Source: Sporosarcina trichiuri (GTDB lineage Bacteria; Bacillota; Bacilli; Bacillales_A; Planococcaceae). Taken from it: a stretch of DNA of 64,000 bases. The DNA is taken from assembly GCF_030406775.1 (NCBI RefSeq), contig NZ_CP129119.1, positions 1-64,000 of the forward strand. Direction: 5' to 3'. Of this stretch, positions 1 through 64,000 are shown in pieces. The translations under genes were made by a program, and so were the position numbers. The stretch's first letter is position 1. Each line of letters begins with the position of its first letter. The notes beneath the pieces were generated by a model. It was not told the DNA's origin, searched no databases, and worked only from the letters and a program-made list of their open reading frames with translations.

Positions 1-228
1 AAGGGGCATCAACCGCTGCCGACACTCGGAGTTGAAACAGCTTTTACGGATATCGTCCAACAATTCTTTGACCGTCGGTACTCAGAGATCATGACAAGCC
101 GAAGTCCGTTCATCAGCAAGCAAGAGCGGCTGCAGATCCTCCAGCAGGATATTTGCTCGGCGTATAGGGAGAAACCCGCAGAACGGCCACATGCCCTACT
201 GCGAGACATTGAGCTGCAGCTATGCTGA
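1..228 (+). CDS. C-terminal part of an unknown phage protein
   Basis: Frame 1 is open from the window edge to a TGA at 226-228, giving 75 residues of a protein whose start is outside the window. The tail is rich in Gln, Arg and Leu and looks helical. The next start codon (222) overlaps the stop, which suggests a coupled operon. I do not recognise the family. Confidence 0.5.
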   Translation, partial: KGHQPLPTLGVETAFTDIVQQFFDRRYSEIMTSRSPFISKQERLQILQQDICSAYREKPAERPHALLRDIELQLC

Positions 229-404
229 CAGGACCGGAGAAGCTAATTGTTCTGCTGAAGATGCTCCCCTGGATCTATATGATCGGCCACTGGGGCTGGT
301 GGTTCATCAAGTTTGAAGAGAGGAAGGAAGCGCGATGCAGACCGCAGTCGGGCACCGTTGTCCGCTTGGACATCAGTTCTGGACAGAAGCGACGCTCCGC
401 TTAG
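222..404 (+). CDS. Small hypothetical protein, possibly membrane-associated
   Basis: Sixty codons starting with an ATG that overlaps the previous stop. Residues about 7-30 are hydrophobic and aromatic (several Trp) and could be one membrane helix; the rest is basic. The last 70 bases overlap the better supported zinc-ribbon gene at 335, so the C-terminal half may be spurious. No clear Shine-Dalgarno is present, so translation would rely on coupling. Confidence 0.35.
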   Translation: MLTGPEKLIVLLKMLPWIYMIGHWGWWFIKFEERKEARCRPQSGTVVRLDISSGQKRRSA

Positions 405-553
405 AGCAACTGCATGATTTGCGCTGCCCCGTCTGCGGCGAGAAAGACATTGAGTCCGACTGTACCATACCTTTGGAGGTGAGACCGTGGAACATGAAAG
501 CGTGGAACGAACTCTCCGCACGGGCTATCCAGAAGCAGAAGCACGGCTGGTGA
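335..553 (+). CDS. Small zinc-ribbon-like phage protein
   Basis: Seventy-two residues with two cysteine knuckles, CPLGH at about residue 9 and CPVCG at about residue 31, typical of a small zinc ribbon. A GAGGAAGGAA ribosome site lies just before the ATG. It overlaps the following zinc-binding gene by 67 bases. A structural or regulatory role for an early phage zinc protein is inference; no specific function can be named. Confidence 0.6.
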   Translation: MQTAVGHRCPLGHQFWTEATLRLEQLHDLRCPVCGEKDIESDCTIPLEVRPWNMKAWNELSARAIQKQKHGW

Positions 554-708
554 CCCACTGCGGCAGTTGCGGTGGAGAGCTGTATGAGAAAGAGGAAGTC
601 CTGCTGCACGACGAGGATGTATTCTGCGACAACGACTGCTTACTGGATCATCTGATCGACGCCGGACATGTCTGGGTGAAGGTCCTCGATGAGGAGGTGC
701 CGGTGTGA
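487..708 (+). CDS. Small Cys-rich phage protein
   Basis: Seventy-three residues, GTG start behind a good TTGGAGGTGAG site. It has a CGSCGG knuckle at about residue 25 and a second Cys pair (FCDNDC) near residue 47, spaced like the phage proteins that bind one zinc through a CxxC plus CxxxC arrangement. Ends in a GTGTGA overlap with the next small gene. Function unknown. Confidence 0.6.
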   Translation: MEHESVERTLRTGYPEAEARLVTHCGSCGGELYEKEEVLLHDEDVFCDNDCLLDHLIDAGHVWVKVLDEEVPV

Positions 709-815
709 ACAAGAAACGCCGCAAGCGCTGGCTCCAGAAACGGCAGAAAGATTACCGGCGGACGAAGTTTATACAGGCATTCCGGGAGCACTTCGTCAAA
801 CGAGGACTACTTTGA
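705..815 (+). CDS. 36-residue highly basic peptide
   Basis: A GTG start overlaps the previous stop, behind a strong GAGGAGGTG site. The 36-residue product is about 40% Lys plus Arg, with a KKRRKR-type N-terminus, so it probably binds nucleic acid. It ends 19 bases before the next start. It is short, so the call rests on the ribosome site and the operon fit. Confidence 0.5.
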   Translation: MNKKRRKRWLQKRQKDYRRTKFIQAFREHFVKRGLL

Positions 816-833
816 AAGGAGGGTTGTTAAACA

Positions 834-1607
834 GTGTGCGAGTATTGCGATTCCGAAAAGGATGCTTGGGGACGTCGACGTCCGCTTTATGTGCAGACAT
901 TTCCTCTTAGAGGGCACCCCATCCCAAAAATAAAGCGGAATGCACTGAAAATCTACCGAGAAAAAAACAACAAGAAAAAATATTTTCTAGGCGTCTACTC
1001 AAAAGACATCGATGGAGACGGTTTGGTTTGGCGGAATAACGGATTCATCATGAAGAAACCTATCAACTTTTGCCCAATATGCGGCAGAAACTTAAAAACA
1101 CCCACTCGGCAAAGTGGGCGCTCAGGTAAAACATCTTTCCCGCAGTATACCACAAATGAGGAGGAAACAGAAATGAATTTCACGCTCACTATTGATGCGC
1201 CGGAGCTGGCGCAAGCGATCAACAATCTGGCAAATGCCTTGGAAGTCAATCCGCTCCCGACCTCGCTGCCTGCAGCTGAAACGACAAAGAAGGCACCGGC
1301 TGCCGCGAAGAAGCCGGCAGCCGTTACAAAGAAGGAAGAGCCGAAGCCTGACCCTGTTCCCGAGACAAAACTAGAAACACCGGAGCCGGTGAAGGAAGAA
1401 CCAAAGAAGGAAGCAACTGCTACTGCTGAAGCGCCAGGCATGACGCTGGAAACCGTCCGCACGAAACTGGCCGCGTTCGCGTCTGCCGATAAAGCGAATC
1501 AGGTGAAAGTGAAAGACGCGCTCCAATCACTCGGCGTGAAGAAGCTGACGGACGTCAATCCGGCAGACTACGGCACGCTGCTGGATGCGATCGGGTTATC
1601 CGCATGA
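834..1607 (+). CDS. Zinc-ribbon phage protein reading through into the next gene
   Basis: From a GTG behind AAAGGAGG the frame is open for 257 codons. Residues 1-90 look like a stand-alone phage zinc protein: MCEYC at the start and CPICGRNL near residue 82, where such proteins normally end. Instead the frame runs through about 24 leader-like residues into the protein that starts at 1173. Either the stop codon was lost, giving a fusion, or two products are made from one frame. The second start at 1173 has its own AGGAGG site. Confidence 0.5.
   Translation: MCEYCDSEKDAWGRRRPLYVQTFPLRGHPIPKIKRNALKIYREKNNKKKYFLGVYSKDIDGDGLVWRNNGFIMKKPINFCPICGRNLKTPTRQSGRSGKTSFPQYTTNEEETEMNFTLTIDAPELAQAINNLANALEVNPLPTSLPAAETTKKAPAAAKKPAAVTKKEEPKPDPVPETKLETPEPVKEEPKKEATATAEAPGMTLETVRTKLAAFASADKANQVKVKDALQSLGVKKLTDVNPADYGTLLDAIGLSA
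1173..1607 (+). CDS. Phage protein with low-complexity linker and C-terminal helical domain
   Basis: This is the likely independent product of the same frame as the gene at 834: an ATG preceded by GAGGAGGAAACAGAA. The 144 residues comprise a short N-terminal segment (NFTLTID...), a Pro/Ala/Lys/Glu linker, and a C-terminal 55-residue domain containing KVKDALQSLGVKKLTDV. Such proteins sit before DUF2800 genes in many Bacillota phages. No enzymatic motif is seen. The stop overlaps the next ATG. Confidence 0.6.
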   Translation: MNFTLTIDAPELAQAINNLANALEVNPLPTSLPAAETTKKAPAAAKKPAAVTKKEEPKPDPVPETKLETPEPVKEEPKKEATATAEAPGMTLETVRTKLAAFASADKANQVKVKDALQSLGVKKLTDVNPADYGTLLDAIGLSA

Positions 1608-2794
1608 CGGCGATCAATCATGCCGAGCGGGCACACGCCAAGCTGAGTGCGTCCGGATCCTCCCGCTGGATGGCGTGTACGCCGTCTGCTGCAGCGGAAA
1701 AAGACTTACCGGACAGCACGTCCATCTTTGCGGAAGAGGGCACGGCCGCGCATGAACTCTCCGAGCTGTTCCTGCAGTACGAAATCGGGGAGATCAGCAA
1801 GCGGGCGCTTTCCATCCGTGTCAACAAGTTCAAAGCGAAGAACGAACACTACTCGCAAGCCATGGAGGACTATGTGAAGTCGTATGTCGATGTCGTGATG
1901 GAACGGGTGAATGAAGCACGAGCCGCAACGCCGGACGCCCTGGTCATGATCGAGCAGCGACTCGATTTCAGCGAGTGGGTGCCGGAGGGCTTCGGCACCG
2001 GAGACGTTCTTATCATCGCTGACGGTCAGCTGGAGGTCGTCGACCTGAAGTATGGCAAGGGTGTGCCGGTCAGTGCCGAAAACAACTCGCAGATGCGGCT
2101 GTATGGTCTGGGTGCGTACGACCGCTATAGCGTACTGTATGACATCGACACGGTGCGGATGACGATTGTCCAGCCCCGGCTTGACAGTATCTCCAGTGAG
2201 ACGCTGACCGCCGACGAACTGCTTTGGTGGGGCGAAGAGGAAGTTCGGCCGAAAGCGCAGATGGCCTGGGACGGCGAGGGCGAGTTCGTGCCCGGCGACC
2301 ATTGCCGTTGGTGCAAGATTGCCCCGGTCTGCCGAGCCCGTGCGGAAGAGAACCTGAAACTCGCAGAACACGACTTTGCCGAACCGGCCACGCTCTCCCA
2401 TGAGGAGGTGGCTCAGATCCTGCCCGTCGCCGATCAGCTGCAGAAGTGGGCGAAGGATATCTCCGACTACGCACTGGAGCAAGCCGAGAAACACGGCGTC
2501 AAGTTCCCCGGCTTCAAGCTGGTCGAAGGTCGGAGCAATCGGAAGTACAGCGACACGGATGCGGTGGAACAGACGCTGCTCGAGAACGGGGTCTCAGAAG
2601 ACGCGTTCCTCGAGAAGAAGCTGTTGACCATCACCAAGCTCGAGAAGTCGATCGGTAAGACCGTGTTCAGCGACCTGCTGGGCGACCTGATCGAGAAACC
2701 GCCCGGCAAGCCGACGCTCGTCCCGGAGGACGATAAACGGCCGGAGCTCAGTTCTGCCGCGTCAGCTGCCGCAGACTTCGGCGACGACCTATGA
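1604..2794 (+). CDS. DUF2800 family, PD-(D/E)XK/Cas4-like nuclease
   Basis: A 396-residue protein with the pattern of the DUF2800 phage family, related to RecB/Cas4-type nucleases. GTAAHE near residue 47 may supply the early acidic residue; GTGDV and EVVDLKYGKG near residues 127-150 match motifs II/III of PD-(D/E)XK enzymes; a CRWCKIAPVC cluster near residue 233 matches a Cas4-like Cys motif, though not the complete four-Cys iron-sulphur set. Probably processes phage DNA during recombination or replication. Starts in an ATGA overlap with the gene before and is followed by the ssDNA-binding protein. Confidence 0.8.
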   Translation: MTAINHAERAHAKLSASGSSRWMACTPSAAAEKDLPDSTSIFAEEGTAAHELSELFLQYEIGEISKRALSIRVNKFKAKNEHYSQAMEDYVKSYVDVVMERVNEARAATPDALVMIEQRLDFSEWVPEGFGTGDVLIIADGQLEVVDLKYGKGVPVSAENNSQMRLYGLGAYDRYSVLYDIDTVRMTIVQPRLDSISSETLTADELLWWGEEEVRPKAQMAWDGEGEFVPGDHCRWCKIAPVCRARAEENLKLAEHDFAEPATLSHEEVAQILPVADQLQKWAKDISDYALEQAEKHGVKFPGFKLVEGRSNRKYSDTDAVEQTLLENGVSEDAFLEKKLLTITKLEKSIGKTVFSDLLGDLIEKPPGKPTLVPEDDKRPELSSAASAAADFGDDL

Positions 2795-2859
2795 AACTGT
2801 GAAAAAGGTAGGGAAAAGTAGGTCGAATTACAATAAACCAACTACTGGAGGAATTATAA

Positions 2860-3435
2860 ATGGCGAAAATTAACGGAACGAAAGTGACAACGAACGAAGT
2901 ACGCATGTCTTATGCACAGGTGTTCGAGCCGAAAGCAGCACCTGGATCGACAGAAGAGAAGTACAGCGTTTCTCTCCTGATCCCGAAGACGGACACAGAG
3001 ACCATTCAGGCGATCGAGCAAGGCATTGCGGCGGCTCAACAGGCTGGTGTCGAGAAGTACGGCAAGAAGTTCCCGGCGAACCCGAAAACGACGTTCCGGG
3101 ATGGGGACGAAGAGCGCCCAGACGATCCGGCATACAAGGGGCACATGTTCCTCAACTGCTCCAGCAAGACGAAGCCGGGCATCATCAAAAAAGCGGCACC
3201 CGGCAGCGGCGTCAAGTTCGTGGAGATCACGGACGAGAGCGACTTCTACTCTGGCTGCTACGGCAAAGCGATCGTGAACTTCTTCGCCTATGACGCACAG
3301 GGCAACCGCGGCGTATCGGCGGGACTGAACAACCTGATGAAGACTCGTGACGGAGAAGCGTTCGCTGGTAAGGCAGCCGCGGAGGATGATTTCGCGGATG
3401 AGTTCGAAGATGAAGATGACGATTTCCTAGGTTAA
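2860..3435 (+). CDS. DUF2815 single-stranded DNA-binding protein
   Basis: A 191-residue protein matching the DUF2815 family, which adopts an OB-fold ssDNA-binding role in phage replication modules. The last 20 residues are almost all Asp/Glu and end in Phe-Leu-Gly, the acidic tail typical of SSBs and T7 gp2.5 that contacts polymerase and other partners. Starts behind GGAGGAATTATAA. An intrinsic terminator follows directly, so this may be the most abundant early product. Confidence 0.8.
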   Translation: MAKINGTKVTTNEVRMSYAQVFEPKAAPGSTEEKYSVSLLIPKTDTETIQAIEQGIAAAQQAGVEKYGKKFPANPKTTFRDGDEERPDDPAYKGHMFLNCSSKTKPGIIKKAAPGSGVKFVEITDESDFYSGCYGKAIVNFFAYDAQGNRGVSAGLNNLMKTRDGEAFAGKAAAEDDFADEFEDEDDDFLG

Positions 3436-3441
3436 TAGCAG

Positions 3442-3466
3442 GAGGGCTGGACAGCCCTCTTTTTTA
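3442..3466 (+). terminator. Intrinsic terminator after the SSB gene
   Basis: Perfect 8-bp stem GAGGGCTG/CAGCCCTC (3442-3449 and 3452-3459) followed by six T. The nominal 2-nt loop means the innermost pairs probably open. Confidence 0.75.
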
Positions 3467-3483
3467 TACACAAAAGGAGGAGC

Positions 3484-4026
3484 TTGATAACGTTGACCCT
3501 GGAAGAGTGGAAAGACATCCCCGGGCATGAAGGCAAATACCAAGTAAGTAATCTCGGACGAGTAAGAAGTCTCGATAGGTATGTGCGAGGAGAGACCAAA
3601 AATGGGACGGAATTTAAACGACTTGCTCGAGGGAAAATCTTAACTCCTGGTGTTTTCACCAAGTGTGGGCACCTATCTCTGCCTTTAGGTCGTCGGACAC
3701 ACGGAAGGCCAGTCCATCAATTAGTTTTATTAGCATTCGAGGGTCCCTGTCCTGAAGGGATGGAAGTTAGACATTTGAACGGAGACCCACAAGATAACAG
3801 GCTCGCTAATCTCGAATACGGAACTCGAACAGAAAATATTCTCGATGTCTACCGGCAAGGGAAACGGTGGAGGAAGCTCAGTACAGAAGACGTTCAAGAG
3901 ATTAGAAGAAGGCTTGCTTCAGAAGAGGCAGTGAAAAGCATAGCAGCTTCATTCGAAGTATCCATCGTGACTATTTACAACATAAAGAAAGGGGTCTTTT
4001 ACGGTTGGTTAAAACCCTCTCAATAG
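3484..4026 (+). CDS. Free-standing HNH homing endonuclease (NUMOD4/HNH_3)
   Basis: A 180-residue protein. The N-terminal WKDIPGHEGKYQVSNLGRVRS is a NUMOD4 DNA-binding motif; VRHLNGDPQDNRLANLEYGT around residues 98-118 is the HNH core (His, Asn, Asn); the C-terminus looks like a helix-turn-helix (SIAASFEVSIVTIYNIKKG). Such enzymes cut intron-less or gene-less alleles and spread as selfish genes in phage genomes. It is visibly more AT-rich than its neighbours and its 3' end overlaps the polymerase start by 22 bases, which supports insertion at the 5' end of the polymerase gene. TTG start behind AAAGGAGG. Confidence 0.85.
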   Translation: MITLTLEEWKDIPGHEGKYQVSNLGRVRSLDRYVRGETKNGTEFKRLARGKILTPGVFTKCGHLSLPLGRRTHGRPVHQLVLLAFEGPCPEGMEVRHLNGDPQDNRLANLEYGTRTENILDVYRQGKRWRKLSTEDVQEIRRRLASEEAVKSIAASFEVSIVTIYNIKKGVFYGWLKPSQ

Positions 4027-5960
4027 ATATTGAGACCTACTCCGACGTCGACCTGATCAAGTGCGGCGTGTATGCATATACCGACTCTCCGGCGTTCGAG
4101 ATCCTGCTCTTCGCCTATTCGGTCGACGGTGGACCCGTGGAGGTCGTCGACCTGGCACAGGGCGAACAGCTGCCGACAGAGATCCTATCAGCGCTGACCG
4201 ATCCCGCTGTCCAGAAGATCGCCTACAACGCAAACTTCGAGCGGACCTGTATCGCCCGGCACTACGGCATCAGCCAGCCGCCGGAACAGTGGAAGTGTAC
4301 GGCGGTGGATGCCTCTCGGCTCGGCCTTCCCGGCTTCCTGGACGGCGTTGCACAAGCGCTCAAGCTGGACGTGCAGAAGGACTCGGCCGGTAAGGCGCTC
4401 ATCAAGTACTTCTCCGTTCCGTGCAAGCCGACGCAAGTCAACGGCGGCCGTACTCGGAACCTGCCGGAGCACGACCCGGAGAAGTGGCAGCAGTACATCG
4501 AGTACAACCGCCGCGACGTGGAAGTGGAGATGGAGATCCGCAAGAAGATCGACCCGGCGCTGGACGTGAGCCCGGAAGAACAGGCTCTCTGGTCGCTCGA
4601 TCAGCGTATCAACGACCGCGGCGTCCGAGTGGATCTGCAGCTGATGGAACAGGCGATTGCCTGCAATGAAAAGGTCGCGTCTGCCTTGAAGCAGCAGTCG
4701 AAACAAATTACAGGACTGCAGAACCCGAACAGCACCGCTCAGCTCAGTGGCTGGTTGGAAGAGCAAGGGCATCCGCTGCCGAACCTGCAAGCAGACACCG
4801 TGGACGACCTGCTGGCGACACTTCCGGACGGAGACGTCAAGCAGGTTCTGACCAACCGTCGGCAGCTGTCGAAAGCGTCCGTCTCGAAGTACAAGGCCAT
4901 GCAGCGTTCCGTCTGTTCAGACGGCCGCATCAAAGGGTTGCTGCAGTTCTACGGAGCCGGCCGCACCGGTCGCTGGGCAGGTCGGATCGTCCAGGTGCAG
5001 AACCTGACGAAGAACTACATGAAAGACATTGAGAACGCGAGCCGGGTGGTCAAGTCCGGCCAGTTCGACGCCATCCCGCTGCTGTTCGATGAGAGTCCAA
5101 ACGACATCCTGTCTCAACTGGTCCGTACAGCGCTCGTCGCGTCACCTGGTAACCGGCTCATCGTTTCCGACTTCTCGGCGATTGAAGCGCGAGTCATTGC
5201 CTGGTTTGCCGGGGAGCAGTGGCGCCTGAACGTCTTCGAGACGCACGGCAAAATCTATGAAGCGTCTGCGTCGGCCATGTTCAACGTACCGATCGAGAAC
5301 ATCGGGAAAGGCAGCGATCTCCGGCAGCGCGGGAAAGTCGCGGAACTGGCCCTCGGCTATGCCGGAGGAACCGGTGCTCTGAAAGCGATGGGTGCCCTCG
5401 ACATGGGTTTGGAAGAAGGAGAGCTGCAAGGACTAGTAGATGCCTGGCGCGGCGCCAACCCGAACATCGTTCGGTTCTGGCACGCCTGTAACTCAGCAGC
5501 CATCGAAGCGGTGGAAGGCCGCACAGCGGTCTCCACGCACAAGCTCACGTTCGATTACCGGAAAGGCATCTTGTACATCGTCCTTCCGTCCGGTCGCCGT
5601 CTCGCTTATGTGCGACCGCGGATTGAAGAAGGCAGATTCGGGCAGCCGGCTCTCGTCTTTGACGGTCTCGACTTCAACCGCAAGTGGGGGAAGGTTGAGA
5701 CGTTCGGCGGGAAACTGGTCGAGAACATCGTCCAGGCCACGGCTCGGGACTGCCTGGCCGTCTCCATGATGAACGTGGAAGCGGCCGGCTATGAGATTGT
5801 CATGCACGTCCACGATGAACTGGTCACCGACACACCGTACGGCTTTGGAAGCCTGGCCGAGGTAGAGGAGATCATGGCACAGCCCATCTCCTGGGCGCCT
5901 GGCCTGCCACTCAACGCTGACGGGTTCGAGACCGAGTTCTATATGAAGGAGAAGGACTGA
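4005..5960 (+). CDS. Family A DNA polymerase with 3'-5' exonuclease
   Basis: A 651-residue phage replicative polymerase of the PolA type without a 5' nuclease domain. Exonuclease motifs: DIETYS at residues 8-13, YNANFER near 73 and YNRRDVEVE near 168. Polymerase motif A is SDFSAIEARVIAW (about 390), motif B is RQRGKVAELALGYAGG (about 443) and motif C is HVHDELV (about 600). The TTG start lies inside the HNH gene; homologues usually begin with a KTLSIDIETYS-like stretch, which fits this start. Works with the DUF2815 SSB and VapE-type helicase. Confidence 0.93.
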   Translation: MVKTLSIDIETYSDVDLIKCGVYAYTDSPAFEILLFAYSVDGGPVEVVDLAQGEQLPTEILSALTDPAVQKIAYNANFERTCIARHYGISQPPEQWKCTAVDASRLGLPGFLDGVAQALKLDVQKDSAGKALIKYFSVPCKPTQVNGGRTRNLPEHDPEKWQQYIEYNRRDVEVEMEIRKKIDPALDVSPEEQALWSLDQRINDRGVRVDLQLMEQAIACNEKVASALKQQSKQITGLQNPNSTAQLSGWLEEQGHPLPNLQADTVDDLLATLPDGDVKQVLTNRRQLSKASVSKYKAMQRSVCSDGRIKGLLQFYGAGRTGRWAGRIVQVQNLTKNYMKDIENASRVVKSGQFDAIPLLFDESPNDILSQLVRTALVASPGNRLIVSDFSAIEARVIAWFAGEQWRLNVFETHGKIYEASASAMFNVPIENIGKGSDLRQRGKVAELALGYAGGTGALKAMGALDMGLEEGELQGLVDAWRGANPNIVRFWHACNSAAIEAVEGRTAVSTHKLTFDYRKGILYIVLPSGRRLAYVRPRIEEGRFGQPALVFDGLDFNRKWGKVETFGGKLVENIVQATARDCLAVSMMNVEAAGYEIVMHVHDELVTDTPYGFGSLAEVEEIMAQPISWAPGLPLNADGFETEFYMKEKD

Positions 5961-5994
5961 CGTAGTCGACAGAAGATGCGAAGGAGTGAATATC

Positions 5995-6093
5995 ATGCTA
6001 TTTGTGTGCGATATATGTGGAACAACAGACTGTGATTGCGATGAAATATGGTGCGACGAATGCGGAGAGTTGCTTCAGGATTGCGAGTGTTGA
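5995..6093 (+). CDS. 32-residue cysteine-rich microprotein
   Basis: An ATG behind AAGGAGTGAAT opens a 32-codon frame with eight Cys arranged as CDIC, CDCD, CDEC and CEC pairs. It is strongly acidic. This spacing could bind one or two zinc ions. It lies between polymerase and the next small gene with normal operon spacing, so I consider it real. Function unknown. Confidence 0.55.
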   Translation: MLFVCDICGTTDCDCDEIWCDECGELLQDCEC

Positions 6094-6167
6094 TACACAT
6101 CCCGAAGAAACTGCGCACTCCCTGAAACGGCATGAAAGTTACCAGCAAGTCAAAGGAGGGATCCTTA

Positions 6168-6395
6168 TTGAAACCACCCATCAGTTTGGTCGACACCAAA
6201 GCCGATAAGCTCCAGCAGGACAAAGCCGAAGTGCAAAACGCAATCCAGTACATCACTAGCATCATACCCGAACAGATTCAGGTATTCGCCTTACACGCAA
6301 AGATGCTCAAAGCCAAAAAGGACGCCCTCATGCAGGAAGGGTTTTCCGAAGAACAGGCGATGGAGATCGTCAAGACCCGCCCCATTTTCGAATAA
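6168..6395 (+). CDS. Small helical phage protein
   Basis: The chosen start is TTG 6168 behind AAAGGAGG; an in-frame ATG at 6132 lacks a ribosome site. The 75-residue product has two predicted helices and a UBA-like ending (LMQEGFSEEQAMEIVKTRP). It precedes the first DGR target gene by 16 bases, so the two are probably co-transcribed. No function can be assigned. Confidence 0.6.
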   Translation: MKPPISLVDTKADKLQQDKAEVQNAIQYITSIIPEQIQVFALHAKMLKAKKDALMQEGFSEEQAMEIVKTRPIFE

Positions 6396-6411
6396 AAAGG
6401 AGGAACTACAC

Positions 6412-7323
6412 ATGACTGAATCGATACAGAACGCCCTACAGAAACTCCAGGAAGCGATGGTCGCCACGGCACAAGCCGCGGCTGCCGTCTCTGCGCCACC
6501 CCCGTCACTTGAAGAACAGTCGACCGAAGACCTGCTGCAGCTGATGACCGAGGCACTTGCGGAAGTGATCCGCCGGCAGCAGCCGGACCCGCTGACGCAA
6601 ACACAAGCTCTCGGGAACCTACCGGTCGGCGCCATTGTTCGGGATCGACACTCCAGCTACCGCGGCGAAGTCATCCTCTGGCAGACCGCCGATCATGGTT
6701 ACTACCGCCAAGGAGAAACCACGTTACTGGCAAAGAATATCCTAGCCTTCAAAGCGTTTGACGCAGCAGAGCCGGACAATCCGGATGAGTACCGATCGCG
6801 CTACGGCAACAATGACTACAACGACAGCAATCTGCTGCAGTGGCTCAACAGCGTCGGGCCGAACTGGTTCTCGCCGCAACACGCCCATGACGCGCCGCCG
6901 ACAGAAGAGAACGTCAGCAGACGCCCATATGCAGACGAAGCGGGCTTCCTGACGAGTGTTTCCCAAAGACTACAGATCGAATCTGGAGACGTATTCCTCC
7001 TTTCCGCCGAAGAAGTCGGGTTGCAGGAAGGGAAACCGATGCAGCTGTTCACCGACAATGATTCCCGGAAAGCCTACCCGACCGAAACGTGTGTCGAGTT
7101 GGACGATGAAGGGGAGACGGATGAACCGGACTGGTGGTGGCTCCGCACCCCGAACGCCGCGAGTTCGTACGGCTCGCGTAGCGTCTACTCGGGTGGCACG
7201 TTGAGCGGCATCTACGCCTTCATCGGGAACTATGGTGTCCGCCCCGCTTTGAATCTGAAATCCGCTCTCCGGGTAACTGCGGAACCAGATGAACACGGCG
7301 TCTATGATCTGGTGTGGGTGTGA
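6412..7323 (+). CDS. DGR target protein 1 (DUF6273/C-type lectin-like fold)
   Basis: A 303-residue protein. Residues 1-65 are helical and Ala/Gln-rich. From about residue 68 it matches the DUF6273 fold used by DGR targets: PVGAIVRD, a central YGNNDYNDSNLLQWLN segment, FLLSAEEVG, and the terminal WWWLR...GVRPALNL. The variable repeat VR1 covers residues 245-281. There is no signal peptide or membrane segment. Surprisingly the gene sits between the polymerase and sigma genes, in the early module, not with tail genes. It could be an intracellular ligand-binding protein, or a virion protein encoded at an odd place. The fold is homologous to the N-terminal domain of target 2. AAAGGAGGAAC ribosome site. 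Confidence 0.85.
   Translation: MTESIQNALQKLQEAMVATAQAAAAVSAPPPSLEEQSTEDLLQLMTEALAEVIRRQQPDPLTQTQALGNLPVGAIVRDRHSSYRGEVILWQTADHGYYRQGETTLLAKNILAFKAFDAAEPDNPDEYRSRYGNNDYNDSNLLQWLNSVGPNWFSPQHAHDAPPTEENVSRRPYADEAGFLTSVSQRLQIESGDVFLLSAEEVGLQEGKPMQLFTDNDSRKAYPTETCVELDDEGETDEPDWWWLRTPNAASSYGSRSVYSGGTLSGIYAFIGNYGVRPALNLKSALRVTAEPDEHGVYDLVWV
7144..7255 (+). repeat. DGR variable repeat VR1 (remote)
   Basis: This 112-nt stretch aligns without gaps to the TR at 37922-38033. I count 25 differences: 16 at template adenines, mostly in AAY codons, and 9 at other bases. The variable codons are the Asn codons of the TR. The excess at A shows past mutagenic homing; the extra non-A changes suggest drift or an older template. 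The 3' end (CCCGCTTTGAATC) is shared with VR2 and differs from the TR, as expected for an IMH versus IMH* pair. Confidence 0.85.
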
Positions 7324-7327
7324 ATTC

Positions 7328-7582
7328 ATGGCAAAGCCGACTCACACATTCACGCTGACGGACAGTGATCGGAAACAGCTGCATCGGCGGGTGCACGAAC
7401 ATATCCGCCGCGGCTTCCGCCCGCTCAAGTTCTACAACATCGAAACCGAACGCAGTCAGATGACTAATTGCGGGTACAAAGACGGGTTCGGTGAATACCA
7501 TCGCCAGCGAGAGTCGACCGGCAGCACCACTTACTGCGCGGTGATGTCCGGGAGGTTGAAAGAAACATGCAGAAGCTCATAG
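7328..7582 (+). CDS. Small hypothetical phage protein
   Basis: The likely start is ATG 7328, five bases after the target gene stop; the frame also extends upstream inside that gene. The 84-residue product is rich in His, Arg and Tyr and has no recognised domain. Its last 16 bases overlap the sigma factor start. The ribosome site is weak (GGTGTGA), so translation may be coupled to the gene before. Confidence 0.45.
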   Translation: MAKPTHTFTLTDSDRKQLHRRVHEHIRRGFRPLKFYNIETERSQMTNCGYKDGFGEYHRQRESTGSTTYCAVMSGRLKETCRSS

Positions 7583-8238
7583 ACGGGGAGTGGCACACGC
7601 CGGAAACTCTCGTCGAACAGTATAAGCGGCTGGTGTACAAACACGCCATCCGTTACGCCAAACGGGACCTGCACTTCCGGGAAGACCTGGTGCAGGTCGG
7701 GTATCTCGGACTGCTTCGTGCGTTTGAAAGGTTCGACCACGAGCAAGGTATCAAATTCATCACTTATGCGACGGATTACATCTGCGGGTATATGCAGCGG
7801 ACGTTTGACCTGGAACGGGTGATCCACGTACCTGTCCAGGTTGTCCGCAACGCCTGGCGCATCGAACGCGACAACTTATGGGCATTGCCCGACGAAGACA
7901 TCGCGGAGCGTCTCCGAATTACCCCGGTTGCTGTCCGTAACGCCCGTCTGTACTTCGACCATCGGCAGAGCACAGCCAGTCTGGATAAGACGGTGGACGA
8001 CGAAGGCGAGCTGGACGGTCACGGTAGAGCGGGCGTACTGGATGATTACAGCATGCTGCTGATGGACAGCTACACGGAAGGGCTCAACGACCGTGAAAAA
8101 CTCATCGTACAACGGCTGATGGCCGGTCAGATATATGAGGATATCGCCGCGGAATACGGCATTACGAAATCCCGCGTCGGCCAGTTGGTGCAAGGCATCC
8201 GGCGCAAAGTGAAACGAAATCAGGAGGCGATGGAATGA
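7567..8238 (+). CDS. Phage-encoded sigma-70 family factor
   Basis: A 223-residue sigma factor. Region 2 is EDLVQVGYLGLLRAFERFD followed by FITYATDYICGYMQR (residues about 38-80); a region 3-like segment with VPVQVVRN follows; region 4 is the C-terminal helix-turn-helix (YEDIAAEYGITKSRVGQLV). It resembles the SigF/SigG/FliA group with regions 2-4. It probably redirects host RNA polymerase to later phage promoters. GGGAGGTTGAAAG ribosome site; the stop overlaps the thyX start. Confidence 0.88.
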   Translation: MQKLIDGEWHTPETLVEQYKRLVYKHAIRYAKRDLHFREDLVQVGYLGLLRAFERFDHEQGIKFITYATDYICGYMQRTFDLERVIHVPVQVVRNAWRIERDNLWALPDEDIAERLRITPVAVRNARLYFDHRQSTASLDKTVDDEGELDGHGRAGVLDDYSMLLMDSYTEGLNDREKLIVQRLMAGQIYEDIAAEYGITKSRVGQLVQGIRRKVKRNQEAME

Positions 8239-8918
8239 TACAGGTATTGGATAGAGGGTACGTCCGTCTGGAAAACAAGATGGGCAGCGATTTGACGATC
8301 GTGAATAGTGCACGCGTGTCCTACGACAAGAAATCAGAGGAACTGACAGAGAAGGACAAAGGGTTGATCCGATTCTTAATACGGGAAGGGCATACCAGCC
8401 CGCTCCGACACGCCATGATGACGTTTGAGATATACGCCCCGCTAATGGTCGCTCGGCAGTGGTGGAAGTACGTGGTCGGCAGCGACCATACGATGGACAG
8501 CTGGAATGAGTCATCAAGACGCTACCTCAGCGAAGATGAACACTTCTACATCCCCGGCTCCCATGAGTGGCGCGGTAAACCGGCAAACAGTAAGCAGGGC
8601 AGCGCCGGACCGGTCGATACGATCCTCGGCATCAGCTTGACCGACAATCTACTGCGCCATATCGACAGCTCGATGGAGCTTTACCGCATGGCGCTGGAGG
8701 ACGGCGTCGCCCCGGAGCAAGCCCGGCTCTTCTTGCCTGCGTATGGCATGTATGTCCGGTGGTATTGGACAGCCAGCCTGCAAGCGGTGCTGCACTTCCT
8801 GGATCAGCGTCTGGAGCATGACGCGCAGAAAGAGATCCAGCTGTACGCCGAAGCTGTGGAACAGTATGTCACCCGGGAGTTTCCGGAAGTCTATCAAGCG
8901 TGGAGGGATCAGCGATGA
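8235..8918 (+). CDS. thyX: Flavin-dependent thymidylate synthase
   Basis: A 227-residue ThyX-type enzyme that would convert dUMP to dTMP with methylenetetrahydrofolate and FAD, supplying thymidylate for phage replication. Matching segments are VNSARVSYDKK, LIREGHTSPLRHAMMTFEI, the MVARQWWKYV core and WNESSRRY. The usual RHRxxS signature is replaced by WKYVVGSDHTMDSWNESS, an arrangement I associate with a divergent ThyX subgroup. It lies in the nucleotide/replication module with a MazG-like gene. Confidence 0.85.
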   Translation: MIQVLDRGYVRLENKMGSDLTIVNSARVSYDKKSEELTEKDKGLIRFLIREGHTSPLRHAMMTFEIYAPLMVARQWWKYVVGSDHTMDSWNESSRRYLSEDEHFYIPGSHEWRGKPANSKQGSAGPVDTILGISLTDNLLRHIDSSMELYRMALEDGVAPEQARLFLPAYGMYVRWYWTASLQAVLHFLDQRLEHDAQKEIQLYAEAVEQYVTREFPEVYQAWRDQR

Positions 8919-9793
8919 CGACTGAACAGAAAACAATGATGAAAGACGTCTACGAACAGCGGAAGAAACGAAAAGCCCTGATTGCGTCTGTCGAAGCCGC
9001 AGGTCTGACGAAGGAAAAATATGAAAATCTGAAAGCGAATAAGGTAACGGACGGCAAGATCATCGAGCAGTTCGGCCTGTACGCGACGAAGCTGAACAAC
9101 TGGAAAAAGGCTGTCGGCCTGTTGGACGGTCCATCTGCTGCACCTGCAGAAGAGAAGAAGCTGCCGGCAGACAATGACCTGAAAGACAGTCTCTCCCGTC
9201 TCAAGGAGAAGTTTGACACTCCGGCACCGTCGCCTGACGTTGAGGAAGTTCCAGAGATTGAGAATCCGTCCCTCCGTGAGAAAGACGTGCTGACACCGGT
9301 CAGTGAAGTAACGATCAACTATGAAAAGATGTGCGAAACCAAAGATAAGGAGATCGCCCGTCTGGCGACGCTGAATGAAAGTCTGAACGGCAAGATCGCC
9401 CGAGTCAACGAGAAGAACGCAGAGCTGGCTGCCGAGAACAATAAGCTGTATCGAACCAAGCCAGAGGCTCCTGATGCAGATCTCGTCGCTGACCTGCGGC
9501 AGCGGATTGCTAGTCTCGAGAAGGAGCTGTCCGATCGGAACACTGACAGCGAGAAAGCTGACCAGGCGATTGTGGAGCTGACGCAGGAACTTCAGGCCGC
9601 GCATCACCGCATCGAAGCCTTGAAAGCGACGGAAGCTGACTATCTGCAATTGGAGGTCGACTACCGCAACCAGCAGACTGCCTATGACCGGCTCCTGCAG
9701 CGGCAGAACAGCCTAGAAGAGACGGAGCAGATCAACCACTGGTTGATGAAGCGCTGCGTCGCGCACGTCGAACAGCAAAGCGAGGTGCAGTGA
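8915..9793 (+). CDS. Coiled-coil phage protein
   Basis: ATG 8915 overlaps the thyX stop (ATGA) behind GGAGGGATCAGCG, so I prefer it to the upstream in-frame start at 8900. The 292 residues have an N-terminal 55-residue domain with a KVTDGKIIEQFGL pattern that could be a small helix-turn-helix, a Pro/Glu linker, and from about residue 130 a long heptad-rich coiled coil. No enzyme motif. Possibly a DNA-binding structural or regulatory protein. Confidence 0.65.
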   Translation: MTTEQKTMMKDVYEQRKKRKALIASVEAAGLTKEKYENLKANKVTDGKIIEQFGLYATKLNNWKKAVGLLDGPSAAPAEEKKLPADNDLKDSLSRLKEKFDTPAPSPDVEEVPEIENPSLREKDVLTPVSEVTINYEKMCETKDKEIARLATLNESLNGKIARVNEKNAELAAENNKLYRTKPEAPDADLVADLRQRIASLEKELSDRNTDSEKADQAIVELTQELQAAHHRIEALKATEADYLQLEVDYRNQQTAYDRLLQRQNSLEETEQINHWLMKRCVAHVEQQSEVQ

Positions 9794-9794
9794 G

Positions 9795-10205
9795 ATGACC
9801 ATGATGATGATGGGTCTGATGGTTGCCCTCAGCGTAACCCTGATTGTTACGTCTGCCCTGTATATGACGAAGATTGGAAACCTGCAGGCAAAAGTGAGTG
9901 AACTGCAGCATGAGGCTCTTCAGCACGAAACACGGAGCGAGTGGCAGATGGAGCGCTTTGAAAGCCAGCTGGAGCGCCGGGATCTCCGTATTGAGGCGTT
10001 CGAAAAGACTTACGAAAACCCCGTTCTCGCGGAAGTGCACCGCAAGCTCGCCAAGCAGACGGAAAAAGGTCTGAAGAAATACGGGCATACCGTGCGACCG
10101 GAGCAGTATCGGGACGACCAGTGGCTGCTTCACCTGCAAGAAGAATTGATTGATGCCGCGGCATATGCGGAATCACTGATGCAGAAACGGAATAAGCAGG
10201 AATGA
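9795..10205 (+). CDS. Membrane-anchored coiled-coil protein with MazG-like end
   Basis: A 136-residue protein with one N-terminal transmembrane helix (residues about 3-25, Met-rich), a coiled coil, and a C-terminal section KGLKKYGHTVRPEQYRDD...HLQEELIDAAAYAE. That last part resembles the all-alpha NTP pyrophosphohydrolase pattern seen in phage dNTP hydrolases, though the full catalytic set is not visible. If correct it would hydrolyse dNTPs near the membrane; this is tentative. Confidence 0.5.
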   Translation: MTMMMMGLMVALSVTLIVTSALYMTKIGNLQAKVSELQHEALQHETRSEWQMERFESQLERRDLRIEAFEKTYENPVLAEVHRKLAKQTEKGLKKYGHTVRPEQYRDDQWLLHLQEELIDAAAYAESLMQKRNKQE

Positions 10206-10915
10206 CTGACGCGCCGATCTACCTGTCCATCGACGAATGGAACCAGCTGCTCGGCATCAATGACAGCTATAAAGCCCCGGATGCCCTCTGGCGTATCCTC
10301 AAAGATAAACAGCGTCGGGAAAACCTGTTCCGCGAAACGCTCGAACTGCATCGGTACCAAGTCGATGTGGACTGGTTCCACCAATATTTCCAGGAAGAAC
10401 ACGCCCAGCGGAAAAAGTACGGGCAGGACTTTACCCCAAACAGCGTCAGCACGCTGCTGGCTCGAATCGTCAATCCAGACGGTGAAGATGGAAACTACTA
10501 CGAGCCGTCTGCCGGCTCCGGGGGCATCGTGATCCGCAAGTGGGACGAAGACCGCTGTCAGCACACACCGTTCAGCTACCGTCCGTCGATGTACCTGTAC
10601 CGGCTGGACGAATTGAGCGACCGAGCAGTGCCGTTCCTGCTGTTCAACACGATGCTGCGCGGAATGAATGCGGTGATTGTGCACGGCGATGTGCTCACGA
10701 AAGAAACGAAAGCTGTCTATTTTGTCCAGAACGATGCCGACGATCACCTGCAGTTTTCGAACCTATACCGCATGCCGGTCAATCAGGCGACTGCCGATCA
10801 CCTGGACATCGTCTGGGCAGATGGCGCGATATATGAAGAAATTGATACACCTGGCGAATGGCCGGCACACGTAACCGGCGCCATGCAGGCGCTGCAGAAA
10901 AGGAGTGGGGAATAA
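10202..10915 (+). CDS. N6-DNA-methylase-like protein (incomplete catalytic set)
   Basis: A 237-residue protein. YGQDFTPNSVSTLLARIV and YYEPSAGSGGIVIRKW (residues about 75-115) match the SAM-binding motif I of type I restriction M subunits and similar phage proteins. I see no NPPY/NPPF motif, so it may bind SAM without methylating, or act with a partner. Small phage relatives of this kind are common in replication modules. Start overlaps the previous stop. Confidence 0.6.
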   Translation: MTDAPIYLSIDEWNQLLGINDSYKAPDALWRILKDKQRRENLFRETLELHRYQVDVDWFHQYFQEEHAQRKKYGQDFTPNSVSTLLARIVNPDGEDGNYYEPSAGSGGIVIRKWDEDRCQHTPFSYRPSMYLYRLDELSDRAVPFLLFNTMLRGMNAVIVHGDVLTKETKAVYFVQNDADDHLQFSNLYRMPVNQATADHLDIVWADGAIYEEIDTPGEWPAHVTGAMQALQKRSGE

Positions 10916-11211
10916 TGGGAAATTTGAGACGGCGCGGGGTAGATCCGCGAAAGGTAGACAACAAAGAAATTCAGTTCACTACATTAGCTGTATACCGAGG
11001 GAAGGTTCATTTGGTCGCCTGCCGAGATGTACAGGCCCGCGAGGCAATGGATACGACTGCTAGACTTGGCACAGACACTTTGATCGAAACAAAACTGCAG
11101 GACGATGAACTGCTCGAACTGCTGGCCGGTGATTCTGCCAAACTGCGAGAGCTGCTGGGACTGCCTCCTGTGACAGAGGAGGGTTCTTATGACAGAGGAG
11201 GGTTCTTATGA
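10915..11211 (+). CDS. Small hypothetical phage protein
   Basis: ATG 10915 behind AAAGGAGTGGGGAATA gives 98 residues: a basic N-terminus (RRRGVDPRK), a beta-rich middle and a helical LQDDELLELLAGDSAKLRELLGL segment. The last 13 residues are encoded by the start of the triple 19-bp repeat and may be a by-product of that expansion. Function unknown. Confidence 0.55.
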   Translation: MGNLRRRGVDPRKVDNKEIQFTTLAVYRGKVHLVACRDVQAREAMDTTARLGTDTLIETKLQDDELLELLAGDSAKLRELLGLPPVTEEGSYDRGGFL

Positions 11212-11228
11212 CAGAGGAGGGTTCTTAT
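11172..11228 (+). repeat. Triple 19-bp tandem repeat carrying ribosome site and start codon
   Basis: Three perfect copies of GACAGAGGAGGGTTCTTAT at 11172-11190, 11191-11209 and 11210-11228. Each has AGAGGAGGG 5 to 6 bases before an ATG (11189, 11208, 11227). Nineteen is not a multiple of three, so the ATGs are in three different frames; only the last opens a long gene. Confidence 0.95.
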
Positions 11229-11880
11229 GACAGCTGAAACGAATGCGGAGCGGTTGGAGCGATGTAGGCAATTCGCGAGTGCCGAAGATATCGACTGGCT
11301 CATCCAGCAAACCGAGCGAGCGCAGGAGTTGGACAAGGCCCTGTCTGATGAAAACGAATTACACAACGCAATGTATGACAAAGCTGTCGGATTGGATAGG
11401 AAAAACGCCCGTCTGCGGGACCAGGTAAAGGACCTGGAGGACTTACTAAAACAGGAGCGACAGAACGCCCAGTACCAACATGATCGGAAGCACCTGAACG
11501 CCGAGCGAGCGCAAAAGTTGGAGAATCAGATAATCGCTATAAAAATATTATTCGAAAATGAACAAAGGGAAAACGTCCGTCTGCGGGAAGCGTTGTACGA
11601 TATAGCGGAATGCAATTTGGGGATCATTCACATTGCCGAAGCAAGTGAACGTGCCCGACAAGCCCTGAAAAGGAGAATCGGAATGAGAACTCAGGCCATT
11701 ATCACAATCCGTCAAGAGACCACGGAAGCAGAAGCAGAATTGATCAGAGCTGCCTTCTCGGACGCAGCGATCGTCGACCGTTTGAAAGAGCACATGGAGA
11801 GCGAAATCCGAGAAGGATTTTTGGATGGTTTTCCTGCTGAAGTGACTCTCGATCTTCAATTGATCGAGGACACGCCATGA
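11227..11880 (+). CDS. Coiled-coil protein with possible internal start
   Basis: A 217-residue protein that starts at the third ATG of the 19-bp repeat. Residues about 30-150 are one long coiled coil; the remaining 65 residues (MRTQAIITIRQ...) are a different, beta-alpha type sequence. An internal ATG at 11683 is preceded by AAAAGGAGAATCGG, so the C-terminal domain may also be made alone, or two genes may have fused. Function unknown. Confidence 0.6.
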   Translation: MTAETNAERLERCRQFASAEDIDWLIQQTERAQELDKALSDENELHNAMYDKAVGLDRKNARLRDQVKDLEDLLKQERQNAQYQHDRKHLNAERAQKLENQIIAIKILFENEQRENVRLREALYDIAECNLGIIHIAEASERARQALKRRIGMRTQAIITIRQETTEAEAELIRAAFSDAAIVDRLKEHMESEIREGFLDGFPAEVTLDLQLIEDTP

Positions 11881-12020
11881 AACAGCTCACGGAACAGCAG
11901 CCCGTGACCGCTGCCGACGTCGACCGCCTGATTCGCCAGATCGATACCCTACTTGAAGGAGGAACCGCAGATGATGACCATCGCTCAAAAGAAACAACAG
12001 ACAAAAGAGTTGCTGGATGA
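11877..12020 (+). CDS. 47-residue hypothetical peptide
   Basis: The ATG overlaps the previous stop (ATGA) and the frame runs 47 codons; its second half overlaps the next gene (start 11971). The N-terminal EQQPVTAADVDRLIRQIDTL forms a plausible helix. It contains the AAGGAGGA that serves the next gene, so it may act mainly to couple translation. Confidence 0.4.
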   Translation: MKQLTEQQPVTAADVDRLIRQIDTLLEGGTADDDHRSKETTDKRVAG

Positions 12021-12408
12021 CCTGAAACAGAAACAGAAGGCCGCACGGAAAGACAAAGATGAGAAGGAGGCCGCCCGTCTCCAAGACCTGATCTATCAGG
12101 AGCAGGTCCGGGTGGATAAGTACCGAGTCAGTGTGAAGCCCGTCCGTTTCAAAAACGGCCACGTGGTCAATGGTGCGCTGATTGACCAGTACCGCAAGAA
12201 GCTGCCGAAGACCGGTGAGCTGACCGCGTACTTCGAAGAAGGACCTGAGGTGCCGCGCTTGCTAGTGCTGGCGCACTCGACCGGCAAGATCGCCCTCGTC
12301 GACTGGTCGGAACACTTCGACTCGGTAAAATTGCCGGAAGGAGAGGATCTGCTTGAAAGACTGGGAATCGTTCTTACGGAAACACGCCAAGTCCATCGTG
12401 AATCCTGA
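11971..12408 (+). CDS. Lys-rich hypothetical phage protein
   Basis: ATG 11971 behind AAGGAGGAACCGCAG gives 145 residues: a highly charged helical N-terminus (KKQQTKELLDDLKQKQKAAR) and a beta-rich C-terminal half. An in-frame TTG at 11953 is less likely because it precedes the ribosome site. No known motif; the stop lies inside the next gene. Confidence 0.6.
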   Translation: MMTIAQKKQQTKELLDDLKQKQKAARKDKDEKEAARLQDLIYQEQVRVDKYRVSVKPVRFKNGHVVNGALIDQYRKKLPKTGELTAYFEEGPEVPRLLVLAHSTGKIALVDWSEHFDSVKLPEGEDLLERLGIVLTETRQVHRES

Positions 12409-12973
12409 TCATTTATCCTCGTTCGCGCAAGGCATCAACTTTAACGGAGAAGGCCGCGCTTATCTGTCAGACGGCATCCTCGCTGTCCGGCTCAGTGGAC
12501 TGCCCGAAATCGGCTTCAGCTATGTCGAAGACCTGAACGGCAAACCGATGGACGTGGAAGCGAAACTGCCGGAACGACTGAATCGGCTCTTCGACCAGGA
12601 GATGGAGGGCGCGGTCACCGTGAGCACGAAAGAGCTGCAGCAGGCCGCGGATTTGCACACGTCGCTGCGGAAAGCAGTGCAGGGGGCAAAGGCTGCAAAA
12701 GAAGCGCTCTACCGTGTCGATCTGCAGCGGGTGGATGGTGCTCTCCGGCTGTCGCATAAGACCGAAGAAATCAGCGGATACACCGTTCTTGCGGAGAGAC
12801 CTTGGGAGGACTGGCCCGTGCAGCATGTCGCGGGAGACCGCCTGCTGGCCGCGGCCAAACTGTTTGCGGAAGACTATGAAACTGTGAATCTGGAGTACCG
12901 GAACCGAATGATGATCCGGCTCTCTGCCGGCAACCTGGAAGCCGTGCTTCTCGGCATCCGGGTGTACGACTGA
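12353..12973 (+). CDS. Hypothetical replication-module protein, possibly sliding-clamp-like
   Basis: A 206-residue protein, TTG start behind GGAAGGAGAGG. Segments GRAYLSDGILAVRLSG near the start and NRMMIRLSAGNLEAVLLGIRV at the end resemble the way DnaN-type clamp domains begin and end, and the gene is in a replication operon. The similarity is faint and the protein is shorter than DnaN, so this is only a suggestion. Confidence 0.5.
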   Translation: MKDWESFLRKHAKSIVNPDHLSSFAQGINFNGEGRAYLSDGILAVRLSGLPEIGFSYVEDLNGKPMDVEAKLPERLNRLFDQEMEGAVTVSTKELQQAADLHTSLRKAVQGAKAAKEALYRVDLQRVDGALRLSHKTEEISGYTVLAERPWEDWPVQHVAGDRLLAAAKLFAEDYETVNLEYRNRMMIRLSAGNLEAVLLGIRVYD

Positions 12974-12986
12974 AGGAGGAACTGCT

Positions 12987-13304
12987 ATGGAGCTGAATGA
13001 GTATCAACGACAAAGCGCCCGAACGGCGCAAGAACACGACCTGGAGCAGCTGAACTACGCCCTCGGGATTGCCGGAGAAGCCGGAGAAGTGGCCGACCTG
13101 ATCAAAAAGCGTTTCTTTCACGGGCACACCACCTCGTCGGAGGAGCTGAAGAAAGAGCTGGGAGACGTGCTGTGGTATCTGGCGCAGATCTCCCGCATCT
13201 TCGGAATTACCTTGGAAGAGGTCGCCGAAGGAAACATCGAGAAGCTGCAGCACCGGTACCCGGACGGCTTCAGTGAGACACGCAGTATCGGACGGACGGA
13301 ATAG
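12987..13304 (+). CDS. MazG-like nucleotide pyrophosphohydrolase
   Basis: A 105-residue all-alpha NTP pyrophosphohydrolase. GIAGEAGEVADLIKK (residues about 27-41) and KELGDVLWYLAQIS (about 54-67) give the Glu/Asp ligands for magnesium in the EExxE...ExxD pattern. Members hydrolyse (d)NTPs to monophosphates; in phages they may clean or tune the nucleotide pool. GGAGGAACTGCT ribosome site. It matches ThyX in the same operon. Confidence 0.85.
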   Translation: MELNEYQRQSARTAQEHDLEQLNYALGIAGEAGEVADLIKKRFFHGHTTSSEELKKELGDVLWYLAQISRIFGITLEEVAEGNIEKLQHRYPDGFSETRSIGRTE

Positions 13305-13326
13305 CAGTCGAAAGCGAGGTACCTGT

Positions 13327-15822
13327 ATGGTGCAGAATATTGACCGGAATCCACAACTGAATATCCAACACGACGGCGCACTGGTGCTGTCGACGGCCAG
13401 CAGCCGGCACTCGACGTCCTGGCGCAACACGGACATGCAGTGGAGCGACCTGGTGCGGAAGCTGTCACAGACGACCCGGACGCCGGAGACGTACGCGGAG
13501 TATCGCAACCTGTCGAAAGCTGAACAGGGGCAAATCAAGGACGTCGGCGGCTTCGTCGGCGGAACGCTCAAAGGCGGACGCCGGAAGGCCGATGCGGTCG
13601 GCTGGCGTCAACTTGTCACGCTGGATGCCGACTTCGTCAAAGGCGACTTCTGGGGCACGGTCGAGATGTTGTTCGACAACGCCTGCGCGGTCTACTCCAC
13701 CCACTCGCACCAGCCGGACAGGCAGAAGATGCGTCTGCTGATCCCGCTGTCCCGCTCCGTCACGCCGGAGGAGTACGTCGCCGTCTCGAAGCGGATCGCC
13801 GCAGACCTCGGCATCGACATGTTCGACGACACCACCTACCAGCCGCACCGGCTTATGTACTGGCCGTCAACGGCGACGGACGCTGAGTACCTTTTCGAGG
13901 TGCAGGACTCCGCCTGGCTCGACCCAGACGAGGTTCTCGCCCGCTACGTCGACTGGCGTGACCCGCTCGAGTGGCCGACGTCGAGCCGGCAGCAGAAGGT
14001 GCAGCGGAAGATGGCCGACCGGCAGGGGGATCCGACGGACAAGCCCGGCATGGTTGGCGCGTTCTGCCGCACGTACACCATCGAAGACGCCATCGACAAC
14101 TACCTGCAGGACCAGTACAGCCCGCACTCCGAAGGCCGCTACACCTACAACGAAGGGAGCACCGCCGGCGGACTCGTCCTCTACGATGACGGCCTGTTCG
14201 CCTACAGCCACCATGGCACAGACCCAACCAGCGGCCTGCTGGTCAACGCCTTCGACCTGGTGCGGATCCACCTGTACGGCGCCCTCGACGAGGACGCGAA
14301 GGAAGGGACCCCGATCAGTCGGATGCCGTCGACCCTCGCCATGTCGAAGTTCGCCCAAGAGGATTCGGAAGTGAAAAAGACCCTCGTCCGGGAGCGGCTC
14401 GCGGACGCAGAAGCCGACTTCGCAGACGAGTCTTCTATAGAAGGAACTGCCGCACCGGAGGATGATGAGAACTGGATCCAGCGTCTGTCCATTAAGAAGG
14501 ACGGCGGGTTTGTCGAGAGCCGGACCAACCTGATGCTGATCCTCGAGCACGACCCGCATCTGCGCGGCAAGTTCGCCCTTGACGAGTTCGCGCAGCGGAC
14601 ACTGATCCTCGGTGATCTCCCTTGGCGCAAGACGACAGGGGCGAACGACTTCTTCAACGATTACGACGAGTCGGGCTTGCGGAACTACCTGGAGCAGGTA
14701 TACGACCTGTCCAGTGTCTTGAAGACGCAGGATGCCCTGGCGCAAGTGTTCCACTCGCATGCGTTCCACCCCGTGCGGCAGTACTTGGAGGGACTGACCT
14801 GGGACGGTGTCGAACGGCTCGATACCCTGCTGATCAACACGCTGGGCGCCGAAGACACAGAGCTGAACCGGGTCGTCACCCGGAAGACGCTGACAGCCGC
14901 AGTCGCCCGTGTCTTCAACCCCGGCTGCAAGATGGACTACATGCTGACCCTGGTCGGGCCGCAAGGCATCGGAAAGAGTAGCCTGTGGGGCCGTCTCGGC
15001 GGCGATTGGTTCAGCGATAGCTTGACATCAGTCACCGGGAAAGAAGCCTACGAACAGCTGCAGGGTGCCTGGATCGTGGAGATGGGGGAACTATCCGCGA
15101 CGCGGAAAGCGGACGTGGAATCGATCAAACATTTCCTCACGAAACGGGTCGACCGGTTCCGGGTGGCCTACGGGCGCCATGTGACCGACTTCCCGCGCCA
15201 GTGCATCTTTATCGGCACGACAAATGACGTGGAATTCTTGCGGGATGCCACCGGCAACCGCCGGTTCTGGGTCATGCCTGTCGGCAAGCGGAAGGTAGCG
15301 CAAGACTGGCACAGCCTGACGAAAGTGGAGATCGGGCAGCTGTGGGCGGAAGCGGTGGAGCGGTATCGCGCAGGAGAAGCGTTGTATCTGCCACAGGCAT
15401 TAGAAGAGGAAATGTGGGAGATTCAGAAGGGCCACAGCGAGGAATCACCGCTGTTTGGACCGATACAAGAGCATTTGGAGAGGCCGGTTCCGGGTAACTT
15501 CGACAGCATGGAGATGGGCGACCGCAAACGATTTTTCGCAGACGAGTTCGGTGAGAATCCGGAGGATGAACTGCTGGTGCCGAGGTCTCGCGTCTGCGCA
15601 CTGGAGATCTGGATCGAGCTGTTTAATGGTTCTGCGAACAAGTTCCCGATGATGGATCGGCGGGAAATCAACTCGATTTTACGTCGGATGCCGGGATGGA
15701 CGGAGCACGACAGCAAGTCCAGAACCCTTCGATTCGGGCCGGAAATCGGGACGCAACGAGCCTATATCCGGGCAGCTGAAATGGAATTAGAGGAAGTAAA
15801 TGGTTTGGAATTTCTGGAATAA
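13327..15822 (+). CDS. VapE-family primase/helicase-like ATPase
   Basis: The likely start is ATG 13327 behind GCGAGGTACCTGT (831 residues); the frame also extends upstream inside the MazG-like gene. The N-terminal 270 residues resemble bifunctional primase-type domains (LVTLDADFVKGDFW, MRLLIPLSR). The C-terminal half is the virulence-associated E ATPase: Walker A GPQGIGKSS at residues 544-552, Walker B-like AWIVEMGEL, then TTND and an RRFWVMPV arginine-finger region. Probably opens and primes phage DNA. The iteron element follows directly. Confidence 0.85.
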   Translation: MVQNIDRNPQLNIQHDGALVLSTASSRHSTSWRNTDMQWSDLVRKLSQTTRTPETYAEYRNLSKAEQGQIKDVGGFVGGTLKGGRRKADAVGWRQLVTLDADFVKGDFWGTVEMLFDNACAVYSTHSHQPDRQKMRLLIPLSRSVTPEEYVAVSKRIAADLGIDMFDDTTYQPHRLMYWPSTATDAEYLFEVQDSAWLDPDEVLARYVDWRDPLEWPTSSRQQKVQRKMADRQGDPTDKPGMVGAFCRTYTIEDAIDNYLQDQYSPHSEGRYTYNEGSTAGGLVLYDDGLFAYSHHGTDPTSGLLVNAFDLVRIHLYGALDEDAKEGTPISRMPSTLAMSKFAQEDSEVKKTLVRERLADAEADFADESSIEGTAAPEDDENWIQRLSIKKDGGFVESRTNLMLILEHDPHLRGKFALDEFAQRTLILGDLPWRKTTGANDFFNDYDESGLRNYLEQVYDLSSVLKTQDALAQVFHSHAFHPVRQYLEGLTWDGVERLDTLLINTLGAEDTELNRVVTRKTLTAAVARVFNPGCKMDYMLTLVGPQGIGKSSLWGRLGGDWFSDSLTSVTGKEAYEQLQGAWIVEMGELSATRKADVESIKHFLTKRVDRFRVAYGRHVTDFPRQCIFIGTTNDVEFLRDATGNRRFWVMPVGKRKVAQDWHSLTKVEIGQLWAEAVERYRAGEALYLPQALEEEMWEIQKGHSEESPLFGPIQEHLERPVPGNFDSMEMGDRKRFFADEFGENPEDELLVPRSRVCALEIWIELFNGSANKFPMMDRREINSILRRMPGWTEHDSKSRTLRFGPEIGTQRAYIRAAEMELEEVNGLEFLE

Positions 15823-15826
15823 GAGC

Positions 15827-16135
15827 GTCAACAAAGTCCGTTTTACCGTCAACAGACTTTGTTGACATTGTTGACGCTGCTGGCCGGAAAAACGTCGAGC
15901 GTCAACCATGTCAACAAACTTTTTCGTATTGTTGACACCTATTGTTGACGCCTTCAGCCCTTGTGGCTGTAGGGCCCAGCCCCTACCGTCAACAATGTCA
16001 ACAATATATTCTCTAAAGTAGTATGAAAGTAAGAAAATAAGAGAATATGCGCACATGCGCGCGAGGAATACCCCCTTATTCTCTTATTTCCGGTTGAGAG
16101 ATGAGAAACCGCTAAAAATCGTTGACATTGTTGAC
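15827..16135 (+). repeat. Iteron-rich non-coding element, copy 1 (candidate origin)
   Basis: The 345-bp gap between VapE and VRR-NUC holds at least 12 copies of GTCAAC(A)/TGTTGAC in both orientations (15827, 15848, 15860, 15869, 15901, 15910, 15930, 15943, 15988, 15997, 16120, 16129). Bases 15899-16024 recur with about 9 to 10 mismatches at 42221-42346. A 12-bp inverted repeat (16035-16046 with 16078-16089) follows. Clusters of short repeats beside a replicative helicase are typical of phage replication origins; a regulator-binding array is the alternative. Confidence 0.7.
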
Positions 16136-16167
16136 GTTGTATTTTTGGTGAAGAAGGAGTGAGTGAC

Positions 16168-16464
16168 TTGCTGGAAAAAGAACTGGAAAGAAAGTTCGTG
16201 GAAATGGTGAAAGCCGAGGGCGGTCTTGCGTTGAAATTTACGAGCCCGAACATGGCCGGCGTTCCGGACCGGATCGTCCTGCTGCCGGACGGTGTTTTCT
16301 TTTTCGCCGAACTGAAACGTCCCGGGCAGAAACTCCGGCCGCTGCAGCTGAAACGGAAAGAGCAGCTGGAACAGTTGGGCTTCCGCGTCGCCGTCGTCGA
16401 TTCTGTGGAGAGTGTGGCACGAGTTCGACACACGATCCGGGGAGGTGATGCAGCCTATGACTAA
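16168..16464 (+). CDS. VRR-NUC domain endonuclease
   Basis: The best start is TTG 16168 at normal spacing behind AAGGAG. The 98-residue product is a minimal VRR-NUC (PD-(D/E)XK superfamily) nuclease: SPNMAGVPDRIVLL supplies the Asp and VFFFAELKRPGQ the ExK. Small phage versions of this type may cut branched or nicked DNA and usually lie next to an SNF2 helicase, as here. The gene overlaps the helicase start by 8 bases. Confidence 0.85.
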   Translation: MLEKELERKFVEMVKAEGGLALKFTSPNMAGVPDRIVLLPDGVFFFAELKRPGQKLRPLQLKRKEQLEQLGFRVAVVDSVESVARVRHTIRGGDAAYD

Positions 16465-17831
16465 ATACATTCCGCATGCTTACCAAGAGCACGCCATACA
16501 GAAGATCATTGACAGCCCTGCCGCTGGTTTGTTTTTAGACATGGGCTTGTAGCTTGGGGAAAACAGTCACAACCTTGACAGCCGTCACCGAACTGCTGCA
16601 CAACCACTTCGCCATACATAAGGTGCTGATCATCGCGCCGAAACGAGTGGCCGAGGATACGTGGAGCCGGGAGACCGAGAAGTGGGACCATACCCAGTAC
16701 TTGCGGATCTCGAAAGTGCTGGGCGGCAAAAAGACACGCATAGCTGCCCTGGAAGCTTCAGCCGATCTGTACGTCATCAACCGCGAGAACGTCGACTGGC
16801 TCGTCCAGTATCTTGGAAAGAACTGGCCGTTTGATATGGTCGTGATCGATGAGCTGTCTAGCTTCAAGAGCCCGAGTGCGAAACGGTTCAAGCAGTTGCG
16901 GAAGGTAAGGCCGTTCATCGAGCGCATCGTCGGCCTGACCGGGACACCAGCGCCGAACAGTCTGATCGATCTATGGCCGCAGCTGTACCTGCTGGACCGC
17001 GGGGAGCGTCTCGGCAAGACCATCACCAGCTATCGTGACCGGTACTTCAACCCCGGCCGCCGGGATCCATCCAAACACATCGTCTACACGTGGGACCTGA
17101 AAGCGGGAGCGGAGGACGCCATCCATGAACGGATCGGGGATATCTGCCTCAGCATGAAAGCGAAAGATTACCTGCAGCTGCCGGAACGGGTCGACAACAT
17201 TGTCCGCGTCCAGCTGTCGCCGAAAGAGCGCGAGCTGTATACCCGCCTTGAGCGTGACAAGCTCCTGGAGTTTGATGGGCAGGACGTCATCGCGAACAAT
17301 GCGGCAGCCGTCATGGGGAAATTGCTGCAACTGGCAAACGGCGAAGTGTATGACGATGAGGGCAACACCGTCCGCGTCCATGACCGGAAGCTGGACGCCC
17401 TGGACGACATCATCGAGGAAAGTCAGGGACAGCCGATCCTGCTGTTCTACTCTTACAAGCATGACCGGGATCGGATCAAAGCCCGGTTCCCACAAGCCGA
17501 GGAGCTGGATCAGGCGGACAGCATCAGTCGTTGGAACGCGGGAGCGATCCCGCTGCTGTGCTGCCACCCGGCGAGTGCAGGGCACGGGCTCAACCTGCAG
17601 GACGGCGGACACCTGATCGTGTGGTTCGGATTGACCTGGAGCCTAGAGCTATATCAGCAGGCGAATGCCAGACTGGATCGGCAAGGGCAGACCGAGAGTG
17701 TCATCGTGCATCACATCCTGGCCGCCGATAGTGCGGACGAACAGGTACTGCGAGTGCTGCAGGACAAAGAGCAGGGGCAAGACGCCTTGCTGGAAGCTGT
17801 CAAAGCGAGAATCGAACAAGCGAAAGGGTGA
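16457..17831 (+). pseudogene. SNF2/DEAD-like helicase broken inside Walker A
   Basis: Starting at ATG 16457 the protein reads up to LFLDMGL and then meets TAG at 16550. Seven extra bases (TAGCTTG, 16550-16556, just after an existing GCTTG) shift the frame; removing them restores the expected DMGLGKT Walker A. The remaining 425 codons (from TTG 16554) carry the other helicase parts: VVIDELSSFKS (Walker B/DExx), LTGTPAPN, and the C-terminal helicase domain with ASAGHGLNLQ and ANARLDRQGQ. The ATPase is probably inactive unless translation re-initiates or the base count is a sequencing error. Confidence 0.75.
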
Positions 17832-17837
17832 CTGTGG

Positions 17838-18200
17838 GTGCTGCCATATAAACACTACAAGGATTTACTGCATGAAATCGAACTGTTGGAAATCCTGATC
17901 AAGCAAGCGGAAGCTGAACGGATGGAGTGGGACTTTGAAGGGCGTCTCGGTAGCCGGGTGCGGATGGATATCGCTGCACAGAAACTGGACAGGCTGGCCG
18001 AACGGATTGAGGAGCTGTCGGAGGAGCTGGATCAGCGCGAGGAGCACCGGAAGCATATCGAGCACAAGCTGGGGGAGTTCCAGTCGATCGAGTACCGAGT
18101 GGCGTACAAACGCTTCGTCGAAAACAAACGGCTGGAGGTCATCGCGGAGGAAATGGGGTACTCCCTGGCCTGGATCAAGAAGGTCTCTGCGCGTATTTGA
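17838..18200 (+). CDS. Phage late regulator-like helix-turn-helix protein
   Basis: A 120-residue protein, GTG start behind GAAAGGGTG. A long charged coiled coil (residues 10-80) is followed by YKRFVENKRLEVIAEEMGYSLAWIKKVSARI, a sigma-region-4-like helix-turn-helix. Position immediately before terminase matches ArpU/RinA-type activators of late phage transcription. Function is inferred from place and fold. Confidence 0.65.
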   Translation: MLPYKHYKDLLHEIELLEILIKQAEAERMEWDFEGRLGSRVRMDIAAQKLDRLAERIEELSEELDQREEHRKHIEHKLGEFQSIEYRVAYKRFVENKRLEVIAEEMGYSLAWIKKVSARI

Positions 18201-18305
18201 AAAGAGTATACTTTTTGTATACCTACTTTTTTAGCGGGAAGTGTTAAGGTATAGGTGCGCATCTGTACTCTACCTCTACCCAAACAGGCGCACATTCCTC
18301 CTTCT

Positions 18306-18337
18306 CCCTTCCTGCTTGAGCCGCAGGGAGGGTTTTT
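18306..18337 (+). terminator. Intrinsic terminator before terminase
   Basis: A 10-bp stem with one G-T pair (CCCTTCCTGC 18306-18315; GCAGGGAGGG 18323-18332) and five T. It separates early/regulatory genes from the packaging operon. Confidence 0.75.
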
Positions 18338-18381
18338 ACATATGTCTGACAAAGCGACTAGCGTGAAAGCGGTGATACGAT

Positions 18382-18816
18382 GTGAAATTAACGGTAAAGC
18401 AACAAAAGTTTGCGGATTATTATATTGAGACAGGTAACGCGTCAGAGTCTGCCAGAAAAGCAGGTTACAGTAAAACCTATGCAACTACGCATGTATATAA
18501 GCTGCTAGATAATGCTAGAATTCGGGATTATGTCGATAAGCGAATGGCCGAGCTGGCGTCTGAACGGATCGCCGATCAAACGGAGATCCTGGAGCTGCTG
18601 ACGGCAATCGCCCGCGGACAGGTCACGGAAGAAGTCCTGATCGGGACCGGAAAAGGTGCACAGACCATCACAGATATGGACGTGGACGCTTCCAACCGAA
18701 TCAAAGCGGCTGAGCTGCTCGGCAAGCGATATGCCATGTGGACAGAGAAGCAGCAGGTCGATGTAGCAGGTGCGGTCACCTTTGTCGATGATATTGGTGA
18801 TGCGGATGAAGCGTAA
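18382..18816 (+). CDS. Terminase small subunit
   Basis: A 144-residue protein of the Terminase_2 family that would recognise the packaging site and load the large subunit. The N-terminal LTVKQQKFADYYIETGNASE followed by SARKAGYSKTYA is the typical DNA-binding segment; ITDMDVDASNRIKAAELLGKRY is the family's oligomerisation section. GTG start; the ribosome site is weak. It overlaps the large subunit gene by 11 bases. Confidence 0.88.
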   Translation: MKLTVKQQKFADYYIETGNASESARKAGYSKTYATTHVYKLLDNARIRDYVDKRMAELASERIADQTEILELLTAIARGQVTEEVLIGTGKGAQTITDMDVDASNRIKAAELLGKRYAMWTEKQQVDVAGAVTFVDDIGDADEA

Positions 18817-20071
18817 GCTGTCCGAGTTCCTGCCGAAAGCCTTTCATCCGGTCTGGCGTGCCGCGATTTCACCTGACATCCTGAACATCGTTTGCAAAGG
18901 TGGCCGGGGCTCTGGAAAGTCTTCTGATGTGGCGCACATCTTCGTGCAGCTGCTGATGCGCTATCCGGCAAACGCCATCGGCATCCGGAAGGTCGACAAC
19001 ACGATCGAGCTGTCCATCTTCGAGCAGATCAAGTGGGCTATCAGCGAACAGGGCGTCAGTCATCTGTTCAAGGTCAACAAGTCGCCGATGCGGATTACTT
19101 ACCTGCCCCGCGGCAATTATATGGTGTTCCGAGGGGCGCAAGAACCGGAACGGATCAAGTCCCTCAAATCAGCCAACTACCCGTTCGCCTTTGCGTGGAT
19201 CGAGGAGCTGGCTGAATTTAAAACTGAAGACGAAGTGACGACCATCACCAACTCCCTGCTACGGGGAGAACTGGCTGATGGTCTTTTCTATAAGTTTTTC
19301 TTCAGCTACAACCCGCCAAAGCGGAAACAGTCTTGGGTGAACAAGAAATACGAGACGTCCTTCCAGCCGGCGAATACGTTTGTGCATCACAGCACCTACC
19401 TGGACAACCCGTTCATCTCGAAGCAGTTCATCGAGGAGGCGGAAGCGGCCCGGGAGCGTAACCCGAAACGATATGACTGGGAGTACGGCGGGGAAGCCGT
19501 CGGATCCGGCGTGGTGCCGTTCGACAACCTGCAGGTGGAAGCCGGCAGCATAACCGATGAGATGGTTGACCGGTTTGACAACATCCGTCAAGGCGTCGAC
19601 TTCGGGTATGGCCCGGATCCGCTGGCCTTCGTCCGCTGGCACTATGACAAAAAGCGGAACGGCATCTATGCAGTCGATGAGCTGTACGACCACAAGGTGA
19701 GCAACCGCAACCTGGCTAAGTGGATCATCGGCAAAGGCTATCAGTCGACCGAGCTGACAGCGGAGAGTGCGGAGCCGAAGTCCATCGATGAGCTGAAGAA
19801 GGAACACGGCATCCGCCGGATCCATGCTGCGAAGAAAGGTCCCGATTCTGTCGAGTACGGCGAACAGTGGCTGGATGACCTGGACTTCATCTGCATCGAT
19901 CCACAGCGGACGCCGAACATTGCGAAAGAGTTTGAGAACATCGACTATCAGACGGATCGGGACGGCAATCCGCTCCCTCGTCTGGAAGATAAGAATAACC
20001 ATACGATTGACGCGACACGGTATGCGTTTGAGCGCGATATGAAGCGCCCATCCGTATCCGTGCTGAAGTGA
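18806..20071 (+). CDS. Terminase large subunit
   Basis: A 421-residue packaging motor and nuclease (Terminase_3/PBSX type). ATPase: Walker A GGRGSGKSS near residue 33 and Walker B FAWIEELAEF near 131. The nuclease domain includes GVDFGYGPDPLAF (about 255), AESAEPKSIDEL (about 312) and NHTIDATRYAFE at the end, which give the metal-binding acids. Start chosen at MKRKL, matching homologues; ATG 18800 is an alternative. Confidence 0.92.
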   Translation: MKRKLSEFLPKAFHPVWRAAISPDILNIVCKGGRGSGKSSDVAHIFVQLLMRYPANAIGIRKVDNTIELSIFEQIKWAISEQGVSHLFKVNKSPMRITYLPRGNYMVFRGAQEPERIKSLKSANYPFAFAWIEELAEFKTEDEVTTITNSLLRGELADGLFYKFFFSYNPPKRKQSWVNKKYETSFQPANTFVHHSTYLDNPFISKQFIEEAEAARERNPKRYDWEYGGEAVGSGVVPFDNLQVEAGSITDEMVDRFDNIRQGVDFGYGPDPLAFVRWHYDKKRNGIYAVDELYDHKVSNRNLAKWIIGKGYQSTELTAESAEPKSIDELKKEHGIRRIHAAKKGPDSVEYGEQWLDDLDFICIDPQRTPNIAKEFENIDYQTDRDGNPLPRLEDKNNHTIDATRYAFERDMKRPSVSVLK

Positions 20072-20082
20072 GGTGACTACAT

Positions 20083-21525
20083 ATGCTGCTGGAGGACCTG
20101 TACCGTCCCCGCTGGCATGAGAGGATGGTGGACGTGATTACAGATATGGTAGATGGCGTGATCACCGATGATGAGGTCATGCTGCAAGAGATACAGAAAT
20201 GGCTGAACAGCGATACCCGGAAGAACATGCTGACCGGAGAGCGCTATTATCTGAATCAGCCGGATATCCTGGAAGATAAGGTTCAGCCGATTGACTGGAA
20301 GAGTAACCAGAAGCTGACGCACGACTTCGTGAAGAAGCTGGTCAATCAAAAGATCGGCTATCTGCTGTCGAAAGAGCCATCGTTCGGGACGGAGAATGAA
20401 GAGTTTCACGATGTGCTGACAGACAGGTTTGACCGCGGGCTGCTGAAGAAAATCAAGAACGTCGGCAAGGAAGCGATCAACAAAGGCATCGCGTACCTGT
20501 ATCCCTACATCAGCGAGACGGGACGGCTGTCCTTTACCAAGTTCCCGTCGGAACAGATCATCCCGAACTGGGCGGACAACGAACACATGGAAGTACTGTC
20601 GTTCTGCCGTGTGTATGAGGAGACGTACTACGACGGCAGGCAGGAGAAGATCCGCACCAAGGTGGAGTTCTATCATGAGAACGGTATCCAGTTCTTCCTG
20701 CTCGAAGCGGGCAAGCTGATTCCGGACGTCGAGGCAGGCATCGAAGCGCCGCACTTCTATATCGGCGATACCGGGCACAACTGGGAGAAGATTCCCCTCA
20801 TCCACTTCAAGTACAACGAAGAGGAACAGCCGCTCATTGACTCCATCAAAGAGCTGATCGACAACTACAACCTGCAGGCGTCTACCAATGCCGATCTGCT
20901 GGCGGATACACCTAACTTTATCTACAAGCTGGTCAATTACGGTGGGCAGGATCTCGCTGAGTTCCTCTCCGACCTGCAGAAGTACCGGGCCGTCAAGACA
21001 GATGAGAACGGCGATGTCGACAAGCTGCAGGCCGATATCCGCACGGAAGCCGTGGAGAAAGAACTGGACCGCAACCGGAACTCCATATACGAGTTCGGCC
21101 GCGGGGTCGATACCCGGGACGTCAATCTTCGGGATGCGTCCGGTGTCGCGCTCCGCTTCCGGTATTCCGATCTCGACATGGACTGCAATATCCTTGAAGC
21201 GGAGTTCCAGTCATCGATTGAACACATGCTCTGGTTCATCACGCACTACTACCTGATGACAGAGGGGCAGGACTTCACCGAGGAATCGGTCAATGTCGTT
21301 TTCAACCGGGACATCATCATCTCAGAGCCGGAAGCCATCGAGTCCTGTGAAAAGTCGGTCGGCATCCTGGATGATAAGACGATCCGGGAGAATCACCCAT
21401 GGTACACCGACGCCGTGGAAGAGCGTCTGAAGCAGCAGAAGGCTGAGGAAGAGCGTGCGTATGCCGAGTACGCTGACGAGTTTTCGAGAAAGCAAGCGGA
21501 AGATGTGAGTGACGATGGCGAGTAA
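20083..21525 (+). CDS. Portal protein (SPP1 gp6-like)
   Basis: A 480-residue portal of the SPP1 Gp6-like family, which forms the ring for DNA entry and head-tail joining. Family-like features are the N-terminal LTHDFVKKLVNQKIGYLLS, the central IPLIHFKYNEEEQPLIDSIK and a Glu/Lys-rich C-terminus. Located directly after terminase. AGGTGACTACAT ribosome site. Confidence 0.92.
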   Translation: MLLEDLYRPRWHERMVDVITDMVDGVITDDEVMLQEIQKWLNSDTRKNMLTGERYYLNQPDILEDKVQPIDWKSNQKLTHDFVKKLVNQKIGYLLSKEPSFGTENEEFHDVLTDRFDRGLLKKIKNVGKEAINKGIAYLYPYISETGRLSFTKFPSEQIIPNWADNEHMEVLSFCRVYEETYYDGRQEKIRTKVEFYHENGIQFFLLEAGKLIPDVEAGIEAPHFYIGDTGHNWEKIPLIHFKYNEEEQPLIDSIKELIDNYNLQASTNADLLADTPNFIYKLVNYGGQDLAEFLSDLQKYRAVKTDENGDVDKLQADIRTEAVEKELDRNRNSIYEFGRGVDTRDVNLRDASGVALRFRYSDLDMDCNILEAEFQSSIEHMLWFITHYYLMTEGQDFTEESVNVVFNRDIIISEPEAIESCEKSVGILDDKTIRENHPWYTDAVEERLKQQKAEEERAYAEYADEFSRKQAEDVSDDGE

Positions 21526-22546
21526 GCAATACTGGCAGACCCGCTCGGAACAACGGGAGCTGGAAGCGCAGCTTGCGGCCAGCAAATACCTCGCCAAGAT
21601 GGACGAGCGCATCCGGGAAGCGCAGCAGGACATTCTGCAGCAGATCGAGGTCTTCTATAGCCGTTATGCTGTGGAGAATCAGATCAGCTTGACGGAAGCG
21701 CGGAAGTACCTGACCAGCACGGAGCTGAAGGAGTTCAAGCGCATTAACCTGAAACGCTTCCGGGAGATGTCACTGGCCGGCAATCCGGACTATGAACGCC
21801 TGCTGCATGCCGTCAGCTACCGGGCGCGCATCAGCCGTCTGGAAGCGCTGAACTTGAACCTGGAGCTGACGATGGCCGATCTGTACGGCGGTGCGAACGG
21901 CCTGCAGCAGTACACATATACCGGGTTGGCAGACGTCTACACCAACTCGTTCTATAAGACGCTGTATGACTTCAGCCAGGCAGGTGCTACTCTTGGTGCT
22001 GTGACGGCATTGACCAACGAGACCGTGAAAGAGGCACTCGCCTACAACTGGAGTGGCAAGGAGTTCAGCAAGCGCGTCTGGGGTCACCAGAAGCAGACGC
22101 AGCAGGCTATCCGGAAAGAGCTGGAGCGCACCTTCGCATCCGGCCGTTCGCTGGATAAAACAGCACGTGCCATCATGAAGGTCACGGACAGCAGCTACTC
22201 CCGTGCAGAAGCGCTGGTGCGGACGGAAGCGAACTTCTTCCACAACTCGGCGGCTCATGCGGCGTACGGGGAAGCTGGTATCGACCGCTATGAGATCCTG
22301 GCGACACTCGACCATCGCACGTCTTCCATCTGCCGCAAGCAGGACGGCAAGATTTATGCCGAGAAGGACTACAAAGCTGGGGAGACCGCTCCGCCGTTTC
22401 ACGTGCGCTGCCGTTCGACGACGATCCCCTACTTCGATGAATCGGAGTACATGCAGGACGAGAAGCGGCAATCCGCCGACGGCCTGATCGACAAGATGAC
22501 TTACGAGGAATGGTTCGACATGACGGTGAAAACAGAGGAGGAGTGA
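21515..22546 (+). CDS. Minor capsid/head morphogenesis protein (Mu gpF / SPP1 gp7-like)
   Basis: A 343-residue protein. The C-terminal domain is typical: RAEALVRTEANFFHNSA, then LDHRTSSICRKQDGK and PPFHVRCRSTTIPY, with a CxxC...HxRCRS arrangement seen in phage Mu F-like proteins. It is thought to act in early head assembly or DNA entry. ATG 21515 is preferred to GTG 21509. Overlaps the end of the portal gene. Confidence 0.88.
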   Translation: MASKQYWQTRSEQRELEAQLAASKYLAKMDERIREAQQDILQQIEVFYSRYAVENQISLTEARKYLTSTELKEFKRINLKRFREMSLAGNPDYERLLHAVSYRARISRLEALNLNLELTMADLYGGANGLQQYTYTGLADVYTNSFYKTLYDFSQAGATLGAVTALTNETVKEALAYNWSGKEFSKRVWGHQKQTQQAIRKELERTFASGRSLDKTARAIMKVTDSSYSRAEALVRTEANFFHNSAAHAAYGEAGIDRYEILATLDHRTSSICRKQDGKIYAEKDYKAGETAPPFHVRCRSTTIPYFDESEYMQDEKRQSADGLIDKMTYEEWFDMTVKTEEE

Positions 22547-22550
22547 TTCA

Positions 22551-22775
22551 GTGGCGAGTTTCCAGGAAGCCAAGCAGCGGAAAGAGTACGGCACCTCCGT
22601 TCATCAAGTGCTCGACTCCTTCCGTAAAGACGCGGACAACATGTCCTGTGTAGTCGTGGTCAGCATCGACCAGAATCGCAGTGTCCAGTTTGGGTATGCG
22701 GGACCGAATACCGCTGAAATGGTGGGCATCACAGAAGTTGTGAAGACGCATCTGATCGATCTGATGCGGGAGTAA
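22551..22775 (+). CDS. Small hypothetical head-module protein
   Basis: Seventy-four residues, GTG start behind GGAGGAGTG. It has a mixed alpha/beta sequence (SCVVVVSIDQNRSVQFGYAG) without known motifs. Small proteins between head morphogenesis and scaffold genes are common in this phage type. The 94 bases after it, before the scaffold gene, hold no clear feature. Confidence 0.6.
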   Translation: MASFQEAKQRKEYGTSVHQVLDSFRKDADNMSCVVVVSIDQNRSVQFGYAGPNTAEMVGITEVVKTHLIDLMRE

Positions 22776-22869
22776 CCCCTCGACTTTTTCGCTCTCTTGA
22801 AGTCGTTAAAGAACAAGGCAAACACCCTACCGTGCCGTTGCACGTAAAAAGCGAATAGGAGGAAGCAGC

Positions 22870-23457
22870 ATGAATAAAGAGCAGTTAAAAGCCCTCGGCC
22901 TGACCGATGAGCAAGCCGACCAGGTGATCGCAGGCTATGGCCAAATGATCCCGAAGAGCCGTTTGGACGACAAAATCGAGGAAGTGAAAAGCCTGAACGC
23001 CACCATCGCCGACCGTGACAAGCAGCTGAAAGAGCTGAAGAAGGTCGATGCGGAAGGGCTGCAAGCGAAGATCACAGAACTGGAAGAGTCGAACAAAAAG
23101 GCAAAGGCAGAATACGAAGAGAAGCTGAAAGCGACTCAGCTGAACAGCGCGGTCAAACTGGCGCTGGCAGGGAAAGTGCATGACGCGGATCTCGTCGCCG
23201 GCCTGATCGACGGCAAGACCATCGAACTGGATCAAGACGGCAAGGTCACCAAAGGACTCGACGAGCAGCTGAAGACGCTGCAGGAAGCGAAGTCCTTTTT
23301 GTTTTTGCCGAAAGAAGCACCTGCTGATCCACCTGCCCCGAGAGGCACCAAGCCGGCAGAGGGCAATCCCGCCGGAAAGCCTGCGGCAAGTGTCGGAGCT
23401 AGCTTTGCCCAGCAGATGAACGAGCAGCACAAGCCAGAAAATAACCCATGGAGCTAA
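22870..23457 (+). CDS. Capsid scaffold protein (GP20-like)
   Basis: A 195-residue scaffold of the phage minor structural GP20 type. It has an N-terminal SRLDDKIEEVKSLN region, a strong coiled coil (residues about 38-95), a LALAGKVHDADLVAGLID segment and a Pro-rich C-terminus ending NNPWS. Scaffolds guide procapsid assembly and are absent from the mature head. ATAGGAGGAAGCAGC ribosome site; the capsid gene follows. Confidence 0.85.
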   Translation: MNKEQLKALGLTDEQADQVIAGYGQMIPKSRLDDKIEEVKSLNATIADRDKQLKELKKVDAEGLQAKITELEESNKKAKAEYEEKLKATQLNSAVKLALAGKVHDADLVAGLIDGKTIELDQDGKVTKGLDEQLKTLQEAKSFLFLPKEAPADPPAPRGTKPAEGNPAGKPAASVGASFAQQMNEQHKPENNPWS

Positions 23458-23472
23458 GAAAGGAGCATTTAC

Positions 23473-23784
23473 ATGTACGTAAAAGACTACGGCAAGCGTG
23501 AAGACATCAACTTCCTTGCCAGCGCAGATGTAACAAGTTTCACTGAACAGATCAGTGACACCGGAGTGGCAGCCGACGAGAACGGCCGCAAGATCGTGAA
23601 GGCTGGCACCGTATGGCCGAAGAATGATGCAACAGCGAAAGGTCTCGTCTACACCGATGTGGACGTCACCAACGGCCCTCAGCCGGGAGCTGTCCTGTAC
23701 GAGGCATGGGTCATCGAAGAGCGCCTACCGGTTGCGATCGACGCCCTCGCCAAGCCCGAACTCAAAGGCATCAAATTCCGATAA
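23473..23784 (+). CDS. Head decoration-like protein
   Basis: A 103-residue beta-rich protein between scaffold and major capsid. Motifs such as GRKIVKAGTVWPKND and KGLVYTDVDVTNGPQPGAVL resemble phage head stabilising/decoration proteins related to lambda gpD. AAAGGAGCATTTAC ribosome site. The assignment rests on length, place and these segments. Confidence 0.7.
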   Translation: MYVKDYGKREDINFLASADVTSFTEQISDTGVAADENGRKIVKAGTVWPKNDATAKGLVYTDVDVTNGPQPGAVLYEAWVIEERLPVAIDALAKPELKGIKFR

Positions 23785-23811
23785 TCTATCAAAGAATGGA
23801 GCGAAACAACT

Positions 23812-24834
23812 ATGGCAAGTATCCTTGAACTGTTCAGCACCAAAGAAGTCCTGAACTATCAGCAGAACCGTCAGTACCCGGCATTGCTCGGGGAGACGTT
23901 GTTCCCGGAAGTGAAAAAGCAGTCCCTTGAATTCGACATGATCAAAGGCGGCAACGCACTACCAGTCGTGGCATCTGTCCATGCGTTCGATACTGAGGCG
24001 GAGATCGGCAGCCGTGAAGCCAGCAAAATGGCGATCGAGCTGGCACTCGTCAAGCGGAAGATGCAGCTCAAAGAGAAGGACATCATCGCCATCGAACAGC
24101 CGCGTAACGCTGCCGAACAGCAGTACCTCATGTCGCAGGTCTACAATGACATCGACGTCTTGACGGCAGGTGTCCGCGCTCGTATTGAAGCGATGCGGAT
24201 GGAAGTCCTCTCGACCGGTAAGGTCACACTGGACGAGAACGGTCTCGACATGGTCGTCGACTACGGCGTCCCTGCGGCAAACAAAGAAGCCCTGTCCGGT
24301 ACAGGCCTCTGGACGGCCGAGACAGCGGATCCGATCGAAGACCTGATGCGCTGGGCAGATAGCCTGTCTGCTCGTCCGACACGTGCCTTGACATCAACAG
24401 CGGTCCTCTCCGCTCTGCTACGCCATCCGAAGATCGTCGGAGCTCTGTTCGGGCGCGACTCCATGCGCGTCGCTACACGGAACGACCTGAACGCGTTCAT
24501 GCAGCAGCATGACCTGCCGACGATTGCCGTCTACGACGCGCAGTACCGCAAGCAGGAGAAGAACGGTACCTACACGAAGCACCGCTACCTGCCGAAGAAC
24601 TCGTTCGTCATGTTCGGCGACGGTCAGCTGGGTGAGACGCTCTACGGCCCAACACCAGAAGAGAATCGCTTGGTACGTGATCCAGCTGTCCAGGAACAGC
24701 AGATCGGGAAAGTCCTCGCGATGGTCTACGAGGAGAACCTCGATCCGGTCAGCACTTGGACAAAAGCTGTCGCAACTGCGATGCCATCCTTCCCAGCTGC
24801 CGATGAAGTGTTCCAGGCACAGCCTATCTTGTAA
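23812..24834 (+). CDS. Major capsid protein (gpE-like)
   Basis: A 340-residue major head protein of the Phage_cap_E type. Characteristic parts are the N-terminal ALLGETLFPEVKKQSLEF, the LVKRKMQLKEKDI segment, and a C-terminal section with YGPTPEE followed by later EENLDPVSTWTKAVA and AMPSFPAADEV. About 400 copies would form an icosahedral shell if T=7. It follows scaffold and decoration genes as expected. Confidence 0.9.
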   Translation: MASILELFSTKEVLNYQQNRQYPALLGETLFPEVKKQSLEFDMIKGGNALPVVASVHAFDTEAEIGSREASKMAIELALVKRKMQLKEKDIIAIEQPRNAAEQQYLMSQVYNDIDVLTAGVRARIEAMRMEVLSTGKVTLDENGLDMVVDYGVPAANKEALSGTGLWTAETADPIEDLMRWADSLSARPTRALTSTAVLSALLRHPKIVGALFGRDSMRVATRNDLNAFMQQHDLPTIAVYDAQYRKQEKNGTYTKHRYLPKNSFVMFGDGQLGETLYGPTPEENRLVRDPAVQEQQIGKVLAMVYEENLDPVSTWTKAVATAMPSFPAADEVFQAQPIL

Positions 24835-24848
24835 AGGAGTGAAACCCC

Positions 24849-25004
24849 TTGGCAAACGTCAAAGTGAACGACATCCCGGTGCGGTACGAGAACGAAACGT
24901 ATCCGCCGGGTGCGGAGTTTGAGATGAAAGACGAGCACATCAACGAACGCCTGGTGACGGTCGTCGAGAAGAAGACGGAGAAGAAAGCTCCGGCGAAGAA
25001 GTAA
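24849..25004 (+). CDS. 51-residue head-module peptide
   Basis: A TTG start behind AAAGGAGTGAAACC opens 51 codons: a beta-like half (VKVNDIPVRYENETYPPG) and a Lys/Glu/Ala tail. The fold may be a small head-tail joining accessory protein. The stop is followed after 12 bases by the next gene. Confidence 0.6.
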   Translation: MANVKVNDIPVRYENETYPPGAEFEMKDEHINERLVTVVEKKTEKKAPAKK

Positions 25005-25016
25005 GGAGGGGCCGCA

Positions 25017-25361
25017 GTGGACGTATTCGACATCGTGAAAGCCAAGCTCCCCGGGCCGCTGGATGAAACGGTCCTGGCCCTGCAGATCGCAGAAGTCGGG
25101 GAGCACATCAAGAACTACACCAATCAGACGACTGTACCGGACGGTCTCAAGTTCGTGCATGCGAACATGGTCGTCGACCTGTACAACGCGGACAAGCGCC
25201 GCGCTGATCCGGAAGGACAGACGGCCGTCTCCTCCGTCAAAGAGGGAGACGTCACCGTCCAGTTCGGCAGCGTCAAGGTGGACAGCCGGGAGCGGGCGAT
25301 GGAACGGATGCTGTATGACTACGCCCCCCAGCTGAACAAATTTCGACGGATGAGGTGGTAG
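25017..25361 (+). CDS. Head-tail connector protein
   Basis: A 114-residue protein, GTG start behind AAGGAGGGGCC. The helical pattern ALQIAEVGEHIKNYTNQ and MVVDLYNADK resembles adaptor proteins that bind below the portal (gp15/gp6-like). Position between capsid and tail genes supports this. Confidence 0.7.
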   Translation: MDVFDIVKAKLPGPLDETVLALQIAEVGEHIKNYTNQTTVPDGLKFVHANMVVDLYNADKRRADPEGQTAVSSVKEGDVTVQFGSVKVDSRERAMERMLYDYAPQLNKFRRMRW

Positions 25362-25362
25362 G

Positions 25363-25719
25363 ATGAACGTCCAAGACATCATGCGGAAGGCCATACCTGC
25401 CGTTGAGTTTATGTATGACCGTACAGCCGCTGTGAAGCGTCATACGGAGTATGTAAAGCCGTCCGGGGCTACCGGTCAGCGATGGGAGGGCATCCACCCT
25501 GCCGTGCCGTGTCGGCTGTCTGCGCCGTCTCTCAGCAATACCAATCAAGGCGTCGTGAACAAGATCGATTACGACGTCAAGATGATCTGCTCCGCCGACT
25601 TTCTGATTCTCCCCGGTGACGTGATCACGGTGGACGGCCGAGAGTACACCAGCGCGAATGAGCCGTTCGTGTACGTCTCTCACCAGGAAGTCGCACTGAC
25701 CCGGAAAGGTACAGCCTGA
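25363..25719 (+). CDS. Head closure / adaptor protein
   Basis: A 118-residue beta-rich protein. YDRTAAVKRHTEY and VPCRLSAPSL near the start, then LPGDVITVDGREYT, fit phage head-closure proteins (SPP1 gp16-like) that seal the connector after packaging. Overlaps the next start by one base (TGATG). Confidence 0.65.
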   Translation: MNVQDIMRKAIPAVEFMYDRTAAVKRHTEYVKPSGATGQRWEGIHPAVPCRLSAPSLSNTNQGVVNKIDYDVKMICSADFLILPGDVITVDGREYTSANEPFVYVSHQEVALTRKGTA

Positions 25720-26117
25720 TGGGCTTTGAATTCGGACAAGTCGCGGAGTTGCGGGACAAGGTGAAAGAGTTCCGGATCGCATCCGGTCGTGTGCATGACA
25801 AGATCGCCCGCCGAGTCGCGCTGCTTGCCATCCGGAAAGTGAAGCTGATGACGCCGGTTGATACCGGGGACTTGCGGAACAACTGGCAGTTTCAAGTGGT
25901 GAAGAAAGGCGATGTCTACGTCATCGTCATCTTCAACCAGGTGGAATACGCCTCGTTCGTTGAGAGCGGCCACCGGATTGTCGTTGCGGGGCGGACGGTC
26001 GGATGGGTGGAAGGCCGCTTCATGCTGAAGCTGACGATGGGTGAACTGGAGTCGATCGCTCCGAGAATGTGGGAACGCGAGATCGAGAGGGAGATGAGAC
26101 GAATCTTTGGTCAATGA
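25719..26117 (+). CDS. HK97 gp10-type tail-connector protein
   Basis: A 132-residue member of the HK97 gp10 family. The key segment is VKLMTPVDTGDLRNNWQ (residues about 43-59), followed by NQVEYASFVESGHRI. These proteins lie at the head-tail interface and help tail completion. The 3' end overlaps the next gene by 11 bases. Confidence 0.85.
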   Translation: MGFEFGQVAELRDKVKEFRIASGRVHDKIARRVALLAIRKVKLMTPVDTGDLRNNWQFQVVKKGDVYVIVIFNQVEYASFVESGHRIVVAGRTVGWVEGRFMLKLTMGELESIAPRMWEREIEREMRRIFGQ

Positions 26118-26523
26118 CATAAAAGCCCTGTTGATCCAGCAGCTGAGAGCTGCCTACGGTCCAGGCGTCCATATCTACGATGAACCGGTGAAGCAGGGGC
26201 TGAAGACCCCTGCTTTTATTGTGCTTATCATTCATGACAGCCAAACGAGGAAGCTCCATCGCCTGGCCGAGTGGGAGTACCTGGTGAACGTCACCTTCTT
26301 CCCGTCGGATCCGAACGAGTTCTACACGGAAGCGGACGAGGTCAGCCAGACGTTCAAGATGGACTTCCGCTATATCGGCAACCTGTTCCACGTCCACAAG
26401 CTGGAGGCGGTCAAGCAGGATGGCGCTCTCGTCATCACGTTCACCGTCAAAAAGCTGGTGCGGGAAATCGTCACGGAAACGAAAATGAATCACTTAACCT
26501 TTGGAGGTGTGACAAGTGAGTAA
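26107..26523 (+). CDS. Tail terminator/completion protein
   Basis: A 138-residue protein in the place of the tail terminator in PBSX-like phages. It has a mixed alpha/beta sequence (LLIQQLRAAYGPGVHIYDEP, then LVNVTFFPSDPNEFYTEAD). I infer that it caps the tail tube and joins it to the head. No catalytic motif is expected. Confidence 0.65.
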   Translation: MVNDIKALLIQQLRAAYGPGVHIYDEPVKQGLKTPAFIVLIIHDSQTRKLHRLAEWEYLVNVTFFPSDPNEFYTEADEVSQTFKMDFRYIGNLFHVHKLEAVKQDGALVITFTVKKLVREIVTETKMNHLTFGGVTSE

Positions 26524-26710
26524 AGAAAAAGCAGAAACAGTCGAGCAGCCGCGAACTTCCAAGTTCAGCAAGGCTGCTTTTTTAGATGCGGCAGCCGATC
26601 CGAATGAGCGGATCCTGTACGAAGTCGTCTTGCAAGACGGCCAGACCTATGCGAAAGACGAGGCCGCTGACCTTGTCAACGCATGGAAGAAGAAAGGAGT
26701 CGGTCAGTAA
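26516..26710 (+). CDS. Small tail-module protein
   Basis: Sixty-four residues, GTG start behind TTTGGAGGTGTGACA. It contains SKFSKAAFLDAAADPNERI and YAKDEAADLVNAWKKK. Small proteins of this type precede sheath genes in PBSX-like phages; the function is unknown. Stop and next start overlap (TAATG). Confidence 0.6.
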   Translation: MSKEKAETVEQPRTSKFSKAAFLDAAADPNERILYEVVLQDGQTYAKDEAADLVNAWKKKGVGQ

Positions 26711-28020
26711 TGGCAGGTGGTAACTGGGAAACGCAAAACAAAGTGCTGAACGGCGCTTATGTCAATTTCGAATCAAACGACCTGGTCGCGACCGGCCTGG
26801 ACTCCCGCGGCACGGAAGTCATCCCGCTCACAGCGGACTGGGGGGAAACCGGAAAGTTCATCCGCGTCTCGCCGAACACGGACTTCGTGAAGACGTTCGG
26901 CGTACCGCTCTCGGGACTGCTCCCGATCCAGGAAGCTTTCAAGGCGACCGGTGACGTCCTCGTCTACAACCTGAGCGGAGCAGGCGAGAAGGCCACAGCG
27001 ACCAGCGGCACGTTCACGGCAACCGCTGCTCACGGCGGCGCAGCCGGGAATAAGATCGTCGTGAAATTCACCAAGGCTTTGGACGGCACCGATACGGTCA
27101 AAACCTACTTTGACGGCGTCGAGAAGGACAAGCAGGAAGTCGCAAGCGCCGATGCGCTGGTCGCGAACGATTACGTCACGTTCACGGGCGCTCTGCCGCT
27201 TGCGGATGCAACGCTGACCCTGGCAGGTGGAACGACTGCACAAGCGACCAACGAGTCGTATACGGCGTTTGCAGCCGGTCTCGACACGCAGCGCTTCAAG
27301 ACCATCGCTCTCGGGACAGACGACGATACGGTCAAGCTCCTGATGAGCCTCAAGGTCAAACAGTGGCGAGAGCAGGAAGGCAAAAACGTGACGCTGATCA
27401 CGAACGTCTACAATGCCGCAGACTTCGAAGGCGTAGTCTCCGTGAAGAACGGCGTGTATGTCGGCGGTACGTTCATCCCCGCGAAGGATGCGGTCTACTG
27501 GTACGCCGGTGCGTATGCGAACGCCATTACCAACTCGCTGACCTATGCCGAGTACCCGGGTGCGACAGACGTCGAGGAATTGACGTTTGACGAAAAGGTA
27601 CAGGCCATCCAGAAGGGTCACGTCATCTTTATCTATGACGCAGGCGCGGACGGGGTAGACCGCATTGTGGTCGAATCGGATATCAACACGTTCCGGTCGT
27701 TCACCCCCCAAAAGAATCAAGATTTCCGCAAAGGAAAAATTGTGCGACAGATGGACATTGTCTCGAACAATGTGCAGCACATCTGGTCGCGCTTTTTTAT
27801 TGGAAAAGTGGACAACAACGAAGACGGCCGCAACCTGTTCAAAGGCCAGGTCATGAAAGTGATCCTCGATCCGATGGTGACACGCGGAGCCATCGAGCCG
27901 TATGACCCGGCGGAACTCGACTTCCAACAGGGGGCGACGAAGGACGCGGTCCTCGCTCGCATGGGCCTGAAGTTTAACGACGCCATGGAAAAACTCTACA
28001 TGACGGTAGATTGCAAATAA
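26710..28020 (+). CDS. Contractile tail sheath protein (XkdK-like)
   Basis: A 436-residue sheath protein. The start at ATG 26710 behind AAGAAAGGAGTCGG overlaps the previous stop. The C-terminal third is typical (QGHVIFIYDAG-like, then NTFRSFTPQKNQDFRKGKIV and LDPMVTRGAIEPYDP). The centre (residues 90-190) is an Ala/Thr-rich inserted domain, as in many sheaths. It marks the phage as a myovirus. The tube gene follows after 16 bases. Confidence 0.9.
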   Translation: MAGGNWETQNKVLNGAYVNFESNDLVATGLDSRGTEVIPLTADWGETGKFIRVSPNTDFVKTFGVPLSGLLPIQEAFKATGDVLVYNLSGAGEKATATSGTFTATAAHGGAAGNKIVVKFTKALDGTDTVKTYFDGVEKDKQEVASADALVANDYVTFTGALPLADATLTLAGGTTAQATNESYTAFAAGLDTQRFKTIALGTDDDTVKLLMSLKVKQWREQEGKNVTLITNVYNAADFEGVVSVKNGVYVGGTFIPAKDAVYWYAGAYANAITNSLTYAEYPGATDVEELTFDEKVQAIQKGHVIFIYDAGADGVDRIVVESDINTFRSFTPQKNQDFRKGKIVRQMDIVSNNVQHIWSRFFIGKVDNNEDGRNLFKGQVMKVILDPMVTRGAIEPYDPAELDFQQGATKDAVLARMGLKFNDAMEKLYMTVDCK

Positions 28021-28036
28021 CTAGGAGGTGGATTGA

Positions 28037-28507
28037 ATGTCCCCACGTTTGATGCGTAATGAAGATGCCATCTCCGCAAAAGAGGGCACCGTGTTTGTGA
28101 CGATTGATGGACGCGTGCTGGAATACGCGGAACTCATCAAGTTTGAAGCGAAGGTCGACTACACGAAAGCGGACGTCAAGTCCGTCGGCAAGCGGATGAA
28201 GGGCAGCAAGATTGTTGGTGCAGAAGGTACGGGGTCGATGGAGGTCCACTACCACCGTCCGGAGAACCGGCAGCTCGCCCTGCAGTACGTCAAGACAGGC
28301 AAGTCGCCGGTCATGGACGTCACCATCGTCAACGCGGACATCACGTCCCGCGCAGGCAAGCAGACGTCGCTGATTAAGAACATCGTTCCGGATGGTGCGC
28401 TGATTGCCGCTCTGGACGGCGACTCGGAAGACTTGCTGACGGATGAAATCGACTTCACGTTCGATGACTTCGATTTCCTCGACACATTCAACATCATTGA
28501 AGACTGA
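28037..28507 (+). CDS. Tail tube protein (XkdM-like)
   Basis: A 156-residue protein of the DUF2001/XkdM family that would stack into the inner tail tube. Family-like features are the N-terminal EDAISAKEGTVFVTIDGRVL, the GKRMKGSKIVGAEGTGS segment and the acidic end. TAGGAGGTGGATTGA ribosome site. The sheath-then-tube order is standard. Confidence 0.9.
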   Translation: MSPRLMRNEDAISAKEGTVFVTIDGRVLEYAELIKFEAKVDYTKADVKSVGKRMKGSKIVGAEGTGSMEVHYHRPENRQLALQYVKTGKSPVMDVTIVNADITSRAGKQTSLIKNIVPDGALIAALDGDSEDLLTDEIDFTFDDFDFLDTFNIIED

Positions 28508-28533
28508 TAGACCCAAAAGGAGGAAGTTTGTAG

Positions 28534-28935
28534 ATGAGTAAATTTAATGCGTTTATGAAGGGCAGCGTCAAAGCGGCCGAAGAAGTGAAAATGAAACTTG
28601 ACCGTTTCCCGGAGGAGATCGTCCTCCGGCCGCTTACTGCGGGGGAAGCGGACAAGATCAACGAGCGGTGCTTCGTCAACAAGACTGGCCGCAAAGGCAA
28701 GCAGGAGCGCTCCTTTGACGTGGTCCGCTACAACCGCGGCGTCTGCTCGGCGTCCATCATCTATCCTGATCTGAACGATGCAGCCCTGCAGGAAAGCTAC
28801 GGCGTCCGCGGCGCAGAAGAACTGTATGCAGAGATGTTCCTCTTCGGGGAGTCGGCACAGATTCTCGAGAAGGTCACGGAGATCTCCGGATTGAACGAGT
28901 CGCTGGACGATGACATCGAAGAAGCAAAAAACTAA
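28534..28935 (+). CDS. Tail assembly chaperone, short form (XkdN-like)
   Basis: A 133-residue protein between tube and tape measure, where the tail assembly chaperone (lambda gpG equivalent) is always found. It contains VLRPLTAGEADKINERC and an acidic end. The last codons GCA-AAA-AAC-TAA form the A-AAA-AAC slippery heptamer (28926-28932), so some ribosomes should continue in the -1 frame. Confidence 0.85.
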   Translation: MSKFNAFMKGSVKAAEEVKMKLDRFPEEIVLRPLTAGEADKINERCFVNKTGRKGKQERSFDVVRYNRGVCSASIIYPDLNDAALQESYGVRGAEELYAEMFLFGESAQILEKVTEISGLNESLDDDIEEAKN

Positions 28936-29120
28936 TTGACGGAGGGCCGGATGACATCAGTTCGGAAGCGGTGCTCGCGCATTACGCCTTGCACGAACTG
29001 CAGATTCGACCCTCTGAACTTTTCAATATGGAACGCAAAGAGAAGGCGTTCGTCTATGCCAGTATCCAGGTGAGAATCAAGGAAGAAAAGCGGCAGCAGA
29101 AAAAAGCGAAGAAAAAGTGA
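28932..29120 (+). CDS. Frameshift extension of the tail chaperone (gpGT-like)
   Basis: In the -1 frame after the heptamer at 28926-28932, 62 codons are open up to TGA 29118-29120 (LIDGGPDDISSEAVLAHYAL... ending Lys-rich). No good start codon with a ribosome site exists in this frame, so it is only reachable by -1 frameshifting, giving a fused protein encoded at 28534-29120. This copies the conserved gpG/gpGT arrangement that controls tape measure assembly. Confidence 0.8.
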   Translation, partial: LIDGGPDDISSEAVLAHYALHELQIRPSELFNMERKEKAFVYASIQVRIKEEKRQQKKAKKK

Positions 29121-29168
29121 AACTTCTTCCGGTCTTCGGGTGTATACTTGAGCAAAGGAGGAATTCAC

Positions 29169-29378
29169 ATGATTCTCGTCTTTATCCTGCTCGGACTTTT
29201 CTTTTTACTGGTGGCGATCATGCTGCCGTTCGCGATCATCAAGATGGCCGTGACCAAGCCAGTGGCGTGCCCGCAGTGCGGCACACAGCTGAAGCTCATC
29301 TCGAACACCGGTAAGTGCACTCGCTGCAAAGCGAAACTATATAAGCACATGGACGGCGACTACCGTCTCCGCGCGTAA
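29169..29378 (+). CDS. Membrane-anchored zinc-ribbon protein
   Basis: ATG 29169 behind AAAGGAGGAATTCAC gives 69 residues. Residues 3-27 form one hydrophobic membrane helix; the C-terminal half is a CPQCG...CTRCK zinc ribbon. Such a gene between the chaperone and tape measure is unusual and may be a morphon (an extra gene with its own terminator), since a hairpin follows at once. Confidence 0.7.
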   Translation: MILVFILLGLFFLLVAIMLPFAIIKMAVTKPVACPQCGTQLKLISNTGKCTRCKAKLYKHMDGDYRLRA

Positions 29379-29407
29379 GCATCCGACAGCTCGGGTGCTT
29401 TTTATTT
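29379..29407 (+). terminator. Intrinsic terminator after the zinc-ribbon gene
   Basis: Stem GCATCCGA/TCGGGTGC (29379-29386; 29391-29398; one T-G pair), loop CAGC, then TTTTTTATTTT. Confidence 0.7.
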
Positions 29408-29432
29408 TGCACAGAAAGGCAGGTGAGGATAC

Positions 29433-32273
29433 ATGGCAGAAGCACGATCCAGTATGTCGCTCGAGGACCGCATGTCCGGTCCGCTGCAGAAGATCTTGAA
29501 AGCGATGGACAGCACTCTCAAAGTCATGGAACAGATGGACAGCGCGACCCAGCAACTGGACCAGAAGACGATGGCAAACGCCCGTCGCAGCATCGACAAT
29601 GCGGCATCCGGTCTTGCTCGGATGCAGGCACAGATGAAGCAGACCAATGACGCCACAAGCAAAGCCGCACAACAGCAGGAGAAAATGAACGACGCCCTGC
29701 AACGCATGAAGCCGCCGACCGTGTTGGAACGAATGCGATCGCTGTATCAAGGCATGCAGCGTGAGATGGCCCAAGCGACTACGGCCCAGCAGAAGTTTGC
29801 GACCGCGCTGAACATGCTGCGTCCGTCCAACATGCTGGAACGTCTCAAGACGGTCATGAAGCAGCACGGCGACAGCGCAGACCACGCCAGTCGACAGCAG
29901 GAGAACTTCAACCGGTCTGTCGAGAGCGGCATTCCAAATGTCAAGAGTCTTGCCACCGGAATCCTCGGCGCCATCGGAGCGTACCAGCTGTTCAGCATGG
30001 CGAAAGATGCGGCGAAGGATCTCTTCTCCCGGGGTATCGAGTTTCACGCCTTCCGAGAAAGCGCGTCTGTCGCGTTCACGACATTCCTCGGAGACGCTGA
30101 GAAGGCGCAGCAGTACATGGACAACATGTACGCATTCGCGCTCAAGACACCGTTCGCTTATCCGGACCTTCTAGCTTCCTCCAGGAACCTGATTGCATTC
30201 GGCATGAGTGCCGAGAATACGTTCCCGGTCATGCAGGCAATTGGTGATGCTGTGGCAGCCATCGGCGGCGGGAACGCCGAGATGATGAACATGGCGGACA
30301 TCTTCGGACAGATTCAGGCGCAAGGTCGTATCACCGCAACCGAAGTCAACCGTCTGAGCCAGTACGGCATCAACGCCTTTGAGATCCTCGGCAATGCAGC
30401 AGGGAAGTCGGCAGACGAGATGCGGAAGGAAATCAGTAAGGGTACCGTTGACGCCGGCACCGCGATTGGTGCCTTGGTCGAGGGGATCGATAAGAAATTC
30501 GGCGGCATGATGGAAGGGCAGAAGAAGTCCTGGGCTGGTCTCATGGACTCCCTCAACTCCGCTCGGCGGAATGCTGGAGCTGCTCTGACGAAAGATCTGA
30601 TGGAGCCGCTCGCGGACTCTGTTCAGAACATCATCAACCTATTCAAGAAACTGCCGCAGTACATAGGGCCGGCAGTCAGCGCATTTATCCCGCTACTGAA
30701 CAAAATCAATGAGGCCTTTGCAGAGGGCCGTTTCGACGGCATCTTCGACAGCTTGGCTGCAGGGCTGACCTTTGTCGCGGAAACGCTCGCATGGATCGGA
30801 GAAACCGGTCTGTGGGTCGCAGAAATCTTCATGGACAACTGGTCGTGGATTGCACCGATTCTGTTCACGATGTCTGCTGTGCTTGGTACGATCGCAGCCA
30901 TCCTGCTGTTCAAGTATTCTATCCTCGGTTTGATCCGTGTGGCTACACTGGCATGGGCGGCCGCTCAGTGGGTCGTCAATGCTGCATATCTCGCGAATCC
31001 GATCGTCTTGGTGCTCCTGCTGATCGTCGCGCACATCGCGCTTGTCATCTACGCGCTATACGCGTGGGGCGAACAGACAGCGGCCGTGGTCGGCTGGATC
31101 GTAGGCTGGTTCTTCTTCTTCGGTCAAGTGTTCGTCAATATCATGATCGCCGTTCTGAACTTCGGCATTTCCGTTGTGGAAATGCTGGCGAATGCCTGGA
31201 TGCAAGGAGTCTACATGATCCAGATGGCGTGGTTTATGCTCGGTACCATGGTGAACGTCATACTATCTGCCATCGTCAATTTCGCGCTGTCGGCAGCTGC
31301 GGCAGTCGTGAACACGTGGAATGACGGTCTGTACGCCGTGCAGATGGCGTTCCATACGATGGCACAAGCTGGGCTCAGCATTATGAGCGGCTTGTCCAGT
31401 GGTGTGGTCGGTGTGGTAAACGCGGCTCTCGGTGCTGTCACGGCACTCATCAATACGGCCGTCAGCGGGCTGAATGCGCTCATCTCGATGGCGAACAAAG
31501 TGCCGGGCGTCAACATCGGTGCAATCGGTACGGTCGACTTCAAGGTCAGCAACGGGGTCGGCAAAGCGCTTGGCGCAGTCGGTGCGGCTCTGCCGGCGCC
31601 AACCCGGAAAGCGGCATTCAGCCCTGGGAAGTATAGCGCCGGTGTCTTCAGCGGAACGATGCCAACAGCTCCGCCTTCCGTATCGTTCGGGAAGCAAGGG
31701 TACGGCAGCCCGATTGGTGCGATGGCGAATGGTATGGCAATGGGCTCTAATGCTATCAAAAACGTCAGTGGTAAACTGACGGGCGTGATCGATAAAGTGT
31801 CCGGACTGATTCCAAATGGAAAAGATTTCGGAGCCGGCATGCTGAATCCTGGCGACGTACCGGCAGGAGCTTACGATCCGACAAATGGAGGTGCAAGCGC
31901 TCCTGGAGGAGGGGGCAAGGCGCCGGGCAGCGGCGGCGGTAAAGGCAAGAAGCCAGGCGCAGGCAAGAAAGCACCTGGGGGTGGCAAGAAAGCTCCGGGC
32001 GGCGGGAAAAAAGGCAAGAACCCGACCGGAGGAAAGCTGGACAAGGTCGGCAAGATTGAAGATGACATCAACATTGCAGACGAGGACCTGAAGATGCTGA
32101 AGGACTTGGCCGAGCGGAAAGCCGTCAAGAACTTCATCACGCTCAACCCGTCCGTCAATTTCAAAGACACCGTCATTGAAAAAGACGCCGATGTCAATGT
32201 CATCATCGACAAGATCGACAAGCACCTTCGAGAAGAAGCGGCTCGAAGCGTGGAAGGGGTGTTTGACCAGTGA
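29433..32273 (+). CDS. Tape measure protein
   Basis: A 946-residue protein, the longest tail gene. The first 170 residues are a coiled coil. Residues about 195-380 are the tape-measure N-terminal domain (FTTFLGDAEKAQQYMDNMYA, NMADIFGQIQAQGRIT). Hydrophobic, membrane-like helices lie at about 470-640. Residues about 820-870 are a Gly/Lys/Pro-rich repeat tract (KKAPGGGKKAPGGG), followed by a charged end. No peptidase or lysozyme domain is seen. Its length should set tail length. AAAGGCAGGTGAGG ribosome site. Confidence 0.92.
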   Translation: MAEARSSMSLEDRMSGPLQKILKAMDSTLKVMEQMDSATQQLDQKTMANARRSIDNAASGLARMQAQMKQTNDATSKAAQQQEKMNDALQRMKPPTVLERMRSLYQGMQREMAQATTAQQKFATALNMLRPSNMLERLKTVMKQHGDSADHASRQQENFNRSVESGIPNVKSLATGILGAIGAYQLFSMAKDAAKDLFSRGIEFHAFRESASVAFTTFLGDAEKAQQYMDNMYAFALKTPFAYPDLLASSRNLIAFGMSAENTFPVMQAIGDAVAAIGGGNAEMMNMADIFGQIQAQGRITATEVNRLSQYGINAFEILGNAAGKSADEMRKEISKGTVDAGTAIGALVEGIDKKFGGMMEGQKKSWAGLMDSLNSARRNAGAALTKDLMEPLADSVQNIINLFKKLPQYIGPAVSAFIPLLNKINEAFAEGRFDGIFDSLAAGLTFVAETLAWIGETGLWVAEIFMDNWSWIAPILFTMSAVLGTIAAILLFKYSILGLIRVATLAWAAAQWVVNAAYLANPIVLVLLLIVAHIALVIYALYAWGEQTAAVVGWIVGWFFFFGQVFVNIMIAVLNFGISVVEMLANAWMQGVYMIQMAWFMLGTMVNVILSAIVNFALSAAAAVVNTWNDGLYAVQMAFHTMAQAGLSIMSGLSSGVVGVVNAALGAVTALINTAVSGLNALISMANKVPGVNIGAIGTVDFKVSNGVGKALGAVGAALPAPTRKAAFSPGKYSAGVFSGTMPTAPPSVSFGKQGYGSPIGAMANGMAMGSNAIKNVSGKLTGVIDKVSGLIPNGKDFGAGMLNPGDVPAGAYDPTNGGASAPGGGGKAPGSGGGKGKKPGAGKKAPGGGKKAPGGGKKGKNPTGGKLDKVGKIEDDINIADEDLKMLKDLAERKAVKNFITLNPSVNFKDTVIEKDADVNVIIDKIDKHLREEAARSVEGVFDQ

Positions 32274-32965
32274 GCTATGGAATCTATCTGAGTGCAAAGA
32301 ACGACAAGGAAGGGTTCCGCCTGCCGATCAATCCGGAGGAAGTCAGGGTGACCCGGTCAGGGGACGGAGAGACGTTCAAGATTGCCCGTCTCGGCTCGGT
32401 CAATGTCCCGAAAGCGCCGGACTTGCAAGAGTTCGAGTTCGAGTCGTACTTCCCTGCCGAACCGACGCACTACAGCGAGACGGACTTCCTTCCGCCGCAG
32501 TACTATATCGATAAACTGAATAGCTGGTTGGATGCCCGAGAGCCGATACGTTACATTTACGTAAACGGTTCTTTTTCGATCAACGAGAAAGTTACGATCG
32601 AGGACTTTGAGTATTCGGAAAGCTACGGGACGGCAGACGTCGACTTCTCGATTGAACTGAAACGGTACGTTGACTTTGGGCCGAAACAGCTCAAGATCGA
32701 GAAGCCGAAAACGCCGACCGCAGCGAAGAAGCCTGCAAAAGCAACTTCATCGAAGAAACCTGCGCGGCAGACGCAGAAGGTCGTGCCCCAGACATACGTG
32801 TTGGTGAAGGGCGACAGCTTGTGGAAAGTGGCGCAGAAGTACACGGGGAAAGGCAACAACTATCCTGCGCTCGCCAAGCTGAACAACATCAAGCCGAGCC
32901 AGTACCGGCGTCTGCCGATCGGGTTGAAATTGAAAATCCCGCCGGAATGGACCAAGAAAAAGTGA
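32270..32965 (+). CDS. LysM-containing tail protein (XkdP-like)
   Basis: A 231-residue protein. The first 140 residues match the XkdP type baseplate proteins (INPEEVRVTRSGDGE, FPPEPTHY-like FPAEPTHYSETDFL). A Lys/Pro/Ala linker follows, and the last 55 residues are a LysM domain (YVLVKGDSLWKVAQKYTGKG). LysM would bind peptidoglycan at the tail tip during DNA delivery. Starts within the tape measure stop. Confidence 0.88.
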   Translation: MSYGIYLSAKNDKEGFRLPINPEEVRVTRSGDGETFKIARLGSVNVPKAPDLQEFEFESYFPAEPTHYSETDFLPPQYYIDKLNSWLDAREPIRYIYVNGSFSINEKVTIEDFEYSESYGTADVDFSIELKRYVDFGPKQLKIEKPKTPTAAKKPAKATSSKKPARQTQKVVPQTYVLVKGDSLWKVAQKYTGKGNNYPALAKLNNIKPSQYRRLPIGLKLKIPPEWTKKK

Positions 32966-32976
32966 GGTGAGCGGAC

Positions 32977-33936
32977 ATCGAACTCCTGATAGACAACCGT
33001 GACGGGAAGGTCTGGGACATGCCTGTCCGCTCCGTCACTTGGAAAACGGACCGGCTCGGCAAAGCCGGAGAGACGGAAGCGGAAGTCGTCAACCCGGATC
33101 CGCTGAAGTATCCGATCAACAACGGGGCGGTCGTCCGGATCAAGGACGGCGACCAGAAAATTTTCTACGGCTTCGTCTTCAATGTGAAAGGCGGGCGGGA
33201 AGACACCGTTACCGTCAAAGCCTACGATCAGCTGAAGTATCTGATGTACAACGACACGTTCGTGAAAAAGAAAATGCCCGCTTCCCAGGCCATCACGGAG
33301 ATCCTGAAAAAGTACAACTGCGTGGTCGGCAGTATTGCGGGTACGCGTGTCGTCCTTCCGGCTATCGTCGAGGACGATAAGAAAGCGCTGGATGTGATCA
33401 CGCAGTATCTGGATAATACGCTGACGGCGACGAACAAGATTTACGTACTGTTCGACAACTTCGGCAAGGTGGACTTGATGCTTGCCGACAACATGCGGAT
33501 CCGACCAGAAGACTTTTACATCGGCGAGGACAGTCTCCTCTACGATTACGAGTATGAAGCCTCCATCGATGACGACACCTACAACCAGATCAAGCTCGTC
33601 CGTGACAACGAAAAGAAGTCAAAGCGTGAAGTCTTCATCGCTAAAGACTCGAGCACCATCGCCAAGTGGGGCATGCTCCAGAAGTTCCGGAAAGTCGACG
33701 ACAGCATGAAAGACGCAGCAGTCAAACAGCTGGCCGAGAATCTGCTGCAGCTTCACAACCGGGAGAAGAAGTCACTCAAGCTGTCTGCGATCGGCAACTG
33801 GCGAGTGCGAGCCGGGCGCTTCATGTACTTCCGCATCGATAAGTACGGCATCAACCGGTACTTCCTCATTGACGAGGTCGAGCATGAATGGAAAGAGGGT
33901 GTCCATACGATGGACCTGAAAGTGAGTGTGTTCTGA
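32977..33936 (+). CDS. Tail hub protein (XkdQ-like) with probable AUC start
   Basis: The first normal start (ATG 33019) would drop a conserved N-terminus. Upstream in frame the sequence reads ELLIDNRDGKVWDM after an ATC at 32977, with GAGGTGAG about 6 bases before it; XkdQ homologues begin in this way. CTG 32986 is another option. The 320-residue product resembles gp27/GpD-like hub proteins at the centre of the baseplate (VTVKAYDQLKYLMYNDTFV, NRYFLIDEVEHEW). An AUC start would be rare. Confidence 0.75.
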   Translation: MELLIDNRDGKVWDMPVRSVTWKTDRLGKAGETEAEVVNPDPLKYPINNGAVVRIKDGDQKIFYGFVFNVKGGREDTVTVKAYDQLKYLMYNDTFVKKKMPASQAITEILKKYNCVVGSIAGTRVVLPAIVEDDKKALDVITQYLDNTLTATNKIYVLFDNFGKVDLMLADNMRIRPEDFYIGEDSLLYDYEYEASIDDDTYNQIKLVRDNEKKSKREVFIAKDSSTIAKWGMLQKFRKVDDSMKDAAVKQLAENLLQLHNREKKSLKLSAIGNWRVRAGRFMYFRIDKYGINRYFLIDEVEHEWKEGVHTMDLKVSVF

Positions 33937-34364
33937 TGGGCTTGCTCGAAACGATTAAACAGACGTCAACGAAAGCGGTGGCAGCCGGCAACCCGGCGCA
34001 AGTGCTGTACGGTACCGTTGAGAAAGCCGACCCGCTCGAGATCCGCATCCACGAAAAGCTGAAACTGACGGAAGAGTTCCTGGACGTGGCGAAGCATCTG
34101 ACGCGCCATGAACGGGTTGTCAGCATCCAGTACGAAAACCCAAAGACCTGGACGAAAGCCGAAATCGGCGATGCCGACAAAACGACTTCGTCCAATCAAG
34201 GGTTCTCAAATTATGAAATGAAATACGCCAAGATGATTTTTGAAGACGGCTTGAAAATAGATGATCGAGTGGTGCTGCTCCGAATTCAAGGAGGGCACCG
34301 TTTTTATGTAATCGATCGATACCGGGAGGGAGAGAACGTATGGTCCTACCCCAAGGAGAAGTAA
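33936..34364 (+). CDS. DUF2577 baseplate protein (XkdR-like)
   Basis: ATG 33936 overlaps the hub stop and gives 142 residues; an earlier in-frame start at 33888 is less likely. Features are YGTVEKADPLEIRIHEKLKL near the start and DRVVLLRIQGGHRFYVIDR near the end, as in DUF2577 proteins, small OB-like baseplate parts. Overlaps the next gene by 25 bases. Confidence 0.8.
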   Translation: MGLLETIKQTSTKAVAAGNPAQVLYGTVEKADPLEIRIHEKLKLTEEFLDVAKHLTRHERVVSIQYENPKTWTKAEIGDADKTTSSNQGFSNYEMKYAKMIFEDGLKIDDRVVLLRIQGGHRFYVIDRYREGENVWSYPKEK

Positions 34365-34753
34365 TTGTCACAGACGAACTGGACGTCCAGTCGGAAGCTG
34401 ACCTGCCGACGCTCACCTATAAGCTGGACTGGGAGCGCGGCCGGGTGACCGGCAAAATCGATCGCCGGGACGCCATGGAACAGGCCATCTACAAAGTGCT
34501 CCGCACCAAACGGTTTGCGCATCTGATTTATTCCGATGATTACGGGTTCGAAAACATGATCGGGCATGAGCGGCTGTTTGTACAGGGCGAACTGCCTCGG
34601 CGTATCAAGGAAGCGTTGCTGCAGGATGAGCGCATCACGGAGTTGCGGAACTTCCGGCTGGACTTTGAAAAAGACGAGGCATTTGTCTCGCTCACGGCCA
34701 TCACGATCTACGGCGACGTGGACGTGCTGAGAGAGGCGGTGCCGTATGTTTGA
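34340..34753 (+). CDS. DUF2634 baseplate wedge protein (XkdS-like, gp25-related)
   Basis: A 137-residue protein with the typical TYKLDWERGRVTGKIDRRDA followed by ERLFVQGELPRRIKEALL pattern of XkdS/DUF2634, related to T4 gp25, which starts sheath assembly on the baseplate. Start overlaps the gene before; the stop overlaps the next start. Confidence 0.88.
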   Translation: MVLPQGEVIVTDELDVQSEADLPTLTYKLDWERGRVTGKIDRRDAMEQAIYKVLRTKRFAHLIYSDDYGFENMIGHERLFVQGELPRRIKEALLQDERITELRNFRLDFEKDEAFVSLTAITIYGDVDVLREAVPYV

Positions 34754-35822
34754 ACACTTGACGTTTGACGTCCTGCTTGAGCGCATGCTGGACCGTGTGC
34801 CGGACGATATTGACAAGCGTGAAGGTTCCGTTATCTATGACGCACTTGCCCCGACAGCGATGGAGCATGCCGAGCTGTATGCGGCGATGGATCTCCTGCT
34901 CCAGCGTACGTTCGCCGACTCGGCAGATGGGGATGACCTGACACGACGCGTCGCGGAGCACGGCGTCTTCCGTCGACTGGCTACAGCGGCCTTGCGGGAG
35001 GGAACGTTCACTGCGAAGGATGAGCCCTTCAGTGTCCCTGTCGGCAGTCGGTACAGCCTGAGTGGAATCATCTACACGGTTGTTGAGCGCCTGTCTCCAC
35101 CAGGTCACTACAGTCTGCGGGCAGACGTAACCGGAGAAGCGGGGAACCAAGACTACGGTGAACTGGTTCCTGTCGACCAGGTAGACGGACTGGGGGGCGC
35201 AACACTTGGCCGTGTACTCATCCCCGGCCAAAACGAGGAATCAGATGAATCGCTCTATGCCCGCTACGAAGAACACCTGCGAGAGAAAGCGTTCGGCGGC
35301 AACCGGGCCGACTACAAGCATCGCATCCTCGAACAGCCAGGTGTCGGCGGTGTGCGTCTCTACCGGGCGCCTGCAGGCGGAGGAACGGTCGGTGCGACTA
35401 TCATCAGCTCCGAGTACAAAGAGCCGACAGCGGAGCTTGTGGAAGCCGTACAGACGGCTATCGATCCGACCCCGTACACCGGCGACGGGTACGGTACGGC
35501 TCCGATCGGCCATGAGGTGCTGATCACCGGCGTCATCGGGGAGCCGGTCAACTTCTCGGCAACCCTGCAGCTGTCCGGTTCGACTCTCGGCCAGGTGGAG
35601 CCGCTCGTCAAGGAGACGATCGAATCGTACTTGGCCGAGCTCCGGAAAGAATGGGCGAGGAAAGACGATCCGCTGATTGTCCGACTCATCCAGATTGAAG
35701 CCCGGCTGTTGCAGATTGATGGCATCCAGGATATCCTGCAGTCCAGCTTGAATGGGCTGCCTCAGAACGTAGTGCTGGAAGATAATATTCCGGTGCTCGG
35801 GGAGGTGGTCTTGAATGAGTAG
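34746..35822 (+). CDS. Baseplate J-like protein (XkdT-like)
   Basis: A 358-residue wedge protein. The start LLERMLDRVPDDIDKREGSV is typical for XkdT; GREADEDLR-like NEESDESLYARYEEHL and FGGNRADYKHRILEQPGVGG are baseplate J signatures; the end contains PLIVRLIQIEARLLQIDGI. It connects hub and outer baseplate (T4 gp6 equivalent). Overlaps both neighbours by 8 bases. Confidence 0.92.
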   Translation: MFEHLTFDVLLERMLDRVPDDIDKREGSVIYDALAPTAMEHAELYAAMDLLLQRTFADSADGDDLTRRVAEHGVFRRLATAALREGTFTAKDEPFSVPVGSRYSLSGIIYTVVERLSPPGHYSLRADVTGEAGNQDYGELVPVDQVDGLGGATLGRVLIPGQNEESDESLYARYEEHLREKAFGGNRADYKHRILEQPGVGGVRLYRAPAGGGTVGATIISSEYKEPTAELVEAVQTAIDPTPYTGDGYGTAPIGHEVLITGVIGEPVNFSATLQLSGSTLGQVEPLVKETIESYLAELRKEWARKDDPLIVRLIQIEARLLQIDGIQDILQSSLNGLPQNVVLEDNIPVLGEVVLNE

Positions 35823-36570
35823 ATTGTTGGATCATCTGCCTGCAGACTATCGCAAGATTCGGGAGTTCCGGAAGCTGTCCGGTTCAGTCTCGACGGAATA
35901 CGATGCTGCGGATCGTGCGTTTGAGCAGGTCGAAAATGATCAGTTCATCACTTCGTCATCCGAACCAGCCATCGCTCGACGAGAGAAGCCTTTCGGTATT
36001 GTGCCAGACTTGACGGTAGAGACTCTGCCCTTTCGGAAACGTCGGCTGCTCGCCCGGATGCAGGAGAACGTCCCCTATGTGGTCGAGTATCTCCGGGAGC
36101 TGCTAGACAGTCTGCTCGGCGGTCGCTTGACCGAGATTGAACTGGACTCGCTGCTGTTTGAAATGGAAGTGCTGGTCTACGTGGAAAGTGCTTCCTTTTA
36201 CCGCGAGGTCGAGAAGCTGCTGGAACGGATTGTCCCGTTGAACATTGACCTGACGGTCGCTGTATTGATGATCCGTGAAGTGATGGTCCTGCACTCTGCG
36301 GCTTATGCGTTCCGAGTGAAGCACAAACGGACGAACCGTTTCCGGACGGCAGCCATCCCCGGGGTGCTGCGGGAGAGCACTCAGGCGGTCTTGCATAGTG
36401 CAGATTATGCGTTCCGTGTCGAGCACCCTCGGACGAACCGGCTGAAGACACAGACGGTGCAAGGGTTGGTTGCCGACGAACAGCGGCTGTCGGCAGCTTG
36501 TGCAGGGTATGTCTTCCCTGCTCGCTTACCCGTCACCGGAAAACTAGTAGCAAGGAGTGAGAGCCGATGA
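35815..36570 (+). CDS. DUF2313-type tail protein with C-terminal internal repeat
   Basis: A 251-residue protein after the J gene, where YmfQ/XkdU (DUF2313, Mu gp48-like) proteins lie. The start SRLLDHLPADYRKIREFRKL fits. The C-terminal 90 residues hold two copies of a 27-residue unit, beginning LHSAAYAFRVKHKRTNRF and LHSADYAFRVEHPRTNRL, then a third weak one (SAACAGYVFPARLPVTGKL). The repeats may form a small beta structure for fibre attachment. Confidence 0.75.
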   Translation: MSRLLDHLPADYRKIREFRKLSGSVSTEYDAADRAFEQVENDQFITSSSEPAIARREKPFGIVPDLTVETLPFRKRRLLARMQENVPYVVEYLRELLDSLLGGRLTEIELDSLLFEMEVLVYVESASFYREVEKLLERIVPLNIDLTVAVLMIREVMVLHSAAYAFRVKHKRTNRFRTAAIPGVLRESTQAVLHSADYAFRVEHPRTNRLKTQTVQGLVADEQRLSAACAGYVFPARLPVTGKLVARSESR

Positions 36571-36887
36571 GAGGCCTGCAGGAAATCGCTGTACAGGAAA
36601 CACTGAATTACATCAGCAACATGATCAAGAGCGCGAAAGTGGTCATCGATGGCGTGGAGACCGAGTACCCGATCTGGAAGACAAAGTTTGCCGATCACAC
36701 GGTCCGGAAGTACGTCAAGCTCGGCACGGAAGCCAAAGGGCTGATCACACGGGCCGCGCTGGTCGATGCACAAGGCCGAGAGTGGGCGGTCGAGGAATAC
36801 AACTACGACAAACGGCAGGACTCGTTCATCCTTGCGTTTCCGTTCACCCAACTGATTGTCTCGAAAGAACCGGAGGTGTTTGAATAA
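36567..36887 (+). CDS. Hypothetical baseplate/fibre-linked protein
   Basis: A 106-residue protein, coupled by ATGA to the one before. It contains AKVVIDGVETEYPIWKTKFA and GREWAVEEYNYDKRQDSFIL, suggesting a beta-rich fold. Place between baseplate and fibre genes suggests a connecting role. Not recognised further. Confidence 0.6.
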   Translation: MRGLQEIAVQETLNYISNMIKSAKVVIDGVETEYPIWKTKFADHTVRKYVKLGTEAKGLITRAALVDAQGREWAVEEYNYDKRQDSFILAFPFTQLIVSKEPEVFE

Positions 36888-37459
36888 TGGTGCAGAAACT
36901 GGTCAATCCGTACGTCAAGACGGAATGGTTTGATGAAATCGAGGACCCGGTCACTGGTGAAATCCTCGAAGAAGGAACCGTCTTTACCGCTGAACGAGCG
37001 AACAATATCGAAGACGGAATCTATAATTCTTACGAGCGCACCATCCAAGCGGAGCGGGAACTGCAGCGAATCCGCGTCCAGCTGGATCTGAAAGAGCGGG
37101 CGAACAGTGAGCTGATTTTTTACGACACAATGGACGGTGAGGAGCCGCGGAAGATGGCTCTGGACACGGCACAGACTGTGGTGAAAGAAGCCCTGTCTGT
37201 CGGAGCAACCGTCCTCAACGTGGTCGATGCTTCGGCGTTCTCGCCGCTCACAGAAGTGACGGTCTTTGACGGAACGAACAGCGAGGACGCGATGATCACG
37301 GCCATTTCCGGCAACGCGATCACTGTCCAAGCGCTGACGAAAAGCTATGTAAAGGGAGCATTTATCGCCCGCACGAACGCTGTGATGGACACGGTCGCTC
37401 AGCGTCTGCAGCCGGGCCGCTGGGGAACGTACACAATTGATATGACGGAAGTCGTCTAA
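36887..37459 (+). CDS. Tail fibre-associated protein
   Basis: A 190-residue protein. The N-terminal half contains YVKTEWFDEIEDPVTGEILE, EGTVFTAERANNIEDGIY and a helix (ERTIQAERELQRIRVQLDL) as in proteins that join baseplate and fibre. The C-terminal half is beta-rich (SVGATVLNVVDASAFSPLTE). It directly precedes the DGR and could anchor target protein 2. The start overlaps the previous stop. Confidence 0.6.
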   Translation: MVQKLVNPYVKTEWFDEIEDPVTGEILEEGTVFTAERANNIEDGIYNSYERTIQAERELQRIRVQLDLKERANSELIFYDTMDGEEPRKMALDTAQTVVKEALSVGATVLNVVDASAFSPLTEVTVFDGTNSEDAMITAISGNAITVQALTKSYVKGAFIARTNAVMDTVAQRLQPGRWGTYTIDMTEVV

Positions 37460-37476
37460 GCCAAGGAGGATGCTGT

Positions 37477-37890
37477 TTGATACGAGGCAAAAGAGATAGA
37501 ACGCCAGGGGATATGGCGGTGTGCGCCAAAACGAAAGACCTGATCCGCTACACCATGCAGATCACCAACAACCCGCAGCGGTTCTCGAAGCGGGTCCGCT
37601 TTACACTGACCAATCGGCTGCAGGAAAAGGTTCTGCTGATGTACGAACAGCTGATTGAAGCAAACGAGCTGTATCCGGAGACGGCGGCCGATTTCAGGGA
37701 GCGACGCCGCCTGCAGCGGAAGACGCTTGCCCTTTGCAAGCAGGTCGCTTTCCTGATTGAGCTGTCACTGGATCAGAAACGAATCGAAGACCGGCAAGCC
37801 AGTCACTGGGCCGGTCTGGTGCACGACGTTCAAAGTTTAACAGCCAAGTGGATGCAGTCGGATTACCGGCGCTTCTCGGAGCTGGGCTGA
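37477..37890 (+). CDS. avd: DGR accessory variability determinant
   Basis: A 137-residue, highly basic and helical protein. KTKDLIRYTMQITNNPQRFSK followed by LQEKVLLMYEQLIEANELYP, RRRLQRKTLALCKQ and LSLDQKRIEDRQASHW is the four-helix bundle pattern of Avd, the pentameric partner that binds the RT and TR RNA and is required for mutagenic cDNA synthesis. It sits immediately before the TR. TTG 37477 lies at good distance from AAGGAGGA; ATG 37513 is an alternative. Confidence 0.88.
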   Translation: MIRGKRDRTPGDMAVCAKTKDLIRYTMQITNNPQRFSKRVRFTLTNRLQEKVLLMYEQLIEANELYPETAADFRERRRLQRKTLALCKQVAFLIELSLDQKRIEDRQASHWAGLVHDVQSLTAKWMQSDYRRFSELG

Positions 37891-37921
37891 CCCAACGGGT
37901 ACAGCCTGCAATGCGGAGCCG

Positions 37922-38033
37922 CGTTCCCCGAACGCCGCGAATTCGAACAACTCGCGTAACGTCAACTCTTCAGGCACGTTGAACAACAACAACGCCTACA
38001 ATGGGAACAATGGCGTCCGTCCCGATCTGAATC
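37922..38033 (+). repeat. DGR template repeat (TR)
   Basis: A 112-nt non-coding template between avd and RT, aligned without gaps to VR1 and VR2. Read in the frame of the VRs it contains 13 AAC/AAT codons (32 adenines in all), the classic design in which A-to-N changes at AAY give many amino acids without stops. The 3' end (CCCGATCTGAATC) differs from the CCCGCTTTGAATC of both VRs, fitting IMH* versus IMH. The TR RNA is presumably reverse transcribed by the adjacent RT. Confidence 0.95.
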
Positions 38034-38150
38034 CACTTGCCGACTGAGTAGGCTTCCGGGCCGAAAACACAAGATAGCTTTGACGATTCAAAGGAGGCTG
38101 TATCCGGCGCTACGGCGCGAACACATATTCACTGATGCGGAGGTTTTCAT

Positions 38151-39305
38151 CTGAATATCAAAGCTAGAAACGGTGATGAGTTCGACCGCTTCTCCAGTTT
38201 CTCGAGCCTGTACCAAGCGTACAAGGACTCGAGAGCGGGCAAGCGCTGGAAAAATGCAACAAACCGTTTTGAGATCAATGCGCTGGCGGAACTGAAAAAG
38301 CTGGAGCGCGATCTGGCTGCCAGCCACTACCGGATGGGCGGGTACAACGTCTTCCGGATCTATGAACCAAAGGAACGCATCATCAAGTCCATCCAGTTCC
38401 GGGACAAGGTCGTTCAGCGTTCGCTCTGTGACAACGTCCTGGAGCCAGCGTTTGAGCGGTCTTTTATCTATGACAGCTACGCTTGCCGGAAAGGCAAAGG
38501 CACGCATGCAGGACTCAACCGGACCTGCGAGTTCCTCCGTCGCCATTACCGACAACATGGAACAGAAGGTTGGATCTTGAAGTGCGACATCGAGAAATAC
38601 TTTGATTCCGTGCCGCATGAAATCTTGAAGAAGATGCTTCGGAAGTATATTCACGATGAACGGGTGCTCCACTTATTGGACGCCATCATCGATTCCGCCT
38701 CCGGAGATCGAGGGCTTCCACTCGGCAACCAGACAAGCCAGTGGCTGTCTATCCTCTTCCTCAATGATTTCGACCACTTCATCAAAGAGCGGCTCGGCGT
38801 CAAAATGTATATTCGATATATGGACGATTTCGTTCTAATCCATCCGGACAAGAAGTTTCTGCAGGACTGCAAAAGGGCCATCATCGACTACCTGGGCGGC
38901 CTGGAACTGGAATTGAACGGAAAGTCGCATATCTTCCCGCTGAAGAATGGCGCAGACTTCCTCGGTTTCCACCTGTATCTGACGGAAACCGGAAAGGTCA
39001 TTCGAAAGGTTCGGCATGACAGCATCAAACGGATCAAGCGAAAGCTGAAGAAATTCAAAGTCTTGTATGAAACCGGCGTCATGTCACAGGAAGACATCGA
39101 GCAGGCATACGGCAGCTGGAAAGCGCATGTCGCACATGCGAACAGTTACTACCTGATCGAAGAAATGGACAAGCGCTTCCATCGAATTTTTGAAGGGGAT
39201 GAACTGAATGGCACAACTATTGAGCGCACTGCCCGTCGGGGCAAAGGTGAAAGACCCCGCCTCGACGTATCACGGCAAACCGTTAATCTGGCAAGTCGCG
39301 GATAA
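38151..39305 (+). CDS. DGR reverse transcriptase
   Basis: The first ATG (38334) would remove conserved sequence; the frame continues upstream with LYQAYKDSRAGKR..., typical of DGR RTs, to a CTG at 38151 behind GGAGG. The 384-residue product has YMDD at residues 223-226 and LGNQTSQ at 191-197; the GxxxSQ form in place of QGxxxSP separates DGR enzymes from retron and intron RTs. It copies TR RNA with errors at adenines. The last 32 codons overlap the start of target gene 2. Confidence 0.92.
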   Translation: MNIKARNGDEFDRFSSFSSLYQAYKDSRAGKRWKNATNRFEINALAELKKLERDLAASHYRMGGYNVFRIYEPKERIIKSIQFRDKVVQRSLCDNVLEPAFERSFIYDSYACRKGKGTHAGLNRTCEFLRRHYRQHGTEGWILKCDIEKYFDSVPHEILKKMLRKYIHDERVLHLLDAIIDSASGDRGLPLGNQTSQWLSILFLNDFDHFIKERLGVKMYIRYMDDFVLIHPDKKFLQDCKRAIIDYLGGLELELNGKSHIFPLKNGADFLGFHLYLTETGKVIRKVRHDSIKRIKRKLKKFKVLYETGVMSQEDIEQAYGSWKAHVAHANSYYLIEEMDKRFHRIFEGDELNGTTIERTARRGKGERPRLDVSRQTVNLASRG

Positions 39306-40977
39306 AAATCACGCCGGGTATCCGGCAAGCTCTGTCACACTCCTCACCGAGAAGATTATCTCGGTTAAGGCGTTTGACGCCAAGGAGCCGACGAACGCGG
39401 ACGCTAACCGAAAATCTTACGGGAACAACCGCTACAAGGATTCCAATCTGCGGCAGTGGCTGAATAAGGACACGATGTCCTGGTACGCCGCACAGCACGG
39501 AGCGGATGCGCCGCCGAACACCGCCGGTGTCTCGACCGATCCGTACGATACGGAGAAAGGGTTCCTCGCGAACTTCTCAAAAGCGTTTCGGGATCGTATC
39601 TTGCCGACTGCGTTGACAGTGGCGCGGAACACCGTCACAGACGGCGGGGGCAGTGAATCTGTCACCGACAAGGTGTTCCTGCTGTCGAATACGGAAGTCG
39701 GACTGGCGAACGAGAACAGTATCGCCGAGGGCAGTAAGCTGGCACTGTTCACGACAGACGCTTCCCGGGTCGCCAAGCCGACAGCTGAAGCTGTGTCGAA
39801 CGCGGTCTATACGAACGCTTCGTTCAACGCGTCTGCCGGATGGTACTGGTGGCTCCGTTCCCCGTACGCCGCGAATTCGGGCAGCTCGCGTGTCGTCAAC
39901 TCTTCGGGCGCGTTGAACAACTACTTCGCCTACTATGGGTACGGTGGCGTCCGTCCCGCTTTGAATCTGCCATCTGAAATCCGAGTATCGGATTCTCCGG
40001 ATACAGATGGGGCCTATGTACTCACATTTAATGCACCTCCGACGGTCACCTTGGACGAGCCCGACGGCCGCACCTTGTACGAGGGAGATACGGTCAACCT
40101 GACCGGTCAAGCGGTTGATACGGACGCAGGAGACGTCGTCAGCGTCAAATACTCCGTCGATAACGGCACAGAGCGCACTCTAGCTGCTGGGGTCTCAGAC
40201 GGCAGCACGCCCGTACCGTACAGCAAGACGCTGAAGTTCTCGAACAGCAAGCTTCTGGACGGCGCTACGGCTGTCACAGACGCTCTGGCTGAAGGAGTTG
40301 CACATACGCTGCGCGTCTGGGCGGAAGACGACAAAGGTGGAAAATCGACCGTCCTGACCCGCACGTTCCACATCGTTGCGAATCGTCCGCCGACCATCCA
40401 AGTGGATGCGTTCGAACGGAAGACCGGTGTCATCGAGTCCGAGCTGATTACGGTCTCCGGCTCCGTCAACGATCCGGACGGCAACGACGTCACGCTGCGC
40501 TACAAGCTCAACGGCGGCAGCTTCGTCCAGGTCTACTCCGGCGCTTCCGGACCGTTCAGCTTCACACTACCGGTCAGCTCCCTCATCGACGGTGCGAACA
40601 CGCTGACGCTCCAGGCGCTCGATACGTACAACTTCACGGCGCAGAAGTCGTTCCGGATCCAGCGCGACTTCGCAGGCGCAGAACTCGCTGAAGCGGTAGC
40701 TCGGTACAAACTGCTGCCGTCCACTGGTGAAGCATCTGGTCTTGTCACGTGGATCGAGCGAGACACGACTGGAACCTTGTCAGCCGAAATCTCCATGACG
40801 GATGAAGCCGCGGCAGAGTCCTTCCAAGCGATGCCGAACACCAACTCGGTGGAGCTGATCAGCGGGCTGACAGAAGACGAGTTCGATCACGTCGAGCTGG
40901 CACCGAAAAAGAAAATCCTGTTGAAGCTGACGTCGACCAAAGCAATCGCGAAAGTATCCGGCGCCTTCCAGGCGTAA
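39208..40977 (+). CDS. DGR target protein 2, tail-fibre-like with Ig-like domains
   Basis: A 589-residue protein. Residues 1-270 form a DUF6273/C-type-lectin-like domain homologous to target 1 (LPVGAKVKD, SYGNNRYKDSNLRQWLN, WWLR...GVRPALNL); VR2 covers residues 217-253. Residues about 275-400 and 400-490 look like two Ig/cadherin-like domains (PTVTLDEPDGRTLYEGDTV; PPTIQVDAFERKTGVIESE), followed by a C-terminal beta domain. It is likely the receptor-binding fibre, diversified to follow host surface changes. The ATG lies within the RT gene behind GAAGGGGATG. Confidence 0.88.
   Translation: MAQLLSALPVGAKVKDPASTYHGKPLIWQVADKNHAGYPASSVTLLTEKIISVKAFDAKEPTNADANRKSYGNNRYKDSNLRQWLNKDTMSWYAAQHGADAPPNTAGVSTDPYDTEKGFLANFSKAFRDRILPTALTVARNTVTDGGGSESVTDKVFLLSNTEVGLANENSIAEGSKLALFTTDASRVAKPTAEAVSNAVYTNASFNASAGWYWWLRSPYAANSGSSRVVNSSGALNNYFAYYGYGGVRPALNLPSEIRVSDSPDTDGAYVLTFNAPPTVTLDEPDGRTLYEGDTVNLTGQAVDTDAGDVVSVKYSVDNGTERTLAAGVSDGSTPVPYSKTLKFSNSKLLDGATAVTDALAEGVAHTLRVWAEDDKGGKSTVLTRTFHIVANRPPTIQVDAFERKTGVIESELITVSGSVNDPDGNDVTLRYKLNGGSFVQVYSGASGPFSFTLPVSSLIDGANTLTLQALDTYNFTAQKSFRIQRDFAGAELAEAVARYKLLPSTGEASGLVTWIERDTTGTLSAEISMTDEAAAESFQAMPNTNSVELISGLTEDEFDHVELAPKKKILLKLTSTKAIAKVSGAFQA
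39856..39967 (+). repeat. DGR variable repeat VR2 (adjacent)
   Basis: Aligned without gaps to the TR, it has 17 differences; 16 lie at TR adenines and the only other (C to T at 39961) lies in the 3' IMH part. Changes include A to T, A to G and A to C, e.g. AAC to GGC, GTC, TTC and TAC. One of the 16 (GAT to GCT) also lies in the IMH and is shared with VR1, so it may be fixed rather than mutagenised. Confidence 0.95.
39978..39994 (+). other. Hairpin just downstream of VR2
   Basis: A perfect 7-bp inverted repeat with 3-nt loop (AATCCGA-GTA-TCGGATT) starts 10 bases after VR2. In the Bordetella phage DGR a similar hairpin/cruciform downstream of VR is needed for efficient homing; here the role is by analogy. 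Confidence 0.55.
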
Positions 40978-40989
40978 GAAAGGGTGACG

Positions 40990-41220
40990 ATGATGGCAGA
41001 ACCATTAGTGACTCGCAAGCGCCTCCCGGACGGTACGTTCGGTGGGCCCGAGAAGCACTTTGCTTCCAGCGGCGAGACCAGCAAAGAGCGGATGGAACGG
41101 CTCGATGCCGACAACGCAACGCTGGTATACGAGAACATGATGAAAGACTTGAAAATCGAAGAGTTGTCAGACGGCCAAGCCGATCTGATCTACCAACTGA
41201 TGCAGAAAGGTGTGTTGTAA
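40990..41220 (+). CDS. Small tail-fibre-linked protein
   Basis: A 76-residue protein behind GAAAGGGTG; ATG 40990 and 40993 are both possible. It begins AEPLVTRKRLPDGTFGGPEK and ends with a helix (LSDGQADLIYQLMQKGVL). Located between the fibre and XkdX genes it may be a fibre accessory or chaperone. Not otherwise recognised. Confidence 0.6.
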   Translation: MMAEPLVTRKRLPDGTFGGPEKHFASSGETSKERMERLDADNATLVYENMMKDLKIEELSDGQADLIYQLMQKGVL

Positions 41221-41221
41221 A

Positions 41222-41374
41222 ATGGATTGGTTTAAAACGGTGAAGCGTTTCTATCCGAAATACTGGACGGCGTCGATGGTCGGGGATGCGGTGATCGCCA
41301 AAAAGATCACCGAGGAAGAATATAAAGAGATTGTCGGGGTCGAATACCCGAACATTCCAGAAGAGACTCAATAA
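41222..41374 (+). CDS. XkdX family protein
   Basis: Fifty residues starting MDWFKTVKRFYPKYW and ending KKITEEEYKEIVGVEYP, the XkdX pattern found at the end of PBSX-like tail modules. Function unknown. It starts one base after the previous stop and is followed by a terminator. Confidence 0.85.
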   Translation: MDWFKTVKRFYPKYWTASMVGDAVIAKKITEEEYKEIVGVEYPNIPEETQ

Positions 41375-41376
41375 TG

Positions 41377-41408
41377 AAAGGCGCCTTCCCTGGCGTCTTT
41401 TTCTTTTT
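41377..41408 (+). terminator. Intrinsic terminator after the tail operon
   Basis: Stem AAAGGCGCC/GGCGTCTTT (41377-41385; 41392-41400; one G-T pair) with a 6-base loop and TTTTTCTTTTT. Marks the end of the tail/DGR transcript. Confidence 0.8.
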
Positions 41409-41437
41409 GCAGATCCAGTCGCAATAGGGGGTTCAAC

Positions 41438-41698
41438 ATGAGTGAGAATTGGAAAATGGAGCGTCTGGAGAAAGAGCTGTCCCGCCAGGAGAACAGGCTC
41501 GATCGTCAAGACGAGAGGCTCGATAAGCTGGAAGTGTTTATGGTGAAAACCATCGAGCAGCTCAAGACGATCTTCGAGCGTCTGAAAGAGATTGAGAAGA
41601 CTAGCAAGTGGGTCTCTCAATCTTTTTTCTATCTGATCCTGTCCGGCGTTATCGGCGCCGGCTTCTTTTTCTTCCAGTGGCTTATCACATCGAGGTGA
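41438..41698 (+). CDS. XhlA-like lysis protein
   Basis: An 86-residue protein: a charged coiled coil (residues 1-55, repeating LDRQDERLDKLE) followed by one transmembrane helix (FFYLILSGVIGAGFFFFQWL). This is the layout of haemolysin XhlA, which works with the holin and amidase in PBSX lysis. Confidence 0.8.
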   Translation: MSENWKMERLEKELSRQENRLDRQDERLDKLEVFMVKTIEQLKTIFERLKEIEKTSKWVSQSFFYLILSGVIGAGFFFFQWLITSR

Positions 41699-41702
41699 CC
41701 TA

Positions 41703-42137
41703 ATGAACAAGGAACAAGAGCTGGAACAACTGGTGCAGGAAGTCAAAGCGATTACCATCAACGTGCCGCCGCTGTTCGAGCTGTTCGTGACACTCTTCAG
41801 CATCCTGACATCGATCGTACTGTTTGCCTATCCGGATATGATCTACAGCTATCCGGCACGGTTGTACACGCACATGATGTACCTGATGCCGCAGTACGTG
41901 TGGGCGTTGTGCTTTTTTGTCGCCTGTCTGCTCAAAGCCGTCGGCCTGCTGGTCGGCATCAACTGGCTGCGCATCGTCGGGCTGCTTGGCAGTGCGGCGC
42001 TCTACATCGCACTGACCGTCTGTTATGCGATTGACTTCCCGAGTCTCGGAGCGATCACGTTCTCCTGCATGACGATTTTTACGATTTTGAGCATCCCGCT
42101 CGTCAAGCATACGACGATCCGACACAAGGCAGAGTGA
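41703..42137 (+). CDS. Multi-pass membrane protein of the lysis region
   Basis: A 144-residue protein with four probable transmembrane helices (about residues 24-44, 60-80, 85-105 and 112-135) and a short charged N-terminus. It lies between XhlA-like and holin genes, so a lysis or superinfection role is possible. No family recognised. The second iteron element follows. Confidence 0.6.
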   Translation: MNKEQELEQLVQEVKAITINVPPLFELFVTLFSILTSIVLFAYPDMIYSYPARLYTHMMYLMPQYVWALCFFVACLLKAVGLLVGINWLRIVGLLGSAALYIALTVCYAIDFPSLGAITFSCMTIFTILSIPLVKHTTIRHKAE

Positions 42138-42160
42138 GACCAAAAGACTACAGGTTCACC

Positions 42161-42458
42161 GTCAACAATGTCAACAAACCTTTGTCGACGGTGAAAAGTT
42201 TGTTGACGCTAATCTGCCCAGCGTCAACAATGTCAACAAACTTTTTCGTATTGTTGACACCTATTGTTGACGCCTTCAAGCCTTGGGGCTGTAGGGCTCA
42301 ACCCCTACCGTCAACAATGTCAACAATATATACTATAAAGTAGTATCAATATAAGAGATTAAGGGCGCGTATACCCGTATATACGTATAGGGCGCCTTTA
42401 ATCTCTTATTTCCATACAGAAGGTGAGAAAGTGCGTTGACATGGTTGACATGGTTGAC
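42161..42458 (+). repeat. Iteron-rich non-coding element, copy 2
   Basis: The 396-bp gap (42138-42533) contains many GTCAACA/TGTTGAC motifs (for example 42161, 42170, 42201, 42223, 42232, 42252, 42265, 42310, 42319) and ends with three GTTGAC(A/G) at 42435-42458. Bases 42221-42346 match 15899-16024. A long inverted repeat follows (42351-42368 with 42391-42409). A short frame at 42134-42343 overlaps the repeats and is not considered a gene. Confidence 0.7.
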
Positions 42459-42533
42459 GCCTATTTTCTTCCATAGGGTAACCGGGACGTTTTGCCTGGT
42501 CTGCGCCACGGCACTATGAAAAGGAGTGAGGAA

Positions 42534-42785
42534 ATGACAGCTGATAAGCTGAAACAGTATATCGGATTGTTCGGAGGGCTGCTGTCGGCAGTCCTTTTGT
42601 TTTTGGGGACTCTCAATGTCCAGTTTGAGTGGTTCAACGTGGACAGCATCGATGCCTTTATCGGGGTGCTGATTGCTGCCGTACCATTCATCTTGTTGAT
42701 TTACGGTGTGTACAAGAACAGCTACATCGTGACGGATAAAGCGAAGAAGCAGGAGAACGAACTGAAGCGCAGGGGGTTGAAGTGA
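42534..42785 (+). CDS. Holin (SPP1 type)
   Basis: ATG 42534 behind AAAGGAGTGAGGA gives 83 residues with two transmembrane helices (LFGGLLSAVLLFLGTLNV and FIGVLIAAVPFILLIYGVY) and a Lys/Arg-rich C-terminus, the Phage_holin_4-like SPP1 pattern. It would open the membrane for endolysin release. The endolysin starts 2 bases after its stop. Confidence 0.85.
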   Translation: MTADKLKQYIGLFGGLLSAVLLFLGTLNVQFEWFNVDSIDAFIGVLIAAVPFILLIYGVYKNSYIVTDKAKKQENELKRRGLK

Positions 42786-42786
42786 G

Positions 42787-43707
42787 ATGCTCACAATCAA
42801 AAATCATCTCGTCACACCATCCATCGCCAGCCGGGTGACATCGCCTGGCCGCAACACCTGCGAGTACATCACCGTCCACGAGACAGACAACACAAGCCGC
42901 GGAGCAGACGCAAACGCTCACGCCCGGCTGCAGGCGTCCGGAAACAGCCGGCAGGCATCCTGGCACATCACTGTGGACGACAAGCAGGCCATCCGCTCAT
43001 TCGACGACTCGGCCATCTGCTGGCATGCCGGAGCAAAGGCGCCGCGGGTATCCGGCAATCCACGCTCGATCGGCATCGAAATCTGCGTCAATGCGGGTGG
43101 TAACTATGGACAGGCTGTTGAAAATGCCGCGCAAGTGGTCGCGCAGCTGATGCAGGCGCACAATATCCCGATCGGGAAAGTCGTGCAGCATAATCACTGG
43201 TCCGGCAAAAACTGTCCGCGGCACTTACGGGCGGACGACCGTGCAGTCAGCTGGGGTAACTTTAAGAGCAAGGTGTCAGCGTACCTATCCGGCAGCACAT
43301 CCACAGCGGCCACAGGCGGCGCTTGGCACATCGAGTACGGCGACAGTGGGGCGAGAGTGCTCGAACTGCAAAAGGCGCTGAATACGCTCGGCTACAAGGT
43401 CGCAGAGGACAGCCAGTTCGGTCCTTCGTTGAAAGCGGCACTGATGGCCTGGCAGAAGGCCGAGGGGCTGACGATCGATGGTATGTACGGACCGACCGGA
43501 CAGAAGAAGATGGCCGAATGCCTGGCCGCGAAAAAGAAGGAGGAGACTCCATTGAGCGAACAGAAAAATGCCGCACCGTCAAAGTCACTGGCTGCAGACG
43601 TAGCCCGCGCGAAGGAACTGGGCATCACAGACGGCACATACCCGCATCGCCCGGCGACCCGCGAGGAAGTGGCCGCGATGATCGTGCGTGCCGTTGATAA
43701 GAAGTAA
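42787..43707 (+). CDS. Endolysin: amidase_2 with peptidoglycan-binding domain
   Basis: A 306-residue N-acetylmuramoyl-L-alanine amidase. Catalytic domain at about 10-150: YITVHETDN, SWHITVDD, WHAG and HNHWSGKNCPRHLR supply zinc ligands and the active site. A PG_binding_1 domain follows (GDSGARVLELQKALNTLGYK). The last 40 residues (RAKELGITDGTYPHRPATRE) look like part of an SLH-type motif. It cleaves host peptidoglycan at lysis. No signal peptide, so it depends on the holin. Confidence 0.92.
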   Translation: MLTIKNHLVTPSIASRVTSPGRNTCEYITVHETDNTSRGADANAHARLQASGNSRQASWHITVDDKQAIRSFDDSAICWHAGAKAPRVSGNPRSIGIEICVNAGGNYGQAVENAAQVVAQLMQAHNIPIGKVVQHNHWSGKNCPRHLRADDRAVSWGNFKSKVSAYLSGSTSTAATGGAWHIEYGDSGARVLELQKALNTLGYKVAEDSQFGPSLKAALMAWQKAEGLTIDGMYGPTGQKKMAECLAAKKKEETPLSEQKNAAPSKSLAADVARAKELGITDGTYPHRPATREEVAAMIVRAVDKK

Positions 43708-43712
43708 ACAGG

Positions 43713-43758
43713 AAAGCCCTCTCATCCATATCGGACGGGAGGGCTTTTTTTTTTTATT
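43713..43758. terminator. Terminator between endolysin and the convergent gene
   Basis: Stem AAAGCCCTC/GAGGGCTTT (43713-43721; 43739-43747) with a 17-base loop and an 11-T tract; the A-rich left side may also serve the convergent minus-strand gene that ends at 43754. Confidence 0.8.
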
Positions 43759-44377
43759 TATTCCATTGCCGTATCACAAACTCACTCACCGTATCCTGCA
43801 CCCGCTCCGCACCGACTCGCACCTCATCCACGAGATAGGAGAGCAGGGCTGCATACGAGATTCGCTCACTATACGGATTGTCGGCATTGATGTACTTCAG
43901 CACTCGCCGCAGGTCCCGCATCCGTTCCTCATCCACATTCTCTTCCAGGTAACTCCGCACGAAGTCATTGACGAAATCCACATCCCGCACCGTCGCATCG
44001 ATCAGCAGGGCAGCCGCGCGGGAGACAGAGCAGCCCATCGCATAGGCGACACCCTCCAGATCGTTGTACATATCCTGCGTCACTCGCGTGGAGATGCGGA
44101 CCGTCTTCCCGGATGCACCCCGGCGACCGACCGGCACTCGGTCTGGATCGCCCAAGTAAACGACCTGCCCAACGCGGACATCCCTCAAAAAATATTGCGA
44201 CAGGTGACTGAGTGGCCGTTTGCGTTTGGACCCGTCCAGCAGCACCGCTTCGATGACATCCTTGACCGGGGTATCCGTGATGAACGACAGGCGATAGATG
44301 CAGTCACGCAAATCGAGGGGCACTGTCGGTTTGACATCCCTCTTCTTATCGCTGCGGATCTTCCTCTCCCCCACCAC
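43754..44377 (-). CDS. Ribbon-helix-helix-like DNA-binding protein
   Basis: A 207-residue protein on the minus strand, GTG start behind GAGGAGGAAAAG. TVRISTRVTQDMYNDLEGVA followed by MGCSVSRAAALLIDATVRDV (residues about 92-132) looks like a ribbon-helix-helix DNA-binding unit. The N-terminus is Lys/Arg-rich. It is read towards the lysis genes, divergent from parM. Possible roles: plasmid-type copy or partition control, or repressor of the par cassette. Family uncertain. Confidence 0.6.
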   Translation of the reverse strand: MVGERKIRSDKKRDVKPTVPLDLRDCIYRLSFITDTPVKDVIEAVLLDGSKRKRPLSHLSQYFLRDVRVGQVVYLGDPDRVPVGRRGASGKTVRISTRVTQDMYNDLEGVAYAMGCSVSRAAALLIDATVRDVDFVNDFVRSYLEENVDEERMRDLRRVLKYINADNPYSERISYAALLSYLVDEVRVGAERVQDTVSEFVIRQWNK

Positions 44378-44465
44378 TTTTCCTCCTCAAATCACGTTTT
44401 ATTCCCTGTACAGTGTCCTTGTGTACCAGGGATATCACTATACGGCAGCAGGGGAGGGGATATGC

Positions 44466-44555
44466 TCACTTCTTTGGTTTCTTCTTTTTCTTCAGCGGAA
44501 TGCCATATTTGTTGGCGTTCTTGATGATAGTTGCTGCCGTTTCCTTCTTACTCAT
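44466..44555 (-). CDS. 29-residue basic peptide
   Basis: On the minus strand, an ATG behind AAAAGGAGTGATCGG opens 29 codons: SKKETAATIIKNANKYGIPL followed by a run of Lys. The strong ribosome site supports it as a gene. The basic tail suggests nucleic-acid binding or a toxin-like peptide, but nothing specific can be said. Confidence 0.5.
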   Translation of the reverse strand: MSKKETAATIIKNANKYGIPLKKKKKPKK

Positions 44556-44621
44556 GCCGATCACTCCTTTTCGAGTAATCTGCCCTGTCCAGGAATATTT
44601 TATACACGGCTGCCGTAGGAT

Positions 44622-44680
44622 GTATTACCAACGCAATACACAGCAGCCGGCAGGGGCCGGATTTATTACCTGCGTAATAC
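44622..44680 (+). promoter_or_regulatory. Paired operator-like palindromes before parM (candidate parC)
   Basis: Two related sites 41 bases apart: GTATTACCAACGCAATAC (44622-44639) and TTATTACCTGCGTAATAC (44663-44680); the second contains the perfect TATTAC-CTGC-GTAATA (44664-44679). They end 16 bases before the parM start. In ParMRC systems ParR binds repeats upstream of parM to form the centromere and repress transcription; that role is by analogy. Confidence 0.55.
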
Positions 44681-44696
44681 ATGGGAGGTTTTATAG

Positions 44697-45557
44697 ATGA
44701 GCAAATTGATCCTCGGCATCGATGCTGGCAACCACACCGCAAAGGTAGCAGGGCCATATGGGATGGACTCGTATCGCACAGCAATCTGTGACTGGTTCGA
44801 GCGAGACATCGTAGAGTCGCACGGCGCGGACGATATGGAGTTTGAAATTGACGGCCGAAGAGGGTACGCGGGCACCATCGCTGTTTACGAAGATGAGTTC
44901 GGCGGAACAGGGATGTACGGTGACACAAAAGCACATGAGGACACAAAGATTCGTGTGCTGCTCGCCATCTATCGATACGGCCAGAAGTACGGAATCGACA
45001 TTTCAGAAGTTGCGGTAGTAACGGGGCAGCCGATCGTCTCGCATAAACCGGCCGAGAAGACGGCCATATCGGAAATGCTCACAGGAACGCACAGCCTGAC
45101 TGTCAATGGGTACGAGACAGCTATCACCATTACTGATGTCGGCATAGCAGCAGAGGGGGCAGGGGCGTTCTGGGCGGCTCCTGCAGGTGGCACAATCCGT
45201 GTGATCGATGTCGGCAGCGGTACGGTCAATGCGGCCAGTATCGTCGATAAACGGTACATCAACAATGCCAGTGATACGTTCAACTTTGGTATGGAAACGG
45301 TCAACAACAAAAACGATCTGGCCGCAGTTGCCCGTGCGATCGCGCGAAACACGTCCCGGCTAAAGTGGCACCGCAATGATCGTGTGCTGTTGTGTGGAGG
45401 GATTGCGGCGGATCTGTACCCCCACATCCAGACGCACTATGGGGCCGCCGAATTGATGCATCCTGTGTTGCAGGAGGGTAATCATGTAACGGTCGCAGAA
45501 CCTGTCTTCGCAAACGCCATCGGTTTCTACAAGCTAGCCCGGATGAGTTTTGCATGA
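44697..45557 (+). CDS. parM: ParM-like actin ATPase for DNA segregation
   Basis: A 286-residue actin/Hsp70-fold protein. Phosphate motif 1 is ILGIDAGNHTAKVAG (residues 4-18), phosphate motif 2 is IRVIDVGSGTVNAAS (about 167-181) and the adenosine motif is VLLCGGIAADL (about 234). ParM filaments push plasmid copies apart; phage versions position phage DNA. It ends in an ATGA overlap with parR. Together they form a plasmid-type segregation cassette at the prophage end. Confidence 0.85.
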   Translation: MSKLILGIDAGNHTAKVAGPYGMDSYRTAICDWFERDIVESHGADDMEFEIDGRRGYAGTIAVYEDEFGGTGMYGDTKAHEDTKIRVLLAIYRYGQKYGIDISEVAVVTGQPIVSHKPAEKTAISEMLTGTHSLTVNGYETAITITDVGIAAEGAGAFWAAPAGGTIRVIDVGSGTVNAASIVDKRYINNASDTFNFGMETVNNKNDLAAVARAIARNTSRLKWHRNDRVLLCGGIAADLYPHIQTHYGAAELMHPVLQEGNHVTVAEPVFANAIGFYKLARMSFA

Positions 45558-45793
45558 GTCGGCGGATCAAGCCGGTCAGTTTTAGCCTGGTCAGCGAGTA
45601 CGATGCCCGACTGCTTGCCTATGCAGAGGATCCAGCACGGGGGAATTTTAGTCAGTATGTCAAGCGGCTCATAGATGCTGATATATCTAAAGGGTCCCAG
45701 TCGGCGGAGATGGTTGCTGCGGTTGCACCTCCGGCCCGTCCGGCACCGGTTGCCCAGGAGGATGATCGAGATGCGATGAGTGGGTTTCTATAG
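45554..45793 (+). CDS. parR: ParR-like centromere-binding protein
   Basis: A 79-residue protein translationally coupled to parM. The first 50 residues (KPVSFSLVSEYDARLLAYAE, then SQYVKRLIDADI) match a ribbon-helix-helix DNA-binding domain as in ParR; the rest is an Ala/Pro linker with an acidic end that could contact the ParM filament. It should bind repeats near parM. Confidence 0.75.
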   Translation: MSRRIKPVSFSLVSEYDARLLAYAEDPARGNFSQYVKRLIDADISKGSQSAEMVAAVAPPARPAPVAQEDDRDAMSGFL

Positions 45794-45797
45794 GAAA

Positions 45798-45823
45798 AAG
45801 CCGTCTGCTTATGCAAACGGCTT
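45798..45823 (+). other. Hairpin after parR; candidate prophage-chromosome junction region
   Basis: The inverted repeat AAGCCGT/ACGGCTT (45798-45804; 45817-45823) lies just after parR but lacks a T tract. The gap 45794-46115 contains this hairpin, the terminator at 45943, and no gene. The attachment site may be in this gap, but with only one end visible it cannot be located. Confidence 0.4.
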
Positions 45824-45942
45824 GTCGAAATATGTTGCTGGAAAGTGTCAACACATGTCGAGTGCGTGGCCCGGATCGAGCTGCGGTAAATCGTCGTCAG
45901 CAGGGTGATGAGATTCGTTTAAGTCGTAAGATGTATATGCAG

Positions 45943-45973
45943 TCCTCCAGGCGAATCAGCCTGGAGGATTTTT
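45943..45973. terminator. Intrinsic terminator
   Basis: Perfect 10-bp stem TCCTCCAGGC/GCCTGGAGGA (45943-45952; 45959-45968), 6-base loop, five T. It could belong to a host gene interrupted or displaced by the prophage. Confidence 0.8.
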
Positions 45974-46115
45974 AGTTTCAATTTATGAAACAGAAATATG
46001 CTCGATTTCTACCGTCTGGTCTGCCCCATTAAGCACCATCCGCTCAAGTCATGAAACCGATATGGTAGGGTATACAGAAACGAATGATTAAACATGAAGG
46101 GAACGGGATCAATCC

Positions 46116-48386
46116 ATGGCAAATGCCAAAGACGAAATCATCCTCAAAGGGCTCAAAGAAAACAATCTGAAAAACATCGACCTGACGATACCGAAAGAGA
46201 AGATCGTCGTGTTCACCGGGCTGTCCGGTTCCGGCAAGAGCTCGGTCGTGTTCGATACACTGGCGACGGAAAGCCGGCGGCAGATGACGATGAACTACCC
46301 GCTCTATGTCCGGAACCAGATGCCGCGGTACGAACGGCCGCAGGCGGATCTGATGCAGAATTTGAGCCCGGTCGTCGTCGTGGAGCAGAAGCCGATCGGC
46401 AGCAGCACCCGGTCGACGGTCGGGACGTACATGGATATCCATCCGCTGATCCGGCTGCTGTTTTCGCGGATCGGCCAGCCGGCGATCGGGTCCGCGACGG
46501 ACTTCTCGAGCCAGAGCTCGTTCGGACGGTGCCCGGAGTGCAAAGGGTTCGGCCAAGTCGTCGCGCCGGACGTCAACAAGCTCGTCGATTTCAATAAATC
46601 GCTGCGGGAACGTGCGGTGCAGTTCAAGCCATTGTCGCCGACCGGCTGGCAGGGCCACTGGATGATGACATGCGGACTGTTCGACCCCGATCTGCCGCTG
46701 AAGGACTATCCGGAGGAGACGCTTGAACTGTTCCTCTACGGTCCGCCGGAAGGGGAACGGGTCAATGCGCCGTTCCATACGAAGGACGGCCCGCACAAAG
46801 CCGATTGGGACGGCCTGCTGCCGCGCTTCACACGGGTGTACATCAACCGGGATATCTCCAAGCTGAAAACGCTGACCGAAGAGGATGTCCTCGCGATGAC
46901 GACCCAGGCTCCGTGCAAGACGTGTCAGGGATCCGGCCTTAATCCGGAAGTGCTGGCCAGTAAAATCAACGGCCTGAACATCGCGGACTACGACCAGCTC
47001 GAGCTGCCGGAACTCCTCCGGGAACTCGAGGCCATCCAGGAGCCGATGGGGAAATCGATCGCTCGGCAGGCAATTCCGTACGTGACACAGCTGATCGACA
47101 TGGGCTTGGGCTATCTGAGCCTTTCCCGGAAAATGGCTACGCTGTCTGGCGGGGAAGGCCAGCGGGTGAAGATTGCCCGCCATCTTGGCAGCAGCCTGAA
47201 CAATATGACGTATATCTTCGATGAACCGAGCGCGGGACTCCATCCGAGTGAAGGGGAGCTGCTGATCCACATGCTGCAGCGCATCAAACAGCAGCATAAT
47301 ACCGTCATCGTCATCGAACACAACCTGGCTGTCATCCAGATGGCGGATGAAATCATCGAGATGGGGCCGGGTGCCGGCGCGAATGGCGGGGAAGTGATCT
47401 ACGCAGGTCCTCTCGCAGGCATGACGGAGTCCCCGACCGCACTCGCACTGCAGCACAAACTGAGGGTCAACGGACACCCGAGGGAGCGGACGGGCAGCTA
47501 TTCCATCCAGGGAGCGTCGACCAACAATCTGCGGAACGTGGACATCCGGATTCCAAAAGGCGTCTTTGTCTCGGTCTGCGGAGTCTCCGGTTCGGGGAAA
47601 AGTTCCTTGATACTCGACGCCTTCAAAAGCCGTTATCCCGAATCGATCACCGTGGGGCAAGGCGGGATCGGAACCTCCAGCCGTTCCACGATGGCGACGT
47701 ACATGGGCATTATGGATGACATTCGCCACACATTCGCAAAAGCGACGGGGCAGCCGGCGGGACTGTTCAGCTTCAACTCACTCGGCGCCTGTCCCGTCTG
47801 CAAAGGGAAGGGTGTGCTGACGCCGGAAGTGGCGTTTGCGGATCCAGTGACGATTCCTTGTGAAGCGTGCGGCGGCACTAGATACTCGGACGAAGCGCTG
47901 TCCTACCGGTATGAAGGGAAAAACATCATCGAAATCCTGGCTTTGACAATCGACGAAGCCGGTGACTATTTCACGCAGCCGAAGATCCTGAACCGGGTGA
48001 AGACGCTCCGAGATGTCGGACTCGGCTACCTGACGCTCGGCCAGACGACCAGTTCCCTGAGCGGCGGGGAGATCCAGCGGCTCAAGCTCGCGAGCCAGCT
48101 GCAGAAGGAAGGCCAGATCTATTTGCTGGATGAACCTTCGTCCGGATTGCACGCAGACGACCGGGAGAAACTGCTCGACGTCTTTCAGAAGCTTGTGGAG
48201 CGGGGGAACACGGTCATCATCATCGAACACAATCTGGACCTGCTCGCAGCGAGCGACTGGATCATCGAGATGGGTCCCGGCGGCGGCAAACAAGGCGGCT
48301 CCGTAATGTTTGAAGGAACTCCGGCCGACATGCTGAAAGCGGACACAGCCACGGCAAGATGGCTGCGGGAAGCTGTGGAGGCATAA
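46116..48386 (+). CDS. Class II UvrA-like ABC ATPase
   Basis: A 756-residue protein with two ABC ATPase halves. Walker A: GLSGSGKSS (about residue 36) and GVSGSGKSS (about 489). Signature: LSGGEGQR and LSGGEIQR. Zinc clusters: CPECKGFG, CKTCQGSG, CPVCKGKG. It is about 200 residues shorter than UvrA and lacks the UvrB-binding region, as in UvrA2/DrrC-like proteins linked with drug or DNA-damage tolerance. First chromosomal gene after the prophage. Confidence 0.85.
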   Translation: MANAKDEIILKGLKENNLKNIDLTIPKEKIVVFTGLSGSGKSSVVFDTLATESRRQMTMNYPLYVRNQMPRYERPQADLMQNLSPVVVVEQKPIGSSTRSTVGTYMDIHPLIRLLFSRIGQPAIGSATDFSSQSSFGRCPECKGFGQVVAPDVNKLVDFNKSLRERAVQFKPLSPTGWQGHWMMTCGLFDPDLPLKDYPEETLELFLYGPPEGERVNAPFHTKDGPHKADWDGLLPRFTRVYINRDISKLKTLTEEDVLAMTTQAPCKTCQGSGLNPEVLASKINGLNIADYDQLELPELLRELEAIQEPMGKSIARQAIPYVTQLIDMGLGYLSLSRKMATLSGGEGQRVKIARHLGSSLNNMTYIFDEPSAGLHPSEGELLIHMLQRIKQQHNTVIVIEHNLAVIQMADEIIEMGPGAGANGGEVIYAGPLAGMTESPTALALQHKLRVNGHPRERTGSYSIQGASTNNLRNVDIRIPKGVFVSVCGVSGSGKSSLILDAFKSRYPESITVGQGGIGTSSRSTMATYMGIMDDIRHTFAKATGQPAGLFSFNSLGACPVCKGKGVLTPEVAFADPVTIPCEACGGTRYSDEALSYRYEGKNIIEILALTIDEAGDYFTQPKILNRVKTLRDVGLGYLTLGQTTSSLSGGEIQRLKLASQLQKEGQIYLLDEPSSGLHADDREKLLDVFQKLVERGNTVIIIEHNLDLLAASDWIIEMGPGGGKQGGSVMFEGTPADMLKADTATARWLREAVEA

Positions 48387-48546
48387 GGTTGATGGTGATG
48401 CGAGAGGGATCTTTCACTTTTTCATTCCATAAATTGAAAATTTACATTGCGTCCCGGATGAATGTGGCGTACTATGGTTTTTATGCGGTTGCTCAGGTAA
48501 ATCCTGTGATATCCGTATAAAATACCATATACAGGGGTTTATATTA

Positions 48547-49572
48547 ATGAAAAGACTAAACTATTTGATTTTATCGGCAATGATGATCTTGCTGGCCGGC
48601 TGTACCGATTCAGGAGATACGATGCAATCGGACGAGCAGAAGATTTCACAAGAGCAGACGGCCGCCGTAACAAATACAGATCAAAACGAAACACCCGTTA
48701 CAGCTCCTGCGGAGGAGCCGGCTTCCGGTGAACCGGAAGAGGAAGAACCTGCAGCAGAAGAGCCCAAAGCGGAGGAACCGCCCGCCCAGCCGGAAGAGGA
48801 ACGGTTCGCCGGATACCACCTGATCGACGTTGACGGCGGAGACCTCTCGGGGACACGTGAACCGAATACGGTCGTCGATATCGGATACGGGGACCGGGAA
48901 TATTGGGGATTCACGAACGAACATGGGCAGCTGGTGCGTGTCACGGCGGACGAGATTATCCCGCAGGACGACAGCAACGAATCGGTAACATCATCCGGCA
49001 GATATTATTCCGATGAAGCCAAGGTCCCTGGCGTGGAAAGTCCCGTGCTGGATGAAGGGCATGTCATCGCCGATTCCCTGGGCGGCGTCTCCAATGCGTA
49101 TAACATCACCCCGCAGGACAGTGTGCTCAACCGGCATGGCGACCAGGCCTATATGGAAAAAGTGATCCGTACAGCGGGCGGTGCGACGGACTTCGAAGCG
49201 ATCATCACCTACCCGGATACGGAGACCCAGATCCCATCCCATTACCATTACACCTATACGGTGAAAGGCAACCAGGTCACCGAGGATTTTGACAATGAAA
49301 ACCCGGACAGTGTGAACGAATCGCTCGGATTGACGGGCAATGGCGGGACGGCACCGAAAAACGAATCACAGCCATCTGCTCCATCCACGCCTTCGGCACC
49401 AGCTGCCCCTTCTTCCGAAGAAGGGGATCTCTCCAGCGTGGACGCAAACGGGAACGGCATGGTGACCATCGCCGAAGCGAAAGCGGCCGGCTTCAGTATG
49501 CCGATCACGAGCGACCACTGGTTATACAAATACATGCGGGACAACGACCACGACGGCATGGTGGGAGAATGA
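48547..49572 (+). CDS. Secreted lipoprotein with nuclease-like and EF-hand-like parts
   Basis: A 341-residue lipoprotein: signal peptide with lipobox LLAGC (Cys 19), then a Glu/Pro/Ala linker to about residue 80. The central domain has DEGHVIADSLGG followed by NAYNITPQDSVLNRHGD, as in His-Asn type DNA/RNA non-specific endonucleases; the usual Arg/Asp before GH is partly changed (DEGH). The end holds VDANGNGMVTIAEAKAAGF and a DNDHDGMVGE, which look like calcium-binding loops. Probably cell-envelope nuclease. No clear promoter seen. Confidence 0.75.
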   Translation: MKRLNYLILSAMMILLAGCTDSGDTMQSDEQKISQEQTAAVTNTDQNETPVTAPAEEPASGEPEEEEPAAEEPKAEEPPAQPEEERFAGYHLIDVDGGDLSGTREPNTVVDIGYGDREYWGFTNEHGQLVRVTADEIIPQDDSNESVTSSGRYYSDEAKVPGVESPVLDEGHVIADSLGGVSNAYNITPQDSVLNRHGDQAYMEKVIRTAGGATDFEAIITYPDTETQIPSHYHYTYTVKGNQVTEDFDNENPDSVNESLGLTGNGGTAPKNESQPSAPSTPSAPAAPSSEEGDLSSVDANGNGMVTIAEAKAAGFSMPITSDHWLYKYMRDNDHDGMVGE

Positions 49573-49663
49573 TCGATGCTGCTCTGCAAACCGCAAGCCG
49601 GGAACCGGTGACGGATCCGGGTGACACGACTGCTGAGGAAACACGATGAATATAAACATATAT

Positions 49664-49693
49664 GCCGCCTGGCTGCAGTCCAGGCGGCCTTTT
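49664..49693 (+). terminator. Intrinsic terminator
   Basis: Stem GCCGCCTGG/CCAGGCGGC (49664-49672; 49680-49688), 7-base loop, then CTTTTC. It lies in the 363-bp gap 49573-49935, in which I see no other feature. Confidence 0.7.
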
Positions 49694-49935
49694 CAGTTCC
49701 TATAACCTCTGCCAATACAGCTGGACATACAGAAAATTGCAGTCTGAAGGTTTGCAGGAGGGCGCTGTGTGGAACACTATACTACTGGCGCGGAATTCGC
49801 TAAGCGGAATGACGGTATCCTGTTACTGGTTCTTATTACATATGTTTCAAACCAGGACTTCTGTAAACCGCCCGACTGCCTGGGGCAGGCGCGAAGGCGT
49901 GCGAAATCTGATGGATAGAGAATAGGGGAATTCAA

Positions 49936-51453
49936 TTGCACATAACAAACGTATTCTGGTACGCGGTCGCCATCTGTATGGCGATTGTCATCTGGGGGTT
50001 CGTAGCCCCTGACAATCTTAATAGCATCACCAGCCAGGCGACGGCACTCATCTCCAATGATTTCGGCTGGTTCTACACACTGGTCATCATCGCCCTCATC
50101 AGCTTCTGCATCTATATGATGTTTTCGAAGTACGGCAATGTCAAACTCGGTAAGGACAATGACGAACCCGACTTCAGCCTGATGGCGTGGTTCGCCATGC
50201 TGTTCAGTGCGGGAATGGGCATCGGCCTGATGTTCTTTACGACGGCGGAAACCATTTCGCATGCGTTCATTCAGTCACCGAACGGAGAGCCGGGTTCCGA
50301 ACAGGCTGTCCTCGACTCGCTGCAATATGCGTTTCTCCACTGGGGCTTCCATGGATGGGGGCTGTATGCGGTCGTCGCGATGATTTTCGCGTATTTCAAG
50401 TTCCGTGTCGGCGCACCGGGGCTGGTCAGTGCGACACTTGAACCGCTGCTCGGACAGAAACTGATGCGCGGCACGCTGGGACAGATCATCGATACCCTTG
50501 CCGTCTTCGCCACGGTTGTCGGTGTGGCGTCCACTCTCGGCTTCGGCTCCGCGCAGATCAACAGCGGGCTGACATTCCTGTTCGATGCCCCGAACACGTT
50601 CTGGTTCCAGATGATCATTCTCGGTATCGCGACCGTCACATTCATCGCATCCGCCTGGTCGGGTCTCGGCAACGGCATCAAACACCTCAGCACCATCAAT
50701 CTGTGGCTTGCGGGCATTTTGCTGGTGCTGCTGTTCGTCGTCGGCCCGACAGTCTACATCATGAATATTTCCGTCACCTCATTCGGCAATTACATCAGCC
50801 ATTTTGTCCAGATGAGCTTCGACTTGAAGCCGGTCAATGTCACCCAGCGCGGTTTCGTGAATGACTGGACGCTCTTCTACTGGGCCTGGTGGATCTCCTG
50901 GGCGCCATTCGTCGGAATGTTCATCGCCCGGGTATCGAAAGGCCGCACAATCCGGCAATTCATCATCGGCGTGCTGGTCGCACCGACACTCGTGACCTTC
51001 ATCTTTTTCGGGGTGTTCGGCGGCTCGGCGTTGAATGTGCAGATGAACGGCATTGCGAAATTATCCGAGCTGGCGACGGAAACCGTCACGTTCGGCATGT
51101 ACACCCATTATCCGATGACCTCGGTCCTGTCGCTGCTGACCGTTGTGGTCATCGCGATCTTCTTCATCACCTCCGCGGATTCCGCGACATTCGTCCTCGG
51201 CATGTTCACCACGGGCGGACAGCTGAATCCGTCGAACGTCGTCAAGATCGCCTGGGGGCTGCTGTTATCGGGCATGGCGGCGATCGTCCTGTACTCCGGC
51301 GGCATCCAAGGGTTCCAGAACATGCTGATCATTGCGGCACTGCCATTCTCTTTGATATTGATCATGATGGTCATTGCTTTTTACAGAACCATCAGGGAGA
51401 ATGAAGGACGGAGACTGCGAACGACATCTATGGAAAGGCGTGAGAAAAAATGA
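49936..51453 (+). CDS. BCCT family betaine/carnitine/choline transporter
   Basis: A 505-residue protein with about 12 transmembrane helices. The BCCT signature is FYWAWWISWAPFVGMFIARVSKGR split here as FYWAWWISWAPFVGMF and IARVSKGRT (about residue 315), and the glycine-rich GMGIGLMFF lies in helix 3 region. Such carriers import compatible solutes with sodium or protons. TTG start behind GGGGAATTCAA. Overlaps the next gene by 4 bases. Confidence 0.92.
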   Translation: MHITNVFWYAVAICMAIVIWGFVAPDNLNSITSQATALISNDFGWFYTLVIIALISFCIYMMFSKYGNVKLGKDNDEPDFSLMAWFAMLFSAGMGIGLMFFTTAETISHAFIQSPNGEPGSEQAVLDSLQYAFLHWGFHGWGLYAVVAMIFAYFKFRVGAPGLVSATLEPLLGQKLMRGTLGQIIDTLAVFATVVGVASTLGFGSAQINSGLTFLFDAPNTFWFQMIILGIATVTFIASAWSGLGNGIKHLSTINLWLAGILLVLLFVVGPTVYIMNISVTSFGNYISHFVQMSFDLKPVNVTQRGFVNDWTLFYWAWWISWAPFVGMFIARVSKGRTIRQFIIGVLVAPTLVTFIFFGVFGGSALNVQMNGIAKLSELATETVTFGMYTHYPMTSVLSLLTVVVIAIFFITSADSATFVLGMFTTGGQLNPSNVVKIAWGLLLSGMAAIVLYSGGIQGFQNMLIIAALPFSLILIMMVIAFYRTIRENEGRRLRTTSMERREKK

Positions 51454-52109
51454 AACTCGTCAACGTCCGGAAAGGACAATTCGTCTACTATCAGAACAAA
51501 TTGCATAAGGTCTATTCGGTGAAGCCGTTCTTCAAGAAGTCGGTCCATCTGATCCGCATGGAGGATTTCAAACAGAAGCTGGCAACAGCGAAAGAGATCG
51601 ATTTCTATAAGCCGAAGCACCTCGACAGTTTCGTCTTCAACCGGGAACGGTACACGCTCGACAAAACGGTCAAAGCTGAAGTCGGGGACTACATCATCGT
51701 CATCAACCCGCAGCCGGACCCGCTCGACCAGCATCATCTGAATACGATCGAGGCCGTCTCGTCCGTCGAAGGGAACGGGGTCATCACGAACCAGTCCAAC
51801 GGTATCCGTTTCAACGAATATTGGGTCATGGTGCCCGGATTGTCAGACGGTGCGACGGTCATCGACCTTCAGGACCCGGATCTGGAAACCGATGATGGAG
51901 AAGACGAACCATCCGGCGACGACCTGCAGGAAGTCTACATCCCGGGCATCGGGGACATCTGCCGCAGGGCGGACAGCGAAACGGAGATGGAAGCAATGAT
52001 CGTCGCGATCGAAGGGGACATCGTCTATCTGGGCGGAAACGTGCAAGTGGAGATGAACGACCTGCTCGATCAGGAAAAATGGAGTTACGTGAGGAACATC
52101 CGGGACTGA
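51450..52109 (+). CDS. Hypothetical protein co-transcribed with the BCCT transporter
   Basis: A 219-residue soluble protein. The N-terminus KLVNVRKGQFVYYQNKLHKV suggests an SH3-like or KOW-like beta barrel; an acidic stretch (LETDDGEDEPSGDD) lies at about 150; and a second beta section follows (AMIVAIEGDIVYLGGNVQVE). Start overlaps the transporter stop, so it may be functionally linked. Family not recognised. Confidence 0.65.
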   Translation: MKLVNVRKGQFVYYQNKLHKVYSVKPFFKKSVHLIRMEDFKQKLATAKEIDFYKPKHLDSFVFNRERYTLDKTVKAEVGDYIIVINPQPDPLDQHHLNTIEAVSSVEGNGVITNQSNGIRFNEYWVMVPGLSDGATVIDLQDPDLETDDGEDEPSGDDLQEVYIPGIGDICRRADSETEMEAMIVAIEGDIVYLGGNVQVEMNDLLDQEKWSYVRNIRD

Positions 52110-52129
52110 CCCGGACTGGATTGAAAAAA

Positions 52130-52171
52130 GGCTGCCGGCTGCAAGGAATCCTTGCAGCCGGCAGCCTTTTT
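52130..52171. terminator. Bidirectional terminator
   Basis: An 18-bp perfect inverted repeat (52130-52147; 52149-52166) flanked by AAAAAA and TTTTT, between convergent genes. The centre (GGAATCC) will form the loop. Confidence 0.9.
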
Positions 52172-52180
52172 GCCGTGATG

Positions 52181-53137
52181 TCAGTTCCGAACGATGATGT
52201 ACACCAGATAGATTACATAGAACGCAGCGAGCACCCAGCCTTCCCGTTTTCCGATGCGGTAGCCGGTCCGCGCAAAGACGAGCAGGACGAGTGTCAGTGC
52301 GATCATGAACACGACGTCGATCAGCACTTTGCCGTCCACCGCAAGCGGCGAAATGGCCGAAGAGACACCGAGCACGAACAGGATGTTGAAGATATTGCTG
52401 CCGATAATATTGCCGAGCGCAATCTCGCTCTCTTTCTTCAGCGCCGCGGTGATCGACGTCACCAGTTCAGGCAGCGACGTGCCGATCGCGATGATCGTCA
52501 GACCTACAAGTGTCTCACTCATCCCGAGGGAGTAGGCGATCGCGGTGCCGTTATCGACGACCAGATCCCCGCCGAAGATGATAGCGGCAAGTCCGAGCAG
52601 GGTGATGAGGATGTTTTTCCCCCACGACCCGCTGACAGCCGCTGCCGGTTCGTTCATCGTCTCCTTCCGGCTTTTCAGACCGTGCTCGATCACATAATAC
52701 AAGAAGATCGACAGGAACAGCAGGAAGATGAACCCATCGGCCCGCGTGATCATATTGCTGCCGAAGCCCTGCAGCGCCACATCACTCATGACGATGAACA
52801 GCGCAATGCTTGCGAGCAGCGTGAACGGGATCTCCTTCTTGACGTTCTCACTCTCGACTTTCAGCGGATACAAAATCGCCGCCACACCGACCACGAGGGT
52901 GATGTTGAAGATGTTGCTGCCGACGACATTCCCCACCGCGACGCCTGCCGTGCCTTCCAGTGCCGCGATGATACTGACCGTCGCTTCGGGAGAACTCGTT
53001 CCGAACGCGACGATCGTCAGCCCGATCAGGATCGGCGGAACCCGCAGCAGCCTTGCAATGTTGGACGACCCATCGACGAAAAAGTCCGCCCCTTTTATGA
53101 GTAAGACAAATCCGATCAGCAATAACACATAAGTCAC
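52181..53137 (-). CDS. CaCA family Na+/Ca2+ antiporter-like protein
   Basis: A 318-residue membrane protein with about 10 helices and the two alpha repeats of the cation/calcium antiporter superfamily: GTSSPEATVSI with GNVVGSNIFNI (about 47-80), and GTSLPELVTSI with GNIIGSNIFNI (about 219-250). The Glu in each GTSxPE is the ion ligand. Resembles YrbG. A structured leader lies upstream. Confidence 0.9.
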   Translation of the reverse strand: MTYVLLLIGFVLLIKGADFFVDGSSNIARLLRVPPILIGLTIVAFGTSSPEATVSIIAALEGTAGVAVGNVVGSNIFNITLVVGVAAILYPLKVESENVKKEIPFTLLASIALFIVMSDVALQGFGSNMITRADGFIFLLFLSIFLYYVIEHGLKSRKETMNEPAAAVSGSWGKNILITLLGLAAIIFGGDLVVDNGTAIAYSLGMSETLVGLTIIAIGTSLPELVTSITAALKKESEIALGNIIGSNIFNILFVLGVSSAISPLAVDGKVLIDVVFMIALTLVLLVFARTGYRIGKREGWVLAAFYVIYLVYIIVRN

Positions 53138-53177
53138 GTACGCTCAGCTCCAGTTCTGTAACAGGTTGTTTTGGAGG

Positions 53178-53235
53178 GATCCTGTCAGCTATCCCGCAGG
53201 CCCGGCGGTCGGGCCGTGTAACCGCAGACAGGATC
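53178..53235 (-). promoter_or_regulatory. Structured leader upstream of the antiporter gene
   Basis: A 9-bp inverted repeat (GATCCTGTC 53178-53186; GACAGGATC 53227-53235) encloses a second perfect hairpin (GGCCCG/CGGGCC). It lies 41-98 bases before the antiporter start. No T tract follows, and it does not match a riboswitch consensus I know. Confidence 0.4.
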
Positions 53236-53432
53236 TTGGATACCGTATATCTGCTTTGGAACATTCTCAGATACCTGACATCAGTATATCATCTTACCCG
53301 TTTTGATACCCGGCTGAAAGGGGATGAATGCTGTGCTTTCGGACTGGGCAAGACGAGGCTGTTCCGGCAAATGTGAATAGTTCCCTTCGGACAGGTAATC
53401 CTAAACGCAAAACGCCGGACGGAGGACTGACC

Positions 53433-54365
53433 ATGAAGACAAGCAGGTGGGTGTTCGCAGGAGTGATCGGTATTTTCATTATACTGATCGGCAATTTACT
53501 GTTCTCGGAAAGTGCGGCGGGACAGCACGGCGGACTGCCGAAAGATGAGCTGAGACGAAAAATCCAAGCGTACGCAGCCCAGCATGATATCGAGCCTGTC
53601 GATGCCGTCGTGGACCGGGTATGGAAAGCGGTTCCCGGCTATAATGGCTGGCAGGTCGACCGGGTGGCCAGCCATGAGCGGATGAAGAAAACTGGGAGAT
53701 TCGATAAAACCAAGCTGGTATTCAAGGAGACGGAGCCGAGGTTGCACTTGGATGATCTGGATCCCCATCCGATCTATCGGGGCAATCCTGGCAAGCCCAT
53801 GGTATCGCTGCTCATCAATGTCGCGTGGGGGGAGGAATACATCCCTGCCATCCTGCAAACACTGAAGAACCACGAAGTCAGCGCGACGTTCTTTTTCGAC
53901 GGCAGCTGGACGGCAAAGAATCCCAAAGTGGCAAAAACGATTCACGAGGCGGGACATGAGATCGGCAATCATGCATACAGCCATCCTGACCTGCAGAAAC
54001 GTTCCGCCGCAGAGACGAGGGAAGAACTGCAGAAGACGAACGAGGTCATCCAGCAGACCCTCGGCATCCAGCCCAAATGGTTCGGACCGCCGAGCGGCAG
54101 TTTCAATGCAAAGACGGTTGCCGTGGCAGATGAGCTCGGCATGAAGACGATCCTCTGGACGGCCGATACGGTCGACTGGAAAAAGCCCGAGCCGTCCGAG
54201 ATGGTGCAGCGTGTCCTGTCGCAAACGGACAATGGCACGATGATTCTCATGCACCCGACAGATCCCGTGGCCAAAGGGTTGGATGAAATGATCATGCAAA
54301 TCAAAGCGAAAGGTCTGCGGCTCGGCACAGTCAGCGAGCTGATGAGTGAAAAACGGGTGGATTGA
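53433..54365 (+). CDS. Polysaccharide deacetylase (YlxY-like)
   Basis: ATG 53433 behind GGACGGAGGACTGACC gives 310 residues: an N-terminal membrane anchor (VFAGVIGIFIILIGNLLF) and a NodB domain from about 130 (SLLINVAWGEEYI, HEIGNHAYSHPDL, WFGPPSGSFNAKT, TADTVDWKKP, ILMHPT). As in YlxY, the metal-binding Asp pair at the start of NodB is replaced (NVAWG), so deacetylase activity is uncertain. YlxY-type proteins are sporulation-linked in Bacillus. Confidence 0.85.
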   Translation: MKTSRWVFAGVIGIFIILIGNLLFSESAAGQHGGLPKDELRRKIQAYAAQHDIEPVDAVVDRVWKAVPGYNGWQVDRVASHERMKKTGRFDKTKLVFKETEPRLHLDDLDPHPIYRGNPGKPMVSLLINVAWGEEYIPAILQTLKNHEVSATFFFDGSWTAKNPKVAKTIHEAGHEIGNHAYSHPDLQKRSAAETREELQKTNEVIQQTLGIQPKWFGPPSGSFNAKTVAVADELGMKTILWTADTVDWKKPEPSEMVQRVLSQTDNGTMILMHPTDPVAKGLDEMIMQIKAKGLRLGTVSELMSEKRVD

Positions 54366-54432
54366 AAGAAGCGCGCTGGCGGCTGAACAGGAAATGGATC
54401 CAGCACAACCCGGACACTGAAAAAACCAGTCC

Positions 54433-55221
54433 TCACAAGGCTGGTTTTCGGATGGACTGTGTTTTCTTTTGCGTGAGCTCGGCGATGGCCCGCTTCAATG
54501 TTTTCACGAACCGCACATCGGCGGTGAAGTCCAGCTGATTCCAGACTTTCACGTGAAGCGGGTTCAGGCCGGTCACAATCAGGGAAAAGCCGAGCAGTTC
54601 CAATACGCCGATCAGTTTTTCGAATCCATATAAGCCATCCTGCTCAATCCGCCCGACCGCGGTGAAGTCGAGGATGATCGTCTGCACGCCCGATTTCGCA
54701 GACCGTTCGGTGAGCCCGCGTGCGATGGCGGAAGATTTTTCCTCATCCAGATCGCCAAAAATCGGCACGACAGCGACCGTATCCGTCAGCTCGATGAACG
54801 GGGAGGACAGCTTGATGTTTTCCAGCAGCAGGGTTTCCGCCGATTCCTTCGCCTCGAGCAGCTGGAAGTCGGTCTCCGTCAGGCGGGTGCGCAGCCGCGT
54901 CAGCTGTTCGCTCACTTTCAGGATCGCCTGGTCTTTTTTGACGATGACCACCTCGCAGGCAGGCTCCTCCGTCCAGGAAGCATACAGATCAGCAAGCAGG
55001 ACGGAACCGGAGGGGGACAGGACATTGACTTCGAGCGCTTCGACTGTGTCCGATTCCCGTATCCGCCGCTCGACTTTCCGGCGGCTTTCGGACTCGATGA
55101 CGTCCAGGATGCTCGAGCCGGCGGCGAGCATTGTCGCGGCCGCCTGATTGACCCGGACGATTTGGAGATCCGTATCGATCGTGTACATCGGAAGCGGCAT
55201 CAGGGGATTAGGATAGGACAT
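54433..55221 (-). CDS. PAS-STAS regulator (RsbR-like)
   Basis: A 262-residue protein: a PAS-like domain (residues 8-90, PMYTIDTDLQIVRVNQAA), a coiled linker, and a C-terminal STAS domain (VAVVPIFGDLDEEKSSAI, TIILDFTAVGRIEQDGLYGF, LLGFSLIVTGLNPLHVKVW). RsbR-type proteins form stressosome-like sensors. The usual phosphorylated Thr/Ser before the STAS helix (DITG) is not conserved here (DFTAVGRIEQDG). Overlaps the B12-binding gene by 14 bases. Confidence 0.75.
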   Translation of the reverse strand: MSYPNPLMPLPMYTIDTDLQIVRVNQAAATMLAAGSSILDVIESESRRKVERRIRESDTVEALEVNVLSPSGSVLLADLYASWTEEPACEVVIVKKDQAILKVSEQLTRLRTRLTETDFQLLEAKESAETLLLENIKLSSPFIELTDTVAVVPIFGDLDEEKSSAIARGLTERSAKSGVQTIILDFTAVGRIEQDGLYGFEKLIGVLELLGFSLIVTGLNPLHVKVWNQLDFTADVRFVKTLKRAIAELTQKKTQSIRKPAL

Positions 55222-55870
55222 GTTTCACGCTCGCTCCTTTTCCCTCAGCTGCCAGCCATTCGTGCAGTTCCCGCAGATTCGGCATGACGAGCACCTGGCC
55301 GGGCGCCGCTTCCTCTGTGAAGGATGCATGCGGCGCCATCCGCCCGCCGATCACGATGGACGGCCGGCAGTCCGTATTCGCGAGTACCTGGACAGATTTC
55401 CGCAGGATCGGCAGCCGATAGGACAATGCCGCGGACATGGCGACAACGTCGGGCTGCCAGGCATTGACAGCGGTCTCAGCATGGCGGAGCGGCAAATTCG
55501 GGCCGAGATACCGGACACGCCAGCCGAATTCCTGGAACACGGCCGCCGCCATCTTCAAACCGATATAGTGCTCTTCGCCTTCGACTCCGAACAGCATCAC
55601 TTTCTTCCGATCCGGCGCGTCGTCCGAAGACGAACGGTACTCATAATCGGAGATCACATAGTCACAAACCGCAGTCGCCAGGTGTTCGTCCGCCACGGTG
55701 ATCTCATTCTGTTCCCACAGTTCACCGATACGGATCATTGCCGGTGTCAGGAGATCCTCGTACAGCGTAAGCCGGTCATTCCCGGCGAGCACGCCGTCTA
55801 TATAGGAAATGGCCGCCTGCTCATCTCCCCTCAGCAGCAGGTCGGTCAGCTGTTTGGCGTAGTCGGTCAT
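55208..55870 (-). CDS. B12-binding-domain sensory protein
   Basis: ATG at 55870 behind GAGGAGGGATCGA gives 220 residues. N-terminal helical domain (about 1-85, with GELWEQNEITVADEHLATAV, the B12-binding_2 pattern) and a Rossmann-like cobalamin domain (VMLFGVEGEEHYIGLKMAAA, GPNLPLRHAE, SAALSYRLPIL, VIGGRMAPH). The usual cobalt-ligand motif DxHxxG is replaced by VEGEEHYIG, keeping His and Gly. Similar to light- or redox-sensing B12 proteins. With the STAS gene it forms a sensory operon. Confidence 0.8.
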   Translation of the reverse strand: MTDYAKQLTDLLLRGDEQAAISYIDGVLAGNDRLTLYEDLLTPAMIRIGELWEQNEITVADEHLATAVCDYVISDYEYRSSSDDAPDRKKVMLFGVEGEEHYIGLKMAAAVFQEFGWRVRYLGPNLPLRHAETAVNAWQPDVVAMSAALSYRLPILRKSVQVLANTDCRPSIVIGGRMAPHASFTEEAAPGQVLVMPNLRELHEWLAAEGKGASVKHVLS

Positions 55871-55892
55871 TCGATCCCTCCTCAATCGGTCT

Positions 55893-56249
55893 TCAGTCAT
55901 TCGGCTGCAAGATGGCAAGTGCCTTCTTCAGATAATCCGTGTACGCGGATTGCCTCTCAATATCCACCTCGCCGGGCAGGACGGCGAGCAGCCGTTCGAA
56001 ATTATCGATGATCAGGTCCGTGCCGACATTCCGGCTTGTCAGCACCTGATCGAGCCATTTTGTATAATCCGTGAAAAACTTGCTGTCGCTCATCTGGAAC
56101 GCCGTCTCCAGGTGGTTCAGATGATGGTAGTTATCCTCAGCAGTCCGCATCCGTCCGTTATCGCCGAATTTTTCGGTCAGCCACGGGTGGGCATCATAGA
56201 TCTGCCAGACGACTTCATCGACAACCCGGTCTTTTGCCTCCTGCTCCAT
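55893..56249 (-). CDS. Helical protein of the B12/STAS operon
   Basis: A 118-residue, all-helical, His/Trp-containing protein (VWQIYDAHPWLTEKFGDNGR, then DNYHHLNHLETAFQMSD). It resembles small cofactor-binding helical sensors but I cannot name a family. It starts on the last base of the monooxygenase stop and lies 23 bases before the B12-binding gene, so it is probably part of the same signalling unit. Confidence 0.65.
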   Translation of the reverse strand: MEQEAKDRVVDEVVWQIYDAHPWLTEKFGDNGRMRTAEDNYHHLNHLETAFQMSDSKFFTDYTKWLDQVLTSRNVGTDLIIDNFERLLAVLPGEVDIERQSAYTDYLKKALAILQPND

Positions 56250-56554
56250 CAGTCCGCCACCACCTTATATTGCGCCACTTTCGGGATGATCCCCGCAAGT
56301 TCCTGATCCGGGTATTTCTTCTCGAGTTCGTGGATCTCTTTGAATTCATCGCTCCGCGCCCAGGCCAGATAGTGCTCCCGCGTGTCCCATTCCATATGGA
56401 CGACGAGTTCGCCGGGGCGTTTCTGGTTCTGCAGCAGCTGGAAAGAGAGGAAGCCTGCTGCCCGGTCGACCCGCTTCGAGCGGCCGCTGTAGATCCGGAT
56501 CACTTCCTCCGCTTTCCCGGCGGGTACGTTGAATGTCGAATTGACGATATACAT
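56249..56554 (-). CDS. Antibiotic biosynthesis monooxygenase-like (HmoA type) protein
   Basis: ATG at 56554 behind AAAGGAGCCTGCC gives 101 residues. YIVNSTFNVPAGKAEEVIRI near the start and AAGFLSFQLLQNQKRPGELV followed by WDTREHYLAWARSDEF are typical ABM-domain parts. Related proteins degrade haem (HmoA/IsdG). The first gene of the minus-strand operon leading to the B12/STAS proteins. Confidence 0.8.
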   Translation of the reverse strand: MYIVNSTFNVPAGKAEEVIRIYSGRSKRVDRAAGFLSFQLLQNQKRPGELVVHMEWDTREHYLAWARSDEFKEIHELEKKYPDQELAGIIPKVAQYKVVAD

Positions 56555-56726
56555 GGCAGGCTCCTTTGCGTACGTATTTCGTGTTTCCAATTATCTTAGG
56601 CTAGTTTACCACAAGAACAGGCATATAAAAATCCATTGCGTTTATCCGGCTCTTGAGCTACGTTTAACTCCATAGCGCAACTGCCAAAAAGCGCAAGTAT
56701 GCGAATCAGGAATGGAGGATGTATAG

Positions 56727-57269
56727 ATGACTGAACAGGAGAACGGACTCCTCACGCTTCTGCAGAAACGGTTCGAAGAGAACGAACACCGTCATCCTGG
56801 CATCCGCTGGGTGGAAATCCAAAGAAGGCTCGAAGCCGATCCGGAGAAACTGGAAGTCCTCTCCGGCATGGAGCGGACAGGCGGGGAGCCGGACGTTATC
56901 GGCTATGACAGCGCGGAAGACGCCTATATCGTGTGTGACTGTTCACCGGAAAGTCCGGCTGGCCGCAGAAGTATCTGCTACGACGGGGCGGCACTGGCGG
57001 CACGGAAGAAGAACAAGCCCGAGACGAGTGCTGCCGAACTGGCGGCCGAGCTCGGCATCGAAATCCTGGACGAAGCGGAGTACAGAGCGCTTCAGGAAAT
57101 CGAGCCGCTGGACCGGAAAACATCCAGCTGGATCCTGACACCGGAAGCGATCCGCAAGAAGGGCGGGGCGCTGTTCTGCGACAGACGCTACGACCATGTC
57201 TTCACGTATCATAATGGGGCGGATTCGTATTACGGCGCACGGGGATTCCGCGGCCGTGTCCTGATCTGA
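56727..57269 (+). CDS. DUF4256 family protein
   Basis: A 180-residue protein with the family pattern: RFEENEHRHPGIRWVEIQRR, MERTGGEPDVIGYDSAEDAY, CSPESPAGRRSICYDGAAL, and the terminal RGFRGRVLI-like end. Function unknown in all members. AATGGAGGATGTATAG ribosome site; a terminator follows. Confidence 0.85.
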   Translation: MTEQENGLLTLLQKRFEENEHRHPGIRWVEIQRRLEADPEKLEVLSGMERTGGEPDVIGYDSAEDAYIVCDCSPESPAGRRSICYDGAALAARKKNKPETSAAELAAELGIEILDEAEYRALQEIEPLDRKTSSWILTPEAIRKKGGALFCDRRYDHVFTYHNGADSYYGARGFRGRVLI

Positions 57270-57273
57270 ACCG

Positions 57274-57313
57274 AAAAAGCAATTCTCCCGGTGAATGCGG
57301 AGAATTGCTTTTT
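57274..57313. terminator. Bidirectional terminator
   Basis: Perfect 15-bp inverted repeat with A/T flanks (57274-57288; 57299-57313), 10-base loop, between convergent genes. Confidence 0.9.
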
Positions 57314-57316
57314 TCG

Positions 57317-57556
57317 TCAGTCCGTATTCATCACTTTCAGCATCCGCACAGGGTCGAATCCGCCGATCCAGACGCCGTTCACCTCTGTCTGCGGCACAGT
57401 GAACCGGCCGCGCATGCCGATCAGCCGGAGCTATGCCAGCGGATTCAGATCGACCGGGACTTCGGTGTATGGGATTTCATTGTCGTCCAGGAACTGCTTC
57501 ACCATCCCGCAGACCGGGCACGTGCGGGAAGTGTATATGGTGATGTCCGGTATCAT
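57317..57556 (-). pseudogene. Glutaredoxin-like gene with an in-frame TAG
   Basis: ATG at 57556 behind CAGGAGGACC. The first 41 codons read MIPDITIYTSRTCPVCGMV... with the redox CPVC motif and end at TAG (57431-57433). In the same frame, 37 codons continue with LRLIGMRGRF then VPQTEVNGVWIGGFDP, the conserved second half of a glutaredoxin (cis-Pro, then GGFDP). A single change of CAG to TAG would explain this. The short form lacks the TVPQT and GGF glutathione-binding parts and is probably inactive. Confidence 0.8.
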
Positions 57557-57697
57557 GTTGAAGGTCCTCCTGCTGATGGAAAGTTGCTGTCCATGTGTGT
57601 AAGGATGCAAGGCAGCGCCTTTTATCAAATAAAGGACTGTCTGCTTGGATTATATACGCGCGCTGGTATATTCTCAACTTCTTGGCTTGCCAGCTTT

Positions 57698-57706
57698 TGA
57701 TACAAT
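57698..57706 (+). promoter_or_regulatory. Extended -10 promoter for the Nudix gene
   Basis: TGATACAAT (57698-57706) fits an extended -10 box (TGnTATAAT with one mismatch). The -35 region is weak. It lies 31 bases before the start codon and is followed by AGGAGGAAAGGG. Confidence 0.5.
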
Positions 57707-57736
57707 AAAGAAAACAGGAGGAAAGGGTGTGAGAAT

Positions 57737-58339
57737 ATGACGGGGGAACGACTGACCGTCTTTGACGGAAACCGGCGGCCGATCGGCACCGAACTGCGGG
57801 AGACGGTCCACCGGGATGGGCTCTGGCATGAGACGTTCCAGTGCTGGTTCATCACGCGGGACGGCGGGGCCGTCTATGTGCAGCAGCGCAGCCAGGGGAA
57901 AAAGGATTACCCCGGACTGTTCGATATTACGGCGGCCGGGCATCTGCTGGCGGGGGAAACGGCGGAAGACGGCGTGCGGGAGATCGAAGAGGAGCTCGGC
58001 ATTGAGGTGTCATTCCAAGATCTGCATCCGCTCGGCGTCATCGAGGACCGGATCCGGACGGAGGCGATCGATGACAACGAATTCGCCCATGTGTTCCTGT
58101 ACGCGGTGGATGCCGCGCTTCCGGACTTCCGTCTGCAGGAGGAGGAAGTGGCGGGCATCTGCCTCGTGCCCCTCCAGGACTTCGCCGCTCTGTGGGACGG
58201 CCGTTGTGACACTATATGTACGGCAGATGAAGGGCGGCGGCTCACCCGTGCGGATTTCGTGCCGCACACGGAAGCGTATTACCGGACCGTCATCCGGGGG
58301 ATACAAGCATACAGACAGCAAAGGGGAGAGGAATCATGA
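57737..58339 (+). CDS. Nudix hydrolase (IPP-isomerase-like)
   Basis: A 200-residue Nudix protein. The box is GHLLAGETAEDGVREIEEEL (G-x5-E-x7-REUxEE at about residues 74-95). The N-terminal FDGNRRPIGTELRETVHRDG and later QQRSQGKKDYPGLFD are like YfcD/Idi-type Nudix enzymes. Substrate unknown. Its stop overlaps the ASCH gene start, forming a small operon. Confidence 0.9.
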   Translation: MTGERLTVFDGNRRPIGTELRETVHRDGLWHETFQCWFITRDGGAVYVQQRSQGKKDYPGLFDITAAGHLLAGETAEDGVREIEEELGIEVSFQDLHPLGVIEDRIRTEAIDDNEFAHVFLYAVDAALPDFRLQEEEVAGICLVPLQDFAALWDGRCDTICTADEGRRLTRADFVPHTEAYYRTVIRGIQAYRQQRGEES

Positions 58340-58800
58340 TCGAAACGACTGTACAAAACTATTGGAACGAATTCCGTGCAGAGCATCCGGGCGCGCCGGA
58401 GACCGTCAACGCGTGGGGGTTCGGCGATTCGGAAAAGATGGCGGACGAACTGGCGGCGCTCGTCGTGCAAGGTGTGAAGACCGCGACCGCGTCCAACTAT
58501 AAAATGTACGAACTCGGGGACGAGCCGCTGCCGAAAGTCGGACAGTACGACATCGTCCTCGACGGCAGCGGGGCACCTGCGGCAATCATCCGGACAACAG
58601 CTGTTGACGTCATGCCGTTTTGTGATGTGCCGGAGGAGCATGCGTTTCTAGAAGGCGAAGGCGACCGGTCGCTCGGATACTGGCGCCGTGTGCACGAAGA
58701 CTTCTTCAAGAGGGAGCTCGAGGCGGAAGGGCTGGTGTTCGACGAGCGGATCCCTGTCGTCTGTGAGCGTTTCGAAGTCGTGGACGTACGCGGCAAGTGA
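58336..58800 (+). CDS. ASCH domain protein
   Basis: A 154-residue protein with the ASCH pattern: a helical start (NYWNEFRAEHPGA), the GVKTATASNYKMYELGDEPL section with the conserved Lys/Thr, a GQYDIVLDGSG strand, and GDRSLGYWRRVHEDFFKREL. ASCH proteins bind RNA or act as nucleoside amidohydrolases (YqfB type). The role is unknown here. Coupled to the Nudix gene. Confidence 0.88.
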   Translation: MIETTVQNYWNEFRAEHPGAPETVNAWGFGDSEKMADELAALVVQGVKTATASNYKMYELGDEPLPKVGQYDIVLDGSGAPAAIIRTTAVDVMPFCDVPEEHAFLEGEGDRSLGYWRRVHEDFFKRELEAEGLVFDERIPVVCERFEVVDVRGK

Positions 58801-58861
58801 AACTTTTCTGTCGGTGCCGACGTAAAGGAAGGCACTATGACAGCGAAAGCGGGGGATCGGT

Positions 58862-59362
58862 ATGAAGGAGTTCATCATCCGGCAGAAATGGATGCGGCTG
58901 AACGGCCAGTTCACGGTGAAAGACAGCGAAGGGCGGGACGTCTATGAAGTGGGCGGCAGTTTCCTGCAGATTCCGAAGACATACACGATTGCCGATATGG
59001 CGGGTCACGAAATCGCGGTGATCACGAAGAAGCCGTTCAGTTTCCTGCCGGTGTTCACCGTCGAGGCCGTCGGCCAGGAAACGGTCACAATCCGCAAAGA
59101 GTTTTCGTTCTTCAAGCCGCGCTACACGATCGACGCAGCCGGCATCGAAGTGCTCGGCACCTGGTGGGAGATGAACTTCGACATCCTGAAGGACGGAAAG
59201 ACCGCCGGCACCGTCGACAAGAAATGGTTCGACTGGGGCGATACGTATAACATCCAAGTATTCGAGGAGTCGATGGAGACGTTCATCATCGCCCTCGTCA
59301 TCGCGATCGACTGCGTCAAAGCCGACCAGGCCGGAGCGTCGTCCGCAGCCGGAGCGTTCTGA
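58862..59362 (+). CDS. LURP-one-related (LOR) family protein
   Basis: A 166-residue protein of the LOR/YxjI beta-barrel family (Tubby-like fold). It contains FIIRQKWMRLNGQFTVKDSE, VYEVGGSFLQIPKTYTI, and a hydrophobic C-terminal helix (FIIALVIAIDCVKADQ). Function in bacteria unknown. GGGATCGGT lies before the ATG; an upstream start is also possible. Confidence 0.88.
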   Translation: MKEFIIRQKWMRLNGQFTVKDSEGRDVYEVGGSFLQIPKTYTIADMAGHEIAVITKKPFSFLPVFTVEAVGQETVTIRKEFSFFKPRYTIDAAGIEVLGTWWEMNFDILKDGKTAGTVDKKWFDWGDTYNIQVFEESMETFIIALVIAIDCVKADQAGASSAAGAF

Positions 59363-59381
59363 GAGAGGAGGGATCCTGCGC

Positions 59382-59585
59382 ATGGACATCGGAAGCACCG
59401 ACACAGCATGCCCGAAATGCGGCAGCCGGGAGCTTGGCCGGGGCCGGCAGAGAGGCTACGCCGTCATGTCACCGATCGGCAAAGTCCGGTTCGGCTCCAA
59501 CGTCGAGTATCTGCTCTGCACCGACTGCGGCTACATCCTGGAATCGTACGTCAGCAGCCCGGAGAGATTCAAAGGCACGTTATGA
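59382..59585 (+). CDS. Small zinc-ribbon protein
   Basis: Sixty-seven residues: CPKCGSRELGRGRQRGYAVM, then LLCTDCGYILESYV, a four-Cys zinc ribbon as in many small Bacillus proteins annotated as TFIIIB-like. GAGAGGAGGGATCC ribosome site. Likely binds zinc; no partner known. Confidence 0.75.
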   Translation: MDIGSTDTACPKCGSRELGRGRQRGYAVMSPIGKVRFGSNVEYLLCTDCGYILESYVSSPERFKGTL

Positions 59586-59652
59586 TGAAATGAGAAGCAG
59601 CCCGCCGCGGCGGGATGCTTTTTTGAGTGCGGGGACGGCGGCTGGAAACGGG

Positions 59653-59857
59653 TTATCTTCCTGGCGCGGCGGGGAATGGGGGCGAGTGTCGGTTAAGGGC
59701 GTCTTATCTTCCTGGAGCGGCGGGGAATCTGGTGCGAGTGTCGGTTAAGAGCGTCTTATCTTCCTGGAGCGGCTGGAATTTGTCGTGAGTGTCGGTTAAG
59801 GGCGTCTTATCTTCCTGGCGCGTGCGGAATTTGGCACGAGTGTCGGTTAAGCGGGTC
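59653..59857. repeat. Minisatellite array A, four units of 51-52 bp
   Basis: Units start at 59653, 59704, 59756 and 59807 with TTATCTTCCTGG and contain GAGTGTCGGTTAAG. The second half of a unit is strongly conserved; the centre varies. On the minus strand the array is read as a 17-residue unit (like LTDTRTRF...QEDK) in an open frame. Purpose unknown. Confidence 0.9.
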
Positions 59858-59910
59858 TTAATTGCATGAAGCAGGCGAGGGTTGGAAGCAACGTGGAAAT
59901 AGACAGCCCC

Positions 59911-60114
59911 CAATTGCGACTCGCGTGGAAAAAACCGGCCGAGTCGCAAATAGAAAGTCTCCAATTGCGACTCGCTCCAGAAAAACCGGCCGAGTCGCAA
60001 ATAGGCAGCCCCCAATTGCGACTGGTGCCAAAAAAACCGGCCGAGTCGCAAATAGGCGGTCCCCAATTGCGACTCACGCCGAAAAAGCCAGCCGAGTCGC
60101 AGATAGGCCACGCC
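59911..60114. repeat. Minisatellite array B, four units of 51 bp with internal hairpins
   Basis: Units start at 59911, 59962, 60013 and 60064 with CAATTGCGACT; a degenerate fifth reaches about 60140. Each contains TTGCGACTCG followed after about 17 bases by CGAGTCGCAA, so every unit can form a 9-10-bp hairpin (one unit is mismatched). The variable parts are the loop and the link between hairpins. The minus-strand frame 59704-60177 runs across both arrays (157 codons, 17-residue repeats like YLRLGRFFW.SQLG). Confidence 0.9.
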
Positions 60115-60181
60115 AAAACTGCCACTCACACCGACAAAACGAGCAGAAGCGCAGCGTGTCACGCAGCGCTTTTGCATCCTT

Positions 60182-60856
60182 TCATTTCCACCTGTACCCG
60201 ATGCCCCACACCGTCTGCAAAATCGACTCCACCGGGAAATCCGCCCGCCGCAGTTTGTCCCGCAAGTTGCGGATGTGGGAATCGACGGTCCGGCCTTCCG
60301 TGTAGGTATCGTGCTCCCACGCCACCTGCAGCAGGTCCTCCCGCGTGAACGTCCGGTTCGGCCGGCGCATCATCGCTTCCACAATTAAAAATTCCTTCAT
60401 TGTCAGCTGCACAACAAATTCCCGGAATCGCAGGGAATAGGACTCCAAATCCAACACGACTTCCCCGGCACGGAGCACCTCTGTCTCCGATCCGACCGGC
60501 ACCCGCCGCAGCGCCGCCCGGACCCGTGCCAAAAGTTCCCGCTCATCGAACGGCTTCGTCATGTAATCGTCCGCGCCTTCGTCAAGCCCTTTCACGACAT
60601 CGGGCATGCTGTCGCGCGCCGTCAGCATGATGACGGGCACGGCGGACTGCTGCCGGATGCGCCGGCACACTTCCCAGCCGTCCAGCCCGGGCATCATCAC
60701 GTCGAGCAGGACGAGATCGACCGTCTCTGCCGCCAACAGCCGGAGTGCGTCGTCCCCACTGTCCGCCTTCAGGCACCGGTAGCCCGCCGGCAGCAAAAAC
60801 AGCTCTAGCAGGTCGAGCATCCGCTGTTCGTCATCCACCAGTAAAATTGTCTGCAT
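60182..60856 (-). CDS. OmpR-type response regulator
   Basis: ATG at 60856 behind AAGGAGTTTGGCA gives 224 residues. Receiver: VDDE (acid pocket), phospho-acceptor Asp in LVLLDVMMPG (about 53), LTARDS, Lys in YMTKPFDE. The C-terminal winged helix ends ILQTVWGIGYRWK. It should be phosphorylated by the histidine kinase encoded just downstream at 60872-62230 on the same strand coordinates (upstream in transcription) and control the divergent YdhK gene. Confidence 0.92.
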   Translation of the reverse strand: MQTILLVDDEQRMLDLLELFLLPAGYRCLKADSGDDALRLLAAETVDLVLLDVMMPGLDGWEVCRRIRQQSAVPVIMLTARDSMPDVVKGLDEGADDYMTKPFDERELLARVRAALRRVPVGSETEVLRAGEVVLDLESYSLRFREFVVQLTMKEFLIVEAMMRRPNRTFTREDLLQVAWEHDTYTEGRTVDSHIRNLRDKLRRADFPVESILQTVWGIGYRWK

Positions 60857-60871
60857 TGCCAAACTCCTTCC

Positions 60872-62230
60872 TCATAACCGGATCGTGAAGATGCTGCCGC
60901 GCCCGGGTTCGCTATCCAGCCGGATCGTCCCGCCGTGCGCCTCCGTCAGCTCTTTCACGATGGCGAGACCGAGCCCCGCACCGCCGAACGCTCGGGACCG
61001 TGATTTTTCCACCCGGTACATTTTGTCGAACACATACGGCTGTTCGTCCACCGGGATGCCGCGTCCTTCGTCCTCGATCTGCAGGACGGTCTGCTTCTGC
61101 TCCCGGGCCATCCGCACCGTCACCGCTGTGCCGCTTTCCGAATAATGAAGGGCGTTGTCCAGCAGATTGAGCACGATCTGCTCCAGCCGCATCCGGTCCG
61201 CGTGCACCGTGAAATCTCCGGACAGGACAAGGTGCAGCGCAATGCCTTTCGCATCATACGCCGGCTTCACCAGCTGCAGCACGGTGTGGATAAATTCCTC
61301 CGCCTCAAAGTCCGTTTTCTCAACACTGAACGTCATTTCATCCATCCGCGCAAGTGCCATCAGATCCTTGACGAGCGACTCGAGCCGGGCCGCCTCTTCT
61401 TCGATGATGGATAAATACCGGGTCCGCTCGTCCTCCGGAAGATCCGGCCGCTGCGCGACGCGGGTATATCCTTTCAAATAGGTGAGCGGCGTCCCCATTT
61501 CGTGGGACACGGAGGCGAGGAATTCGTTCCGCTCCCGCTTGACCCGCCGGAGATCGCCGGACAGCTTCCGGATGGCGGCAGCGAGTTCGCCGAGTTCGTC
61601 CTCCTGCATCACCGGCAGATCGACGTTATACGACCCGTCGCTCATCTGCTCCGCCGCTTCCTTCATGCGGATGAGCGGGCGCGTCAGCCACTTCGACAGC
61701 AGCCAATAGACGAACACGAGGATCACGAGACTGCCGCCGCCCGCCAGCAGGAAATGCACATTCAGCTGGCTGACGAGCTGGCGGATCGGCGCCGTACTCT
61801 GCAGCATGACAAGCGTGCCGCTGTCCGCCCCGGCGCGGAACGGATGGACGCCGACGAGATACGGCGAGGACTTCCAGTCACGGGACAGGATCCTGTCATC
61901 GGCCCCGGCCATATCGCGGACGTCCGGAAGATACGGCGAAAACCGCTCTTCGCTTCCGGATGAAAACCCGATCGGCCGGCCGTCACTGTCCAGGACGGCG
62001 ACGCTGCGTCTGTCCCCGCGCTCCATGAGGAAGATGTGTGCGAGCGTCCGGTCGCTGAAGTTGTCTTCCAGTACATCCCGGTGATTGCCGCCGGCCTCGA
62101 GCAGCCGATCGAGCTCTTCCTCGACCCGGGCATCCGTGATCATATGGTGCAAATACAACATCAGCGCCGTGTCCATGACCAGAAAGGAGACGATGAATGC
62201 GGCTGCCAGCTTCGTCGATATCTTGTTCAC
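60872..62230 (-). CDS. Sensor histidine kinase
   Basis: A 452-residue kinase with two transmembrane helices (about 8-28 and 160-180), an extracytoplasmic sensor of 130 residues, a HAMP linker, a HisKA box ASVSHEMGTPLTYLKGY (phospho-His about 244), N box LEQIVLNLLDNALHYSESG, and G boxes DEGRGIP and GGAGLGLAIVKEL. The gene is transcribed first and the response regulator follows 15 bases later. The signal is unknown; linkage with the YdhK lipoprotein suggests envelope or metal stress. Confidence 0.92.
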   Translation of the reverse strand: MNKISTKLAAAFIVSFLVMDTALMLYLHHMITDARVEEELDRLLEAGGNHRDVLEDNFSDRTLAHIFLMERGDRRSVAVLDSDGRPIGFSSGSEERFSPYLPDVRDMAGADDRILSRDWKSSPYLVGVHPFRAGADSGTLVMLQSTAPIRQLVSQLNVHFLLAGGGSLVILVFVYWLLSKWLTRPLIRMKEAAEQMSDGSYNVDLPVMQEDELGELAAAIRKLSGDLRRVKRERNEFLASVSHEMGTPLTYLKGYTRVAQRPDLPEDERTRYLSIIEEEAARLESLVKDLMALARMDEMTFSVEKTDFEAEEFIHTVLQLVKPAYDAKGIALHLVLSGDFTVHADRMRLEQIVLNLLDNALHYSESGTAVTVRMAREQKQTVLQIEDEGRGIPVDEQPYVFDKMYRVEKSRSRAFGGAGLGLAIVKELTEAHGGTIRLDSEPGRGSIFTIRL

Positions 62231-62419
62231 AATGTGTGCCCCTTTTCATTCGTGTCCACAGTATACCGCTAACGTATCGAAAATTTGTGCAGAACGCACG
62301 GGAAACATCATCAAATCGAACGCAAATAAGAAGTTTGTAAGGACTTCGCGAAAATCGGTTATCCCGTGAAGTCTCCGGGGAAGACAGACAGCGACATCGG
62401 AAAAAGGAGTGGAATTTTC

Positions 62420-63037
62420 ATGAAAAAATATTTACTGACAGCAAGCGCAGCGCTCGCCCTCGTCCTTGCGGGATGCGCTTCCGAAGGGGAAGAGCAGGAG
62501 AAAAACGGCGTCGAGGAAACCCAAGGCGCGGATCAGAATACAGCTGCTGATGAAAATCAGGACGCCGGGGAGCAGGAGGAGTCCGGGCACGAAGGAATGG
62601 AGCACTCTTCCGACGGCTCGATCCCGGACGGGCTGCAGGAAGCGGCCGATCCAAAGTATCCGGTCGGATCGGAAGCGATCATCGAGACCGACCATATGCC
62701 CGGCATGAAAGGCGCGACGGCGACCATCGTCGGTGCGTATGGTACGACGGCGTATGTCATCACCTACGAGCCGACGGACGGCGGAGCGAAAGTGGAGAAT
62801 CATAAGTGGGTCATTCAGGAAGAACTCGAGGATGCTCCGGAAGCGCCCGTGGAAGACGGCACCGAAGTGACCGTGCTCGCCGATCATATGAAAGGCATGA
62901 AAGGGGCGGAAGCCGTCATCGAAACGTCCAAAGAGACGACCGTCTATATGATCGACTACATGCCGACCGACGGCGGAGACGAAGTGAAGAATCATAAATG
63001 GGTGACGGAAGACGAACTATCAGCGAAAGAAGACTGA
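62420..63037 (+). CDS. ydhK: YdhK family lipoprotein (DUF1541 twice)
   Basis: ATG 62420 behind AAAAAGGAGTGG gives 205 residues. Signal peptide with lipobox LVLAGC, an acidic linker, then two DUF1541 repeats: DHMPGMKGATATIVGAYGTT...YEPTDGG..VENHKWV and DHMKGMKGAEAVIETSKETT...YMPTDGG..VKNHKWV. Met/His-rich loops could bind metal, such as copper. Transcribed away from the two-component genes, which may control it. Confidence 0.9.
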   Translation: MKKYLLTASAALALVLAGCASEGEEQEKNGVEETQGADQNTAADENQDAGEQEESGHEGMEHSSDGSIPDGLQEAADPKYPVGSEAIIETDHMPGMKGATATIVGAYGTTAYVITYEPTDGGAKVENHKWVIQEELEDAPEAPVEDGTEVTVLADHMKGMKGAEAVIETSKETTVYMIDYMPTDGGDEVKNHKWVTEDELSAKED

Positions 63038-63046
63038 TCAGCCGCG

Positions 63047-63087
63047 CAGCACCGCATCCCATACTGGGAAAGCGGTGCTGCTGTTTT
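63047..63087 (+). terminator. Intrinsic terminator after ydhK
   Basis: Stem CAGCACCGC/GCGGTGCTG (63047-63055; 63072-63080), 16-base loop, CTGTTTT tail. Confidence 0.7.
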
Positions 63088-63129
63088 CATTTACGGCTTG
63101 AAGGTTATAGACGGAAGAGAGGTGAGAAT

Positions 63130-63786
63130 ATGCTTGTCGTCATTTCCTGGATTGCTATTGCCATCGGCCTGCTCAGCAGTGCCGTGATTATCATAGACAT
63201 CATCCGCCACCCGCAGAAGATGGCGATCATGAATGTCGTCTGGCCGCTGAACGGCTGGTTTTTCGGGCCGATCGCACTGATCGCCTACTACAAATGGGGA
63301 CGCATCCAGGCGAAGAACATGGACATCGCCCACACACGGGGAAAAGGCGCCAAAGTGTTCGTCTCGACATCGCACTGTGCGTCAGGCTGTTCGTTCGGTG
63401 ATGCAGTCGCCGTTCCGATTGTCGCGCTGACGGGCTTCACTATTGCAGGAACGGTGCTTTTCGCACACTATGTCATGCAATTCGCACTGGCCTACATCTT
63501 CGGCATCCTGTTCCAGTTCGCGTCCATCTACCCGATGAACAAAGAGCAGGGCAAGATGCATGCCCTCATCGGCGCCGCCAAAGCGGATACCATCTCGCTG
63601 ATCGCCTTCGAAGTCGGCATGTTCGGCTGGATGGCGCTTGTCCACTACGTGCTATTCCAGACACCGCCCGAACCGACGAGTCCCGTCTACTGGTTCATGA
63701 TGCAGATCGCGATGATTTTAGGATTTGCCACGAGCTACCCGGCGAACGCCTGGCTTATCAGGAAAGGCATCAAGGAAGCGATGTGA
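63130..63786 (+). CDS. DUF4396 membrane protein
   Basis: ATG 63130 behind GAGAGGTGAGAAT gives 218 residues with about six transmembrane helices. VVWPLNGWFFGPIALIAYY, STSHCASGCSFGDAVA (HCxxGC near residue 83) and the FATSYPANAWLIRKGI ending match DUF4396, often found near copper or two-component genes. The His/Cys motif may bind a metal ion. Role unknown. Confidence 0.88.
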   Translation: MLVVISWIAIAIGLLSSAVIIIDIIRHPQKMAIMNVVWPLNGWFFGPIALIAYYKWGRIQAKNMDIAHTRGKGAKVFVSTSHCASGCSFGDAVAVPIVALTGFTIAGTVLFAHYVMQFALAYIFGILFQFASIYPMNKEQGKMHALIGAAKADTISLIAFEVGMFGWMALVHYVLFQTPPEPTSPVYWFMMQIAMILGFATSYPANAWLIRKGIKEAM

Positions 63787-63847
63787 CGATAGAGTGGGAG
63801 GCTGTTTCGAAGCTGTGTCAACATATTCGTATCGGCTGTGCCAATAA

Positions 63848-63885
63848 AAAACAGCGGTGATCGGACTCGCGATCACCGCTGTTTT
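63848..63885. terminator. Bidirectional terminator
   Basis: Perfect 16-bp inverted repeat (63848-63863; 63870-63885) with A and T flanks, 6-base loop, between convergent genes. Confidence 0.9.
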
Positions 63886-63887
63886 GC

Positions 63888-64000
63888 TTATTCTGTCTCC
63901 GGGAAGAACGCCTGCGCCGTCCGGACATCGACGAGCGCCGGGCCGTCCGTGCGGAGTGCCTCTTCCAGCACCGACTCAAGAGCCTGATCGGAATCCGGCC
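63888..64000 (-). CDS. C-terminal end of a thiamine-diphosphate enzyme (partial)
   Basis: The minus strand is open from the window edge to a stop at 63888-63890. The last residues, LEEALRTDGPALVDVRTAQAF, match the end of thiamine-diphosphate enzymes such as acetolactate synthase or pyruvate oxidase (GPALIDV pattern). Only about 36 codons are visible, so the enzyme cannot be specified. Confidence 0.55.
   Translation of the reverse strand, partial: PDSDQALESVLEEALRTDGPALVDVRTAQAFFPETE

Follow-up and report, generated by a model that had tools for sequence, protein, structure and literature searches.

A tentaclin-type diversity-generating retroelement and its candidate second target in a Sporosarcina trichiuri prophage

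Sporosarcina trichiuri very probably harbors, in a contractile-tailed prophage, a complete and, judging from its sequence, probably working diversity-generating retroelement (DGR) of the tentaclin type. The window, that is, the whole 64,000-nucleotide stretch that was analyzed, begins with the right-hand 45.9 kb of this prophage (positions 1 to 45861), the remainder being located from 3040115 on, at the opposite end of the circular contig. The prophage measures 48.8 kb, looks intact, and is delimited by an empty site in a same-species genome (G271); since that site is clean, gain and loss of the prophage are open to study. No second copy of it was found, and our literature search found no paper joining "diversity-generating retroelement" with "Sporosarcina". 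The initial annotation had described a complete DGR, and this is borne out by adenine-confined differences between the template (TR) and a variable region (VR2), a match for the accessory protein Avd, a DGR-type reverse transcriptase (RT), and the pattern of variation among target homologues. The cassette is a further case of a known phage DGR type and not a new kind; taken alone, it adds another to the known phage DGRs, here with a Bacilli-type host.

The TR lies on the avd side of the RT gene (37922 to 38033; all genes and repeats given here are on the forward strand), and its 112 nt, 32 of them adenines, match VR2 (39856 to 39967), which is in frame within the first target gene, target 1. 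Between 30000 and 46000 the two form the only 112-nt direct-repeat family, the other family there being an unrelated 54-nt pair. Repeat search and alignment confirmed the gapless pairing over these positions, with 17 differences, 16 of them at a TR adenine and 1 a C to T change; at least 16 of 17 differences would fall on A by chance with P = 9e-10. This count agrees with the annotated one, which placed a single difference in the 3' homing signal, but one of the adenine changes (A104C) lies in the 3' tail of VR2 as well as the C to T change (C106T). The clean count is that of positions 1 to 103, where differences affect 15 of 29 adenines and none of the 74 other bases (P = 1.9e-10). A TR/VR pair differing at TR adenines, as in a DGR, is present.

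Homologues of target 1 vary in the same way. In 20 of them, codons corresponding to TR adenines are hypervariable and the intervening codons nearly fixed, with a mean entropy of 2.2 bits at TR-A codons versus 0.5 at other VR codons (21 rows). Changing A to any base yields a stop in 0 of the 18 A-bearing TR codons, a safety equaled by 282 of 4,855 shuffled stop-free TRs. Of the homologues listed in each case, alignment A1 took in 18 out of 93 and A2 21 out of 120, P0229 and P0233 being skipped because of their length; A3 joined the window to 12 out of 120.

The VR2 3' tail (39946 to 39966, codons GVRPALN) is near-invariant among homologues, and this together with a comparison of tails makes it the likely IMH. 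Both A104C and C106T also occur in VR1, a third copy of the TR described below; since in addition the A104C codon is Ala in 21/21 target-1 rows and 17/17 target-2 rows, and C106T is synonymous, the two probably represent a fixed IMH/IMH* difference. Just behind VR2, sequence folding revealed an inverted repeat, CCATCTG...CAGATGG (39970 to 40010), of uncertain role. In BPP-1 a hairpin/cruciform behind the VR is reported to be required (PMC3240598). We folded 15 sites behind VRs and judged them by eye without a control; no shared structure was evident among them, and the VR2 repeat was unmatched in most related targets.

In the mechanism that we propose, TR RNA would be reverse transcribed by the RT with Avd, adenines being misread, and the cDNA would replace VR2, homing by way of the VR2 3' tail. 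Progeny virions would then display, in the tail-fibre slot, target 1 proteins that differ in binding surface, and VR1, located in a second DUF6273 protein encoded in the replication arm, would have been written by the same TR lineage. It is unlikely, in our estimation, that the cassette is instead a relic which wrote VR2 once and is now defunct. Such a reading could draw on the RT start codon, a CTG 7 nt behind GGAGG (38139 to 38143, read in the sequence as the likely ribosome-binding site of the RT) that may mean low expression, and on the incomplete rewriting of VR1 by the present TR. All frames are open, however, and the lack of any non-A difference between TR and VR2 upstream of the tail indicates that the last transfer was too recent for ordinary mutations to show.

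VR1 (7144 to 7255) was identified by alignment with the TR, and it lies in target 2 (6412 to 7323), a replication-arm protein of 303 aa that consists of a DUF6273 domain only (PF19789, E=1.9e-24). It differs from the TR at 25 positions, with 16 of these (64%) on A, and escaped our strict TR/VR scan; for secondary DGR targets, 75% of differences on A were required in PMC8144416. This shortfall would be expected if VR1 were no DGR target but a paralogous domain owing its likeness to the TR to shared protein-family descent. We consider that quite improbable, as the A bias still has P = 2.6e-5 and variation among target-2 homologues is concentrated in the TR-A codons, with little in between (mean entropy 2.1 versus 0.5 in 17 rows, counted without P0016, whose C-terminus is out of register). 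Furthermore, 7 of the 9 non-A differences agree with the TRs of relatives, and in other phages the related second targets have clean VRs. As a DGR target, VR1 seems to go back to an earlier allele of the TR, its rewriting by the present TR being incomplete. Among 10 relatives' TRs aligned, we compared the 5 that were at least 75/112 identical as donors for VR1, and none was better than the present TR. VR1 seems to record a TR change that VR2 followed, and it would thereby reveal the order of transfers. A fourth TR-like match, at contig position 3050261, is VR1 again, since the contig end duplicates the contig start over 13,374 identical bases.

A search of viral contigs with target 2 found 2 loci, at 41% and 32% identity. 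Both targets have close homologues in Cytobacillus firmus and Sporosarcina contaminans. Of the 11 other phage records of at least 30 kb that were scanned, 7 had a second target, a clean one, placed among genes of DNA metabolism, and this recurrence is relevant to the question of whether host attachment is all that phage DGRs serve. The authors of the tentaclin study suppose that target 2 aids host-cell binding (PMC10743442). An intracellular role is suggested instead by where it lies, within the replication arm, and by the fusion of target 2 of phage nd12 to a DUF3310 domain, which that paper likewise describes. The Quimbyvirus authors suggested such a role for their own second target (PMC8008677); that DGR similarly has a pair of lectin-type targets, of which one is structural and the other was judged non-structural, but its second target is described as lying in a defence-like island and its RT is in overlapping frames. 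One tentative possibility is that a single TR has two jobs, diversifying both a virion adhesin and a small intracellular lectin-type protein from the replication arm, the latter acting not in receptor binding but as an early effector, for example one directed at host factors or defence. This two-job design might be common to the window, nd12, nd4, Toutatis, Lelie, Shimadzu, Lagaffe, and L064, with one job being abandoned here.

The RT (38151 to 39305, 384 aa from its CTG start) contains YMDD and LGNQTSQ, in keeping with the YMDD and GxxxSQ first noted there, and matches RVT_1 (E=1.3e-21) and PHROG 1423 (E=1.2e-124). LGNQTSQ is as in 13/13 DGR rows, whereas 11/11 group II and retron rows have QGxxxSP. 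Its nearest solved structure is 8ub7 (8ub7_A, E=3.2e-43), with a score of 151 bits, where the best group II enzyme reaches 56 and retron Eco8 21. A phylogenetic tree, a check that the initial annotation had called for, groups it with DGR RTs (support 97/96 for the DGR set) and not with retrons or group II introns, the long branches Shimadzu, BPP-1, and one retron being uncertain in their placement; 3 planned rows that had no ORF (retron_L061, DGR_L012, and DGR_L013) were left out. The RT of G047 appeared to have stops within the match, but its open frame is 356 aa, and the stops are taken as situated where the match overruns the gene end.

The avd gene (37477 to 37890, 137 aa, TTG start) matches PHROG 3206, "Avd protein of DGR" (E=3.1e-20), which substantiates its proposed Avd-like identity, and is weaker against the NCBIfam Avd model (E=1.6e-7, 31.5 bits, under the model cut-off of 80). 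A comparison of Avd with PDB sequences gave chance matches only, and no PADLOC model matched Avd or target 2. Generic RT models do match the RT, many of those in PADLOC included with the general RT model best, but the adenine confinement, Avd, the RT motif and tree, and the solved-structure ranking make it exceedingly improbable that this is a group II, retron, or defence RT beside repeats from gene conversion or duplication.

Target 1 (39208 to 40977, 589 aa) has the tentaclin layout of an N-terminal DUF6273 domain carrying the VR near the 5' end, followed by Ig-type domains, with matches to PF19789 (E=5.2e-42), PF17957 (E=4e-10), and PHROG 10993, "Hoc-like head decoration" (E=1.7e-97). A C-type lectin fold is reported for the DUF6273 domains of nd4 and nd12 (PMC10743442). 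AlphaFold modeled both our targets from shallow alignments of 18 and 21 rows, and pLDDT stayed below 50 across much of the lectin domain, including the VR. A PDB structure search with the target-2 model gave a best E of 0.56, and a viral structure search with the target-1 model put Bacillus phage G gp424-427 on top (27-29% identity, TM-scores 0.12-0.24); we took none of these structural results as evidence.

The annotated 98-base overlap of target 1 with the RT gene is real and results from a longer RT tail; RT tails are also long in P0096 and P0097. Elsewhere this overlap is 16 nt (nd12), 11 nt (nd4), or 10 nt (Lelie), and FP_Brigit and FP_Toutatis have short RT-target gaps with no overlap. 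The avd-TR-RT-target order had been called unusual, which holds against BPP-1 but not within its own clade, the tentaclin DGRs. It occurs, with avd matched or annotated, in L018, L019, nd12, FP_Brigit, and FP_Toutatis (L019 and L023 gave identical BLAST rows and were counted as one locus), and TR-RT-target is also found in nd4, Lelie, L025, L032, and L033. Relatives with the same arrangement have clean TR/VR pairs. TR-RT-target is the published arrangement of tentaclin DGRs (PMC10743442), and a DGR survey describes gene order as not strict (PMC3521204).

The tentaclin DGRs of nd4 and nd12 share with the present one the TR-RT-target 1 order, a target 1 with N-terminal DUF6273 and Ig-type domains, and a second, distant DUF6273 target with the VR at its 3' end (PMC10743442); they differ in belonging to gut phages, in having both VRs clean, unlike VR1 here, and in RT identity to ours (52% for nd12 and 40% for nd4). 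The Geobacillus proteiniphilus DGR (L009) has an RT 67% identical to ours followed by a DUF6273 target, but the TR-like stretch before its RT has no other match in the draft genome, and the VR-like stretch of its target has no TR. BPP-1 has avd, TR, RT, a lectin-type target, and the adenine pattern in common with our cassette; there, in contrast, the target precedes avd, the VR is at the 3' end of mtd, and one VR matches the TR. The BPP-1 "variable region 2" in the early gene bbp36 was considered as a precedent and rejected, as it consists of short tandem repeats with no TR match there. In the Faecalibacterium prausnitzii phages FP_Brigit and FP_Toutatis (PMC5883640), avd, TR, and RT are followed by a "Hoc-like" DUF6273 target as they are here, with RTs 39-42% identical to ours; FP_Brigit has one VR within the 50 of 61.7 kb examined, and FP_Toutatis resembles the present prophage further in having a second VR, a clean one, in an early DUF6273 gene.

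Judged from its sequence, the window cassette is a DGR in its testable features, while activity, a lectin fold and a hairpin function are putative. Its four parts are adjacent, as the initial annotation had them, on the + strand within 36800-41600: avd (37477-37890), the TR (37922-38033), the RT (38151-39305) and target 1 (39208-40977), which carries VR2 (39856-39967). By gene order and domain content the cassette is of the tentaclin type, that of gut phages nd4 and nd12. The order avd-TR-RT-target had been called unusual, but it is typical of tentaclin DGRs, and gene order varies freely among DGRs as a whole; one survey reports VR-TR-RT in 56.6% with no strict order, and several VRs in about a seventh of DGRs (PMC3521204). 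The cassette belongs to an already known kind; what makes it interesting is its second target.

A repeat search of 30000-46000 returned the TR and VR2 as a single 112-nt family, 85% identical and 1,934 nt apart. Recounting their gap-less differences gave the same figures as before, 16 TR adenines and one C->T among 17 differing positions (P = 9e-10 for at least 16 of 17 on A by random placement). The sole non-A difference, C106T, lies in the 3' tail, which the initial annotation called the homing signal; A104C is also there, and VR1 has both of these tail differences. The A104C codon is Ala in 21/21 target-1 rows and 17/17 target-2 rows; C106T is synonymous, and T is found at 106 in 3/5 relatives' TRs (those at least 75/112 identical). 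We infer that both are a fixed homing-site difference and not mutagenesis. The clean count is then that of TR positions 1-103, where 15/29 A and 0/74 non-A differ from VR2 (P = 1.9e-10). No A->N change turns any of the 18 A-bearing TR codons into a stop, a result equalled by 282/4,855 shuffled stop-free TRs. A 54-nt direct repeat (36285-36338 and 36387-36440, 78% identical) is present within the gp48-type tail gene.

The assignment of the RT to the DGR kind was upheld by a tree that had been named beforehand as a test. In this 25-row tree, from which three planned rows were dropped for want of an ORF, the window RT and 13 DGR rows form one set (support 97/96), separate from the group II (92/90) and retron (100/100) sets, though Shimadzu, BPP-1 and one retron were flagged as long branches of unsure placement. 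Within the DGR set the window RT falls in an 11-row set of Bacilli, gut-phage and Faecalibacterium-phage rows (100/97). The motif [IL]GxxxSQ is found in the window RT and 13/13 DGR rows, and QGxxxSP in 11/11 group II and retron rows. PHROG family 1423 matches the RT at 1e-124, and a group II intron model gives it 130 bits against a cut-off of 300. Its closest solved structure is 8ub7 chain A (151 bits; the best group II enzyme reaches 56 and retron Eco8 21), which we take to be the BPP-1 enzyme, the database entry reading only 'Reverse transcriptase'. Avd matches the PHROG Avd family at 3e-20 and the NCBIfam Avd model at 1.6e-7, under the model cut-off.

The RT frame contains no ATG, GTG or TTG upstream of 38334. 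The start seems to be a CTG at 38151, a codon seldom used for this in bacteria. It lies 7 nt after GGAGG (the two spanning 38139-38153) and, in alignment, falls on the Geobacillus RT's ATG. P0094, the database ORF, is 323 residues long, as if from 38334, and is 61 residues short of the CTG-start RT. The RT overlaps target 1 by 98 nt (16 nt in nd12, 11 nt in nd4, 10 nt in Lelie and 0 in FP_Brigit and FP_Toutatis), and its PHROG match stops at residue 352, about where target 1 starts. The listed Pfam domains of five RT homologues (P0138, P0196, P0202, P0206 and P0208) include RT and DUF6273, both in one ORF, with DUF3310 in addition in P0196.

Target 2 (6412-7323), a DUF6273 gene of 303 aa, carries VR1 (7144-7255) close to its 3' end. 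The gene has a family A DNA polymerase on one side and a sigma factor on the other, with small ORFs intervening. A strict VR scan of the window missed VR1. VR1 differs from the TR at 25 positions, 16 of them on A (P = 2.6e-5); at 64% it fails the rule of PMC8144416 that secondary targets have at least 75% of differences on A. Seven of the nine non-A differences (4, 48, 49, 50, 81, 99 and 106) match the base, or a change from A, in at least 3 of the 5 relatives' TRs, a count made without a chance control and with two of the five TRs looking identical; position 93 has no such agreement and position 3 is ambiguous. Positions 48-50 read GGA in 4/5 relatives' TRs, TTC in the window TR and VR2, and GGG in VR1. 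On the simplest reading of these sequences, the last transfer into VR1 came from an older TR allele, and that into VR2 from the present TR. Against this, the relatives' TRs have 21-31 non-A mismatches to VR1 and the present TR has 9, so none is a better donor.

Homologues of target 2 include P0090, P0091 and P0093, with TIR domains fused to DUF6273. The large Bacillus phages AR9, PBS1, Goe21 and BpSp encode proteins 28-31% identical to target 2. In Cytobacillus firmus and Sporosarcina contaminans the target-2 homologues are probably on the same contigs as the RT or target-1 homologues, since the contigs are equal in size (97,727 and 125,605).

Eighteen loci, all picked from matches to the window RT and so not a random sample, were scanned for VRs of their own TR in two runs with slightly different non-A limits in 50-nt windows. 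Besides the window, 11 span at least 30 kb of phage, several cut at one end, and 7 of these have a second, distant VR (nd12, nd4, FP_Toutatis, Lelie, Shimadzu, FP_Lagaffe and L064); their best windows have 0 non-A differences, except 1 in nd4. The nd12 copy is clean in its 3' part only, and Toutatis and Lelie, whose gene maps are alike, are probably not independent. The same scans found no second VR in the other four (FP_Brigit, phiARM81mr, L033 and BalMu-1) and one VR or none in six smaller loci; the whole genome of G047, another family member with the RT, has one. Since the first target is upstream of the RT in Shimadzu, Lagaffe and L064, the second-target pattern extends beyond tentaclin DGRs. 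The second-target gene adjoins a DNA polymerase III subunit gene in nd4, a 3'-5' exonuclease in Lagaffe, and methyltransferase and Erf in Shimadzu; it is ~0.4 kb from a primase-like ORF in L064, and in Toutatis, Lelie and nd12 its arm also holds genes for replication initiation or DNA modification. Two targets are reported for 39/54 nd4-like genomes in PMC10743442, which means that the second can be lost. In L009 (Geobacillus proteiniphilus), a TR-like stretch ahead of the RT (5770-5895) has no other match in the draft genome, and a VR-like stretch of the adjacent target (7716-7823) has no TR, possibly reflecting a swapped template.

The carrier is a prophage of ~48.8 kb. Compared with G271, a same-species genome without it, the left host flank stops at contig 3040115 and the right starts at window 45851; the two matches share 11 bases in G271, with junction bases similar, not identical. 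The contig, an untrimmed circle, repeats its first 13,374 bases identically at its other end (1-13374 and 3043114-3056487), so genes in this repeat are counted twice. At the left end of the prophage lie a CI-like repressor and an integrase with a further match to a DNA-invertase family, and an actin-like gene (44697-45557; ALP_N, partition-type) adjoins the right end. The prophage encodes DNA polymerase, primase/helicase, terminase, portal, capsid, sheath, tail protein, tape measure and baseplate, and target 1 follows the baseplate and gp48-type genes, ahead of an amidase. The TR would be transcribed to RNA and copied by the RT with Avd into cDNA, adenines being misread; the cDNA would home via the 3' tail of the VR and alter binding by virion-borne target 1. 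Lectin folds from AlphaFold are described for such DUF6273 domains in PMC10743442; our own models of both targets did not resolve the lectin domains.

An RT search of 261 family genomes at E <= 1e-60 hit two, the window's own and G047, and found no second copy of the prophage, so variation was measured among homologues. In target 1 (21 rows), mean entropy was 2.2 bits at TR-A codons (A at codon position 1 or 2 in the TR; n=17), 0.5 at other VR codons (n=19) and 1.1 in the rest of the protein (n=552), with P = 8e-6 for A versus non-A VR codons; in target 2 (17 rows) the values were 2.1, 0.5 and 1.1 (P = 2e-5). Since the rows are related and include the window, P is a guide only, and the test presumes that the homologues' TRs have A codons where the window TR does. 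The tail GAT and AAT codons are near-invariant (21/21 and 20/21 in target 1, 17/17 in target 2), as would be expected of a homing site.
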